Shown here: piece after piece, positions 1-64,000 of the stretch | Numbering within the stretch: position 1 is the stretch's first letter | Layout: the number at the start of each line of letters is the position of its first letter | Assembly: GCF_032884065.1 (NCBI RefSeq) | Contig: NC_088880.1 | Coordinates: forward strand, 23,684,715-23,748,714 | Source of the DNA: Artemia franciscana | Taxonomy: Eukaryota > Arthropoda > Branchiopoda > Anostraca > Artemiidae | DNA length: 64,000 nucleotides | Reading direction: 5' to 3' | The notes under the pieces: model-generated | Databases searched by the model: none | Told to the model about the DNA's origin: nothing | The model's input: only the letters and a program-made list of their open reading frames with translations | Made by a program: the position numbers and the translations under genes

Positions 1-595
1 GTGGGGCGTGTGCTACCCCCAAAGATATATATTTTTAAGACTTTTCAACTATTCTGAACGCAATGACTGTTTCAAGATTTTGATCCGACGACTTTGTGAA
101 AAAGAGGCATGCAAGGAGGGCTAAATGCCCTCGAATCTTTTTGCTTACTTAAAATGGGTACTAGAATATTTGATTTCTGATCAAATGAGTCCTTTCCTGA
201 TCATCTAAGATCACTGGTTCGATATGGTCATCCCCGGGAAGAAAAAACAACAACAACAAATAAATAAAGACGCATCCGTGATCTTTCTTCTTTCAAAAAG
301 CACATAATTACACATTTTTGTATAAAGGACCTTTAAATTAATACAGTATGGTCTTCTGATATGCTAAATCTGACAGTATGATTTTCATTAAGGTTTCCTG
401 AAGTTTTGAGGGTGTTTTTTCCGTTCCAAATATTGGGCCAATTTTCTAAGGATCGCAACATTTGATGGGCAATATAAAACTTAATAAATTTTATACATTT
501 TTAATCAGCATAAAAATTCAATTCTTCTGATGCGTCTGATGTCACCAAAATTCTATTTCTTAGAGTTTCGGTTACTACTGAGCCACGTCGCTCAC
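1..595 (+). repeat. HER dispersed repeat, old partial copy
   Basis: This stretch follows the 3' half of the HER consensus seen at 17061-18754, in the same order: the CCAA/GGGCAC-type module, the purine-rich A/C spacer, the 'acgcatccgtgatc' segment and the run into 'gagccacgtcgctc'. It is much more diverged than the other copies and is cut by the window start. The terminal hairpin is not preserved. Confidence 0.6.
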
Positions 596-1260
596 GTCGC
601 AGCCCGAGAAAATTCCCAGATTTTCAAAAAGGGGGAGAACGCCCCCAAAAATCCAAGGATTGTTATTGAAAATCACACCGTCAGATTCAGCGTGCCAGAG
701 AATCTTTGCTCTCTCCCATCAGCGAAAATGTGGGATGTTTGCTATTAAATGTGGCCAGAAGAAAATTGTAATTTTGTCCATAAAAAAGAACAAGGATGCG
801 TGTTTATAGCTTTTTTTTGCTTATTTTTTTCTTTGTTTTCTCCAGGTGTTATGTTATCAAACCAATATTCCTAGAAGATTGGGAAAGGATACACTCTTAC
901 GGAAATTTAAAGTTCTAGGGCTTATTTTAAGTGACCAAAAGGATTGGAGGGCAACTAGCCCCCTCCAACGCCTCTTTTTTACACGAAATCGTCTGCTCAA
1001 AATGTTGAGATAGTTGTTTTGCTCAGCTTAGTTGAATAGTCCAATAACTATGCCTTTGGGGGTCACATAACTCCCTAAAGCCCCTGAGGAAAGGCCTTAT
1101 AAGATATGAAATTTGCTGTTATACGTATACTGTTTAAGTGTAGTATTTGCTATTGGGAAGTATGCAGAAAGTTCTTGGGGGGACTATCCACTGAAAGTGG
1201 GTTTTTATGGTGATAATTTTCCATAGGGGGGAGGGTTTCCAGGGGTGAACTGGGTAATTT
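596..1260 (-). repeat. HER dispersed repeat, inverted old copy
   Basis: It matches the same HER 3' half as 1-595 but in opposite orientation: the 'cagattcagcgt' segment near 680, the 'gcgtgtttat' segment near 797, 'ttctagggcttattttaagtg' near 915 and the gggcaac/ccccctcc block near 950. The two copies meet head to head near 595, so 1-1260 is a diverged inverted pair. Confidence 0.55.
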
Positions 1261-1745
1261 GATGGAATTTCTATGCAATTCTTTTTTATTTGTCTTATTT
1301 TCTCTTTGCCGACTTAATTTTGCATTGGGAGTTTATCCAGGGAAATTGTCCGTGGGAAATTTTCAGTGGGTTGGAATTTTTCGTAGGATTTTTCCCTGGA
1401 GGTGAAATTTTTCCGCGAGAGAAATTTTCCATGCGAGAACTTCCTACAGGATCAACTTCCCACTGACGGAGGGGGGCGGGTCTGGACAAAAATTGACAAA
1501 AGAGGGATTTCTGACAGAATTTAAAGAAATGATTAGAAATTAAGGTCTTTTTCAACTGAATGTATGTTAAGGAGAATTTTTCAACAAAAGATTTTACAGG
1601 GGAATTTTGGGTGAGGATGGAATTATCCGGAGGAAATTCTCCGGAGAGAGTGCATTTTATATGGAAGGAACTTTACACGGAGGAGTTCTCCGTGGGGAGA
1701 GGGGACTTCTCGAGTATAATAGCTAGACCGTCCTTCGTTATTTGA
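1230..1745. repeat. Degenerate short-period repeat (GGAATTTTCC type)
   Basis: A loose series of about 17-20 bp units built on variants of 'ggaattttcc' and 'gaaattttccgtggg' runs through this stretch in both orientations. No unit is exact. Open frames here are by-products of the repeat and look non-coding. Confidence 0.4.
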
Positions 1746-1774
1746 AAAACAACCATAAATTGAATAAAAAAACA

Positions 1775-2075
1775 GTTCTTTTTCAACTGAATGTAAGGAG
1801 CAACATAAAAACTTAAATAAGAAGTTTTCTTTTTTTCAAGTACTAAAAACTTCAGTGTGAAGAGTAAGATATTGAGGTGGGGAGCTGCCCTCTCATACGG
1901 AATAATTTCTGTTCGTTTTAAGTTTTAATGTTGCCTCTTACATTCAGTTATAAAGTAATTGAACATTAGAGTGTGAAGAGCGAGATATTGAGGAGGCGGG
2001 CAACCCCCTAATACTGAATAATTTGTGATCGTTTCCAGTTTTAATGCTGCTCCTTACATTCATTTCAATTTTCTA
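1775..2075. repeat. HER 5' foldback module, diverged
   Basis: It has the 'caactgaatgtaaggagc' start and the inverted 'gctccttacattca' end found in the 5' module of complete HER copies. The middle holds two 'gtgaagagcgagatattgagg'-like segments. No coding potential is seen. Confidence 0.55.
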
Positions 2076-3160
2076 TTTTTTTTTATCTCATACTTTTAGC
2101 ACTCAGACTCACTTGATAAGCACTCGCTCTAGTTCCATCTTGCAGCAGCCATAGCTATCTTTAACTGGCGTTACGGGTCAAATATATTCAGGCTAAATCA
2201 GGCCCAACAAGAGCTCTTGTAATCAAGAAATTGGTAAAAGTTGTTAATTCGTCCGTCGTAGCTGGAAAGAAGAGTCAGGAAAAAAGAGAAAACTAACAGG
2301 GATTTGCTAAATAGCTTCGACGTAAAAACTTCCCATAGAACAAAGAATTGGGAGACTTCCAGATACAAAAGGGGAATCAATAAAATCGTGTTTCCAACTA
2401 ATAAAGACATTGCTTGGCATAAAGATGTCGCATAAAGCTTTGCGGTAAAATTGCGGTACAATAAATTTATGTGGTATTTCTGTCGGACTTTGGGTATTAT
2501 GCAAGAAATTGCATTTTAAGTGGCTAACACTGTTTAGTACGCCTTTGATAAAAAAAAATAGTATTTTTTACACATGGCGAACGAGGAGAAGAAGTTGAAT
2601 GAAGGAGAAATGCTCATTCCATACGATTCTGCAAGAGCTGAGAGTCAGATCCTTGAATCAAAATAAGTCAAAAAAGGTTTTGAGTTACCCAAAGATGTGT
2701 TTCAGTGTGTCATTAATGACTACATTCATTCGCCCGTATTTTGACTTTCTTATAATGTTATTTACTTTATACGTTATTTACTTTATTTCTTATTTACGTT
2801 AGCAACGCTTCTGCCGCGTACTTCTTTGTTTTTTTTTATCTTTATTCGAAACTATTGTTTTGATCCCTATTAAACTAGATAACTGAAAAAGGATAAAGAA
2901 TTAGGATCCTCCAGTGCCATTGACCCTTTCCGGCACGAATCACGAAATCGTCAGAAAATCCCACTTTATTTTGCGTTTCCTATGTCCCTGGGTAATTCTT
3001 CGATTGATCCAATATTTTTTCTGGGGGAGCGTAAGGCTTGAATTCGGGAACAACTTCCGAGTTTCTGGATGGCCGACCTTTCTCACCCTTTTACAAATAA
3101 CTTCCAACCAAACCAGTGACGGTTGATGGTAAAAAAAAATATGAAAAGGTGGTTTCACGT
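2076..3160. other. Unassigned AT-rich stretch
   Basis: I see no recognisable gene, repeat end or RNA here. Open frames are short, overlap on both strands and lack known motifs. Confidence 0.4.
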
Positions 3161-3162
3161 AG

Positions 3163-3291
3163 GAACCACTTCGTTGGAAAGGGTTGAAGGCATATTCGAC
3201 ATTAAAAATTATCGACGTTCCAGCTACCAGGTCTTTCTTACAGGGACAGGCAGCAAGCCATAACAAGAAAAAGGAAAATTATAAAACTTGA
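3163..3291 (+). pseudogene. Unknown coding fragment, copy A of an inverted pair
   Basis: The open frame reads EPLRWKGLKAYSTLKIIDV and then PATRSFLQGQ, ending at a TGA at 3289-3291. The same peptide is encoded on the opposite strand at 3346-3506 (AHSTLTIIDVPATRSFLQGQ). The shared core is about 40 residues with a few substitutions, so two coding fragments lie tail to tail about 55 bp apart. I do not recognise the protein. There is no upstream start codon in this copy, so I treat it as a fragment; whether the family is host or transposon is unknown. Confidence 0.4.
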
Positions 3292-3506
3292 ATCTTCGGA
3301 TTCTGTTCCTTGGATCTCATTCCATTTATTAATCTTAAGATACCTGTCTTATAATTTTCATTTTTCTTTAATTTATGCCTTGCTATCTGTCCCTGTAAAA
3401 AAGACCTGGTAGCTGGAACATCGATAATTGTTAATGTCGAATGTGCCTTCAATGGCACTGGAGGCTCTTTATTCTTTATTACCTTCGGTTCATGTTGTTG
3501 TTTCAC
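3279..3506 (-). CDS. Unknown 75-residue ORF, copy B of the inverted pair
   Basis: The frame starts MKQQHEPKVIKNKEPPVPLK and continues into AHSTLTIIDVPATRSFLQGQ and a basic tail (ARHKLKKNENYK), then about 20 more residues. Residues about 15-55 match copy A on the other strand, and amino-acid agreement is better than expected from chance. No domain, signal peptide or membrane segment is seen. It could be an exon or a fragment of a larger transposon protein. I cannot assign a function. Confidence 0.35.
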   Translation of the reverse strand: MKQQHEPKVIKNKEPPVPLKAHSTLTIIDVPATRSFLQGQIARHKLKKNENYKTGILRLINGMRSKEQNPKIQVL

Positions 3507-4394
3507 AACTTTGCCTATTTAACTGCATTAAAAACATTATAAAAATCGTATTTTCAGATATTTTGGTTCTCCCGTAATGACGGGAGGAGATCTATTCACC
3601 ATGTTCAAATACTGCTTCTACCACAATTCGTTGCCATCACAGTGGCGGGAAATAATGAGGGTAAAGAAAGCAAAGGCAAAGAAAGAAATGGAAAGAAAAG
3701 TGGCATAGTTGGTTACTGCTCCTTGTCCAGTAAAGGTTATAAAGGAGGTGGCCTCCCCTTAACAATATTGTCGAAGAAATTGTGCCTAAAACATACACGC
3801 ATGGTTGCTTTTTCTTTTTTTTTGGGGGGGGGGTGAGGTATTACCTCTCCTTAGTAGATATTTCAACAGCAATGTTTTATGACTGAGAAAATATAAAAAT
3901 AAGACCACATGCTCAGCAGAATTATTTTTTTAGTTAATAAAGTTTGAATTCAATAGTTTACTAGTACCTTGTGTATGTGCTTTTTTAATGTTTGTTCCTC
4001 TAGCATTGTTGAAATAAATTATGTTTGAATTTTACACGGAATGATGCAGCAATTTAGGACGTAATATGAGTTAGTCCATCTATAAAAATATCCAGTTTTA
4101 CTTTCTTTATATTGTAATTATATTTTTCTCTGTATCCGTGGTATATAATTATTTTATTTAGTGTTTTGCTCTATTTAACAGTTTAACGAAATTTCTGATA
4201 AGACTCCAAGTATTTAATTAATTTCGACAGCAGGATTTTGATTTACCATGAAAAAATCGTGGCTGAATTGAACTGCACAGAGGCTGAGTTGAATGAAAGA
4301 CAATGACTGGATTTAGGCTATCCAGTCTTCGTGATATCCTGCTGCCGCCAGCACACCTTCCAACTCGGGTTGCAGGAACGTAATAAAAGAGTGA
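3507..4394. other. Unassigned stretch with a short hairpin
   Basis: It contains a perfect 7-bp stem near 3569-3586 (CTCCCGT...ACGGGAG) and a G run near 3824. No gene or repeat family is recognised. The 4218-4394 end may be LINE 3' sequence continuing from the fragment at 4395. Confidence 0.3.
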
Positions 4395-4535
4395 AGATTT
4401 GACTAGTAATGGTGGTGAACGGGGTTCTTGGGACGACCCCTCATTCTCGACCCTGCAAGTTGCCACTGGAGATTGCGTTGAGAGTTGCAAGGTCTCCCAT
4501 TCTCAAGACATGGCCTAGACACGATTATGGTAGAG
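4395..4535 (-). pseudogene. LINE ORF2 C-terminal fragment
   Basis: On the minus strand one frame gives CLGHVLRMGDLATLNAISSG and the next frame continues GSRMRGRPKNPVHHHY. Together these resemble the post-RT tail of non-LTR retrotransposon proteins, where an LGHVLRM-like block is followed by an (R)GRPKNTW-like block. The change of frame between the two blocks and the absence of RT motifs show a dead, 5'-truncated copy. The clade cannot be assigned from so short a piece. Confidence 0.6.
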
Positions 4536-4772
4536 TTGAAGCACTTGTTGTGACACTAGGAGAGCGAGAATAAAACTTGCTTGAACCATTTTTGAAAGAT
4601 TGACAACCCTGTCCATCAAACCACTTATGATAATCAGCAGTAAGTGGAGAGCTACCTATCGACAATAGAAAGTGAAACTACAAAAATGAATTTTGATAAT
4701 AATATATAGGTCACACGAAAAGAACCTGTTCAATTTATAGTTGATAGTCTAAAGTAATTAGCACAAGAAAAC

Positions 4773-4973
<201 letters not shown>

Positions 4974-4981
4974 TAGTTGGT

Positions 4982-5000
4982 GGGGGCGCTTCGCGCCCCC
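4982..5000 (-). other. Helitron 3' terminal hairpin
   Basis: GGGGGCGC pairs with GCGCCCCC around a TTC loop (an 8-bp perfect stem). It lies 5 bp inside the CTAG terminus, where Helitrons carry the hairpin thought to mark the end of the transferred strand. Confidence 0.85.
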
Positions 5001-5078
5001 CAAGCCCCCCACGCGCGTAAGTCGTTACGCGCCATATTGGTTACGCGCCATTGTAGTTGTGTCCCTGTGTCCCACCTG

Positions 5079-5373
<295 letters not shown>

Positions 5374-5375
5374 AG

Positions 5376-5810
5376 TCCCTGTGTCCCCGTCGTCATCTAT
5401 ATATCCCCCTGTGCCCCCGGCGTCCCCGTTGTTGCTGTTTCCCTTTGTCCCAGTCGTCATTTGTGTCCCGGTGTCCCAGTCTGTAATTTCTCTCTGAGTG
5501 TCGCGGTCGTCATTTATATTCCCTGTGTCCCGGTGTCCCGGTCGTCATTTTTGTCCCGGTCGTCATTTGTGTTCCGGTGTCCCGGTCTGTAATTTCTCTT
5601 TGAGTGTCCTGGTCGTTATTTATATTCCCTGTGTCCCGGTCGTCATTTGTGTCCCGGTGCTTTGCTGATGGTGATTGCTAATCGAACATTCCTTGTGTCC
5701 CGGTCGCTTTCTCTTTGAGTGTCCCGGTTGTCATTTATATTCCCTATGTCCCGGTGTCCCGGTCGTCATTTGTGTCCCGATGTCCCGGTCTGTAATTTCG
5801 TCAGTCGACA
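5376..5810 (-). repeat. Minisatellite, 'gtcccggt' type, in the Helitron
   Basis: Irregular units of roughly 13-45 bp are built from 'gtgtcccggt', 'cgtcatttgtgtcccg' and 'ctgtaatttctctttgagt'. Higher-order repeats are visible; the phrase ending in 'tctttgagtgtc' recurs several times. The array occupies most of the Helitron between its 5' end and the helicase remnant. Confidence 0.85.
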
Positions 5811-5887
5811 AACATGACGTCAGTCGACACACAAACATGACGTCACTCGACACACACACAGACAACTTATTTATATATATATATAGA

Positions 5888-6926
5888 TATTATGTATATA
5901 TTTGAGATTTTAGTAGTTTATTTTACTACTGAAGAAGGATAAAACAGAACAAAGGGGAAATGAAATTGAACATGTCATTGAAATTTAGTCATCTTGTAAT
6001 TACAATTTCTTTTTATCGATATTAATGGAAACAAAAGGAAAATAAGTTTTTGTACCCTCCCAACCCCACCATGACAGGACTACTTCTTTTATCGCTATTT
6101 TTTTGACGTAGTACCTTAAATTAGGTATTTATTCTGAGACCACGCTGCTTAAATAAACAAATTAACGTCCAAATGGTGATAAGTCCATTTTTCCACTGTC
6201 TAGTAAACGGACTTAATAAACGTTTATTTTATCGTTACAATTGGAAACAAGTGTAAAATTGCCCCCCCCCCCAGGACAAGACTATTTTGTATTGGTTAAT
6301 ATAATTGGAAACAAAAGAAAACTAGGCTTTATACCCCTCTCCCCATTTCATGACAAAACTATTCTGGGTTCGCCGTTGCCTAACACAGTATGCACAATTT
6401 TCATCGGAAAGACAAATTTCGATTAACCTGTTTTCACCCCTTCCCCTAAATTAGGATTTCGACACGTCAAATCTTTCTACACAGAAAAATATGTAAGACT
6501 GGGGCTAGTACTGTATTTTTTGAACCCTGACATCCGTTACTGACATATCGACATATCGACATCATGAAAAAGAGAGAATAGAAAAACCAGTCATTGGACA
6601 TAACCTTTATATCCTAACTTTCTCTCCAAAATTCGGTCAAGCTGTTCACGAATTAAAGCATCTGTGCTTCGCAGGTAATACTATTTTCGGCATTTGTAGT
6701 GATTTGAGTGCACATTTAAAACTCGGGTGCTTAAAATTAGTGTTCTTCTTCCTGTGACATATGGCTGACAGGTTTTGTTAATTATGGGCTGAATTTCGCA
6801 AGTCGAAGCCACCCAACCGTAAAAAACAAAAGCAATTAGAATTCGATTAGGAACTAACACGCCAATGACAAAATAAAAATAACCCTTTTTTGGCCCCCTG
6901 AGACCGTTCTTATATTTATTAATGCC
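5888..6926. other. Unassigned stretch
   Basis: Two loosely similar segments (near 5990-6080 and 6235-6330, sharing 'ggaaacaaaagaaaa' and a C-rich block) hint at an old tandem duplication. No gene or known element is seen. Confidence 0.3.
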
Positions 6927-7324
6927 TAGATAGATACTTTATTTCGTGATTAAACCAAAAACAGGCATTTCACAGAAAAAAAAAAAAAATAAATTAAAAC
7001 AATACGTAAACACTACAAAAAGAAAAAAAAAGAGAAAAAGAGTACACACTATCTAAAGCAAAACATAAACACTAGCTAAAAGTGAAGTCTCTTCGTACGG
7101 GATAATAATCTGCTCACAATAGTCCGGACTGTATTATTTCTAATTATCAGTGATAAAGGAAACGGCACACTTATTTCATATTCACTTAATTCGAACTCAA
7201 TTACTACACGTGCTCTACAATAAACAGGGCAATCAAATAGAAGATGACTACATGTTTCTGTTAGACCGCACAAGCACAATGGAGAGTCAGCTTTCCCGAT
7301 CCTATTTAAATTAAATAAAAACAA
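6927..7324 (-). pseudogene. LINE 3' end with C-terminal zinc motif
   Basis: The minus-strand frame at 7324-7076 (82 residues) begins MFLFNLNRIGKADSPLCLCG and holds a C-x-C-x5-C-x-H-x4-C arrangement (C17, C19, C25, H27, C32), as at the C-terminus of many LINE RT proteins. About 130 bp of AT-rich 3' UTR follows and ends in TATC-type repeats near 6930, a common LINE tail. The RT domain is missing: the copy is 5'-truncated where the HER repeat starts at 7327. Confidence 0.7.
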
Positions 7325-7326
7325 AA

Positions 7327-8786
7327 CAAGTTTTTTTAACTGAAAGTAAGGAGCGACACTAAAACTTAAAAAGAACAGAAACTACTTCGTATATGAAAGG
7401 GACTGCTTCCTCATCAACGCCCCGCTCTTTACGCTAAAGTTTGACTCTTTCTCTCAATTCTTCTTTTTAAAACAGTAAAAAACTTTGTTTTTTTTTATTT
7501 AATTTCTGAACATTTTTGAATCAATGCATGATTTGACTTTGGCTCTCCGCAGAGGAATAATTAAAACAAAATTTGTAGCTTTTTTTTTTCTTGGCTAAAT
7601 GGCTTTCTCATAATTTTGATCGAATGATTTTGAGAAAAAAAGAGCGGGAGAGGAAGCCTAGTTGCCCTCCGATTTTTCGGTTAATTAAAAAGGCAACTAT
7701 AATTTTTAATTTTTTATGAATCTTTTTATTAGTAAAAGATTTACGTAACTTATAAATTAGCTTACGTAAAGAACTTTTGTATTCTCATGTTTTTATTACA
7801 TATATGAGGGGGTTCCCCCCTCTCGTCAGTACCTCGCTCTTTACACTAAAGCTTAAATTTTGTCTCAATTGATTAAGAATGACCCCTGAATCACAAAAGC
7901 CGTAGAATAAATAGTTGAAATTACTAAAATACTTTAGCGTAAAGAGCGAGGTATTAGGAAGAGGTGAGCCCCTCATATAGGTAATAATTTCTGTTAGTTT
8001 TAAGTTGAATTTCTTTTTGTTTTAAGTAGAATTTCTGTTTATCCCCCTCTTCTCAACCCCTCCCCCAAACCCAAAAAATCTTCCTGAAAACGCCTGTACA
8101 CTTCCCAATAACCATTATTATATGTAAGCACTGGTCAAAGTTTGTAACTTGTTGCCCCTCCCACGGAGACTGTGGGGGAGTAAGTCGTCCCCAAAGACAT
8201 AGTTATAAGATTTTTCGACTACGCTGAATAAAATGGCTATCCCAAAATTTTGATCCGTTGACTTTGGGAAAATAATTAGCGTGGTAGGGGGCCTAGGTGC
8301 CCTCCAATTTTTTGGTCACTTAAAAAGGGCACTATAAATTTTCATTTCCGTTAGAATGAGCCCTCTCACAACATTCTAGGACAACTGGGTCGATACAATC
8401 ACCCATGGGGAAAAAAAACAAAAAAACAAACAAAATAATAAACACGCATCCGTGATCTGCCTTCTGGCAAAAAAATACGAAATTCCACATTTTTGTAGAT
8501 AGGGGCTTGAAACTATTACTTTATGGTTCTCTGATACGCTGAATCTGATGGTGTGATTTTCGTTAAGATTCTATGACTTTTAAGGGGTGTTTCCCCCTAT
8601 TTTATAAAAAAATGCAAATTTTCTCAGGCTCTTAACTTCTGATGGGTGATGAAACTTATATATTTAAAATCAGCATTAAAATGTGATTCTTTTGATGTAG
8701 CTATTGGTATCAAAAGTCAATTTCTTAGAGTTTTGGTTACTATTGAGCCGGGTCGCTCCTTACTACAGTTCGTTACCACAACAGTT
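7327..8786 (+). repeat. HER dispersed repeat, nearly full
   Basis: It starts CAAGTTTTTTTAACTGAAAG with the subterminal AGTAAGGAGCGAC and ends with the inverse GTCGCTCCTTACTA plus a damaged hairpin, followed by TT. The second arm of the 5' foldback is missing near 7480. Otherwise the order of modules matches 17061-18754. It has no coding capacity. Confidence 0.8.
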
Positions 8787-8874
8787 CGTTTTCTTTAATT
8801 ATGGAGTTTCGGGGGTTGTATCACATTTTCGAAAGTGTTGTCACGTTATATTATTCTTTGCTGATTCTCACCAA

Positions 8875-8876
<2 letters not shown>

Positions 8877-8918
<42 letters not shown>
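8877..8918. repeat. Poly(T) tract
   Basis: About 42 consecutive T. It could be the poly(A) of a minus-strand retrocopy, but nothing recognisable lies on its left. Confidence 0.9.
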
Positions 8919-8919
<1 letters not shown>

Positions 8920-8922
<3 letters not shown>

Positions 8923-11098
8923 TATAGATTAGGCGCCAGCTACTGTCAAAACTGGATAAATGTATACAAAGACTTTTCTAAATCAAAATTAATTCTAAAT
9001 AGCTGTGTAAGTTTCCCCATAACCAATTTAGATAATCAGATGTCATTTTCAATGTCCTTGCTACTGTAACATTATTTCATGGCTTTCACAAGTCTGATCT
9101 TTTCGAAATATGATTCATGCAGCAAAAACGGAAATATTGCAAAATCCTAGAAACAAACAGAAAAACACACGCAAAAACACTCAAAAATACACACGCTATA
9201 AACACCAAATTCTAATATTGAAAGCCAACTCCACGTGGCAGCTTTCTTCCCAGCGTTTTTCACTTAAGTGCTCGTCACAAGTAGCTTATTTTTACGCTGA
9301 TTTGCGAAGAAAACGGTGCCGATTTGAGCTTGAAAAATTTTCTAGTTTTTGGTGCCGATTTGCGAAAATGGCACAGATTTTCGTTGTGATCGTAACGAAA
9401 AGAAATATCAAATTGTTTCTTTTCCTTCATCAGGAGAATCAAAAGAAATAAACAATAATAATTAAATATTTAATAATAAAATAACTTTATAATTTAATAA
9501 TGAAAGACTTTAAAAATTTAATTAAGATCTTTTGAACAAAATAAAGATTTAAAAAGAATAAACATTTTAATAATAAGAGAACTTAGTAATAATAATAAAA
9601 TGACTAAATAATAGGTTGAGATCAATCTTGAAACTATTGATAGCCAGTATTTGACTAACGGGGCCCGTGATGTTAAGTTTTGAAAATTTCGCGCAAAGGG
9701 CACTGTTTTTGTACTGCCGACTTAGGTGCTGGGCGCCCGCAAAAAAGCTAAGTTTGTCGGGCCCTTTAGTCCTATAACAGCTTGTATATATAAACCAAAT
9801 TGTTTACAAACTTATTCCCCCTCTAGTGGCTATAAGGTTTGTTGAAGCGTCAGCTAAATTGCGTCCAGGAAGCACTTGGCATTGTCAGAACCAAACTGAT
9901 GCCTCAGTACGACTTTTAAAAATAAAAGTCGACAACTTTTCAAGGAATCTGTTGAGTTTATTGTTGTAACATTTTTAATTAACAAATTAATAGTAATTTA
10001 GCAAATCGTTTTTAGTGCATTTAAAGAAGAAAGTATGGATAAACTTACTGCATATCTGACCAATGAATTTAAATTGATGTTTAAAATATAAGGATATTCA
10101 TTCCAACAGTTTTATGTAATAATTCTTTATTATTCTTTTACTATAAAAAGAGATGTCTTTATTTTTTACTATATTTTACTGAAAGCGGTTATAACTTAAT
10201 TCAAGGGGCCAGGGAGCCTTATTTTCATGGTTTGTTGATTTCAAAATGAAAATTAAGTATTGCCCAAGTAACATCCCTGCATGCGACTATCAATTTTTAG
10301 AATATTACACCCTAAAGTTACTGCCACATAAAGCGTTCGTGTATCACTGTGGTAGGGTCTGCCAGGGGGAAGGGTAACAAATTACCAAGGCTACAAAATT
10401 AAAATCACTATTTGATTCTTTGACCTATATTAGTTCTGTTCATGGCTTAAAACCCGATTTTCTAAGATTTCTCATAGGCTTGTTTTTGAAATGTCAAGCT
10501 TTTAGGGTAGTAACACATTAGTCAGAGGTGTCATGTTGAATCGTGAAAATAAATGAAGGAAAAATAGTAAGTTGAATCTGAAAACACTTTTCGTCCGTAA
10601 AAATTCAAACATTAATAATCAAGGGTAAAATCTCGGGGGAGGGCAATGTGACAAATGCGCCAATAATTGACAAGTTTATTTAAGAATAGTGTGAAAAATC
10701 GAAAAAAAACACGGAATGAGGGCGCTAGAGAAGTCTTGGGGGGGAGGAGGTAACACCAACCCCTGGTTCCGCTAGTGTTAATAATCTATTGATTCCTGAG
10801 GACAACTACACATTTTAAAAAAATATATACCTTCGTGAGGTCTTTGCTGCCATACATTTTTGTTTTGTGTTTTTGGTTGATTTTTTTTTATGCAGGTTAA
10901 TTTTTTCAATTGTGTTCTCGCTACTACCAAAAAATGAATATTTATACCATAGGCTGTTTTTGTTGAAAATTGAGTTATAAAATTTTCCTATTGTTTAAAA
11001 CATACATGGTTGTGTAAGTTTCGACTGAACCAGTTCGAACCAATAGACCTTCTACTGACCCTAGCATCTGAACAATGACTTGCATTGGGACTCCCCTC
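8920..11098. other. Unassigned AT-rich stretch
   Basis: A 113-codon open frame (9110-9451, plus) has no recognisable domain, is lysine-rich at its start and probably arises by chance. A phrase 'ggtgccgatttg' occurs twice near 9316 and 9351. An AATAA-rich section lies at 9450-9610. No element ends were found. Confidence 0.3.
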
Positions 11099-11515
11099 CA
11101 GGGCTGGATTTAAAGCTCCAACACTGCTTTTGCCAAGCGATTTTGCCGATCCGTTTTTGCAAGGTATTCAGGGAAATCCCCGAAAATTCAGGGATACTGG
11201 AAACACTGAATAGAATGTATTTGATGAGTCGAAAGCAATTTGGGCTCATCAGGTGATACCGAACTTTCAAATGCCATTCTTGGGAGACATCTGATAATTT
11301 ATAAGTGGCCAAGGAGATTCCTGCGCTGTTTTAAGATCATTTTCCTGTAAATAGACAGTGCAATGGGGTAGTGCACCTGGCACTTTGAAGATAACTCACA
11401 TCAGTCCAGTTTTTGTTAAGGAATAGAATCACTCTGTTATAATTTATTACACCCCTGGTAGTGTGCGCCCTTAGACGCGGGCTTAGTGGGCCTACTGGTA
11501 AATCTCGGCATGCCC
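11099..11515 (+). mobile_element. hAT-type non-autonomous element, 417 bp
   Basis: The left end reads CAGGGCTGGATTTAAAGC. The right end carries GGGCCTACTGGTAAATCTC, so the inverse GATTTACC...AGGCCC block mirrors the left GGATTTA. An 8-bp flanking duplication, CTCCCCTC/CTCCCCTA, fits hAT insertion with one mismatch. The first 100 bp (including CCGTTTTTGCAAG) matches the 143-bp element at 57310-57452, so both belong to one family. It is noncoding. Confidence 0.7.
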
Positions 11516-12059
11516 CTCCCCTATAAAGTCTCACTGAACCCTTCCTTGCGATAGTCACCGTTCCTGGGGCCACACATAGGCCTACTACTTAAATTTTGCC
11601 TAATCATGAACTAAAAATATGTCACAGCATAACAGATCTTTAACAGACGCACAAAAAAAGCTTTTAGACAATTTTGTCTAGTCTAGTTTTTTGACAGAAA
11701 TTACGGGATCCACAAGAAACATTAATCTAAATTAAAAATAATTGCTAAAATCTGTTATGCTCTCTGGTTTTTAGTTTATTTCTCTTTGTGAAAAATCCAC
11801 GGAATCACAAAATCACGTAACGGAAAGGTAAAAAAAAACATGCTCCCAAGCTTGTTCAAGTTAAAATCATACAAATGTTACAACTAACAAGCGTTACAAT
11901 TTTTTGTTTACTATTTTTCTGACAGTATTATTTAATTAGTAAGAAATTACGCCAGAAAATTGAAAATTTTTTTCGATTACGTAATTATTCTGAGACATCT
12001 TAAAGTAAATCTGGGAGGGACACAACTGCCTAATTTCAATATTGCTTTGGAAAGGTGTG
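11516..12059. other. Unassigned stretch
   Basis: No gene, repeat end or RNA is recognised. Confidence 0.35.
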
Positions 12060-12299
12060 CGTGGAACTGAACCTCCTTTAACTGAACCCCATTCAACTCC
12101 ACCCATATAGCTGAACTCTCATTCAACTGAAATCTCTTTTGAATCCCCATTTAAATCAACTCCCATTTAACCCAACCCCCGTTTAATTTAATCCCTATTC
12201 AGCTCAACCCCACTCAACTACACCTCATGCAATTCAACCTTCATTAAATCAAGCCTCATGCAGCTAAAACCCCCTTTAGCCCATCTCTACTTGACTTAA
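12060..12299. repeat. Degenerate 'TTCAACTCAACCCC' short-period repeat
   Basis: About fourteen imperfect units of 15-19 bp, variants of 'attcaactcaacccc', run up to the outer edge of the palindrome's left arm. A related texture (AAAATTCAACCC) recurs at 62770-63340. Confidence 0.6.
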
Positions 12300-12903
12300 C
12301 CCCTCCCCGGGGACTGTGGGGGATTAAGTCGTCCCGAAAGACATAATTATTAGGTTTTTCGACTATGCTGAACGAAAATGACTATAATTTTGATCCGGTT
12401 TTTGGTAAACATGAGCGTGGGAGGGGGCCTAGGTGCGCTCCATTTTTTTGTCACTTAAAAAGAGCATTAGAACTTTTAATTTCCATTAAAATGAGCCCTC
12501 TCACGACATTCAAGGGCGATTGGATCGATACGATCAACCTGAAAAAATACACGCTTCGGGGATCTGTCTTCTGGCAAAAAATACAAAATTCAACATTTTT
12601 GTAGATAGGAGCTTGAAACTTCTACAGCAGGGTTATCTGATACGCTGAATCTGATGGTGTGATTTTCGTTAAGATTATATGACTTTTAATGGATGTCTTT
12701 CTCTATTTTCTAAACTAAGGCAAATTTTATAAGGTTTGCAACTTTTTATGAGTAAGACTAAACTTCATGAAACTTCTATATTTAAAATAATCATAAAAAC
12801 AAAATACTTTTAATGTAGCTATTGTTATCAAAATTCCATTTCTTAGGGTTTTGGTTACTATTGAGCCGGGTCACTCCTTACTACAGTTTGTTACCACGAA
12901 CTG
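12300..12903 (+). repeat. HER dispersed repeat, 3' portion
   Basis: It spans from the ccccgggg/actgtggggg segment to the terminal hairpin at 12884-12903, followed by TT. The 5' two-thirds are absent because the palindrome arm starts here. The mirror copy at 27015-28561 retains them. Confidence 0.85.
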
Positions 12904-13176
12904 TTCTATTCACTGCTTGTGTCCTCAAAGGGTGAGTATCGACAGGGATTGAGGGTAGCAAAACATATAAAGGAGGTCATCACAGTTTTTGAAAACCTTT
13001 GCCTGGTGGATAGCATACACGGTCACAAAAAAGAAAAAAAACGAAAACTATAACACAATAGCTAATACTTCCTGAGATTGGGCTTTAAAACTTAGAAGCT
13101 TTATAACAAATGTTACGTTATGAATTAAACTAAATTATTTTTTTTCTTTGAGATATTTATATAGCCATTATGCATT

Positions 13177-14584
13177 ATGCATCCCATTAGCCTAGGGACT
13201 CAAAAACTATCTCTCTTATTATTTGCAGATGATATTGCTTTAGTGGCTAATAAACCGTAAGATCTACAGACTCTTTTGAATCTCATAGAAGAATATTTGC
13301 AGATTCAAAATTAAGGCTGAATACTGAAAAGAGCGAAGTTGTTATTTTTAAAAAAAGGAGGGTTGGGGGCGATGAAAAATACACATTTAAATTTAATAAT
13401 AAGGAACTATTTATAAGTAAAGGAATAAAATATTTAGGCTTTATCTTATCGGATAATGGAAGCCTAAGGAGTCATGTTGATGAAATAATTAAGAGAGGTA
13501 GGGTGGCCATGTCAGCAATATTTAGAAACCCGACGATAATGGGGATTAAAAACCTAAAACTGCATAAAAGAATATTTAACACAAAAATTTTACCCGTGAT
13601 AGAATATGGAGCAGAAATATGGGGTGGAGAAACGGTGCAGCAACTGGAGTCCCTTCAGCTCCAGTATTATAAAAGAGTGTTTGGTCTACATCAGACAACT
13701 CATTCACAGATTCTGAAAGGTGATATGGGCCTGTTTTCTTTAAAGCTACGTAGGTATATTTTAATGCTTAGATTCTGGTCGAAGTTAACTAAGAGTAATG
13801 AAGATAGACTAGTAAGAGCGGCATATTAAGAGATGTTGAAATGTGGTTTAAAGACCTCGTGGCCATCCCAAATTAAATCATTACTAGAAAAGGTAGGAAT
13901 GCCTTATTTATGGAATAATGGTCTTTGCTCTAGTGATGTACCAACAAATTTAGAAAGCCAGGTACGATTTATATTAGAGAGTCGGGAAATTCAGCATTGG
14001 CAAGGGCTGGTTTTAGATTCTACAACCCTACAACATTATAATCAGGCAAAACCTAGTTTTGGAGAGGAAGTTTATTTTAAATTTAATTTACCGGCTATGA
14101 TTCTACGTCGTTGGATTCAGCTTAGGGCGAATTGTCTTCCAATCCAGAACAGGCAAAAAACTTTCGACAAAAATAAAATGATAGTTGGTCCTGATAGGCG
14201 GTATGTTTGTCCCCTTTGTAATGATGATGATGAAGACTTGGATCATTTTCTCCGGAAATGCCCGGTGCTCTTGGATTTACGGGAAATTTATTTGCATGAC
14301 ATTAATTTGATGCTTCCGGGTATTCTACAAAATAGTAACCCAACCACAATATTTCGAGTGGGAGTATACATAGATAAATCCTTAATAAGAAGAAAAAGTT
14401 TTATATGACTATTTTCTTTTGTTGATAGATTAGGCACTTTTTGTGTTGAATTCTATTTTTTGTGCGTGTTTGTAATTCGTACTGTTGTTAATTTCCTTGC
14501 TTGTTTGTTATTTATTTATATTTTTGTGTGTATATGGCCCATGGTTTTTTTAAATACACCTATCTATCTATCTATCTATCTATG
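13177..14584 (+). pseudogene. LINE RT C-terminal half (left arm copy)
   Basis: It opens with MHPISLGTQKLSLLLFADDI, where FADD is the RT catalytic box. It continues with the thumb/connection segment (KYLGFILSDNGSLRSHVDEI, YGAEIWG) and a C-terminal CCHC motif (C126, C129, H138, C143 of the last frame). Defects seen are a stop after VANKP, a frame change near 13310 and a TAA at 13827-13829. The 3' end is marked by six TATC units at 14560-14584. The endonuclease and N-terminal RT are missing, typical of 5' truncation. The clade is uncertain. Confidence 0.9.
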
Positions 14585-14757
14585 CATGAAGCTGGAAATC
14601 TAATTAAATTGGATTACTTCTCGACTACAATCGACTTCAATCGATCAGACTATGGAAAAGGGTATGTGTTAAGGAGAAGCGCAAGTTTCAAGCCGGAATA
14701 AGGGCGATTGAAACGATTGGGCCTAATCAGGCTCCGCGTTTGAAAGGGCCCCGTGCG

Positions 14758-15061
14758 ACCATCAAAATAAAAAATTGATTTTCAAAATTATAAAATGTTC
14801 TTAACAATTTCAGCAAGCGTTGCTTCTGGAGAGAGATCACTATCCAGGTTAAAACCAATTAAAAAAATAATATCAATAATAAATTTGGATAGACTAAATA
14901 GTTTAACAATCATGTTGAATGAAAGTGAAGACACGAGTAAAATAGACTCTAAAACTATTTTAGAAGCATTTGCTGAACAAAACTTTAAAAATATGTTAAT
15001 CCATGTGCCCATATTTGGTGATGTAAGTTTCAAAGAGCATTTTCAGCATGACATAAATTAA
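14758..15061 (+). pseudogene. hAT transposase C-terminal dimerisation fragment (left arm)
   Basis: The 88-codon frame MFLTISASVASGERSLSRLK plus IKKIISIINLDRLNSLTIML matches the hAT C-terminal dimerisation signature (ASxERSFSxLKxIKxxxRxxMxxxRLxxLxxI). A pyrimidine-poor 'ttaacaatttcag' precedes it and could be a former splice acceptor. The catalytic domain is absent. The mirror copy at 24857-25160 differs at six residues. Confidence 0.8.
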
Positions 15062-15074
15062 TGTTAACACAAAA

Positions 15075-15660
15075 TGAGTACAAAAAAGAACAAAAGAGGA
15101 CAAAACCGTAAGATAAAAATGGACAAACTGGACCATCAAATAAGACAAAATCAAGATGACGACCTGAGAAACGTAAATGTACTATGGGTGATCCATTAAA
15201 AGAGACAAAAACAAACCAAGCAACTAAACCAAAAGGCACTGAAATAATGTCTGAAGCAAGGATTAACGAATATAAAGATCAAAGAGATGTGTAGTTAAAA
15301 TATTAGCGAAAACTGACAATTAGAACAAGTCAAAAAAGAATATAAAGAATATAGAAATATGCATTTAAACGATAAATTGCAGCAAGAATCACAACGACTC
15401 AAAAACGAAAGGAAAGAACAAATGAAGAACAATATGCGCTTACAAGACATGTGACAATGCGGATCAGAACAAATAAAAATAAAATTGAAGAACAGAGAAA
15501 TGTGTGGTTAGAAGATATACGACCGAGAGAACAAAGAAGTATGCAGTTAGGAGATATTCGAAAGCGAGAATTATAAGCAACAGCAGGAATCTGAACTTCC
15601 CAAAGATCAACGTGAAGAACAAAGAATTGTAGGATTAGCAGACAGCTGTTAATGGACAGC
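15075..15660 (+). pseudogene. Degraded coiled-coil coding region, possibly Helitron N-terminal (left arm)
   Basis: Broken plus-strand frames give MSTKKNKRGQNRKIKMDK, LQQESQRLKNERKEQMKNN and QESELPKDQREEQRIVGLAD. They are rich in K, E, Q and R with heptad-like spacing. Repeated 'ExxxxRxxRLxDxR' phrases of this kind occur ahead of the Rep domain in many arthropod Helitron proteins, but composition alone is weak evidence. Many stops interrupt it. The opposite-strand 113-codon frame at 15399-15740 is taken as a shadow. Confidence 0.35.
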
Positions 15661-15828
15661 GAGAACCAGAACGAGTTAAAAATGAAAGTGTAGAAGAAAA
15701 AAGGATACTTGTGTCCATAACGGTACACACTACAGAACAACGCGGTTTTATCTGTCTGTATTAAGAGACAATAAGCTTACGCTCGGTGGAAAACAAGTAA
15801 TGGTTGACAGAATACATTGGACTTTAAT

Positions 15829-15969
15829 AATTTGGGCTATATGTTTTCACATTAAGGGGGCGGAGGTAAAGTACTTGAACTGCGTGATTAGAAAAAAATT
15901 TTTACTTGATGCAGACCTGCTATATTTTACCTCCCCCCCCCCTAATGTGTAAAAATATAGCCTAAATTT
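15829..15969. mobile_element. MITE, about 140 bp (left arm)
   Basis: Terminal inverted repeats of about 45 bp face each other. The left starts AATTTGGGCTATATG and runs to GGAGGTAAAGTA; the right is the inverse, ending ATAGCCTAAATT. The central 45 bp are unpaired. No transposase is present and the superfamily is unclear. Confidence 0.7.
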
Positions 15970-16051
15970 GTTTGTAAAGTATTATTTTTCATTATATTTT
16001 CGAATATTTCATTAGGATTGACCCGATTTCTCTTCTTGAGCATGTATCATT

Positions 16052-16394
16052 ATGAACCCAAGTACCGAAAAAAAATATTATGTACGAAGAATAGCTCCAT
16101 CACAATCTTTAATGCCAACAAATTGTGACATAAAATCCAGTAAAAACTTAAAAAGATGCTGTAAACTACGCAAGTATTATTTACAATTCATTGGGACGGC
16201 TTCAACGCTTCAACTCTGTATTTATTCACTATGGAGTCCTCTATTATCCCACAGGAAAAGTAACCAAACAAGATGATTTACTTGGGGGCTGCTACCTGCT
16301 TGGTCGAATTGCACTCCTGCATCAACAATTTCTAAATGAATTTGTTTGGTCTGTTATAGGACATCACTTGCTCTCTGAGGAGTTCCACAAATAA
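16052..16394 (+). other. Unrecognised overlapping short frames (left arm)
   Basis: Two overlapping plus-strand frames of 74 and 67 codons are preserved identically in the right arm (23524-23866). Base composition is slightly richer in GC than its surroundings. I recognise no domain. Preservation is explained by the recent palindrome and does not argue for function. Confidence 0.3.
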
Positions 16395-16399
16395 ATACG

Positions 16400-16612
16400 A
16401 AACTGGAACTCGTGTCTTGCTTTAGCCTCATTCAACGTAAGCGATGATCAACAAAAATAATCGTAAATTCTGGAACTCATGTCTTGCTTTAGCCTCATTC
16501 AACGTAAGCGATGACCTAGCCAAAAATAGTCGTAAGATCTGGAGCTCATGTCTTGCTTTAGCCTCATTCAACGCAAGCGATGACCAAACCAAAAATAGTC
16601 GTAAATAATTTC
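16400..16612. repeat. ~72-bp tandem repeat, three copies (left arm)
   Basis: The phrase 'tcttgctttagcctcattca' recurs three times at about 72-bp spacing, each followed by 'gcgatga'. Because the unit is a multiple of three, one frame repeats SCLALASFN.SDD with KNSRK linkers. This could be a coding repeat or a coincidence of the unit length. Confidence 0.75.
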
Positions 16613-16914
16613 AGCTTTAAAATAACTGGACAACTGATCCCAAAACCAATTTAGAAGCAAACCTATCAAAGACCCCCGAAGGTGATTTTGAACCCTATTC
16701 ATATAGCCAAATGTACTTTTTAAATCCCAATGGTGATGTTAAAGAACACCTTTCTCATCTTTTAAATTATTAGATGTATATATTTGCTTAAAAATTTAAT
16801 ATATAGAGGGGGACCCTAACAAAATTTCAATCATGTCCAATTCTGCAACTACAGAAGAGAGAATAATGAGGACTTCTTTCCCAAGACAGTGAATCAACAA
16901 AACCTCTTTGAATA

Positions 16915-16945
16915 TTTCGGCCCTATATCTAAGGGTCGTCTTCAG
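16915..16945 (-). ncRNA. Hammerhead-ribozyme-like motif (left arm)
   Basis: The minus strand reads CTGAAGA, a CCCT...AGGG hairpin, then CGAAA. This matches the CUGANGA - stem II - GAAA order of hammerhead ribozymes, which Penelope-like elements are known to carry. The first stem II pair is mismatched and stems I and III are short, so activity is doubtful. Confidence 0.35.
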
Positions 16946-17060
16946 CAAAGAAAATAATAAACAATAAAACACTTACAATAAAAGTTTTTGGTTAAAAATC
17001 CATTCTTTTTTTTAAGATAGCCTTGGCATCATTACTTCTTAACGAATTAAATAAAAAAAA

Positions 17061-18754
17061 CAAGTTTTTTCAACTGAAAGTAAGGAGTGACATCAAAACT
17101 TAAAACGCACAGAAATTACTTCGTATATGAAAGAGGCTGCTTCCTCATCAACGCCCCGCTCTTTACGCTAAAGTTTGACTCTTTCTCTCAATTCTTCTTT
17201 CTAAAACAGTAAAAAACTTTAGCGTAAAGAGCGGGGCGTTGATGAGGAAGCAGCCTCTTTCATATACGAAGTAATTTCTGTGCGTTTTAAGTTTTGATGT
17301 CACTCCTTACTTTCAGTTGAAAAAACTTGTTTTTTTTATTTAATTTCTGAACGTTTTTGAATCAATGCATGTTTTGATTTTGGCTCTCCGCAGAGGAATA
17401 ATCAAAACGAAATTTGCATATTTTTTTTTGGCTCAATGACTTTCTCATAATTTTGATCGAATGATTTTGAGAAAAAAAGAGCGGGGGACGAAGCCTAGTT
17501 GCCCCCCGATTTTTTGGTTAATTAAAAAGGCAACTAGAACTTTTAATTTTTTACGAATCTTTTTATTGGTAAAAGATTTACGTAACTTATAAATTAGCTT
17601 ACGTAAAGAACTTTTGTATTCTCATGTTTTTATTACATATATGAGGGGATTCGCCCCATCGTCAGTACCTCGCTCTTTACACTAAAGCTTAAATTTTATC
17701 CCAATTCATTAAGAATGACCCCCTAAATCACAAAATTCGTAGAATAAGTAGTTGAAATTACCGAAAATACTTTAGCGTAAAGAGCGAGGTATTAGAAGGA
17801 GGTGAGCCCCTCATATGGGTAATAATTTCTGTTTGTTTTAAGTTTTATTGCTGTTCCTTACTTCCAGCTGAAAAAGCTTTTTCACTTTTTTTTTTAATTG
17901 TTTTTTTTTTAAATAATGCTAGTAAATCCTGCTCTCCCTTCATGGAAATTTTCTTCTCCCATTACAAATTCTCGAAGGAAAGTTCCCCCAGCATATCCCC
18001 CTCTTCTCAACCCCTCCCCCAAACCAAAAAAATCCTCCTGAAAACGCCTGTATACTTCCCAATAACCATTACTATATGTAAGCACAGGTCAAAGTTTGTA
18101 ACTTGTTGCCCCTCCCACGGGGACTGTGGGGGAGTAAGTCGTCCCCAAAGACATAGTTATAAGGTTTTTCGACTACGCTGAATAAAATGGCTATCTCAGA
18201 ATTTTGATCCGTTGACTTTGGGAAAATAATTAGCGTGGGAGGGGGCCTAGGTGCCCTCCAATTTTTTTGGTCACTTAAAAAGGGCACTAGAACTTTTCAT
18301 TTCCGTTAGAATGAGCCCTCTTGCAAGATTCTAGGACAACTGGGTCGATACGATCACCCCTGGGGAAAAAAAAACACAAAAAAACAAAAAAACAAATAAA
18401 CACGCATCCGTGATCTGCCTTCTGGCAAAAAATGCAAAATTCCACATTTTTGTAGATAGGAGCTCGAAACTTCTACAGTAGGGTTCTCTGATACGCTGAA
18501 TCTGATGGTGTGATTTTCGTTAAGATTCTATGACTTTTAGGGGGCGTTTCCCCCTATTTTCTAAAATAACGCAAATTTTCTCAGGCTCGTAACTTTTGAT
18601 GGGTAAGACTAAACTTGATGAAACTTATATATTTAAAACCAGCATTAAAATGCGATTCTTTTGATGTAGCTATTGGTATCAAAATTCCATTTTTTAGAGT
18701 TTTGGTTACTATTGAGCCGGGTCGCTCCTTACTACAGTTCGTTACCACGAACTG
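17061..18754 (+). repeat. HER dispersed repeat, complete reference copy (left arm)
   Basis: In order it holds: a 270-bp near-perfect foldback (17061-17331) starting CAAGTTTTTTCAACTGAAAG; a ttctagttgcc/gggcaactag module; a second foldback around the 'gcgtaaagagcgaggta' motif (17640-17830); a third module with 'ccaaagacatagttataagg' and 'gggccctaggtgccctcc'-like text; the 'cgcatccgtgatctg' segment; and finally the GTCGCTCCTTACTA inverse repeat and the 20-bp hairpin at 18735-18754, followed by TT. No protein is encoded. Confidence 0.85.
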
Positions 18755-18836
18755 TTTGAAAGTTCAGCCAAGATTGTGTGATAAAAGCTAAAATTTTACA
18801 AGCTAAAAAAGTTCATTCATTGAACTAACAGTATTT

Positions 18837-19228
18837 ATTAAAAATTGGAATAATTTCTTATTGCGATATTTGCCTTCTCTGCAGCTAATCTTGTAGTTCT
18901 TTTGGGATTGGGCTTGTTTTTATTCCTTCCTATTTATGTTTTATTTTGAATTAGATTATTTTCTTTAATTAATTTTGTGTACATAGGGTTGATTGTGTAT
19001 TCACCCAAGTCTCTATTTAGGGATGTATTATTATTTAAGTTTCGTTTGATTGCGATTGCCTCGCGGACAGTCTGTTTGATTCCTAGGTCATTGTTAATTA
19101 GAATTGTTTCGTCAAATAGAACATAATGGTTTGGATTTAAAAAAATACGATTGCTTAAAGCTGAATCGAAAGATATTGAGTTATTTTTAGATTTTAATGC
19201 TTTTTCAATACTTTCTTTGTGTTGCTGT
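18837..19228 (-). pseudogene. Penelope-like element, C-terminal tail, piece 1
   Basis: The minus-strand frame reads LQQHKESIEKALKSKNNSIS and, further on, REAIAIKRNLNNN and LNRDLGEYTINPMYTKL. This is the end of a Penelope-like GIY-YIG protein (RLxxH, then REAIxIxK...LNRDxG). It is a fragment placed back to back with the next piece. Confidence 0.8.
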
Positions 19229-19570
19229 AAATCCCAAATGCACAATTTACCTACCTTATATTCCCATAATTACTTCAAAACTGAAAAAAGTTTGTTTAAA
19301 AACAATTTACGTGTTGTATTCACAAGTAATTTAAGTATAATGAGTCTTCTCAATTCTGGTAAGGATAAAACCCCAGTTACTCGTCTAAGAGGGGTGTATC
19401 AAATACCATGCAGTTGTGGAAATTATTACATTGGTCGAACCCACCAAAACTTAGGAACAAGATTACAGCAACACAAAGAAAGTATTGAAAAAACATTAAA
19501 ATATAGAAATAACTCCATATCTTTCGATTAAGTTTTAAGCAATTATATTTTTGAAAATCCAAACCATTAA
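19229..19570 (+). pseudogene. Penelope-like element, GIY-YIG head, piece 2
   Basis: The plus-strand frame holds GVYQIPCSCGNYYIGRT and GTRLQQHKESI, which are the GIY-YIG catalytic block, the CxC cysteines and the conserved R/H. The piece begins at the same junction used by the central copy (atcccaaatgcac) and runs into the inverted tail that follows. Confidence 0.85.
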
Positions 19571-19843
19571 GTTCAATTAGATTATTTTCTGTAATATAGG
19601 GTTGATTGTGTATTCACCCAAGTCTCTATTTAAGGATGTATTATTATTTAAGTTTCGTTTTATTTCGATTGCCTCACAGACAGTATGTTTGATTCCTAGG
19701 TCATTGCTAATTAGAATTGTTTCGTCAAATAGAACTTAATGGTTTGGATTTTCAAAAATATAATTGCTTAAAACTTAATCGAAAGATATGGAGTTATTTC
19801 TAGATTTTAATGCTTTTTCAATACTTTCTTTGTGTTGCTGTAA
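19571..19843 (-). pseudogene. Penelope-like element, tail, piece 3
   Basis: A second inverted copy of the C-terminal tail, ending at the palindrome spacer. Pieces 1-2 and pieces 3-4 are direct repeats of about 610 bp, each consisting of an inverted tail plus a forward head. Confidence 0.8.
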
Positions 19844-20075
19844 ATCCCAAATGCACAATTTACCTACCTTATATTCCCATAATTACTTCAAAACTGAAAA
19901 AAGTTTGTTTAAAAACAATTTACGTGTTGTATTCACAAGTAATTTAAGTATAATGAGTCTTCTCAATTCTGGTAAGGATAAAACCCCAGTTACTCGTCTA
20001 AGAGGGGTGTATCAAATACCATGTAGTTGTGGAAATTATTACATTGGTCGAACCCACCAAAACTTAGGAACAAGA
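19844..20075 (+). repeat. Palindrome spacer (unpaired centre)
   Basis: 232 bp lie between the two arms. They are the only single-copy part of the palindrome and encode the GIY-YIG core in the plus orientation. The same sequence also appears within each arm (19229-19460 forward, 20459-20690 reverse). Confidence 0.9.
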
Positions 20076-20347
20076 TTACAGCAACACAAAGAAAGTATTG
20101 AAAAAGCATTAAAATCTAGAAATAACTCCATATCTTTCGATTAAGTTTTAAGCAATTATATTTTTGAAAATCCAAACCATTAAGTTCTATTTGACGAAAC
20201 AATTCTAATTAGCAATGACCTAGGAATCAAACATACTGTCTGTGAGGCAATCGAAATAAAACGAAACTTAAATAATAATACATCCTTAAATAGAGACTTG
20301 GGTGAATACACAATCAACCCTATATTACAGAAAATAATCTAATTGAA
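19844..20347 (+). pseudogene. Penelope-like element, head plus tail, central piece
   Basis: This is the longest stretch in natural order. It contains the GIY-YIG block (GVYQIPCSCGNYYIGRT), then RLQQHKESIEKALKSRNN, then the REAI-like/LNRDLGEYTINP tail. It is a broken remnant of the element's last ~165 codons and lacks the RT domain. Known biology of the family: RT plus GIY-YIG endonuclease, with frequent partial tandem or inverted copies. Confidence 0.85.
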
Positions 20348-20690
20348 CTTAATGGTTTGGATTTTCAAAAATATAATTGCTTAAAACTTAATCGAAAGAT
20401 ATGGAGTTATTTCTAGATTTTAATGCTTTTTCAATACTTTCTTTGTGTTGCTGTAATCTTGTTCCTAAGTTTTGGTGGGTTCGACCAATGTAATAATTTC
20501 CACAACTGCATGGTATTTGATACACCCCTCTTAGACGAGTAACTGGGGTTTTATCCTTACCAGAATTGAGAAGACTCATTATACTTAAATTACTTGTGAA
20601 TACAACACGTAAATTGTTTTTAAACAAACTTTTTTCAGTTTTGAAGTAATTATGGGAATATAAGGTAGGTAAATTGTGCATTTGGGATTT
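20348..20690 (-). pseudogene. Penelope-like element, GIY-YIG head, piece 5
   Basis: Mirror of piece 2 (19229-19570). It encodes GVYQIPCSCGNYYIGRT on the minus strand. Confidence 0.85.
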
Positions 20691-21082
20691 ACAGCAACAC
20701 AAAGAAAGTATTGAAAAAGCATTAAAATCTAAAAATAACTCAATATCTTTCGATTCAGCTTTAAGCAATCGTATTTTTTTAAATCCAAACCATTATGTTC
20801 TATTTGACGAAACAATTCTAATTAACAATGACCTAGGAATCAAACAGACTGTCCGCGAGGCAATCGCAATCAAACGAAACTTAAATAATAATACATCCCT
20901 AAATAGAGACTTGGGTGAATACACAATCAACCCTATGTACACAAAATTAATTAAAGAAAATAATCTAATTCAAAATAAAACATAAATAGGAAGGAATAAA
21001 AACAAGCCCAATCCCAAAAGAACTACAAGATTAGCTGCAGAGAAGGCAAATATTGCAATAAGAAATTATTCCAATTCTTAAT
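20691..21082 (+). pseudogene. Penelope-like element, C-terminal tail, piece 6
   Basis: Mirror of piece 1. It encodes LQQHKESIEKALKSKNNSIS, the LNRDLGEYTINP block and a basic end (NKNKPNPKRTTRL). Confidence 0.8.
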
Positions 21083-21163
21083 AAATACAGTTAATTCAAT
21101 GAATGAACCTTTTTAGCTTGTAAAATGTTAGCTTTTATCACACAGTCTTGGCTGAACTTTCAA

Positions 21164-22857
21164 ACAGTTCGTGGTAACGAACTGTAGTAAGGAGCGACCC
21201 GGCTCAATAGTAACCAAAACTCTAAAAAATGGAATTTTGATACCAATAGCTACATCAAAAGAATCGCATTTTAATGCTGGTTTTAAATATATAAGTTTCA
21301 TCAAGTTTAGTCTTACCCATCAAAAGTTACGAGCCTGAGAAAATTTGCGTTATTTTAGAAAATAGGGGGAAACGCCCCCTAAAAGTCATAGAATCTTAAC
21401 GAAAATCACACCATCAGATTCAGCGTATCAGAGAACCCTACTGTAGAAGTTTCGAGCTCCTATCTACAAAAATGTGGAATTTTGCATTTTTTGCCAGAAG
21501 GCAGATCACGGATGCGTGTTTATTTGTTTTTTTGTTTTTTTGTGTTTTTTTTTCCCCAGGGGTGATCGTATCGACCCAGTTGTCCTAGAATGTTGCAAGA
21601 GGGCTCATTCTAACGGAAATGAAAAGTTCTAGTGCCCTTTTTAAGTGACCAAAAAATTGGAGGGCACCTAGGCCCCCTCCCACGCTAATTATTTTCCCAA
21701 AGTCAACGGATCAAAATTCTGAGATAGCCATTTTATTCAGCGTAGTCGAAAAACCTTATAACTATGTCTTTGGGGACGACTTACTCCCCCACAGTCCCCG
21801 TGGGAGGGGCAACAAGTTACAAACTTTGACCTGTGCTTACATATAGTAATGGTTATTGGGAAGTATACAGGCGTTTTCAGGAGGATTTTTTTGGTTTGGG
21901 GGAGGGGTTGAGAAGAGGGGGATATGCTGGGGGAACTTTCCTTCGAGAATTTGTAATGGGAGAAGAAAATTTCCATGAAGGGAGAGCAGGATTTACTAGC
22001 ATTATTTAAAAAAAAAACAATTAAAAAAAAAAGTGAAAAAGCTTTTTCAGCTGGAAGTAAGGAACAGCAATAAAACTTAAAACAAACAGAAATTATTACC
22101 CATATGAGGGGCTCACCTCCTTCTAATACCTCGCTCTTTACGCTAAAGTATTTTCGGTAATTTCAACTACTTATTCTACGAATTTTGTGATTTAGGGGGT
22201 CATTCTTAATGAATTGGGATAAAATTTAAGCTTTAGTGTAAAGAGCGAGGTACTGACGATGGGGCGAATCCCCTCATATATGTAATAAAAACATGAGAAT
22301 ACAAAAGTTCTTTACGTAAGCTAATTTATAAGTTACGTAAATCTTTTACCAATAAAAAGATTCGTAAAAAATTAAAAGTTCTAGTTGCCTTTTTAATTAA
22401 CCAAAAAATCGGGGGGCAACTAGGCTTCGTCCCCCGCTCTTTTTTTCTCAAAATCATTCGATCAAAATTATGAGAAAGTCATTGAGCCAAAAAAAAATAT
22501 GCAAATTTCGTTTTGATTATTCCTCTGCGGAGAGCCAAAATCAAAACATGCATTGATTCAAAAACGTTCAGAAATTAAATAAAAAAAACAAGTTTTTTCA
22601 ACTGAAAGTAAGGAGTGACATCAAAACTTAAAACGCACAGAAATTACTTCGTATATGAAAGAGGCTGCTTCCTCATCAACGCCCCGCTCTTTACGCTAAA
22701 GTTTTTTACTGTTTTAGAAAGAAGAATTGAGAGAAAGAGTCAAACTTTAGCGTAAAGAGCGGGGCGTTGATGAGGAAGCAGCCTCTTTCATATACGAAGT
22801 AATTTCTGTGCGTTTTAAGTTTTGATGTCACTCCTTACTTTCAGTTGAAAAAACTTG
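21164..22857 (-). repeat. HER dispersed repeat, complete (right arm)
   Basis: Mirror of 17061-18754, with the hairpin at 21164-21183 and the 5' foldback at 22587-22857. The two are nearly identical. Confidence 0.85.
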
Positions 22858-22972
22858 TTTTTTTTATTTAATTCGTTAAGAAGTAATGATGCCAAGGCTA
22901 TCTTAAAAAAAAGAATGGATTTTTAACCAAAAACTTTTATTGTAAGTGTTTTATTGTTTATTATTTTCTTTG

Positions 22973-23003
22973 CTGAAGACGACCCTTAGATATAGGGCCG
23001 AAA
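22973..23003 (+). ncRNA. Hammerhead-ribozyme-like motif (right arm)
   Basis: Mirror of 16915-16945: CTGAAGA, a CCCT/AGGG hairpin, CGAAA. The flanks TTTG and CAAAG could pair as a short outer stem. Confidence 0.35.
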
Positions 23004-23305
23004 TATTCAAAGAGGTTTTGTTGATTCACTGTCTTGGGAAAGAAGTCCTCATTATTCTCTCTTCTGTAGTTGCAGAATTGGACATGATTGAAATTTTGTT
23101 AGGGTCCCCCTCTATATATTAAATTTTTAAGCAAATATATACATCTAATAATTTAAAAGATGAGAAAGGTGTTCTTTAACATCACCATTGGGATTTAAAA
23201 AGTACATTTGGCTATATGAATAGGGTTCAAAATCACCTTCGGGGGTCTTTGATAGGTTTGCTTCTAAATTGGTTTTGGGATCAGTTGTCCAGTTATTTTA
23301 AAGCT

Positions 23306-23518
23306 GAAATTATTTACGACTATTTTTGGTTTGGTCATCGCTTGCGTTGAATGAGGCTAAAGCAAGACATGAGCTCCAGATCTTACGACTATTTTTGGCT
23401 AGGTCATCGCTTACGTTGAATGAGGCTAAAGCAAGACATGAGTTCCAGAATTTACGATTATTTTTGTTGATCATCGCTTACGTTGAATGAGGCTAAAGCA
23501 AGACACGAGTTCCAGTTT
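23306..23518. repeat. ~72-bp tandem repeat, three copies (right arm)
   Basis: Mirror of 16400-16612. Confidence 0.75.
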
Positions 23519-23523
23519 CGTAT

Positions 23524-23866
23524 TTATTTGTGGAACTCCTCAGAGAGCAAGTGATGTCCTATAACAGACCAAACAAATTCATTTAGAAATTGTTGATGCA
23601 GGAGTGCAATTCGACCAAGCAGGTAGCAGCCCCCAAGTAAATCATCTTGTTTGGTTACTTTTCCTGTGGGATAATAGAGGACTCCATAGTGAATAAATAC
23701 AGAGTTGAAGCGTTGAAGCCGTCCCAATGAATTGTAAATAATACTTGCGTAGTTTACAGCATCTTTTTAAGTTTTTACTGGATTTTATGTCACAATTTGT
23801 TGGCATTAAAGATTGTGATGGAGCTATTCTTCGTACATAATATTTTTTTTCGGTACTTGGGTTCAT
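23524..23866 (-). other. Unrecognised overlapping short frames (right arm)
   Basis: Mirror of 16052-16394, with both predicted peptides unchanged. Confidence 0.3.
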
Positions 23867-23948
23867 AATGATACATGCTCAAGAAGAGAAATCGGGTCAA
23901 TCCTAATGAAATATTCGAAAATATAATGAAAAATAATACTTTACAAAC

Positions 23949-24089
23949 AAATTTAGGCTATATTTTTACACATTAGGGGGGGGGGAGGTAAAATATAGCA
24001 GGTCTGCATCAAGTAAAAAATTTTTTCTAATCACGCAGTTCAAGTACTTTACCTCCGCCCCCTTAATGTGAAAACATATAGCCCAAATT
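23949..24089. mobile_element. MITE, about 140 bp (right arm)
   Basis: Mirror of 15829-15969, with the same ~45-bp terminal inverted repeats. Confidence 0.7.
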
Positions 24090-24257
24090 ATTAAAGTCCA
24101 ATGTATTCTGTCAACCATTACTTGTTTTCCACCGAGCGTAAGCTTATTGTCTCTTAATACAGACAGATAAAACCGCGTTGTTCTGTAGTGTGTACCGTTA
24201 TGGACACAAGAATCCTTTTTTCTTCTACACTTTCATTTTTAACTCGTTCTGGTTCTC

Positions 24258-24843
24258 GCTGTCCATTAACAGCTGTCTGCTAATCCTACAATTCTTTGTT
24301 CTTCACGTTGATCTTTGGGAAGTTCAGATTCCTGCTGTTGCTTATAATTCTCGCTTTCGAATATCTCCTAACTGCATACTTCTTTGTTCTCTCGGTCGTA
24401 TATCTTCTAACCACACATTTCTCTGTTCTTCAATTTTATTTTTATTTGTTCTGATCCGCATTGTCACATGTCTTGTAAGCGCATATTGTTCTTCATTTGT
24501 TCTTTCCTTTCGTTTTTGAGTCGTTGTGATTCTTGCTGCAATTTATCGTTTAAATGCATATTTCTATATTCTTTATATTCTTTTTTGACTTGTTCTAATT
24601 GTCAGTTTTCGCTAATATTTTAACTACACATCTCTTTGATCTTTATATTCGTTAATCCTTGCTTCAGACATTATTTCAGTGCCTTTTGGTTTAGTTGCTT
24701 GGTTTGTTTTTGTCTCTTTTAATGGATCACCCATAGTACATTTACGTTTCTCAGGTCGTCATCTTGATTTTGTCTTATTTGATGGTCCAGTTTGTCCATT
24801 TTTATCTTACGGTTTTGTCCTCTTTTGTTCTTTTTTGTACTCA
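24258..24843 (-). pseudogene. Degraded coiled-coil coding region (right arm)
   Basis: Mirror of 15075-15660. The same broken K/E/Q-rich frames are present. Confidence 0.35.
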
Positions 24844-24856
24844 TTTTGTGTTAACA

Positions 24857-25160
24857 TTAATTTATGTCATGCTGAAAATGCTCTTTGAAACTTACATCAC
24901 CAAATATGGGCGCATGGATTAACATATTTTTAAAGTTTTGTTCAGCAAATGCTTCTAAAATGGATTTAGAGTCTATTTTCCTTGTGTCTTCACTTTCATT
25001 CAACATGATTGTTAAACTATTTAGTCTATCCAAATTTATTATTGATATTATTTTTTTAATTTGTTTTAACATGGAAAGTGATCTCTCTCCAGAAGCAACG
25101 CTTGGTGAAATTGTTAAGAACATTTTATAATTTTGAAAATCAATTTTTTATTTGATGGTC
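24857..25160 (-). pseudogene. hAT transposase C-terminal fragment (right arm)
   Basis: Mirror of 14758-15061 (SVASGERSLSMLKQIKKI). It differs from the left copy at six of 88 residues, more than the neighbouring LINE. Confidence 0.8.
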
Positions 25161-25332
25161 GCACGGGGCCCTTTCAAACGCGGAGCCTGATTAGGCCCAA
25201 TCGTTTCAATCGCCCTTATTCCGGCTTGAAACTTGCGCTTCTCCTTAACACATACCCTTTTCCATAGTCTGATCGATTGTAGTCGATTGTAGTCGAGAAG
25301 TAATCCAATTTAATTAGATTTCCAGCTTCATG

Positions 25333-26741
25333 CATAGATAGATAGATAGATAGATAGGTGTATTTAAAAAAACCATGGGCCATATACACACAAAAATATA
25401 AATAAATAACAAACAAGCAAGGAAATTAACAACAGTACGAATTACAAACACGCACAAAAAATAGAATTCAACACAAAAAGTGCCTAATCTATCAACAAAA
25501 GAAAATAGTCATATAAAACTTTTTCTTCTTATTAAGGATTTATCTATATATACTCCCACTCGAAATATTGTGGTTGGGTTACTATTTTGTAGAATACCCG
25601 GAAGCATCAAATTAATGTCATGCAAATAAATTTCCCGTAAATCCAAGAGCACCGGGCATTTCCGGAGAAAATGATCCAAGTCTTCATCATCATCATTACA
25701 AAGGGGACAAACATACCGCCTATCAGGACCAACTATCATTTTATTTTTGTCGAAAGTTTTTTGCCTGTTCTGGATTGGAAGACAATTCGCCCTAAGCTGA
25801 ATCCAACGACGTAGAATCATAGCCGGTAAATTAAATTTAAAATAAACTTCCTCTCCAAAACTAGGTTTTGCCTGATTATAATGTTGTAGGGTTGTAGAAT
25901 CTAAAACCAGCCCTTGCCAATGCTGAATTTCCCGACTCTCTAATATAAATCGTACCTGGCTTTCTAAATTTGTTGGTACATCACTAGAGCAAAGACCATT
26001 ATTCCATAAATAAGGCATTCCTACCTTTTCTAGTAATGATTTAATTTGGGATGGCCACGAGGTCTTTAAACCACATTTCAACATCTCTTAATATGCCGCT
26101 CTTACTAGTCTATCTTCATTACTCTTAGTTAACTTCGACCAGAATCTAAGCATTAAAATATACCTACGTAGCTTTAAAGAAAACAGGCCCATATCACCTT
26201 TCAGAATCTGTGAATGAGTTGTCTGATGTAGACCAAACACTCTTTTATAATACTGGAGCTGAAGGGACTCCAGTTGCTGCACCGTTTCTCCACCCCATAT
26301 TTCTGCTCCATATTCTATCACGGGTAAAATTTTTGTGTTAAATATTCTTTTATGCAGTTTTAGGTTTTTAATCCCCATTATCGTCGGGTTTCTAAATATT
26401 GCTGACATGGCCACCCTACCTCTCTTAATTATTTCATCAACATGACTCCTTAGGCTTCCATTATCCGATAAGATAAAGCCTAAATATTTTATTCCTTTAC
26501 TTATAAATAGTTCCTTATTATTAAATTTAAATGTATATTTTTCATCGCCCCCAACCCTCCTTTTTTTAAAAATAACAACTTCGCTCTTTTCAGTATTCAG
26601 CCTTAATTTTTTATCTGCAAATATTCTTCTATGAGATTCAATAGAGTCTGTAGATCTTGCGGTTTATTAGCCACCAAAGCAATATCATCTGCAAATAATA
26701 AGAGAGATAGTTTTTGAGTCCCTAGGCTAATGGGATGCATA
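25333..26741 (-). pseudogene. LINE RT C-terminal half (right arm copy)
   Basis: Mirror of 13177-14584. The 108- and 191-residue pieces are identical to the left copy. One difference matters: the codon after VANKP is CAA here but TAA in the left arm, so that stop arose after the arms separated. The frame change and the TAA between the two pieces are shared, so they predate the duplication. Confidence 0.9.
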
Positions 26742-27014
26742 ATGCATAATGGATATATAAATATCTCAAAGAAAAAAAATATTTAGTTTAATTCATAACA
26801 TACCATTCGTTATAAAGCTTCTAAGTTTTAAAGTCCAGTCTCAGGAAGTATTATCTATTGTGTTATAGTTTTCGTTTTTTTTTTCTTTTTTGTGACCGTC
26901 TACGCTATCCACCAGGCAAAGATCTTCAGAAACTGCGATGATCTCCTTTGTATTTTTTGCTACCCTCAATTCCTGTGGACGCTCACCCTTTGAGGACACA
27001 AACAGTGAATAGAA

Positions 27015-28561
27015 CAGTTCGTGGTAACAAACTGTAGTAAGGAGTGACCCGGCTCAATAGTATACAAAACTCTAAGAAATGGAATTTTGATAACAATAGT
27101 CACTAAAAAAGTATTTTGTTTTTATGATTATTTTAAATATAGAAGTTTCATGAAGTTTAGTCTTACTCATAAAAAGTTGCAAACCTTATAAAATTTGCCT
27201 TAGTTTAGAAAATAGAGAAAGACATCCATTAAAAGTCATATAATCTTAACGAAAATCACACCATCAGATTCAGCGTATCAGATAACCCTGCTGTAGAAGT
27301 TTCAAGCTCCTATCTACAAAAATGTTGAATTTTGTATTTTTTGCCAGAAGACAGATCCCCGAAGCGTGTATTTTTTTTTCAGGTTAATCGTATCGACCCA
27401 ATCGCCCTATAATGTCGTGAGAGGGTTCATTTTAATGGAAATTAAAAGTTCTAATGCTCTTTTTAAGTGACCAAAAAATCGGAAGGCACCTAGGCCCCAT
27501 CCCACACTCATGTTTACCAAAAACCGGATCAAAATTATAGTCATTTTCTTTCAGCATAGTCGAAAAACCTAATAATTATGTCTTTCGGGACGACTTACCC
27601 CGGGGACGAGTCCCCGGGGAGGGGCTGCAAGTTACAAACTTTGACCATTGTTTAAATATAGTAATGGTTATTGGGATGTGTACAGACGCTTTCAGGGGAA
27701 CTTTTTCATGTTGACGGGGGGGGGGGGGGAGTTACGTGGGAGGGGGTTGTGGGGAGGGTATTTCTATGGAGGAATTTATCATGAGGGAAGAGAATTTCCA
27801 TGACGGGGCGCAGTATTTTTTATAATAAGTTAAATAAAGCTAAAGTTAATAAAAACAACAAGAAAATGAACAAAAGTTTTTCAGCTGGAAGCAAGGAGCA
27901 GCATTAAAACCTAAAGCGAAAAAAAATTATTACGTATATAAGGGGGTTCGTCCCCTCCACAATACCTTGCTCTTTACGCTAAAGTATTTTTAGTAATTTC
28001 AACTATTTATTCTACGGCCTTTGTGATTCAGGGGTCATTCTTATGTCCCAAGAATTGGGACAGAATTCAAACTTTAGTGCGAAGAGTGAGGTATTGACGA
28101 GGGGGTGAACCCTTTCATATGCACAATCAAAAAAATATATAAATTTAGAAGTTCGTATAGTAAGTTAATTCGTGACTTATTTATATTTATTACTAATAAA
28201 AACCTTCATAAAAAAAGTTCTAGTTGTATTTTTAAGTAGCCAAAAATTGGAAGGCAAATAGGCCTCCCCCCCCATGCCTTTTTTATCAAATCGTCCGATC
28301 AAAAATATGAGAAAGCCACTTAGCCAAAAAAAATAATATGCAAATTTCATTCAAGTGCGGTAAACAAAAATCAAAACATGCAGTAATTAATAATTATTAG
28401 CTGAAGTTTCTTATTGTTTTAAAAAGTAGAGTTGTGAGAAAGAGTCAAACTTTAGCGTAAAGAGCGGGGCGTTGAGAAGGGGAAAATCCTTATATATACA
28501 GAATAATTTCTGTTCGTTACAAGTTTTAATGTGGCACCTTACTTGCAGTTAAATAAACTTG
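27015..28561 (-). repeat. HER dispersed repeat, nearly full
   Basis: The hairpin (one mismatch) is at 27015-27034, then the usual modules in reverse. It ends in CTTG at 28558-28561 before a T-rich/ATTTAAT tail. Only one arm of the 5' foldback remains. The palindrome boundary falls within it at about 27626. Confidence 0.85.
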
Positions 28562-28584
28562 TTTTTTTTTTATTTAATTATAAC

Positions 28585-28830
28585 TGTGAAGGCAGAATTA
28601 ACTTTCCCGTTTGACCTAAAATCTCTGTTACACAATAAAACTCTGTCAAAGTTAACTTAGAAAGCAATCTCTGGGTAAATCGTTTTTGAATAACTAATAA
28701 CCTCCTTTTTGTTGATGACTTAATCAAGGATATGTCTTATTCAAGATGCAATCCTTCTTTTTTACACACGTTCAAAATGAGTTGCATATGTCAAGTGCTT
28801 TAGAATACGTCATGGCTTAGGCATTTTTTT
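28585..28830. repeat. Duplicated segment, copy 1 (upstream of the gene)
   Basis: About 240 bp are shared with 29315-29560: 'ctttgacctaaaat', 'aaatcgttttt/c', 'ctgttgat' and 'catatgtc'. On the minus strand both copies allow a similar peptide containing RV.LCN.DFRS.GKV. Divergence is high. Confidence 0.55.
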
Positions 28831-29314
28831 TTTTAAATAATATTCTTCCTTTTCTCAAGTTTTTAAGGGAGACAAAGAAAAACTGAGCCAAATTAGGCCT
28901 GGAGATAACAAAAATAGGTTTTGAGGCGTAAACTACCCCCTCCCCCTGTTCCATAGCATCTTTCGCCTATGCTTAAATTATACATTTTCGTCATTTATCT
29001 GAGATATATTGTAGAACAAAACTAAGCTTATTCATCTTGCTTTCCGGTTCTATAAATAATGGCTATTTATAAACAGACCGAAAAAGGGAAATTTTATTTG
29101 GTATTCGGCCCATTTTTATATAGATTCTAAATCTGAGAGCCTAATTTTCAAGAATGATTGACTAGCATTATTTTTTGGATTTTATTTCTTTTTTTTTGCG
29201 GTCAGAACATTTGCTATTCACAAAGTTAATATAACTAAAAACCTGTTATGGCCGTTTTTAATTTTTTTGCCACCCTTTGTGCCACTGGGGTTTCAACCTT
29301 TGAAAAGACAAGCA
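28831..29314. other. Unassigned stretch between the duplicated segments
   Basis: AT-rich, with no gene or element recognised. Confidence 0.35.
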
Positions 29315-29560
29315 GCTTAATAAAGTTGCAAGGGAACTATAACTTTCCCCTTTGACCTAAAATCGTCATTACACAACACTACCCTTCCATTGTTATAATA
29401 GCAAGCAATCTGTCCATAAATCGTTTTCTGAACAATTAGTAACCTCATTTCTGTTGATAACTTAACTCTGTCTAACTCAAGCTGAATTCCTTCTTTTTTA
29501 TATATGTTCAAAAATAAATGACATATGTCGAGTACTGTGTAAAACAGTATGGCTTATGCT
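29315..29560. repeat. Duplicated segment, copy 2 (upstream of the gene)
   Basis: Second copy of 28585-28830. A 64-codon minus-strand frame (29317-29511) keeps GRVVLCNDDFRSKGKV, corresponding to DRVLLCNRDFRSNGKV in copy 1. It ends about 120 bp before the host gene's start codon. Confidence 0.55.
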
Positions 29561-29679
29561 TCAGTCATATTTTACTTATGATGAAAGCAAGAGTAATCAC
29601 ACAAAGCGTAAGCACAGTAGAGTATAAGCACCATAAAAACTAGATAGTGGCAAGAAACTCGGAGAAGATAAAAGTCAAT

Positions 29680-30470
29680 ATGGATATGGAACCGGAAACA
29701 AAAGAAATAGGAAGCATTAATATAAACGATGTTGCTTTTATTCAAGGTTTGATGAATCTTTCATTCCTATTTTTATATAGTTTATACCTACAAATCGGAA
29801 GATCTGGGACTTCTAGGTCGGTAAATAGTGACTATGTTGAACGAAAAATTCGCAACATTCTTGATGAGCTAGTACTGCATGTACAAACAATGAACTATCT
29901 CAAAGAACGCCAGCAGAATAACAATTTGATAAATGATGTGCAAAATATAGAGAAACCAAAAATAACGGTTACAAGTGACGTGCTTTTTTCTAAGGGAGGG
30001 AAAAAGAAAATAAGGGTAGTGCGTAGGAAGAAAAGTCAAAGAATCCATAGAGGCATGAAAGGTTTTTATTTCAATAGATCCAAACCTCCGAAAAATAAGG
30101 TGTTGCTCAAACACTATTACCAGCCAGTTTCAAGAATTGATGACAATGACGATGATATTTACTTTACTGACGGCACATATAAATTCAAATTGGTCAGACA
30201 GAACAATATACCTATAAATGTACTAAATAGTCACTCTGATGAGCCTGGAATTAAAAGAAATGACTATGCAACTCCAGATGATGGAAATCTTAGTTGGATA
30301 AGGTCGGCAAAAGATTTGATTGAACAGACACATTGTGTTGCTGTGGATATCTTTAATATTTTTGAAAATGCGAATCAACCTCCGCGGTGTTTAGAAAGGG
30401 CAATTTGTGAAGCGAATCATGGATCTCAACAAACATCTCTTGTTATTAGAACCCTGTCACCCTTTTTAAG
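29680..30470 (+). CDS. DM4/12-like protein, exon 1
   Basis: I predict a secreted or type II membrane protein of unknown function; this exon encodes residues 1-263 and two bases of codon 264. The ATG at 29680 begins MDMEPETKEI; the frame extends upstream to a GTG at 29647, which I rejected as a start. A hydrophobic segment lies at residues 18-39, a lysine/arginine-rich stretch at about 105-128, and CLERAICEA at 237-245. That last motif resembles the first half of the arthropod DM4/12 domain (CLLRAICEA). The exon ends AAG|GTATGT, a strong donor. The hydrophobic part could instead be intron, since 'tttttatatag' at about 29777 looks like an acceptor. A TCAGT initiator-like site lies at 29561. Confidence 0.75.
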
Positions 30471-33400
30471 GTATGTGCAAGGCTTCATTTTTATTTCTTA
30501 CATATTGTGTTTGTATTTTTATCTTTTGCACCAGAATGAAACACGCAAACAAAACGGATCTGTGTTTATTTTTTGATGGATTTGAAAATTTTGCTCCATT
30601 CTTGCATAAAAATCTTCTATGTAATTCCTGTGCGCGCTTGCGGCTCATTAATACGTGATTTGGTATCGTTAACTCTACAATAGACATACGTAAGGACGGA
30701 CAAAAGAGCTATTACTGTGAAACATGGGGGGGGGGGGTAAAAGCGTATTAAGGTCGTATAAAATGATTTGAAAGAATAATGAAGGTTTTCCTAGAAATAG
30801 TAATAATTGGAAAAGGGGGTTTTGGACTTTTTATATTTTGAGTATTTTTTTTGGAAAAACATAGAAAACACACAGTCACTGCACAAATTTATATTCTTTT
30901 TTTGTATAGCGTTTGTGTGTTTTCTTTGCTTTATCATGTTTTGCTTAAGCTAGGTTTTTTTTACATCTTTTTCAGTTTTAATAGTTTTTGGAAATTATTT
31001 GTACAATTTTATAGTTTGTGTGTTTTTAACAGTTAGAAAGAGATGCCTGAAAACATATTTTTCATTTTTACTCAAAATGATTCAATTTTTTACTCAAAAT
31101 AATTTAAAAACAAGACTTTTCGCTCGCTTGAAGTTAGGCTATTTGTAAATGAATTGGAAGGAAGAGAATTTAAAGTAAACAGATGGACTTTGGAGGGAAG
31201 AAAACATTTGTAAAATTGGTGCCACCATTGAAACGGGGGCTTTCGGAATGGAAGGGCACCTTGCAAAACCACTGGGTAGATATTTGAATTTCAAAATAGT
31301 TTATCGAATGCCCCAAAATTAAATCTGATTAACTCTTGACTACTCAAATTTAAGAATTAGTTTACAACCTTAATTGATTGAACTAATTAGAAAATTAATT
31401 ATTTGATTAATGAATTAAAATAAAATTAATTAATTTATAAATTGATAAGAATGAATGGATCATTAAATTTAAGAATTGATTGAGATTGTAGTTTGTGAAG
31501 ATTTTAAACTGATGTGATTTTCAGTGTAGGAAGTACATAAATACAATTATTAGTTTGAAATTTAAAGATGGCAGTAACACTGAGAGGCGAGGAGGCGGGA
31601 TCAAAGACCTAAAACAAGATAAAATAATTAAGGTTCACTCATTAACTTTTCGACATTACTATATTTTATTACCTAGCTGTATACAGTATACTTTGAAACC
31701 ATGTGTATTTTTTACTGCTTCCATATTTATTTATGCATTCACTATTACTAATAGCGATAAGCCTTATGGCTTGTTGCGTAAATGGTTGCGTAATATTACC
31801 ATAATATATTGGTGAATATGGTCAACTTTAAAATGGCACGGCCCATAAAAAAGAAAATTGCTCAAAAGTCTAAGAATTTCTCTACTTCGATTTCAACAAT
31901 TTCAAGGAATATATGAATAAATGTTACTAGAATAAATAGTTATATGAATAAATGTTACTGGACTACATTTTACTGTGGTAAGACCCGAATTTACATCCGT
32001 AGAGCCTTTAAATCAATATGTCATAGCAAGGCCGTGGTTATTATCTTATTCGTTTAACTAATTTTACGGAAGGTTGCCAAAATTTCCAACCCCTTTCGAA
32101 ACCCATTCATATTCTTGGCAAACATATTTTGTTCCACATAGATGCCCTAAGTCTTACTATGATCATTATTAGCTATCCACATGAAAAATTGTCATCATTA
32201 CCTGCCTAAAACGGGTAGAAAGTGCAATAAGTAGTGAGTTATAATGCAATAGAACCTTTTTTGGATTTCAAGACCACCATTACTATAATTGCTCATAATA
32301 GAGTTAGTCATAACATACTGGTCACTAATTTAATAGCGTTATTTTGTAATAAACAAATCGTAATCATTTGGTGTTTTAACTTGGCTGATAATATAAATGG
32401 CACCTTATTTAAGGAGAAACCCACTGCACACGTTATTCTTCACAGAAAACCTAGGAGCTGTGTAGAAATTACTTTTAAGTTTAACCCAATAATAAATAAC
32501 ATTGTAGAGTCGTTGACAATTATTCCACTTAACATTGGCATCAATTTACGAAAATGTATAGGGGGGGGGGGAATGTATCCCTTAAAATCTAGGGGGGCAA
32601 TTTTTTGTTTCAATGAAAAACAAAAAATCTTTTCAATAAAACTACCAAAAAGAATGAATCCAAATTAGCTCAATTCAAGGTTAACGCCAAGATCTGATCA
32701 CAAAATTCTCAAAATCAGATTTAAAAAGAATTCAAGATATTATTTTTTGTGTCTTCATACTCGGAACAACGAAAAGTACAAACGTATTTCCGTTGTGTAA
32801 TGTTAGCTGAAAGATCTTGCCACTTATAATGAAAAGCATTCAAGCAGGCTTTCTAGGGTTCTCTGCTGCCTAGGGCTCTCCCTAAGATCAGGCCTTTTGT
32901 ACTTGGATCGATGCTCCTTTGAATCTAAACTCAGGGTAGCAGCTTGTTGATATCAAAATCCAAAGGCATCAAAGCCGTCAAAAAAGCCGTTTGCTAACTC
33001 CGGTACCCTTTGATAACCATTTAAGAAACTAGTGAATATAATTATTTCTTCCTGTATATAGCAAGGAGATTTCCTTGTTGAACCTATTGTGCGGAAAGAA
33101 ATATTGGACAAACATTCGATTTGTCACCTTCAGCCCCCCTCAAGAGCTTCAAATGAAAAATCTTCAGAATTAAACATATACTGTTGCTAGAAATTGTCAT
33201 GATTGCTCTATCTTCCCGTATATATGATATAGCAGCCAGCGATAGTTTCTAGCAATAATGTATGTTCCTTAAGACTTTTCATGTGAGGCTCATGGGCGGG
33301 GGCGGGCTGAAGACAACACATCAACGAACATTTTGTTCACGATTTTCTTTTACGTAAAGGTTTCAGCATGGAATGATCCCACTGGTACCCTATATGCATG

Positions 33401-33533
33401 GAAGTACTATCATGGTATCTATCTTATCTCGTTTTTATTACTTAATCACATTTACAAATGGTATCCCCATTTGTAAATATGTTGAATTTTTGGGCGCCAT
33501 AATTAGCAGGTTTTTGCCCCAAATTTATTTCCA
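30471..33533. other. Start of intron 1, no other gene recognised
   Basis: AT-rich intron sequence with G or C runs at 30725 and 32561 and an AATTAATT-rich part at 31370-31450. The 144-codon frame at 32234-32668 has no recognisable domain and I do not call it a gene. Confidence 0.4.
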
Positions 33534-33850
33534 CAGAGGCCCGACCCGGGTACCAAAGAACCGACGGTAGTTTTGCTGGCTACATACCTACATAAGCAGG
33601 CCCAACCTGGGTACCGAAGAACCGATGTTAGTTTTGCCGGCTACATACCTACATAGGCAGGCCCTACCCGGGTACCGAAGAACTGACGTTAGTTTTGCTG
33701 GCGACATACTTACATAGGCAGGTCCGACCCGGGCACCGAAGAACTGACGTTAGTTTTGCTGGATACATACCTGCATAGGCAGGTCCGACCCGGGTACCAA
33801 ATAACTGACGTTAGTTTTGCTGGCTACAGACCTAGATTTGCAGGACTGAT
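33534..33850. repeat. 61-bp tandem repeat, about five copies
   Basis: Units read 'cccgacccgggtaccgaaga', then 'actgacgttagttttgctgg', then 'ctacatacctacataggcag'. Each is about 61 bp with a few substitutions. Every unit carries a GGTACC- or CCCGGG-like site. Confidence 0.9.
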
Positions 33851-33914
33851 GATTCGGTTGAAACCGTCTTGCGTTCAGCTTAGACGTGCATTATTTTGCA
33901 TTAGACGTGCATTA

Positions 33915-36900
33915 CACTGGCAAAATTTTTTGAAAGAATACACATTTTTTGGACGGGCTGCAAAATTCTTCTTGCAAGCTACATTAACGCGTGTCGGATA
34001 AGTGATTCCTTAAAGTCGATAAAATGCTGCCAACAGAGCAGAAAAAAAGAGAAAGACAACTGAAGTAATTGAAAAACCAACATTTTATTCATTTCTGATA
34101 AATTGAAACTGAAAATAAAAAATCTCATTTTTACCTTCTATTCAGTTTCATATTCGAATTCTTAATATTGTTACTATGTTTTGCTAAATGTAGCTTGTTC
34201 GCTGCACTATGCAAACTAGCCCATCTTTGACCCACCTGGCACTTCCAACACTGGCACTAGCAGGAAAACCGTTGGAGCAACATTGCTACCCGAGGGGAAA
34301 GTTCCCGTGTAAGGTTTTAACGCATGTGTAAGGTTATATAAGGTCATGTAAGGTTGTGTGAAGCTCATGTCTAAGGCTCCTCACATCTTAATTTAGCATA
34401 GTATAAAAACTGTGTGAGTATAATTAAACCAAGATGTATTTTGGAAGTCTTTCTACCCTGGGAAAGATACTAAGATCTGAGTCTTTGTGTGGTACCACAT
34501 AAGGTTTTCTGTGAGTGACTGTAATATACTAACTGCAAAAAACTAAAAAACTAAAATAAACCACCAAAGCGCTATCAAACAAGTCATTTAAATACAATAT
34601 GTCCATAGATTAACAGTTACACTCATCCTGGTGAGTGGCAGTGGCGTCAATTCACAAAAACTTAGGGGGAAAAGAAAAGTGCATTTTTCAATACCTAGGG
34701 GGGAGGGCAAAATTGCTGTTTTTACATGTTTACCAAAAAACGTATTTTCAATGATAACACCCCAAAAAAGTGCTTTCCAAAATCTAAGGATGGGCAAAGA
34801 ACGAAAGGGAACAGACACCCCTGTCCCCTCCAATTTACGCCACCACTGGGTGAGAAGTTGAACATAATTGTTTCCTTTTTCATCCTGCATATAGAAATTT
34901 ACCGAAGCATCTTCGAAATGTTATGAGATTAGAACCTACCACAAATCCATTGTTTTATTGGTGTTCTGTTTCCAAAAGAATAAAAGGTTTTTTTCAGCAT
35001 AAAATTAAGTCTTTGCTATTCAAAATCCGTGTCTCAACAGTAATACCGTATCAAGAATTTTGTTTGAGACAGGGGGTAAAAAAAAAGTTAAAACAATCTG
35101 TGTTACGTTTTTAGGAGTCGGACAATTTCTGTTTTGAGGGGGGATAAAAACTGGTAACCATCCCCCCTGAATAGTGTTTGACTCAGTATTATGGTTGTAA
35201 TAAGGGAAGAAAAAAATTGTCAGATAATGGCAAAACAAGAAATTAAAAGAGCGGCAGCAAAAATGCCATCGTATGTTTTTCAAGTTTTTCAGGATTTGGA
35301 GTTTTTGACTAGTTTTTGCAATTTCTCGAATCGAGCAATTCTTGTTGAAACTTTGGCATAGTGAAATCCAAGAATAAGCCTGTTGGTAAAACTTTTTTAC
35401 GAATATTCTTGAAATAATTTGTAATTTTTTTTTCTTTCATGAAAACTTTTAAAGATTTTTTTAGAACATACATGGTGGTTAACTTCTAAAGAACTGAAAA
35501 GGGTTATTAAACACATAAAAAAAGACATCATACCAGCCTTAAGTATGGTTAAGACAAACATTACTGTAATTAGTGATTCCAAACTTAGTGATTTGAAAAG
35601 CCATTGTCTTCTTCCTGGGACCAATTTTTTTACGTAGTGTAGTTTTTTGCGGATTTTTCATTAATTTTAAAACTGCTCCATACGAAAGAACTCCAAAGGA
35701 AAAAAACCTTCAGGGGCGTCGTTTCGGTGGCAAGAGGGTGGGTGCAGCTGACCCTCCCAGTAATGTGGAGAAAAAAATGATTATATAACACATGCCGCCT
35801 GAATATTGGGATATGGACCCCTCTTGCCCCCTCCCCCAAATAAAATTATGGAGATTCGCTCCTGATTTCCCTGAAGAAAACTTCCCATTATTTCTTGTAG
35901 GGTCAATTTTTCTTCTTCTATTTTGAAATTGTTTGTCAGGGAATGCTTCTAATTGAATAAATGAATAATTAAAACATTTTATTCAATTGAATAATTTTAA
36001 TTGTAATAATTATAATAGCAATAATTCTATAATAATTCTATAATGACTAATTGTAATAATTTCAATAATTCTTGAATCTTATTGAATATTCCTCAGAAAA
36101 TATGGCTAACTTGCATAGCACGTGAGTAAATACTGAACGCGAATAACAATCAATTGAGATATAAAAATTTGAAGGGATTAGCTCTATCCGGTGGTCTTAT
36201 AAACTTCGGAAAGAGCTCACTGGATTGTTAATCAGAAGTTTTAGTGAGCTTTTTGAGATTCAGAGTGATGGGAGGGTGAATATCCCCCCTTACACCTCGT
36301 ATTTTCCCAAAATACATCTGATAGAAATGTACAAAATACATCTGAAAGAAACCAGTTTTTATCCCCCCTCAAAACAGAAATTGTCCGACTCCTAAAAACG
36401 TAACACAGATTGTTTTAACTTTTTTTTATCCCCTGTCTCAAACAAAATTCTTGATACGATATTACTGTTGAGACACGGATTTTGAATAGCAAAGACTTAA
36501 TTTTATGCTGAAAAAACTTTTTATTCTTTTGGAAACAGAACACCAATAAAACAATGGATTTGTGGTAGGTTTTAATCTCATAACATTTCGAAGATGCTTC
36601 GGTAAATTTCTATATGCAGGATGAAAAAGGAAACAATTATGTTCAACTTCTCACCCAGTAGTGGCGTAAATTGGAGGGGACAGGGGTGTCTGTGCCCTTT
36701 AGTTCTTTGCCCACCCTTAGATTTTGGAAAGCACTTTTTTTGGGGTATTATCATTGAAAATACGTTTTTTGGTAAACATGTAAAAACAGCAATTTTGCCC
36801 TCCCCCCTAGGTATTGAAAAATGCACTTTTCTTTTCCCCCTAAGTTTTCATGAATTGACGCCTCTGCCACTCACCAGGATGAGTGTAACTGTCAATCTAT

Positions 36901-37590
36901 GGACATATTGTATTTAAATGACTTGTTTGATAGCGCTTTGGTGGTTTATTTTAGTTTTTTAGTTTTTTGCAGTTAGTATATTACAGTCACTCACAGAAAA
37001 CCTTATGTGGTACCACACAAAGACTCAGATCTTAGTATCTTTCCCAGGGTAGAAAGACTTCCAAAATACATCTTGGTTTAATTATACTCACACAGTTTTT
37101 ATACTATGCTAAATTAAGATGTGAGGAGCCTTAGACATGAGCTTCACACAACCTTACATGACCTTATATAACCTTACACATGCGTTAAAACCTTACACGG
37201 GAACTTTCCCCTCGGGTAGCAATGTTGCTCCAACGGTTTTCCTGCTAGTGCCAGTGTTGGAAGTGCCAGGTGGGTCAAAGATGGGCTAGTTTGCATAGTG
37301 CAGCGAACAAGCTACATTTAGCAAAACATAGTAACAATATTAAGAATTCGAATATGAAACTGAATAGAAGGTAAAAATGAGATTTTTTATTTTCAGTTTC
37401 AATTTATCAGAAATGAATAAAATGTTGGTTTTTTAATTACTTCAGTTGTCTTTCTCTTTTTTTCTGCTCTGTTGGCAGCATTTTATCGACTTTAAGGAAT
37501 CACTTATCCGACACGCGTTAATGTAGCTTGCAAGAAGAATTTTACAGCACGTCCAAAAAATGTGTATTCTTTCACAAAATTTTGCCAGTG
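33915..37590. mobile_element. 3.7-kb element with 1.24-kb terminal inverted repeats
   Basis: The arms 33915-35155 and 36351-37590 are reverse complements; paired positions sum to 71505 from end to end. The ends read CACTGGCAAAATTTT at the left and its inverse at the right. The 1.2-kb interior has no recognisable transposase and includes an AATAATT-rich part (35940-36080) and a HER-like module (36170-36330). CACTGG termini would suit the CACTA/Mirage/Chapaev group, but I see no clear target duplication (ATTA left, TGAA right). The element lies in intron 1. Confidence 0.75.
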
Positions 37591-37922
37591 TGAAATACAT
37601 TTTTGGTGCAAAATTAAAAAAATACTTTGCTTTATCTCTTTGGCACTATCTTCTCACAAACTTCCATGGGCTGTCACTCGCTTTCACTCCACAAAGTAAA
37701 CTCCAATCTAAGGATTATAATTCACAATGTCTCGCAAAAATCAAATATTCAAAAATATATAACCAATTGTATTTATAAAACTAAAAATAAAATTAAATAG
37801 AGCACAAGACCTCTGTGGCACGGAATAAGCAGAGAGAGGGGGCGTCTCAGGGCCCAGACCCTTTAAATTTCTACTTCGTTCCAAATTTATGTTCATTTCT
37901 TATTCAAAACTAAATTAAAAAA
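37591..37922. other. Unassigned intron stretch
   Basis: AT-rich sequence with no recognisable feature. Confidence 0.35.
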
Positions 37923-39506
37923 CAAGTTTTTTCAACTGAAAGTAAGGAGTGACATTAAAACTTAAAAAGAACAGAAATTATTCCGCATATGAAAGGGGTT
38001 TTCCCCTCCTCAAAGTCCCGCTCTTTACGCTAAAGTTTGACTCTTTTTCACAATTCTACTTTTTAAAACAATAAAAAAAATTAGCGCAAAGAGCGAGGCG
38101 GTGAAGAGCAGACAACCCCTTTCATATACGGAATAGTTACTGTTCGTTTTGAGTTTTCATGTCGCTCCTTACTTTCAGTTGAAAAAACTTGTTTTTTTAT
38201 TTAATTTCTGAACTTTTTTGCATGTTTTGATTTTGGCTCACCGCACATGAATAATTAAAACGAAATTAGCAAATTAATTTTTTTGGCTAAATGGCTTTCT
38301 CATAGTTTTGATCGGAATATTTTGATAAAAACGGGGTGGGGAGAAGGCATAGTTGCCTTCCAATTTTTGGTTATTTAAAAAGGCAACTAGAACTTTACAT
38401 ACATTTTTTTACGAACGTTTTTATTAGTAAAAAATATGCGTAACTCAAATTAAATTATATAACGAAATTCTATATTTGTATATTTTTATTACGTATATGA
38501 AGGGGTTTGCACCCTCGTCAATACCTCGCTCTTTACACTAATGCTTGAATCTTGTCCCACTTCCTTAGGAATGACCCCCTGAATCACAAAGGCCGTAGAA
38601 TAAATACTTGAAATTACTAAAAATACTTTAGCGTAAAGAGCGAGGTATTGAGGAGGAGACGAACTTATATACGTGATAATTTCTGTTCGTTTTAAGTTTC
38701 AATCCTGATCCTTACTTCCAGTTGAAAAAAAAACTTTTTTTCTCGTTTCTTATAAATAATGCTAAAAATCCTGCGCCCCCTTCATGTAAATTCTCTTCCC
38801 TCATGACAAATTCTTCTATGGAAATATCCTCCCACGTAACCCTTCCCCCGAACCACCCGCCCCCCAAAGCGAATAAGTCCCCCTGAAAACGTCTTTTCAC
38901 ATACCTATAACCATTACTATATGTAAACAATGGTCGAAGTTAGATAATTGCAGCCCCTCACCCGGGGACTGTGGGGGTACTGTGGGGGAATAAGTTGTCC
39001 CGAAAGACATAATTTTTAGGTTTTTCGACTACACTGAACAAAATGGCCATAATTTCGATCTGGTGACTTTGGTAAAAAAAAACAAGCATGGAAGGGGGTT
39101 TAGGTGCCCTCCAATTTTTTGGTCACTTAAAAGGGCACTAGGACTTTTAATTTCCGTTACAATAAGCCCTCTAGAGATATTCTAGGACCGCTGGGTCGAT
39201 ATGATCACCCCTGGGAAAAAAATAAACACGCATCCGTCATCTGTGATACGCTGAACCTGATGGTGTGATTTTCGTAAGGATTCTATGACTTTTAGGGAGT
39301 GTTTCTATTTTCTAAAATAACACAAAATTTTCTTAGGCTCGTAACTTTTGATGGGTAAGACCAAACTTGATGAAACTTATATATTTAAAATTAGCATATA
39401 AACGCAATTCTTTTGATGTAACTGTTGGTATCACAATTCCGTGTTTTAGAGTTTCGATTACTGCTCAGCCGGGTCGCTCCTTAGCACAGTTCGTTACTAC
39501 GAACTG
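37923..39506 (+). repeat. HER dispersed repeat, nearly full
   Basis: It starts CAAGTTTTTTCAACTGAAAG and ends with a hairpin at 39487-39506, then TT. Both foldbacks are present. The 'atctgccttctggcaaaaaa' part is deleted near 39240. Confidence 0.85.
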
Positions 39507-40344
39507 TTCGATTATGAAAAGTGTGTTTTTCGTCATTGTCCCTCCCCCTCCCTTAAAAACTTATATACGTTCCGGCTCTGTGGCTTCAATATAGGGTTTG
39601 TCAAGCGTTTCACAGGAAATTGTTTTGAGCAGAAGGGTTTGCAAGAAGGTTGGTTGGTAATATTTTAGAAACAGATATTTCAGATAATCCTCACAAATTT
39701 GATGTTTTAGAAGAATCGAACTTCAGAACCCCTTCCTCCATCTGTGCTCATATTGTATTTATATGGAGGGACTGTGCGCTGAGGTAGCCCGTCTTTTTTG
39801 CGGGATTTGGCTTATATAATTTTTCATCTATGCCTTTACTATCATTCAAAAAAATTTCTAAATAATAAAACCTGCAAAGAAGCCAAAAAAAAATCAGTGT
39901 TTATCATGCATCAGTTTCATACTACCGCTGCACTGAACACTTACTTAATGCTGCATCTAATTGATGAAATTTCAATTTTGAATACATGTTTTTATTTTGA
40001 TTAGCTGATGCCAAAATATAGCAGGTGGTGCAAGTTTGAAATGGCGTGCCTTTGTCCATTTTATCTGGGATAATGCAAACTGTCCACTTACCAAGATTTC
40101 TGTACCAACCATAAAAATATTTTCCGTTACAAGGCAGTCACTCCTGCTTCTTCCAAAATGTTAAATAAAATAAAAAACTTCACAGGAAAAGTAGATAGTG
40201 AATTTAAAACTTATCATTTTAAACGTAACAGGAAATTAGCTAATGAGGTGTCAAACCCAAAACAAGAAAAAATTATTATGAATGAGGAAATAAAACATTA
40301 AACAAACATGACTTAAAACACTGAGCCCAAATTAAACAACAAAT
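39507..40344. other. Unassigned intron stretch
   Basis: No repeat ends, gene or RNA recognised. Confidence 0.35.
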
Positions 40345-41470
40345 AATATTTGTTGAAAAAGATGATGAAAGTCCCTCCCCAGAGCCCTCAGGACAAGGGC
40401 TCCCGATATCTATCTGATAGAAATTCTGAGGTGGCTATTTGTTATCGTAAAAGCTTCGAAAACGGCTCATTTGATTTGAAATTGAAAGGGCTAGTTCCCA
40501 TTTTACTAGTCCAAAGGGATTGGTGGGCAATTTACCACCCTCCCATGCCCATCATTTCCCCAAACATATCCAATCAAAGTCTTGAGATAGCCATTTTTGT
40601 TCAACATAATTGAAAGCTCTGGAACTTGTGTCTTTGAGAATGACAACCCCCCAGACCCTTCAGGGCAAGGGTTGTACGTATAAACTTCGGAGGGGCTCAT
40701 TGGATTGGTAATTAGAACTTCTAGTGCCTTTTTAAGATTTAGAGTGACCGAAGGGTGGATACCCTCCCTCACACATCTTATTTTTCCAAAATGCATCTGA
40801 TAAGAGATGGTCATTTGTTCTTGTAGAAACTTTGAAAAGAGCTCTTTAGATTAGAAATTGAAAGCTCTTTTATGATGACAACCCCACAGCCCTCAGAGCA
40901 AGGGTTGTAAGTTATCCCCTATGGAAAAAATGATCGTATAAACTTCGGAGGAGGCTCATTGAAATGGTAATCAGAGCTTCTTGCGCCCTTTTTAAGATTC
41001 AGAGTGATCAGAGGGTGAAAATCCCACCACATCTCCGGAAATGCATGTAATAGAAACTTTGAGATAGCCATTTGTTGTCGGAGAAACGTTGAAAACAACT
41101 CATTTGGTTGGAAATTGAAAGGGCCAGCCTTTATAGCAGTCGAAAGTGATTGGAGGGCAAGACACCCCCCTTCCACGCCCACTATTTCCCCTTAACCCAT
41201 CTAATCAAAATTTCTCACTTTATTGAAAACAAAATATATTTCAAATGTTTTCATTTTGTTTTTACTTGTTTAAAATTTTTTACTAGATACACGAAGTGGA
41301 AACCCTCCCCTTTGCATTGCAATTACAGCACGAACGTTTGGTGCCCTTTTCAAGAGTAACAGGAGATTGGAGGGCAAGCAGCCCTTTTCTCATGTTCATC
41401 CATTTTTCCAACGCATCCACTCAAAATTTTGAGACATTTTGTTCAGCATAGTAGAATGATCCCGCAACTA
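40345..41470. repeat. Array of about four diverged HER-related modules
   Basis: Phrases such as 'ggctcattggattgg', 'agtgcctttttaagat', 'gattggagggcaa' and 'ttttgagatagccat' recur in the same order with about 280-300 bp spacing. The same phrase order occurs inside HER and in the array at 53591-56690. The copies are old. Confidence 0.7.
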
Positions 41471-41955
41471 TATCTTTAGGGTTATTAGGCATGTTAACTT
41501 CTCACAATTATGCAACTGGCCCATTATGCTTTAAAACTAAATATTGCTTTAAAATAAATAAAAAAGCCTTGTGTTTACGGTTGCCAAAAAGCCATATATC
41601 AAGAACGACTGATCACATTAAGTTGAAACATTTGGGGATACTACTATTACTACTTCTGCTCTTACAAATTAAATAAATAAGAAGAGTGTAAGTTTATCCA
41701 GGTTGTCAAAAGCATAAATAGAATCTATGGGGAATGACATTAAGTTTTATTTTTTAGGTCAACTTCCGAACTTACAAAATTACAATTAAAATTATACTGT
41801 TTGTGTCAGGATTAAAAATTGTTGGAAAAGTTTTTCTAATATATAATTAGCAACCCATAGCCTACTATGGATTCTTCTAGAAAAAAACTGAAAAAGATAC
41901 ACAATATTATTTTTTCCATGCAAAAGACTATGCCAATAAAAAATAAACAGAAATT
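41471..41955. other. Unassigned intron stretch
   Basis: A run of tac/tact triplets is seen near 41638-41660. Nothing else is recognised. Confidence 0.3.
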
Positions 41956-42585
41956 AATTTAAATAACTTTTTCCATAAGAAAAGTTCTTCAAAGAAAAGT
42001 AAAGAGCTCCATTAAGGCAAGAACGAGCAAAAATTAAATAAAATAATCTTCGAAGCGTAAAACTACTACAAATCACTATCAAATAAATAAATGAAACTCA
42101 AAACGAACAAAAATTACAATCAATAGCCGAGTCAAACCCAAACCAGCAAAGATTAACATGAGTATGGCTGATAAACCCCATGGCTTCTCAAGACCAGAAC
42201 ACGATTTGCGCTTTACTAATAACAAAATACTTTTGAAATGTTTTGATCTTTCTTACTTTAATAAATAATAAATTATCAAAATCTTAAGGAACAAATGTCA
42301 GTAGATGTCAATTAAACTGAAAATCCACGGTCATTTTTTTTTCAGTAAAGCGGAAATTGTGTACTAGTCCTGATAAGGCAAGGGGGTTATCAGCCTTATT
42401 CATGTTAATTTTTGCTGGTTTGGGTTTAACTCGGCTATTTTGAGTTTAATTTATTTATTGATAGTGATCTGTGGTAGTTTTACAATGGGAAGACTATTTG
42501 ACTTATTTTTGCTCATTCTTAGCTTGATGGAGCTCTTTACTTTTCTTTGAAAAACTTGTCTTATTGAAAAAGTTTTTTAAATTAG
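41956..42585. mobile_element. Foldback element, 630 bp
   Basis: The arms 41956-42174 and 42387-42585 are imperfect reverse complements. The outer ends are AATTTAAATAACTTTTTC and its inverse; the inner ends are GCTGATAA/TTATCAGC. The arms share motifs (aaagaaaagtaaagagc, aaaacgaacaaaaatta) with the foldback at 57655-58925. No coding region is present. Confidence 0.7.
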
Positions 42586-42609
42586 TAAAAATAAATATAC
42601 AATTATTTT

Positions 42610-42930
42610 TCGGAAGTATTTTTTTCCAATGAAAGTCAAGAGGACTCATTAAAACTTGAAATGGAAAAAAAATATTCTCTATATAGGAGGTGGGTGTTCC
42701 TCCTCAACACCCACTCTTTACTTTAAAGTTGGGTTTTTTGTCTCAATCTTTCAAGAACGACTACTCAAACACAAGAGTGATTGAATTTTTTTTTAAAGTA
42801 TTTTTTAAGCAAAATGCAATTTTAGCATTAAGAGAGAGAGTTCACACTCGGATTTTCATATCTTCTTTCTAAGTTCTTGTGTCACTTATTATCTTCCTTT
42901 GAAATTTTTTTTTTCGTTTTTTTTGTATAC
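42610..42930 (+). repeat. Diverged HER-like foldback module
   Basis: It follows the HER 5' module order: an 'aatgaaagtcaagaggactc' start, a 'tatataggaggtgggtgttc' block, 'actctttactttaaagttgg', then 'ttgtgtcacttatt' near the end. Identity is low. Confidence 0.45.
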
Positions 42931-43234
42931 AGGAACTTTAAGCCTTTAGTATTGGTTTTTTAGACTTCCTAATCTGGTCACTGTGGTAACATAATTGTCT
43001 TTCAAAAGCAGTGCTTGGTTTTGACCTACTACTTTTTTTTAAAGTTCATATTTCCTTTTTAACACTGATCAATACTCTTTCTAGATACAGTGAATTTATG
43101 TTGCATCTGTTTTTTTGGGGGGGGGGTTCGTTTGTTTGTTTGTTTTTGCGCAAAAATCTGTTTAGGATTTGAAAGTTTTTAAAGGCTTAAAACTTCTTTT
43201 TGGGGATGCACATCACATGAAAACGGATATCAAA

Positions 43235-44826
43235 CAGTTCGTGGTAACGAACTGTAGTAAGGAGCGACCCGGCTCAATAGTAACCAAAACTATAAAAAAT
43301 GGAATTTTGATACCAATAGCTACATCAAAAGAATTGCATTTTAATGCTGATTTTAAATATACAAGTTTCATCAAGTTTAGTCGTACTCATCAACAGTTAC
43401 GAGCCTGAGAAAATTAGCGTTATTTTAGAAAATAGGGGGAAACACCCCCTAAAAGTCACAGAATCTTAACAAATAATGACACCATCAGATTCAGCGTATC
43501 AGAGAACCCTACTGTAGAAGTTTCAAGCTCCTGTCTACAAAATGTGGAATTTTGTATTTTTTGCCAGAAGGCATATCACAGATGCGTGTTTATTTGTTTG
43601 TTTTTTTGTTTTTTTTTTCCCAGGTGTGATCGTATCGACCAAGTTGTCCTAAAATGTTGCGAGAGGGCTCGTTCTAACGGAAATGAAAAGTTCTAGTGCC
43701 CCTTTTAAGTGACCAAAAAATTGGAGGGCACCTAGGCCCTCTCCCACGCTAATTATTTTCCCAGAGTCAACGGATCAAAATTCTGAGATAGCTATTTTAT
43801 TCACCGTAGTCGAAAAACCTTATAACTATGTCTTTGGAAACGACTTACTCTCCCACAGTCCCCGTGGGAGGGGCTACAAGTTACAAACTTTGACCAGTGT
43901 TTACATATAGTAATGGTTATTGGGAAGTGTACAGGCGTTTTCAGGAGGATTTTTTGGTTGGGGGAGGGGTTGAAAATGGGGGACTATTCTCGATGGGAAC
44001 TTTCCATCGAGGAATTTGTCACGGGGGAAGAAAATTTCCATGAAGGGAGCGCAGGATTTACAAGCATTATAAAAAAAAACAATGAAAAAATAAATAGGAA
44101 AAAGTTTTTTCAGCTGGAAGTAAGGCGCAGCATTAAAACTTAAAACGAACAGAAATTATTACCCATATGAGGGGCTCACCTCCTCCTAATACCTCGCTCT
44201 TTACGCTAATGTATTTTTAGTAATTTCAACTATTTATTCTACAGCTTTAGTGATTCAGGGGTCATTCTTAATGAATTGGGAAAAATTTAAGCTTTAGTGT
44301 AAAGAGCGAGGTACTGACGAGGGGGCAAACCCCCTCGTATATGTAATAAAAACATGAGAATACAAAAGTTCTTTACGTAAGCTAATTTATAAGTTACGTA
44401 TATCTTTTACTAATAAAAAGATTCGTAAAAAATTAAAAGTTCTAGTTGCCTTTTTAATTAACCAAAAAATCGGAGGGCAGCTAGGCTTCCTTCCCCGCTC
44501 TTTTTTTCTCAAAATCATTCGATCAAAATTATGAGAAAGTCATTTAGCCAAAAAAAAAAGAAAAAAAAAATGCAAATTTCGTTTTAACTAGTCCTCTGCG
44601 GAGAGCCAAAATCAAAACATGCATTGATTCAAAAACGTTCAGAAATTAAATAAAATTTTTTTAAAATTAAATTTTTTTACTGTTTTAAGAAGAAGAGTTG
44701 AGGGAAAGAGTCAAACTCTAGCGTAAAGAGCGGGGCGTTGATGAGGAATCAACCCCTTTCATACACGAAGTAATTTCTGTTCGTTTAAAGTTTTAATGTC
44801 GCTCCTTACTTTCAGTTAAAAAAACT
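43235..44826 (-). repeat. HER dispersed repeat, nearly full
   Basis: The hairpin at 43235-43254 is perfect. The second half contains the ggtattaggagg/cctcctaatacc foldback and ends near 44826. Only one arm of the 5' foldback remains. Confidence 0.85.
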
Positions 44827-46646
44827 TTTTTTTTTTTTTAATTGACTTTAAAAGCTAAGAACATATTCGTTTCAAAAGGGGCGAAACAAAAAGTAAGCTC
44901 TTGCCCCCCTTTCAAATCAACTTTTTGGTAAAAAATAGGCATGTTGCGCTCTTGGACTAGAATCAAGTAAGGACTTTCAATTTGTGTAATTAGAGAAACA
45001 AAAAAGGAAAGTTGGTACTCCAAAGCCCCATCCATCCCGATAATTTAAGAGCAAAGGTAGGAATATTGCACCTTGTTTAGACTGAAAAAGTCACAATGAT
45101 TTTTCATTCCTGTGATTTGAGTCCCAAAGCAGGCCATGAAGCCCCCCCCCCTCCCCGACACCCTTTCAACTTCACGTTATTAGAGTTCCTTGAATGCGAC
45201 TTTTAAAGCAGAATAATTTGAAAGATTTCAGTCTGTCTTATCGGAATTAGAAAGTGGCCCTCGGCCCCTCGAAAACCACTCTCATCACAGACTTTCAGCC
45301 GACAGGTAGGCAGGCATTTTTTTCACTTATTGGTTGGAGACGATTACTCTGGACGAACCGAAAATTTGATTGATGATTTTCATTGGCCTATTCTCCTTTT
45401 CCAAACTGAAATCCGCTTGAAAAACTATCGTCCAAGTAGTTTTGGGCAAAAGGGATAAAGCTGATAGATTTGGATCTAGCCAAAATTTAGATAGAGCAGA
45501 CAGAGACGTCCGAAACTTCTGAGCCAACTTACTTCCCACACTAAAGTGTCTGTGTTCAGTTGGTGCTTGGTAGGAGGTGCTTGCCGGTTTCAAAGCTATA
45601 TTACTTGGGAATACTTTCCTCTATCATGAAGAATGACTTATAGGCAAGAATGAACACGTTCCTGATTAAGGACGAGGGGTACGAGCTAGTGTTAATTGTT
45701 CAACAGCACCGAAAAGCGAGGATTTACTTCTTTTTTTTTACAATGAATTCTTTCAGAAATTCTCTAAACATGGCAATTAGACCATTAAGAATTGTTATGG
45801 AAACACATGTAGCATTTGTGGTGGCCGAAAGAAGGTGTTTTGTTAGACCTTATTCACCATTTCTTGCCCTTAGTCGCAAAAAAGCTTGGAAGTTGCAATC
45901 ATTAAGAGCTGGCGCCGGTTCGGTGATTGAAATACAGTCTGATTGACCAGATCAAAAGTCATTTGAACTTAATGACTTTTCAATATCCGGAATCCCCACA
46001 AAATTAAATTCTTTTGGCATACACATTCTACAATACATGTAGAATTTCGGTTACTGTGGACACTGGATGCTCTGTGTTTACAGTCGTTACCAAGAGTTTT
46101 TCAACTTTAACTTTAGTGAATGACAGCTTTTACGGGAAATTAAAATAATTATTTTAAAAGTATTATCTTTAGCACCCATTAAGTCATTCAACCAAGACTT
46201 GTGGTAAAGACAGACTGCTCAATGTCATCAGAACAAACATTAAAATATGACACCGTTAGTTTGTAATTATCTTTTTTTTTTATAAAACTACTAACAGGGT
46301 TGTCAAATAATATCATGGCTAGTCTAACACCTACTTCCCTGATTTTTTTTCTTTTTGTTAGTTTCATTTTTTATCAAATGGGCTATTATATTGACAGTGT
46401 ACACTGTAGTATTTAAGACTAATGGGCGTTTCTGATATTTTGTAATTTTAAAGAAAGCAAAAATGCGAATTAAGAATATAATTTGAATAAAAGACTAGCA
46501 GCTTTAGTTGGGTATAAGATATAGAGTTTGACCATCTGGTTGGCTTATAGATTTAAAACAGATTTTAAAACCAGTCTTTGCCTGTCTTTCCTATCTTTTA
46601 GGAAATAAGTAAATATGATCCGAATCTAATAGTTGGTGTTGACGAG
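44827..46646. other. Unassigned intron stretch
   Basis: Open frames of 65-98 codons on both strands (44838-45035 minus, 45327-45593 minus, 45650-45946 plus) show no recognisable domains or splice context. I do not call them genes. Confidence 0.35.
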
Positions 46647-47125
46647 CTATAAGTAAGGAGCGACTCGTGTTAATAGTAATCAAAGCTCTAAAACAGAGCT
46701 TTGATAGCAATGTATATACCAAGAGAATCCATATAATTAAGGTTGAAGTAGCGCCCCAAAAGCAAAAAGGCTAAAAAAGTTTCTGATTTTTAAAAAGGGG
46801 CAAAACCCCCTAAAAGAGCTAGTGATCCTTACAAAGTTTGTACCATCAAAATGAAATATAAGGAAAACTTATGTCAGAGAGTTCAAGCCCCTAACTTTAG
46901 AGGTACGAAATTTGCTATTTTCTCCGAGAAAAATGGCCGAGGAGGGTTTTGTTCCAGGGATGATCCTTTTAAGCCGATGGCCCTTAAAATCGATCAAAAG
47001 TATATTTGAGCAGAATATAAATGGTGTTACCCACATCTCCAACTTTGTACAAAAGTTCAGATGTACAGGTTTCCTTCATTGCAAAGCCTTGCTAAAAGAG
47101 GAGCTTCCTCCCCGCTTGAACTAAT
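46647..47125 (-). repeat. Distant HER relative
   Basis: It begins AGTAAGGAGCGACTCG and follows the HER 3' half at low identity: 'aatagtaatcaaagctctaa', the short G-run/C-run 'ggggcaaaacccc', 'cttacaaagtttgtaccatc', then a glycine-type 'gaggagggttttg'. The terminal hairpin is absent. It looks like an older subfamily. Confidence 0.6.
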
Positions 47126-47232
47126 CTATATTCTGACTCGTAATATAAATAATAAGTTTAGCATTCTATTATTTGACCTTGCACTTTGCTAATCACATTA
47201 ATGTAGAAAACTAGTGGAGCTTTTACGCTAAC

Positions 47233-47480
47233 TCACTTAGACTTAGGTTTTCCCACGCCAGCTGGCGCGCAAGGCGACAACGGTTTCTCTCCACGACGAC
47301 CTCTCTTGGGCTTTACAACAAAGGTCTTTGAGCGGCGATCTGGACAGCATAGCATCCTTTTCAAGGTTTCGGCAGAGTGCTGCCGTTTGCAGGCCGTGGC
47401 CTCTGATGCCGGGAGGAGTCAAACACCACACGCCATAAGGGAGACGGCCCTCACCCATCTGCACCATTTGACTCCAATAA
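47233..47480 (-). pseudogene. LINE ORF2 C-terminal tail
   Basis: The minus-strand frame contains VQMGEGRLPYGVWCLTPP, then HGLQTAALCRNLEKDAM and AQERSSWRETVVALRASW, ending at a stop near 47240. This is the layout of the post-RT tail in several LINE proteins (GHVQRMxExRLP ... W/RNLEKD ... AQxRxxWRxxVxAL). The fragment is GC-richer than its surroundings. RT and endonuclease are not seen. A copy-specific clade cannot be named. Confidence 0.65.
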
Positions 47481-48253
47481 CAACATTGGTTACTTGTGAT
47501 TCTATCTATTACAAGTTGTAGAAACATTATTATCGAGCTTAATAAGCTACGAATACACCGTAATATCCAATTGGAGTCGGTTCCATACCTCATGGTGACA
47601 ACATTTGGCCCAGATTTATTTGTCAGCAAGGAAACCTACTACAAGTTGATGATTTTGAAAACACAACACCTGCTAGCATGTGGCCGTAATTTACAAGTAT
47701 CACCTACCAAGCTGTCGTGGTGGCTATGCAACCCACAAATTAAAATGTAAAGGGAAGAAATTCTGACAGTGTTCAGAGCCGTAAATCTTGGAATGCATGA
47801 ACTTTGGTTGTCTTTCTTTTGACTTAATTGAAGAAATTGATTTTTATTTTTAGTAAAAGTATTATATTATACTTTTGTCTTTTAGATTTTCGGAAGAATA
47901 TTGGGAGCCAAAGAGTCCCAAGATTTTAATTATTCATGGTTGCATTCCTACCTAGGTGAAGAAGAATAGAGTTAAATTATTTAACTGGTAAAATAAACTG
48001 AATTTAGATTAGGGACACATCCAGGATTTTCGTATAGATGGAAAACAAAAAAAAACTAAAGAAGAAGGGGGGCTGTCTCCCGTAGATTTAGTTTAATGGT
48101 CTCAAATGGTCTCAACTAATGGTACACTATGTGTAGCCTACTGACGTATATTTTAAATAGGTTTCTTTTTTTTGCAAGCCAAGTAATTAAAAGTTAACCA
48201 TAGATTTTTTTTTTTTACCAAGTTTAGCACGGTTTGTTGCTACAGAAAAAAAT
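47481..48253. other. Unassigned intron stretch
   Basis: A plus-strand frame at 47496-47750 overlaps the upstream side of the LINE fragment and is unrecognised. The remainder is AT-rich. Confidence 0.3.
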
Positions 48254-48990
48254 CTAAGCGATGGTTTCTTCTTCACAAAAAGTCTGTAACCTTTTCAGGG
48301 CAGATATAATTGTTTCTATGGACGACGAAAAAGTTAAGTCACTCAGCCTTTCTAGTCCTATTGAGTTTCTTAGCCAAGTTTTTAGCCTTCTAAATGAGGA
48401 GAAGCTCCTTCCTGAGGTAGCAGTAATTACAGATAAGGTTGCAAGAACAGAACAGAGAAGAGAAAGATTTGGGGGAAAAGTTTAGCTATATTCCTGAAGA
48501 GAAGAAAGTGTAGAAGAATGCAATTCTATCATCTGAAAATTTTCTCAGTAACTGAACCAGAGCTCAAAGTCTTGCGTCCGTCAATCTGCTTCAGGTAGAA
48601 TGTCATACAACTCATGGTAAGCTTCCAATTTCATGGTCTTGGGATGAACCGAAACAATCTTTGAAGGGAAAAGAATGCTAAGATGGGTCAAAACATATTT
48701 ATTAAGTTGAGAATGTTGTTTCAGTCGTGACACAAAGTGGTCTCGAAAAGGAACGGAGAGAGAGGTTCAGGCAGCAGCGTCGTTTTCTCGCATTTCAGAT
48801 ATTCTGGAAAGGACAGCTAATACATGTTAGTAAGTGGCAGTCAAATCGCAGTCGACTGACTGAAAGTCTTGCACAATGGAATTGTCAAATTTAAATTTTT
48901 TGTCAATAAAGACATCTGAAATTGTGAATTGGCTATTGTATTTAGAATCAGTAGCACTTTAGAAGACATTTTGTATTGCTATTCTCCTCA
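48254..48990 (-). pseudogene. hAT transposase remnant
   Basis: The minus strand ends with LSVITATSGRSFSSFRRLKT, then WLRNSIGLERLSDL, and a stop at 48254-48256. This is the hAT C-terminal dimerisation motif (TATAERSFSxLRRLKTWLRxxMGxERLxxL). Upstream, broken frames keep VPFRDHFVSRLKQHSQLNKY and LFPSKIVSVHPKTMKLEAYH, matching the region before the dimerisation domain in ZMYM/P52K-like hAT proteins. Several stops (for example after LWFSY and LPEAD) show that it is dead. It lies antisense in intron 1. Confidence 0.8.
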
Positions 48991-51013
48991 ATGTTTTCAA
49001 CCAACCACAGATTATTGACAATAGAGCTCAAGAAAATATATAACAAAATCATGGCGCTTGACTCATCTTTTTTGCAGAGTCTAGTCAGATTCTAGTTTCA
49101 CAAATCCGGTAAGAGTTTTTTAATTTTCTCTTTCAGATTCTGGGTTCTGAGTAACGAAACACTGTACAAGTTCCAGGTTTATTGTACCAGTTTCAATAAG
49201 GTTCTGAAGAAATGCTTAAGAGCTGGGATTCAACAGACAATTTTATATGGTCCTTTACTTTTCTTAAAAAACTTCTGTTCGGAATGATTTTTTTTCTTAA
49301 TTAATCCACAATAAGAAAGGAGCTTTCACACCGATGGCACCCATATTACAAGTTCATCGTCTTTTCACCCAGGTGCATAATTTTCTAAGCTAAAATAGTC
49401 CTACGTTAAATCTACATTCACCTCAGTGTTATGAAGCACCCCTTGCCAAAAATTTGAAATTTGAAAAATTTGAAAATTTGAAATTATGATCCCTTTTAAG
49501 ACCTGGGGCATCGCTCTCCTCGTAAAAACCCTGTGGTCTTCACCTTAAAAGCCGGTGCTCTGGAAAATTTATTTTGTATTAATTTTAAAATTTAATTTGC
49601 ACTCTGTAATATTAGTTTTATTAGATAAACGGCCAACAGTAACGGTTGATTTTCATGAACTGAATGTGCGCGTGGGGACGGTTATTATACCACGTATGTA
49701 TACCAGAATATTATGCCACTCTGAAATGTTCTACCCAACTGGGAAGCTACATAAACGACCTTTCAGTAGTTCTAAGCTAATTGTTTGTCTCAATTTTACC
49801 CCTGCTATCCTTCAATGTTCTATTCCATGTTCGGACCAAAATTGGCTTTTTTGGGGGATCCATTTAGGGGGACAAAAATCTTCATTACTTCATGTCTTTT
49901 ATTGCTTATAAAGGATTCTGGGTCTTTAATTTATGTTCGAATAAACCCTCTTTCGATAATGTATGATCACTCCTGTAATGGGGTAGTATAGGAGGAAGGT
50001 AGGCGGAGGACGTATGCATACGTGATCATTTTTTCAGGAAAGGTATTAAAAATAATTTCTTCTAGATAGTTGCTTTACGGTTCTCGTAAATGATGAGTTT
50101 CCTTGCATATTTGATCAGTATTACATCCCATTTTGGGATATTTACCCCCAAACTCCTTTTTAAAACTTCGCTAATCGTCTTATATTGAATATTTTTGATG
50201 GCCTAGTTTAAATTAAAGGATTTTATATTATATGGAAGAACAATAGAAATTATATTCTGCTGGAGCACATGTCATGATTGAAATGTCATTTTGTGAAGTT
50301 TTATTTCTTTTGACAAGGTTTGCTCTTCACCTAGAGCTTGTTTCGAGGAACTGTTAGAACTCGGACGGTCAATTTAAGTAGATATGACACGATCTCTCAG
50401 TACTAACTACTTGATAACAGCTAAATAGGTACCTAACTCTTAGATGACAAAAGTTCCCCTTCCCTCCCCTGGTTAAAAAAAAAGATGCCCTACGTTTTCT
50501 GAAATTTGTTTCTTAGGTTTAAGTTTTCTCATACTGTTGCAACGTTTTATCGATAGTCTCTTATTTCCAAAATTTAATATAAGCTGTTTTTTTGGAAATG
50601 GACAAAATTTCTTCTTTCCTATGGAGATGAGCTGAATGCAAGGCCGTATCCAGGATTTTTTTGGGAGGGGACTTTAAAAACGTATAGAAAATTTATTGAA
50701 ATGCATTTTTTTACTTTGTTCAGAGTCAAACAAAAATTTCGGGGGCAGGGGGACAAACCCATTAGCTCCCTGGATTTAAAAAAAAACTGCTGAATAAAGG
50801 TCTATATACATCATTAGAGCAGATTTATCCTATTTATTCAAATATTCTGGCCCTACTCACCTGCCCACTCCTAGTAAGCGTTCCCTTGTGCAGTATTTTA
50901 TGTCTTAATAGAAGTTTAAGTTTATCCTGCTAATCATTATCACAATTGCCGACTGAATAGTTGAATAAACTGAATGATACTTTATAATTACTAATGATAT
51001 TTTACTCTTTTAG
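48991..51013. other. Unassigned end of intron 1
   Basis: The 118-codon frame at 49555-49911 has no recognisable domain. 'gaaatttgaaaaatttgaaaa' near 49455 is a short local repeat. The last bases, tttactcttttag, form the splice acceptor for exon 2. Confidence 0.4.
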
Positions 51014-51147
51014 TGTCGCACTTAGCTGGCTGAGGAAGGCCCAGGAAGAGCCATTTGTTCCAGATCTAATTTCAGCTATTCGGGCCGGTTGGATTGGACA
51101 ACCCTGCAATTTGATATATCACTGCAAACTCAATGAAAAGCAATCTA
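51014..51147 (+). CDS. DM4/12-like protein, exon 2
   Basis: The exon is 134 nt. The acceptor is a pyrimidine-rich 'ttactcttttag'. Its first base completes the codon left by exon 1 (AG|T, Ser264), the next 44 codons are open, and the last base (A) joins exon 3's GC to form AGC (Ser309). The donor is A|GTAACT. The exon reads VALSWLRKAQEEPFVPDLIS then AIRAGWIGQPCNLIYHCKLN. C295 and C301 in a G..G..C...Y..C layout match the second half of the DM4/12 domain, pairing with C237 and C243 of exon 1. Fit of phase at both ends and the completed four-cysteine pattern are the main support. Confidence 0.72.
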
Positions 51148-51935
51148 GTAACTATTCATTTTTTTATTAAAAAAATGAAGATATATAGAATAAAAAAAGT
51201 AAATATCGATGCACCTATCAAATGCGCGCTCACTTCATAAAGTCTAATAGGCACTCAAAGGTGGTTTCAGACAATTTCATTAAGGAAAATCGGGGGGGGG
51301 GGTGATTTAACTTTTGGATTTTTTCAAAAGGATGAGGGTAATTTTTGAGAAACGTCATCATTTTGCAAGAGAAACGTAACTTTTTTCCAATGTTACAGTA
51401 TTTATGCTTTTTTGTATGTATTTTGTCTCCTAACAGAGAGGAGAAGACTACCCTCTGATCTCCCCTGTGGGTTGCCCTCATATATCGTATATTTCTCACT
51501 CTTTTCTAGAACAATTTAAAATAGTTTTTTCCTAAGCTATTTTTGCGGGTAACATAGGCGGAATTTTCAAAAAACAAGATTTGGTGTTTTAGCAAGGTAT
51601 TCAGAATCAGCAATTCAAATGTTTTTTAAAATACAAATCATGATCAGTCCGAGTCAATGGGATAGCTTTGATTTGGTGAAGAGTGATGTGCCTGCCAAGT
51701 AATATCATTTTCTTCTTTCCCAACACCTTCATGTGAAAGCAGTAGGATTCCTACAAATTTGAGTGGTTGCTCATTTAATCAGAAATAAAAAAAACTCAAG
51801 AGCCCCTTTTCAGGCTCAAAAGTGATTGGGTAACTTGCCCAATCCTTCCAGAGTCTTCACTATCCTTGAGTTTCTCGGGGTATCTCCCAATTTCTCTGAT
51901 ATAAAATTGAATTCTCCAAAATATTCACTAATTTA
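51148..51935. other. Start of intron 2, unassigned
   Basis: It has a G run at 51292-51302 and no recognisable feature. The 89-codon minus-strand frame at 51230-51499 is unrecognised. Confidence 0.4.
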
Positions 51936-53590
51936 TGATATTAAAACTTAAAACGAACAGAAATTACTCCAAGTATGAAAGGGGCTGTTCCCTCCTCAAT
52001 GTCCCGCTCTTTACGCTAAAATTCGACTCTTTCTCTCAATTCTACTTTATAAAACAGTAAATCACTTTAGCGTAAAGAGCGGGACGTTGAGGAGGAAACA
52101 GCCCCTTTCATACACGGAGTATTTTCTGTTCGTTTTAAGTTTTAATGTCGCTCCTTACTTTCAGTTAAAAAACTTGTTTTTTTATTTAATTTCTGAACAT
52201 TTTTGAATTAATGAATGTCTTATCTTGGCTCTCCGCAAATGAATAATTAAAACGAAATTTGCGTTTTTATTTTTTTGCTAAATGGCTTTCTCTTAGTTTT
52301 GATCAGACGATTTTGAGAAAAAGGTGGGGGAGGAGGCCTAGTTGCCCTCCAATTTTTCGGTTACTTAAAAAGCCAACTAGAATTTTTAATTTTTAACCAA
52401 CGTTTTTATTAGTAAAAAATATACGTAACTTACAAATTAACTTACGTAACGAACTTCTATATTCGTATATTTTTATTATGTACACGAGGGGGTTTGCCCC
52501 CTCGTTAATACCTCGCTCTTTACACTAAAGCTTTAATTTTGTCCCAATTCCTTAAAAATGACCCCTGAATCACGAAAGCTGTAGAATAAATAGTTGAAAT
52601 TACTAAAAATACTTTAGCGTAAAGAGCGAGGTATTTAGGAAGAGATGAACCTCCCGTATGTGTAATAATCTCTATTCGTTTTAAGTTTTAATGCTGATCC
52701 TTACTTTCAGTGGAAAAAAATTTTTTCATATTTATTTTTTCATATTTATTTTTTAACAATTTTTTTCTCCCTTCATGGAATTTTTCTTCTCCCATGACAA
52801 ATTTATCCAAGGAAAGATCCTCCTACGTAGCTCCCTCCCCTCAACCCCCTTCCCCAACCAAAAAATCCTCCTGAAAAGGTCTGTACACTTCCAAATAACC
52901 ATTACTGTATGTAAACACTAGTCAAAGTTTGTAACTTGCAGCCTCTCCCCCGGGGACTGTGGGGGAGTAATTTAGCCCCAAAGACATAGTTTTTATGTTT
53001 TTCGACTATGCTGAACAAAATGACTATCTCAAAATTTTGATCCGTTGACTTTGGGGAAAAAATTAGCGTGGGTGGGGGCCTAGGTGCCCTCCAATTTTTC
53101 TGGTCACTTAAAAAGGGCACTAGAACTTTTAATTTCCGTTAGAATGAGCCCTCCCACGACATTCTAGGACCACTTGGTCGATACGATCACCCCTGGGAAA
53201 AAAAAAACAAAAAACAAACAAACAAACAAAAAAAAACACGCACCCGTGATCGGTCTTCTGGCAAAAACTACTAAGTTCCACTTTTTTGTAGATAAGAGCT
53301 TGAAACTTCTACACTAGAGTTCTCTGATACACTGAATGCAATGGTGTGATTTTCGTTAAGATGCAATAGCTTTTAAGGGATATTTTCCCCTATTTTCCAA
53401 AACAAGGCAAATTTTCTCACGCTCATAACTTTTGGCGAGTAAGACTATATTTAATGAAACTTATATATTTAAAATCAGCATAAAAATTTGATTCTAGTGA
53501 TGTATCTATTAGTATCAAAATTCTGTTTTTTAGAGTTTCATTTACTATTGAGCCGGGTCGCTACTTACTACAGTTCGTTACCACGAACTG
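51936..53590 (+). repeat. HER dispersed repeat, nearly full
   Basis: The first ~35 bp are missing; it starts at 'attaaaacttaaaacgaaca'. Both arms of the 5' foldback, the second foldback, the third module and a perfect hairpin at 53571-53590 followed by TT are present. The ~280-bp tandem array begins directly after it. Confidence 0.85.
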
Positions 53591-56500
53591 TTTGATTATT
53601 ATTATTTTTCCCCAGAGGCATTTCATATGGAAGGGGTCGTCGCATAAACTTCAAAAGAGCCTCATTCTATTGAAAATCAGAAGTTCTAGTGTCCTTTTAA
53701 GAGTTAAAACTGATAGGGGGGGGTACTAGCCGCCCGCCCTTCTTTTCCCAAATGCATCCGAAAAAATTTGAGATAGCTATTTTGTTAAAAATAGTTCAAA
53801 GATCATATATCAAAAACTCCGGTATCGACACAACCCCTCAGGAACAGTGGGAAGGCGTTGTAATGTATGCCCTCGGGCATAAATGGTTTTTATGGAAGGG
53901 ATGCTCGTATAAACTTCAGAAAGGGCTCATTTGACTGGAAAAAGGGCTCATTTGACTGGAAATTGAAATTTCTAGTTCACTTTTTAAGAATCGAAAGAGA
54001 TCAGAGGGCAACTGGCCTCCCTCTCTCTGTCCGCGCCCTTTTCCCCTCAAACCCATCTGATAAGAATTTTGAAATAGCCATTCTGTTCAAAATAGTTCAA
54101 AGGTCGGCCGAGTCACGACACAGGCAATAAGGCTCCTAAGCCTAGTTTAAAGGTCAGATAACAAAAACTCAGGTCTCGACACAACCTCCCAGGGCCTGGG
54201 GGCAGGCGTTGTAAGTTATGCCCTAGGGTCATAAATGGTTGTTATGAAAAGAATGCTCGTATAAACTTCAGAGAGGGCTCATTTGATTGGAAATTGATAG
54301 TTGTAGTTCACTTTTTAAGAATCGAAAGAGATCCGAGGACAACTAACCTCCCCCCCCCCACGCCTTTTTTCCCAAACCCATGCGATAAAAATTTTGAGAT
54401 AGCTATTTTGTCAAAAATAGCTCAAAGTTCAGATAAGAAAAACTCCGGCGTCGACACAACCCCCCAAAGCCCCGGAGCAGGGGGTTGTAAGTTTTGTCCT
54501 GGAGGCTTAAACCGTTCTTACGAAAGGGATGCCCGTATAAACTTGAGAGAAGGCTCATTTGATTGGAAATTGAAAGTTCAGGTTCACTTCTGAGATTCAA
54601 AAGAGATCTGAGGGCAACTAGCCCCCCTCCACGCTCTTTTTTACCCACCCATCCGATATAATATTAAGATAGCCATTTTGGGAAAAATAGTTCAAAGGTC
54701 AAATAAGAAAAAACTCTTGTGTCGACGCAACCCCCCTGGGCCCGGGGCAGGCGCTGTAAGTTATAGTAAGGGGGCATATATGGTTCTTATAAAAGAGAAG
54801 CTCGTATAAGCTTCACAAAAGGCTCATTTGATTGTAAAATGAAAGTTCTAGTTCATTTTTTAAGAGTCAAAAGAGATCTGAGCGCAACTAGCCCCCATCC
54901 CCCCAGCCTTTTCCCCCAAATCCATCCTATACAAATTTTGAGATAGCCATTTTTTTTAATAGTTCAAACATCAGATAACAAAAATACGGGGTCTACACCC
55001 CCCTAGAGCCCAGGGGAAAGTGTTTAAAGCTATGGCCAAGGGGCGTATAGGGTTCTTGTGAAAGGGGCGGTCGTATAAACTTCAAAGGTTGATTGTAAAA
55101 CGAAAGTTATAGTTCACTTTTTAAGAGTCAAACGAGATCTGAGCACAACTAGCCCCCCTCCCCCAGCCTTTATGCACCAAATCTATCCCATACAAATTTT
55201 GAGATAGCCATCTTTTAAATAGTTCAAACATCAAATAACAAAAAATCCAGGGTCGACACCCCCTCTCAGAGCCTGAGATTCCTCTCAGAGAGGGGTCTCA
55301 GAGCCTGAGACTCCTCTCAGAGAGGGGTCTCAGAACCCCCTCTAAGAGGAACATCAGAAACACAGCAAACTTGTGTTTTAAGTTTTGGTCCCAAGGTGTA
55401 TAAGGTTCTTCTGTAGGGGTGGTCGTATAAACTTCTAAGGTGGCTCATTTGATTTGAAATTGAAAGTTCTAGTTACCTTCTTATGAATCAAAACTCAACG
55501 GAGGGCATCTCCCCCCCCCCGGACACCAACACCTTCTTTTCTCCAAATGCATGAAATAAACTTTTGAGATAGCCAGTTTGTTTGAAATAGTCCAACGATT
55601 AGATAACAAAAATTCGTTGTCAGTATAAGCCCCTCCCCCATAGCCAGGGGAAGGGTTGTAACTTATGCCGTGGAGATATATAATGTTTTTGTGGAAGAGG
55701 TGGTCGTATTAATTTTGAAGTGGAATCAAATGATTAGAAACTGAAAGCTTTAACTCGCCTTTTAAGAGTCAAAAGTGATCCGATGATGACTAGCCCTCCT
55801 CCCTCCCAACCTTCTTTTCTTCAAATGCATCCAATCAAATTTTTTATGTACCCATTTTTTTCAAAATAGACAAAATATAAAATAACAAAAAAAACAACAG
55901 GGATAAAACAGCCCCCTCCCCAGAACTTGGGGGAAGTTTTGTAAAATGTACCCTGGGGGTATATAAAGTTTTTATGAGGGATGGTCGTGAAAACTTCGGA
56001 TGACGCTTATTCGGTTGAAAATCCGAATTTCTAGTGCCCTTCTCAAGAGTCAAAAGTGATTAGAGGGCAACTAGTCCCCCAAGGCCCTTTTTACCCAAAT
56101 ACATCCGATAAAATTTTGAGACAGCCATTTTGTTTAAAATAGTCCAAAATTAAAATTACTATAAATTAGGGGTTGAGAAATCCTCCATAGCACCCAGGAC
56201 AAGAATTCTAACTTATGTAAGTTGTAAGTTCTTAATAATCAAGAGTGATCAAAAAGTAACACGTCTCCCCCCTCCATTTGTGCCTTTTTTCTCCAAATGT
56301 ATCTTATCAAAATTTAGTAATAGCCATTTTGTTCAAAATAGTCCAAAATTTAAATTACTATAACTTAGGGGTTGAGAATACTTCCCTACCTCCTGGGGCA
56401 AGGATTGTGACTTATGTAAGTTGCCCATTATTAGAATATAAGGTTCTGTGGAGGCAGTGGTCGTATTAACTTTAGAGGGGGCTCATTCAATAGGAAATTG

Positions 56501-56690
56501 AAACTTTTAGCTCTTTTTAAAGGGTCAAAAGTGATCAATGGCCAACTAACCCATGCCCCAATTTCCCAAAGAGCATCCGGTCAAAATTTGGAGATAACCA
56601 TTTTTTTCAAAATAGTTCAAAGGCCAAAAAACTATACTTCCGTGGTTAACCCCCTTCCCAGCCCCGGGGATATGGCTATGAGTTACGGAA
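53591..56690. repeat. Tandem array of ~280-bp HER-related units
   Basis: About ten diverged units. The anchor 'ggctcatttgattggaaat' (or a variant) recurs near 53923, 54269, 54551, 54823, 55090, 55440, 55720, 56003 and 56478. Each unit carries 'gttctagttcactttttaag', 'gatctgagggcaactagccc', 'ttttgagatagccattttg' and a 'gggcaggcgttgtaagttat'-type segment. HER contains the same order once or twice. Frames that run through several units are not real genes. Confidence 0.85.
55262..55345. repeat. 42-bp direct repeat in the array
   Basis: 'cctctcagagaggggtctca' plus 'gagcctgaga' occurs about twice in tandem and forms small hairpins (CCTCTC/GAGAGG). It interrupts one array unit and explains the longer local spacing. 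Confidence 0.8.
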
Positions 56691-56744
56691 CTTCATTATT
56701 ATTACTTTTATACTTTGTTTACTTTGATGCTTGGATTTAGTAAT

Positions 56745-56930
56745 TTACGTGGTAACTTTATTTACGGTGCAAGGGCTTTAAATTTTGCAAGCTGCTTAGT
56801 GTTAATTTGATACTTGGTTTACTTTGATACCTTGTTAACTTTGATCCTTTCTTTACTTTGATACTTCGATATTTTTATACTAGTTTTGATACTTTGATGA
56901 AAGTTTGATGTTAAATAACATCAAACTTTA
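56745..56930. repeat. 'TACTTTGAT' short repeat ending in a perfect hairpin
   Basis: Units of 10-17 bp containing 'tactttgat' recur about seven times. The stretch ends in a 14-bp perfect stem with a 2-base loop at 56900-56929 (AAAGTTTGATGTTA and inverse). Confidence 0.75.
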
Positions 56931-57204
56931 AATAACCAGTTTGATTGGTCAAATAACCAATTATCTTACTCAGAATTATCATTCTCTTACTTAAGTGGCT
57001 ACAAACTTCTGCAAAATTAGTTTGTCTTTTTTTATTATAACAGTTGGGAGAACAGAATTCAAAGCACAAGTGAGAATTGGATTAAGGGTTGGCTGTTAGA
57101 CCGCGGTCGTTTTCAGGGAGTAGGGGCTATGTACTTCTACCAATGGTTTCTTCTCTACAAACAAGAGTATGGTTACTGCCCGTTTCTCTAACGGTAAAAG
57201 TATA

Positions 57205-58600
57205 AGGCCTACAGCAGATTTGACACTTTACTAAAGGAAATTGGAATTACAATTATTTTCTTTTGTTTTTATAACAACATTGAAAATGAAATGAAAATTG
57301 CTGTGAAACCAGACTAGGATCTACCAATAGGCCCACTAGGCCCTACGACTTTCACTATTCCCGAAGTTTTTGGGATATCCCAGAAAATCTTGCAAAAACG
57401 GAGCAGCAAAATTGCTTGGGCCTAGAGTCGCCAAAGCTTTAAATCCAGCCTGGGTGAAACAAAATCTTGAGCTGGTGAGCTTTCAGTAATAAATATTACA
57501 GTAATTAATATTATATTTCAAAAATTCAGTTTAGTTTATTAGTTCTTACCAAATCTGCTCATTTATTTTGGAATAAAAAAGAATATTTTGAAACAGGCAA
57601 TTTTGAAAAGCTTGAAACTTTAGCAAACAAAAACGAACAGAAATTATTTTTTTTTTAATTCCGAAAAAGAAGTTTTCTATGAGAAACGTAAAGGCCATAT
57701 TAAGCTTAAGATCAGAAGAAATAGAAACCTACAATAACTTAAACTTAAAACAACCAGAAATTGCTGTCAAAGAATAAATGAAATCCAGAACGAACAGAAA
57801 TTAAATAAACAATCATAGCAAAAAAACGTACAACAGCTACTAATATAAATGAATTAATACATCTCAAAACAGGTAAAGCTTCAGTTGAATATGCAAATCA
57901 AGCTAAAAATAAACAAAATATTTTGCTATTGATGCATAAATGAAACCCAAAACGAACAGAAATTAAATAGACTTTCGTAGCAAATAAACCAACAATAGTT
58001 ACTAGTATAAATGAGTAAATAAATCTTAAAACGAGTGAAACTTAAATAGAATATGCAAATCCAGCTTACAACGAACTAAAATATCTACAAAGAAGGGTTT
58101 GGGTTTTGTCTCCTTCTGTCACTGTAAAAGTCTAAAACCTACTGCATCATTGGCGCTTTACTGAAAACGAACTATAATACAAATTTTTTTTGTACTTATT
58201 ACAATTTTGAAAATAAGCATAAAAATTATAGTAAAATTAAATTTTTAACTGATGAGCTTTCAGCAAGTAGTGTTATTATATATAATATTTTTATAGTTTT
58301 ATTAGTTCTTTCTAAGACTCTTCAAGACAAATATAGCTTCACTATAAATAGAGGGTTTGGATACTACCCTCTTCCCTAACTTTAAAAGTCCAAAGTCTAA
58401 AACGTATTTGGTGCTTCACTGAAAATGTGTTATGTTACAAATATTTTCTTTTCAAGTTAATACAGCATTGAAAATGAAATAATATTACAGTGAAATAAAA
58501 TCTTGAAATGATTATGTTTCAACAATTAATAGCATTTTATATCAAACATTCATTTTGATTTTATTTGTACTTTACAAGACTGTTCAAGACACATGTAGTT
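57205..58600. repeat. Three diverged ~150-bp repeats with an internal 168-bp duplication
   Basis: A segment running from 'ctaaaacctactgcat' through 'gctttactgaaaa', 'acattgaaaatgaaat' and 'gagctttcagtaat' occurs near 57205-57500 (with an insertion), 58130-58280 and 58395-58540. Between them, a 168-bp unit starting 'aacgaacagaaattaaata' occurs twice (57795 and 57953). Confidence 0.7.
57310..57452 (-). mobile_element. hAT-type MITE, 143 bp, with 8-bp target duplication
   Basis: On the minus strand it starts CAGGCTGGATTTAAAGC and ends with AGATCCTAGTCTG, an imperfect inverse. The flanks TGTGAAAC and GGTGAAAC (7 of 8 identical) fit a hAT target-site duplication. It interrupts one of the three ~150-bp repeats, whose other copies lack it. 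It shares CCGTTTTTGCAAG and GGGCCTA.TGGTA with 11099-11515. Confidence 0.8.
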
Positions 58601-58925
58601 TTCAGTAAAGTGCCAGTGACACAGTAGGTTTTTTTACTTTAAAATGAAAGAAGGACGCAAAACCCAAACGCTTCTTTGTAGAAATTTTTGTTCGTTTCAA
58701 GCTGGATTTGCATATTCAACATAAGCATTACTTGTTTTGAGATCTATTTATTCATTTATATTAGTACATGTTGTACGTTTTTTTTTACTATGATCGCATA
58801 TTTAATTTCTGTTTGCTTTGGGTTTCTTTTATTCTTTAATATTAATTTCTGGTTGTTTTTTTGTTTGAGTTATTTTAATATGGCTTTTACTTTTCTTTAG
58901 AAAACTTCTTTTTCGGAAAGTTTTT
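57655..58925. mobile_element. Foldback element, 1.27 kb
   Basis: The left arm (57655-57920) and right arm (58690-58925) are imperfect reverse complements. The ends are 'ttccgaaaaagaagttttct' and its inverse, with 'aacgaacagaaatta' and 'atttgcatattcaa' motifs inside. It encloses the tandem repeats above. The arms resemble those of 41956-42585. Confidence 0.65.
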
Positions 58926-60278
58926 ATTTAATTTATACAGTAAAAATAACCGTTACGCTGTATTCCATGGTTGCATAGCAGTCATGGGGGAGCGGATGCT
59001 GGATCTCTTTGTTACGAAGAAGGGACTAAAGTCCCTTCTTCCTTATTCCTTTTTTTCATATCAATGCTTCAATATTGAACACTCTAACAATCTACCACAA
59101 GAGTAATGCGACAAAAAAAATATTGTTTTTTCTATCACAAAATTTCAAGAATACTATTACTAACTGCTAACAACTCACTGAAGCACCAAGCCACCTGAGG
59201 CCAGCACAGCTACGCACGCTCCACCTAATCCCAATGTGGTTTGAGGAGAATGATAGGCCTCGGCTACTTACGTTTGCTTTGAACAATAAAAATTTAAATG
59301 CTTTGAGCAATAATCACTAAAAAAAATACTTGCAATTAGCAACTGGGCTGTATTTACTTATTCTAAAATGCTTTCAGGAAAGCACTAGTCAAACTTTTAT
59401 GTAAAGAACCCGTGGTTATGGAGGACACCAGCCATTCTCGTAATGCATAGGATATTCATGGTTAGTTTTAAGTTTGGCTCTTTACTTTAATTTGAAAATA
59501 CTCGAACTAAAGCAATACATCTGGCATACTCCCAAAAATCAGAAACAAATTGAGCCATTGCTATCTATAAAAGGGGTTCTCGCCTATTTTTCTTAAAAAG
59601 CACACCAACATAGCATTGTTTCCATTTCTACCGATTTTTTGGGAGATCGACTGAATTCCGAAACCATTTCCCGACAAAAAAAAAAGATCATACCGATACT
59701 ATGCTGGGTAAGCGGCTCTCAGTCTGAGAGACATCTACTGATTTTCTTCCAAAAAGTGCTGAAATTATCCAGATCGTTTGAAAAAAAGGCGGAAACGCTG
59801 ATTAGACCTAATGATCAGAAGTTCAAACTATGCATGTATTTGCAAATTGTTGTGTTTTTATTAAAAATGAGAGCGTCTAAGAATTGGAAGGGTAGAAACA
59901 ACAATAATATCAAGCAAAGCATACATTTTGAAATATAATTGCCTTACAAGTTATAAACAGAAAAGAGGTATGAAAAACTATTTTTCACGTTTGAATTTAT
60001 AAAAAACTATGTTTGAAATTTCAGTTTCATATTAAATATTTAGTATTATGAAGCAAATAAACTTGGAGCCCGGACTCCTTGACATCCTAAATGGTCCTGG
60101 ATTTCTGAGCACTTCTTATTGTAACTATCAATCAAATTGTTCTTTTTACCGTTATTCCCCATCCATTCGGGGAAAAATTCCTGCGTTTATGCCTTTTAGG
60201 CATTGCTACGACTAAGAAAAGTTGACTCTATTTGCCTTACTTCATAAAGCTTTTTTTTAAAACAAATGTTTTTTTCAG
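58926..60278. other. End of intron 2, possible LINE 3' piece
   Basis: Near 59160-59250 'caactcactgaagcaccaag' and 'ccacctgaggccagcacagc' look like LINE 3' sequence, but the match is only remembered. The 99-codon frame at 59639-59938 is unrecognised. The intron ends in 'gtttttttcag'. Confidence 0.3.
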
Positions 60279-60925
60279 GCGTTGGAACAATGCCAATGTT
60301 TCAACTACCAATCGATAACAGAAGAATTGATTTAGAAACATCAGCAACAGAACCCATTTCAAATAATGCCAATGAAGTACATGCTTTAAGCTACAAGGGT
60401 CGATCCAGTGATGAAGAAAGCTCATCTTCCTCAGAAGAAGAAGACGAAGAGCCCGAAATTATTAAAAGCCTAGAAAATACCAGTAGTGAGAATGATGAAC
60501 ATGATGACAATTATGTTGAGCTTAAAAATACAAACTTACCTATACAGACTTCTGAGACCCCTCTCGTGATCGAGACAAGCACAACTACAACAACTACAAT
60601 GACTACCATTCCACCTGGCCGTCCGAGGTCGAACCTCCAACCTGATGGAACTTTAATGTTTACAAAAGATATTATAAACCCGCAAAATGATAATTTACGA
60701 GAAAAGTTAAGCAGTCCTCAAGTCTCAGAGTCTGAAATCCAAGACAAATTTGTGAAAGATGCAATTTTAAAGGATGGACAGGAAGAAAACATGCTGGCAT
60801 GGCATCCTCAAAGTAGTTCATTTTTTGACGTGACAGACGCTAAGCCAGGAGTATTTTACGCTATTGATAGATGGTCCCGACAATCAAGAAATAGTAAATT
60901 GTTAAAGCTGCCATATTCATTGTAG
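60279..60925 (+). CDS. DM4/12-like protein, terminal exon with acidic tail
   Basis: Residues 310-523 of the predicted protein, after Ser309 formed across the junction. The acceptor 'gtttttttcag' is strong, and the frame is open to the TAG at 60923-60925. The product is hydrophilic: a Ser/Glu run at about 350-368 (SSDEESSSSSEEEDEEPE), a Thr-rich stretch near 410-420, and a C-terminal ENMLAWHPQSSSFFDVTDA followed by a basic end (RWSRQSRNSKLLKLPYSL). Known DM4/12 proteins usually end soon after the last cysteine, so this 215-residue extension is unusual. The exon could belong to another transcript, but phase and spacing fit. Confidence 0.72.
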
Positions 60926-61159
60926 GTAGAGGCCAAAATTCTGTTCTTGACCCCCACCTCCCTCTCGTCCCCCTTTTTTATACCAATTTGATATTACGGC
61001 CTATGAAAAGAAGTGAATCGGATTTCTATTGTATATAGTGAAATACTGTTTGTAAACAATCTAAAATATTTTTTGTTTATTTGAGGGTTTTTGTTGTTTA
61101 TTTGTAAATTCTGCATTCTGTATTTATTGTGTCCTGCTTTTGTCAACGTTTTTTTATTA

Positions 61160-61165
61160 ATTAAA
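61160..61165 (+). promoter_or_regulatory. Candidate poly(A) signal ATTAAA
   Basis: ATTAAA lies 235 nt after the stop codon and is followed by a T-rich stretch. No AATAAA occurs between the stop and this point. Confidence 0.4.
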
Positions 61166-62769
61166 ATTGTAAATACTTTTTTTTTTAGTAAACTTGTTTT
61201 TATTTGGTAATTTTCCCTTCTCTTCTTTTTTTATGTTTTTTTCTATGCAAAAAAAAAAGATAAGTAGTTTCAGAAGCTTGCAAAGACCAATTTAGAGAAA
61301 CCTGATATTGTATATTTTGAATGGATTATAAGAGGTAACTAGATCCCGTTAATTTAGCAAAGAGGAAATTCATTTCATTTCTTATTTTTACATTAAATGT
61401 TATACGCTAAAAATAGCCAAATTTTGATTTAAAAGCACACTGTTATTATTTTCTTAGCAATTACACTGAATCAGTGCCCTCGAATGGGAGGGAGAGGAGT
61501 CATTATCTCTTCCAAAATTCCCCCCCCCCCCGCCCCGCCCTCATATTTTGAAAGAAACCTTTTTATGCGTATTTTCGTTGAAAAATACCTTTTTGATATT
61601 TTCAATGAAAAATTAAAAAAATACCTTATTCCTTTTTCGAAAAAGACTAGAGAAAAACAATGTACATAGACAGCTGATCTTGGTTTTAAACAGAAAATGC
61701 TGAATGCTAAACCGAGGCGCATATAAGTCAAATCTGTTTCTGCAGGGATTTCGTTTTGATTATGGAAGACTAATATAATTGATTATTATCTTTATATAAG
61801 ACTAATATAAAGATAATATAATAAAAATAATTGATCTTTTTACCGTTGCACAGACAATATTCAATTTTTACAAAACACTTAACGGTGAAACCTAGAACAG
61901 GATAAACTCTAAATAAATAATTGTAATACTTATCTCAAAAATATAAAAAACACAAAATAACAAAAAAAAAAATAAAAAAAAATAAAAAACAAAAATATAA
62001 AAATATAAAAACATCTTACGTTTCAGCAGAATGTGGTGCTCCAAAAGAATTCAAAACTTGATTTTCATTATATTGAAAAAGGCATATTCTTCTACAAAGC
62101 AATAAGATCTAGAGAAGAACAAGATCAAGCACCTTGGGATGGGTGGGTCCATATGATGTAAGAGGGTACTAATGTCCAAACGACTGGCTAAAATGGCTAA
62201 AAATCACGATTTAGTTTCATTGTTCAAATTCGTTGAATGAGTCATTTGGATTTGACAGTTACGAATTAAGTTCATAAGTGCCCCATAAGAGGCATTTGGG
62301 GTGAATTTCCGTAGGCACCATTTTTTTGAATAAAATACTGCTTTACTTGTTTTAAAAAGTCTCCCTCGTGAACTAAATGTGTACCAAACATTCCAATATG
62401 TGTTCACTTACCTTGCTATATTTTCGTCCTTTAATGGCCGAAAATTTGTCAAAAAGTATACTTGTGTTTCTCCTGGTATACTCCACATGGACCTAAGACT
62501 TTTGATCAACGTGTGGGAAACTATTCAATGTCTCCGATAAATTTTTGTCCTTTAATCACAGAGGGAGGGTTAAGTATGTTAGGAGGTAATCGTAATTTTG
62601 GTTATTTGCAATAGCCACCCAAAATATTTTTCGGGGATTTCATGTTAAAAACGGTGGTGCGGTGTTAAGGATAAAAAATAAAAAACATAAAAAAAGGGCT
62701 AAAAGTCACCTGATAGTCCTGGATCGAGTAATATGATACCAATTGTCTCAATCTTTGTAATACAAGTTT
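61166..62769. other. Unassigned stretch downstream of the gene
   Basis: AT-rich, with an A-rich low-complexity run at 61930-62010 and a C run at 61518-61530. No gene or repeat family is recognised. Confidence 0.35.
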
Positions 62770-63340
62770 TTGGGCTCTCCTAAAATTTAACACATGCAAA
62801 ACTTGGGACCGGGGAAAACTCGACCTCGCAGAATCAAATGCCGGAAATTTTCTGGGTGAATTTTCCCGCTTAAAATTCAACATAACGAAAATCAACCAAC
62901 TCGGAATTCAATCCACACAAAATTAAACCCGGTAAAAATCAATTCAGAAAACCCGCTCTGAGTAAAATTCTGCCCATGCCAAATTTGATCCAGTCTAATT
63001 CAACCTATGAAACCGAACTCAAACAAAATCCAATAAATACTAAATTAACCCGAGTAATTTCCAGCCCCGACAAAATTCTGCCAGACAAAACTTAGCTCGA
63101 AAACCTTCAAACCAAGTAAAATTACACCCATCCAAAAGTAAGCCAGCGTAAAATTAAACCCATTGAAATTCATAACAAGTTAAAACCAACACGCTCAAAA
63201 TTCAAGGCAGCAGCACTTAAATATAGGACAATTCAATCCGGTTAAATGCAGCCAAGAAAAAACTGAAAAATCTGATCCAAAGCAAGCTTAGCCCAGCAAA
63301 GATAAATTTATTCAGCATAGCAGGATTAACCGCTAAACCA
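62770..63340. repeat. Degenerate 'AAAATTCAACCCG' short-period repeat
   Basis: About thirty imperfect units of 14-20 bp, variants of 'aaaattcaacccggt', run through this stretch. The texture resembles that at 12060-12299. Confidence 0.55.
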
Positions 63341-64000
63341 TCAGCAATAATTTAGTGAAACTTAGTTCTGAACTCAATAACTTGAATTAAATAGTACAAT
63401 AAGTCCTGCTTCAGGTTTCAGCCATAGTTTCATCAACGGAGTCAAAGGCACAGATTTGAATCCAAATTCTCTGCTCCATGGAGAGGAAATTTTTTTCATC
63501 TTAGACAGGGTTAACAGAGCCCATCCAGGGGCAGCATTGTCTTCATGCCAAAGATAAGTTGGGCTGAAACCCGTCATCTAAACGTAGTGACCAGGTAAAA
63601 TGAAGATATCTTACCCTTGGATGAGGCTTTAGATTAACTTGGTCAAATTACTTTATCGCGCAAAGTAATTAAGCTGGTCTCCTTCCACATAGAAGGCCGA
63701 AAAAACCTAATATTACAAGAAGTAGTATCAGATTTCTGCAAGGCTGTTTGCCTTCTTCATGGTCAGTGAAGAACGACTCTGCTTGTATAATACTGACTTG
63801 CAAACTACTCGCACAATAACAGGAAGGATACGTTCAAACCCAAACTGAATTAATTGTGGATTATGGTATCACAATATGGCTTTATGAAAGTCGCCCAATT
63901 TGGTAATTTTAAAGCCACGGGTCATAAGCCAGTGGAATTGGACATCTATCGGTGCAGCACAGGACCAGGACCAGTATCTTCCAATGCTCATAAGGACAAT
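63341..64000. other. Unassigned window end
   Basis: Moderate-GC sequence at 63400-63580 is open on both strands (67 codons minus; about 48 codons plus) without recognisable motifs. It could be the edge of an exon or a LINE piece. Confidence 0.3.

Follow-up and report, generated by a model that had tools for sequence, protein, structure and literature searches.

A palindrome in Artemia franciscana centred on inverted pieces of a Penelope-like element, with a probable origin by fold-back

Introduction

In the brine shrimp Artemia franciscana, pieces of a single protein domain are found in alternating orientation at the centre of a long palindrome. The pieces lie at 18837..21082 of the window, which in this paper is the whole stretch of 64,000 nucleotides analyzed on contig NC_088880.1 (positions 23,684,715 to 23,748,714, forward strand). 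An initial annotation, made from the sequence letters, offered two possible mechanisms: template switching during retrotransposition, or a DNA snap-back event that seeded the palindrome. How were these pieces produced, and how is their arrangement related to the palindrome around them?

Organization of the palindrome centre

The centre is built from one GIY-YIG domain in two parts, a head of 232 nt (L) and a tail (T). The domain was assigned to PF01541 with E values of 2.1e-6 and 1.1e-6 in two profile searches, above the curated cut-off. When the tail alone was used in the Pfam search, no match was returned. The tails are of two types, A and B, and the pieces are arranged as T- L+ t+ T- L+ T+ t- L- T+. 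The initial annotation gave the larger pieces in this order and orientation; it missed two short partial tails between them (t+ and t-, 112 nt each). The pieces and junctions are as follows.

18837..19230, minus strand: T1, A-type tail of the GIY-YIG domain
19231..19462, plus strand: L1, head copy, linked to T1 via junction J
19463..19574, plus strand: t+, first 112 nt of the B-type tail, with 2 differences from T3
19574/19575: junction K', the mirror of K, in the left arm
19575..19843, minus strand: T2, B-type tail (13-nt deletion, stop codon), linked via J to the central L
19844..20075, plus strand: central head copy L (232 nt), which forms the loop of the palindrome and is not itself palindromic
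20076..20344, plus strand: T3, B-type tail, native continuation of the central L
20344/20345: junction K, two B-type tails joined tail-to-tail
20345..20456, minus strand: t-, first 112 nt of the B-type tail, identical to T3
20457..20688, minus strand: L3, head copy, linked to T4 via J
20689..21082, plus strand: T4, A-type tail, open until the stop codon

The A-type pair, T1 and T4, is identical at 392 of 394 positions, and both tails read open as far as the stop codon. T2 and T3 are identical at 269 of 269 positions, and both carry the stop codon and the 13-nt deletion relative to the A type. Over 248 ungapped positions, tail A and tail B have 16 differences; these begin at position 44, after 43 identical bases. 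Among the three L copies, one site of 232 varies. The two direct-repeat units of about 610 bp that had been described from the letters are indeed present, with a spacing of 613 bases.

Junction J leads from a tail on the minus strand to a head on the plus strand, and reads CTGTAA followed directly by ATCCCAAATGCAC. It occurs exactly three times in the window, in agreement with the common junction named earlier. Allowing up to 3 mismatches adds no further site in the window, where 100 shuffles gave 0.03 matches on average. Comparison with family copies indicates an overlap of at most one base at J. At K, inspection by eye gave no clear overlap between the two sides. Both J and K hold PLE (Penelope-like element) sequence only.

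Arms, flanks, and inserted repeats

The palindrome has a total length of 15.3 kb with arms of about 7.55 kb each. Arm identity is 98.9% over 7,554 columns, with 70 mismatches (76 in a second alignment). The 3' end of the PLE continues past 18837..21082 in both directions, and is broken on each side by a dispersed repeat of 1.7 kb. The arms and the outer parts of the element are listed below.

12300..19843, plus strand: left palindrome arm, ending at 12300 within a truncated dispersed repeat beside a degenerate tandem array
16846..17046, minus strand: PLE 3' end beyond the inserted repeat
17047..18758, plus strand: 1.7-kb dispersed repeat inside the PLE 3' region
18759..18836, minus strand: PLE 3' region continuing from T1
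20076..27624, minus strand: right palindrome arm, whose outer repeat copy runs past the arm to about 28579
21083..21160, plus strand: PLE 3' region continuing from T4
21161..22871, minus strand: 1.7-kb dispersed repeat, mirror copy
22872..23072, plus strand: PLE 3' end, mirror copy

The segment 18760-18836 was considered as host flank and rejected, since its sequence is PLE 3' region. Host flank X is present on either side of the centre, while the far end of tail B and its flank are absent, as a fold-back predicts. The arrangement that marks a fold-back inversion was found here, with the 232-nt L as the loop, the inverted tails as the stem, and flank X on both sides. Within the flank, 15050-16840 is about 100% identical between the arms. 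Its other matches in the genome, among the best 40 of 3,878 candidates, reach at most 89% (a 55-base piece), or 71-80% when longer than 500 bases. The right side looks native because the outer repeat copy of the right arm extends past the arm. The stop of the left arm at 12300, where the right-hand repeat continues, points to the left arm as the new copy.

The 1.7-kb repeat, which may be a Helentron-like non-autonomous element, occurs in seven other regions of the window besides 17047-18758 and the mirror copy. Whole or partial copies are 74-93% alike, the mirror copy aside. The repeat has a short hairpin (CAGTTCGTGGTAACGAACTG) near one end; at the opposite end lies an inverted repeat of 132 nt. 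The search for known RNAs, including the hammerhead ribozyme, gave no Rfam match at gathering score in the window; sub-threshold miRNA-like matches at 17104-17286 and in the mirror sit on the repeat's own hairpin. By eye, the repeat is also present in or adjoining the 3' regions of PLE copies at loci L008, L011, and L016.

Each arm also carries one decayed 3' end of a non-LTR retrotransposon (13254-14408 and the mirror 25509-26663), with a weak zf-RVT match (E 0.00049, under the curated cut-off) and an ATCT microsatellite next to it. In the few arm ORFs scanned, the recognized content was transposon remains only. Elsewhere in the window, a second long inverted repeat is present at 33914-34993 and 36511-37591, with arms of about 1.1 kb that are 97-99% complementary and a spacer of 1.5 kb. 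At 54143-55273, in the most G+C-rich part of the window, a 269-base unit is repeated in tandem about 4 times.

The parent element family

The window itself holds only the GIY-YIG end of a PLE. The DNA of L plus tail B was searched in the A. franciscana assembly (1.27 Gb, 6,468 contigs). The search gave 1,806 first-look candidates, and family copies are spread over many contigs. The best 40 candidates were scored and gave 47 matches, 6 of them at the studied locus. Nineteen other loci (L005-L023) were inspected, which are the best-matching copies rather than a random sample. In the copy L012, an ORF at 688-2067 matches both RVT_1 (E 1.2e-10) and GIY-YIG (E 3.8e-6). Together with the PF01541 match in the window, this ORF bears out the Penelope-like domain proposed in the initial annotation. 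By these sequence matches, the parent is identified as an abundant endonuclease-containing PLE with reverse transcriptase (RT) and GIY-YIG in one ORF. The solved-structure search with the RT gave one RNA-directed DNA polymerase, a weak match (E 0.00042); with the window piece, the sole match was a chance-like one to a corepressor domain. A distant PLE copy at locus L026 (G000:C1:60073934), about 77% like the studied family over 150 bases, seems to represent a second related family.

Related loci were also looked for in two further collections. In viral_contigs, the DNA pattern gave 0 matches and the protein was found in none of 75 stretches; in genome_contigs, none of 552 stretches was related. 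This is expected because the element is an animal one.

Junction J upstream of L was absent in 19 of the 19 other copies. Just before L, 10 copies have GATTCGAATA and 8 have a one-base variant of it, while L008 is different. The family sequence is lost within 60 bases in L018 and L019. In 6 of the 19 (L007, L010, L014, L015, L016, and L023), an inverted 3' piece abuts a 5'-truncated sense copy within at most 8 bases. The positions of the inverted piece differ among these six, and the 5' ends are variable. The head-to-head arrangement is thus not special within this family. An inverted piece that does not abut is present in L020 and, by eye, in L011. In the six composites no inverted repeat was found past the element end near +913, with about 46-843 nt of flank covered and L023 too short for this comparison. 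The sense copy of L016 has its own 3' end broken by the 1.7-kb dispersed repeat. L010 and L016 lie on different scaffolds and have different inverted-piece ends, but their 5' truncation points, about 317 bases upstream of the head, almost coincide. The common truncation point is possibly a hotspot for the jump.

Single-locus junctions and private mutations

The junctions were then searched for in the whole assembly. J was found exactly three times, every time at the studied locus. With up to 3 mismatches there were 208 matches, against 136 for a reversed control. All 13 other matches with 1 or 2 mismatches (L024-L036) were inspected and none had an inverted tail; 12 of them had no PLE match, and the match in L026 lies in native head sequence. 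A 24-base pattern with the usual head start of the family, allowing up to 3 mismatches, gave only the three known sites. K was found exactly twice, as mirror images, only at the studied locus; two other matches, with 3 mismatches each, are on other contigs. A propagating rearranged element was rejected, as J and K are single-locus in the assembly. The result favours a local event, and it supports the earlier proposal of one initial rearrangement that was then copied.

Private mutations tell which pieces share a recent history. Seven substitutions are common to the L copies of the window and absent in 19 of the 19 other copies. Similarly, t, T2, and T3 have four B-type states in common, of which the one at position 68 is present in 0 of 19 other copies, and those at positions 71, 82, and 108 in 1 of 19 each. 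The nearest copy elsewhere to L plus tail B is 95% identical, among the best 40 of the 1,806 candidates. Because the duplicated pieces have locus-private mutations in common and the nearest other copy is at this distance, the most likely course is local copying of one piece from another, at the DNA level and once the insertion was already decaying. Departures from the family majority over 262 columns number 8 in tail A and 18 in tail B, with 1 in common. Such counts are as expected if the two tails decayed separately since insertion. It is also possible that tails A and B came from two different source RNAs instead of one insertion that diverged.

Arm divergence

The divergence between the arms is bimodal, at either about 4-7% or 0.1-0.2%. 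The arms differ at 53 of 1,100 positions in 12300-13400, at 9 of 249 in 14761-15010, and at 7 of 100 in 18771-18870. These three patches, whose limits were set after viewing the data, hold 69 mismatches in 1,449 positions, against 7 in 6,092 elsewhere. In 20,000 simulations with 42 random differences over 13000-19843, a gap of 2,364 bases was obtained in 0 and a cluster of 7 in 92 bases in 9. When the 25 differences beyond 13400 were simulated, such a gap was obtained in 6 and such a cluster in 0. This pattern suggests an old palindrome that was mostly homogenized by gene conversion.

Proposed order of events

The observations are probably best explained by one head-to-head PLE insertion and two later DNA fold-backs, the first at K and the second around L as the loop, with gene conversion afterwards. 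The PLE would have inserted once, head-to-head, as an inverted 3' piece (tail A), junction J, and a 5'-truncated sense copy (L and tail B). A break in tail B would have followed, the end folding back, or fusing with a sister, at K, and copying would have run outward from K, across L, J, and tail A and on into the flank. After another break, on the left side of L, the stub of tail A would have annealed to tail B with the 232-nt L as the loop. The right arm would then have been copied outward until it was joined to other sequence at 12300. Finally, arm-to-arm gene conversion would have homogenized most of the palindrome. The exact J with a B-type tail behind it, as seen at 19843/19844, is reproduced by this order because the first 43 bases of the two tails are identical. 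The timing of all events is blurred by conversion within the palindrome.

The putative fold-backs were examined by a symbolic search. The starting order was X A- L+ b+ c+ Y, where b and c are parts of tail B and Y is the other flank. Fold-backs only were allowed, at any module boundary and on either side, with the modules cut at the observed junctions. None of the 42 one-step products equals the observed order. With two steps exactly one path was found, a right-hand fold-back at K and then a left-hand fold-back with the L loop. Two starts without an inverted tail gave no path within two fold-back steps. Given these two restrictions, the search speaks for sufficiency and economy and is not a proof.

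Each proposed step is of a known kind. In yeast, inverted repeats near breaks fold back or dimerize (PMC6103520), divergent and widely spaced repeats can fold back in single-stranded DNA (PMC10164571), and hairpins with large loops occur along with secondary rearrangements (PMC7467729). The last report also describes fold-back inversions as stabilized by secondary rearrangements, whereas only one candidate rearranged end, at 12300, is present at the Artemia locus; this counts against the fold-back reading. The two mechanisms offered in the initial annotation seem both to have been involved, in turn: the head-to-head type of J is common in the family (6 of 19), and for J, K, and the flank the duplication is snap-back-like.

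Discussion

Could reverse transcription have produced the whole centre? All central pieces could come from repeated self-priming or template jumps of the PLE RT on two variant RNAs, the palindrome having formed later and independently. PLEs do form inverted and partial-tandem composites, for which self-priming was proposed in the part of the Adineta vaga study that concerns them (PMC3846280), and K and J comprise PLE sequence only. However, this account requires a source copy with both the L-private and the B-private changes, and the nearest other copy among the best 40 of the 1,806 candidates is only 95% identical. The private changes that the duplicated pieces have in common also speak against it, and it does not account for the exact coincidence of the palindrome axis with the array, or for the same flank on either side. 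We consider it unlikely. Breakage and fusion may instead have involved two chromatids: sister chromatids broken in tail B, after 269 and 112 nt of the tail, would have been end-joined at K to give an inverted dimer, and later annealing of tails between sisters would have given the axis. Since K has no clear homology between its sides, such an end fusion fits K as well as a snap-back does. In yeast, inverted repeats with 1-kb spacers are described as annealing mainly between molecules (PMC6103520). An interstitial palindrome in a 37-Mb scaffold would nevertheless require further rescue events. The product of this route, which we consider unlikely, is the same as that of a snap-back, and the sequence alone cannot separate the two.

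The centre might also be an assembly artefact, caused by adapters overlooked in PacBio reads or by chimeras that folded back in vitro. The source assembly does rest partly on PacBio Sequel reads, with a contig N50 of 383 kb, according to its description (PMC11492255). Patchy arm divergence with long identical runs between the patches speaks against an error at the read level, the left arm stops inside a repeat that runs on at the right, and the central 232 nt are non-palindromic, unlike an adapter turn-round. An artefact is accordingly considered very improbable. Fold-back after a head-to-head insertion is the account preferred here.

The locus ties the inverted composites of PLEs, a puzzling feature of these elements, to a palindrome of flanking DNA, and private mutations make the order of events at the locus readable. 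A broader proposal can be put forward only tentatively, and we regard it as rather doubtful: head-to-head PLE insertions would provide genomes with inverted repeats already in place, their loops a few hundred bases long, and these would recurrently seed fold-back palindromes or local inverted duplications, and the present locus would be one preserved two-round case. Were such seeding to recur, the brine shrimp genome would gain inverted duplications continually from this abundant PLE family. Among the matches listed in the open-licence literature, no description of a palindrome seeded by a Penelope element was found, and no title there concerned Penelope elements of Artemia.

Comparison with known systems shows which features are familiar. 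The endonuclease PLEs of Adineta vaga, as far as they are described in the relevant part of PMC3846280, likewise have RT and GIY-YIG in one ORF, 5'-truncated copies, and head-to-head inverted pieces with variable junctions. Unlike the composites described there, the Artemia composite has flanking host DNA arranged around it as a palindrome, and its own pieces went through a further duplication. In the six other head-to-head copies of Artemia, the inverted repeat ends at or within the element (46-843 nt of flank). Human Y palindromes with arm-to-arm gene conversion, in the account of PMC3723533, resemble the present one in that the arms are kept alike, in Artemia as a mosaic of highly identical and divergent stretches; in contrast, the Artemia palindrome is 15 kb long, and the few arm ORFs scanned gave recognizable transposon remains only. 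There is also a likeness in architecture to the fold-back inversions of yeast as these are characterized in PMC7467729, PMC6103520, and PMC10164571, where the flank is an inverted duplication about a non-duplicated loop, the loop is bounded by a pre-existing inverted repeat, and divergent repeats are tolerated. Unlike the yeast cases, the Artemia locus is natural, apparently old, and interstitial, with two probable nested rounds and a head-to-head retrotransposon insertion as the probable seed.
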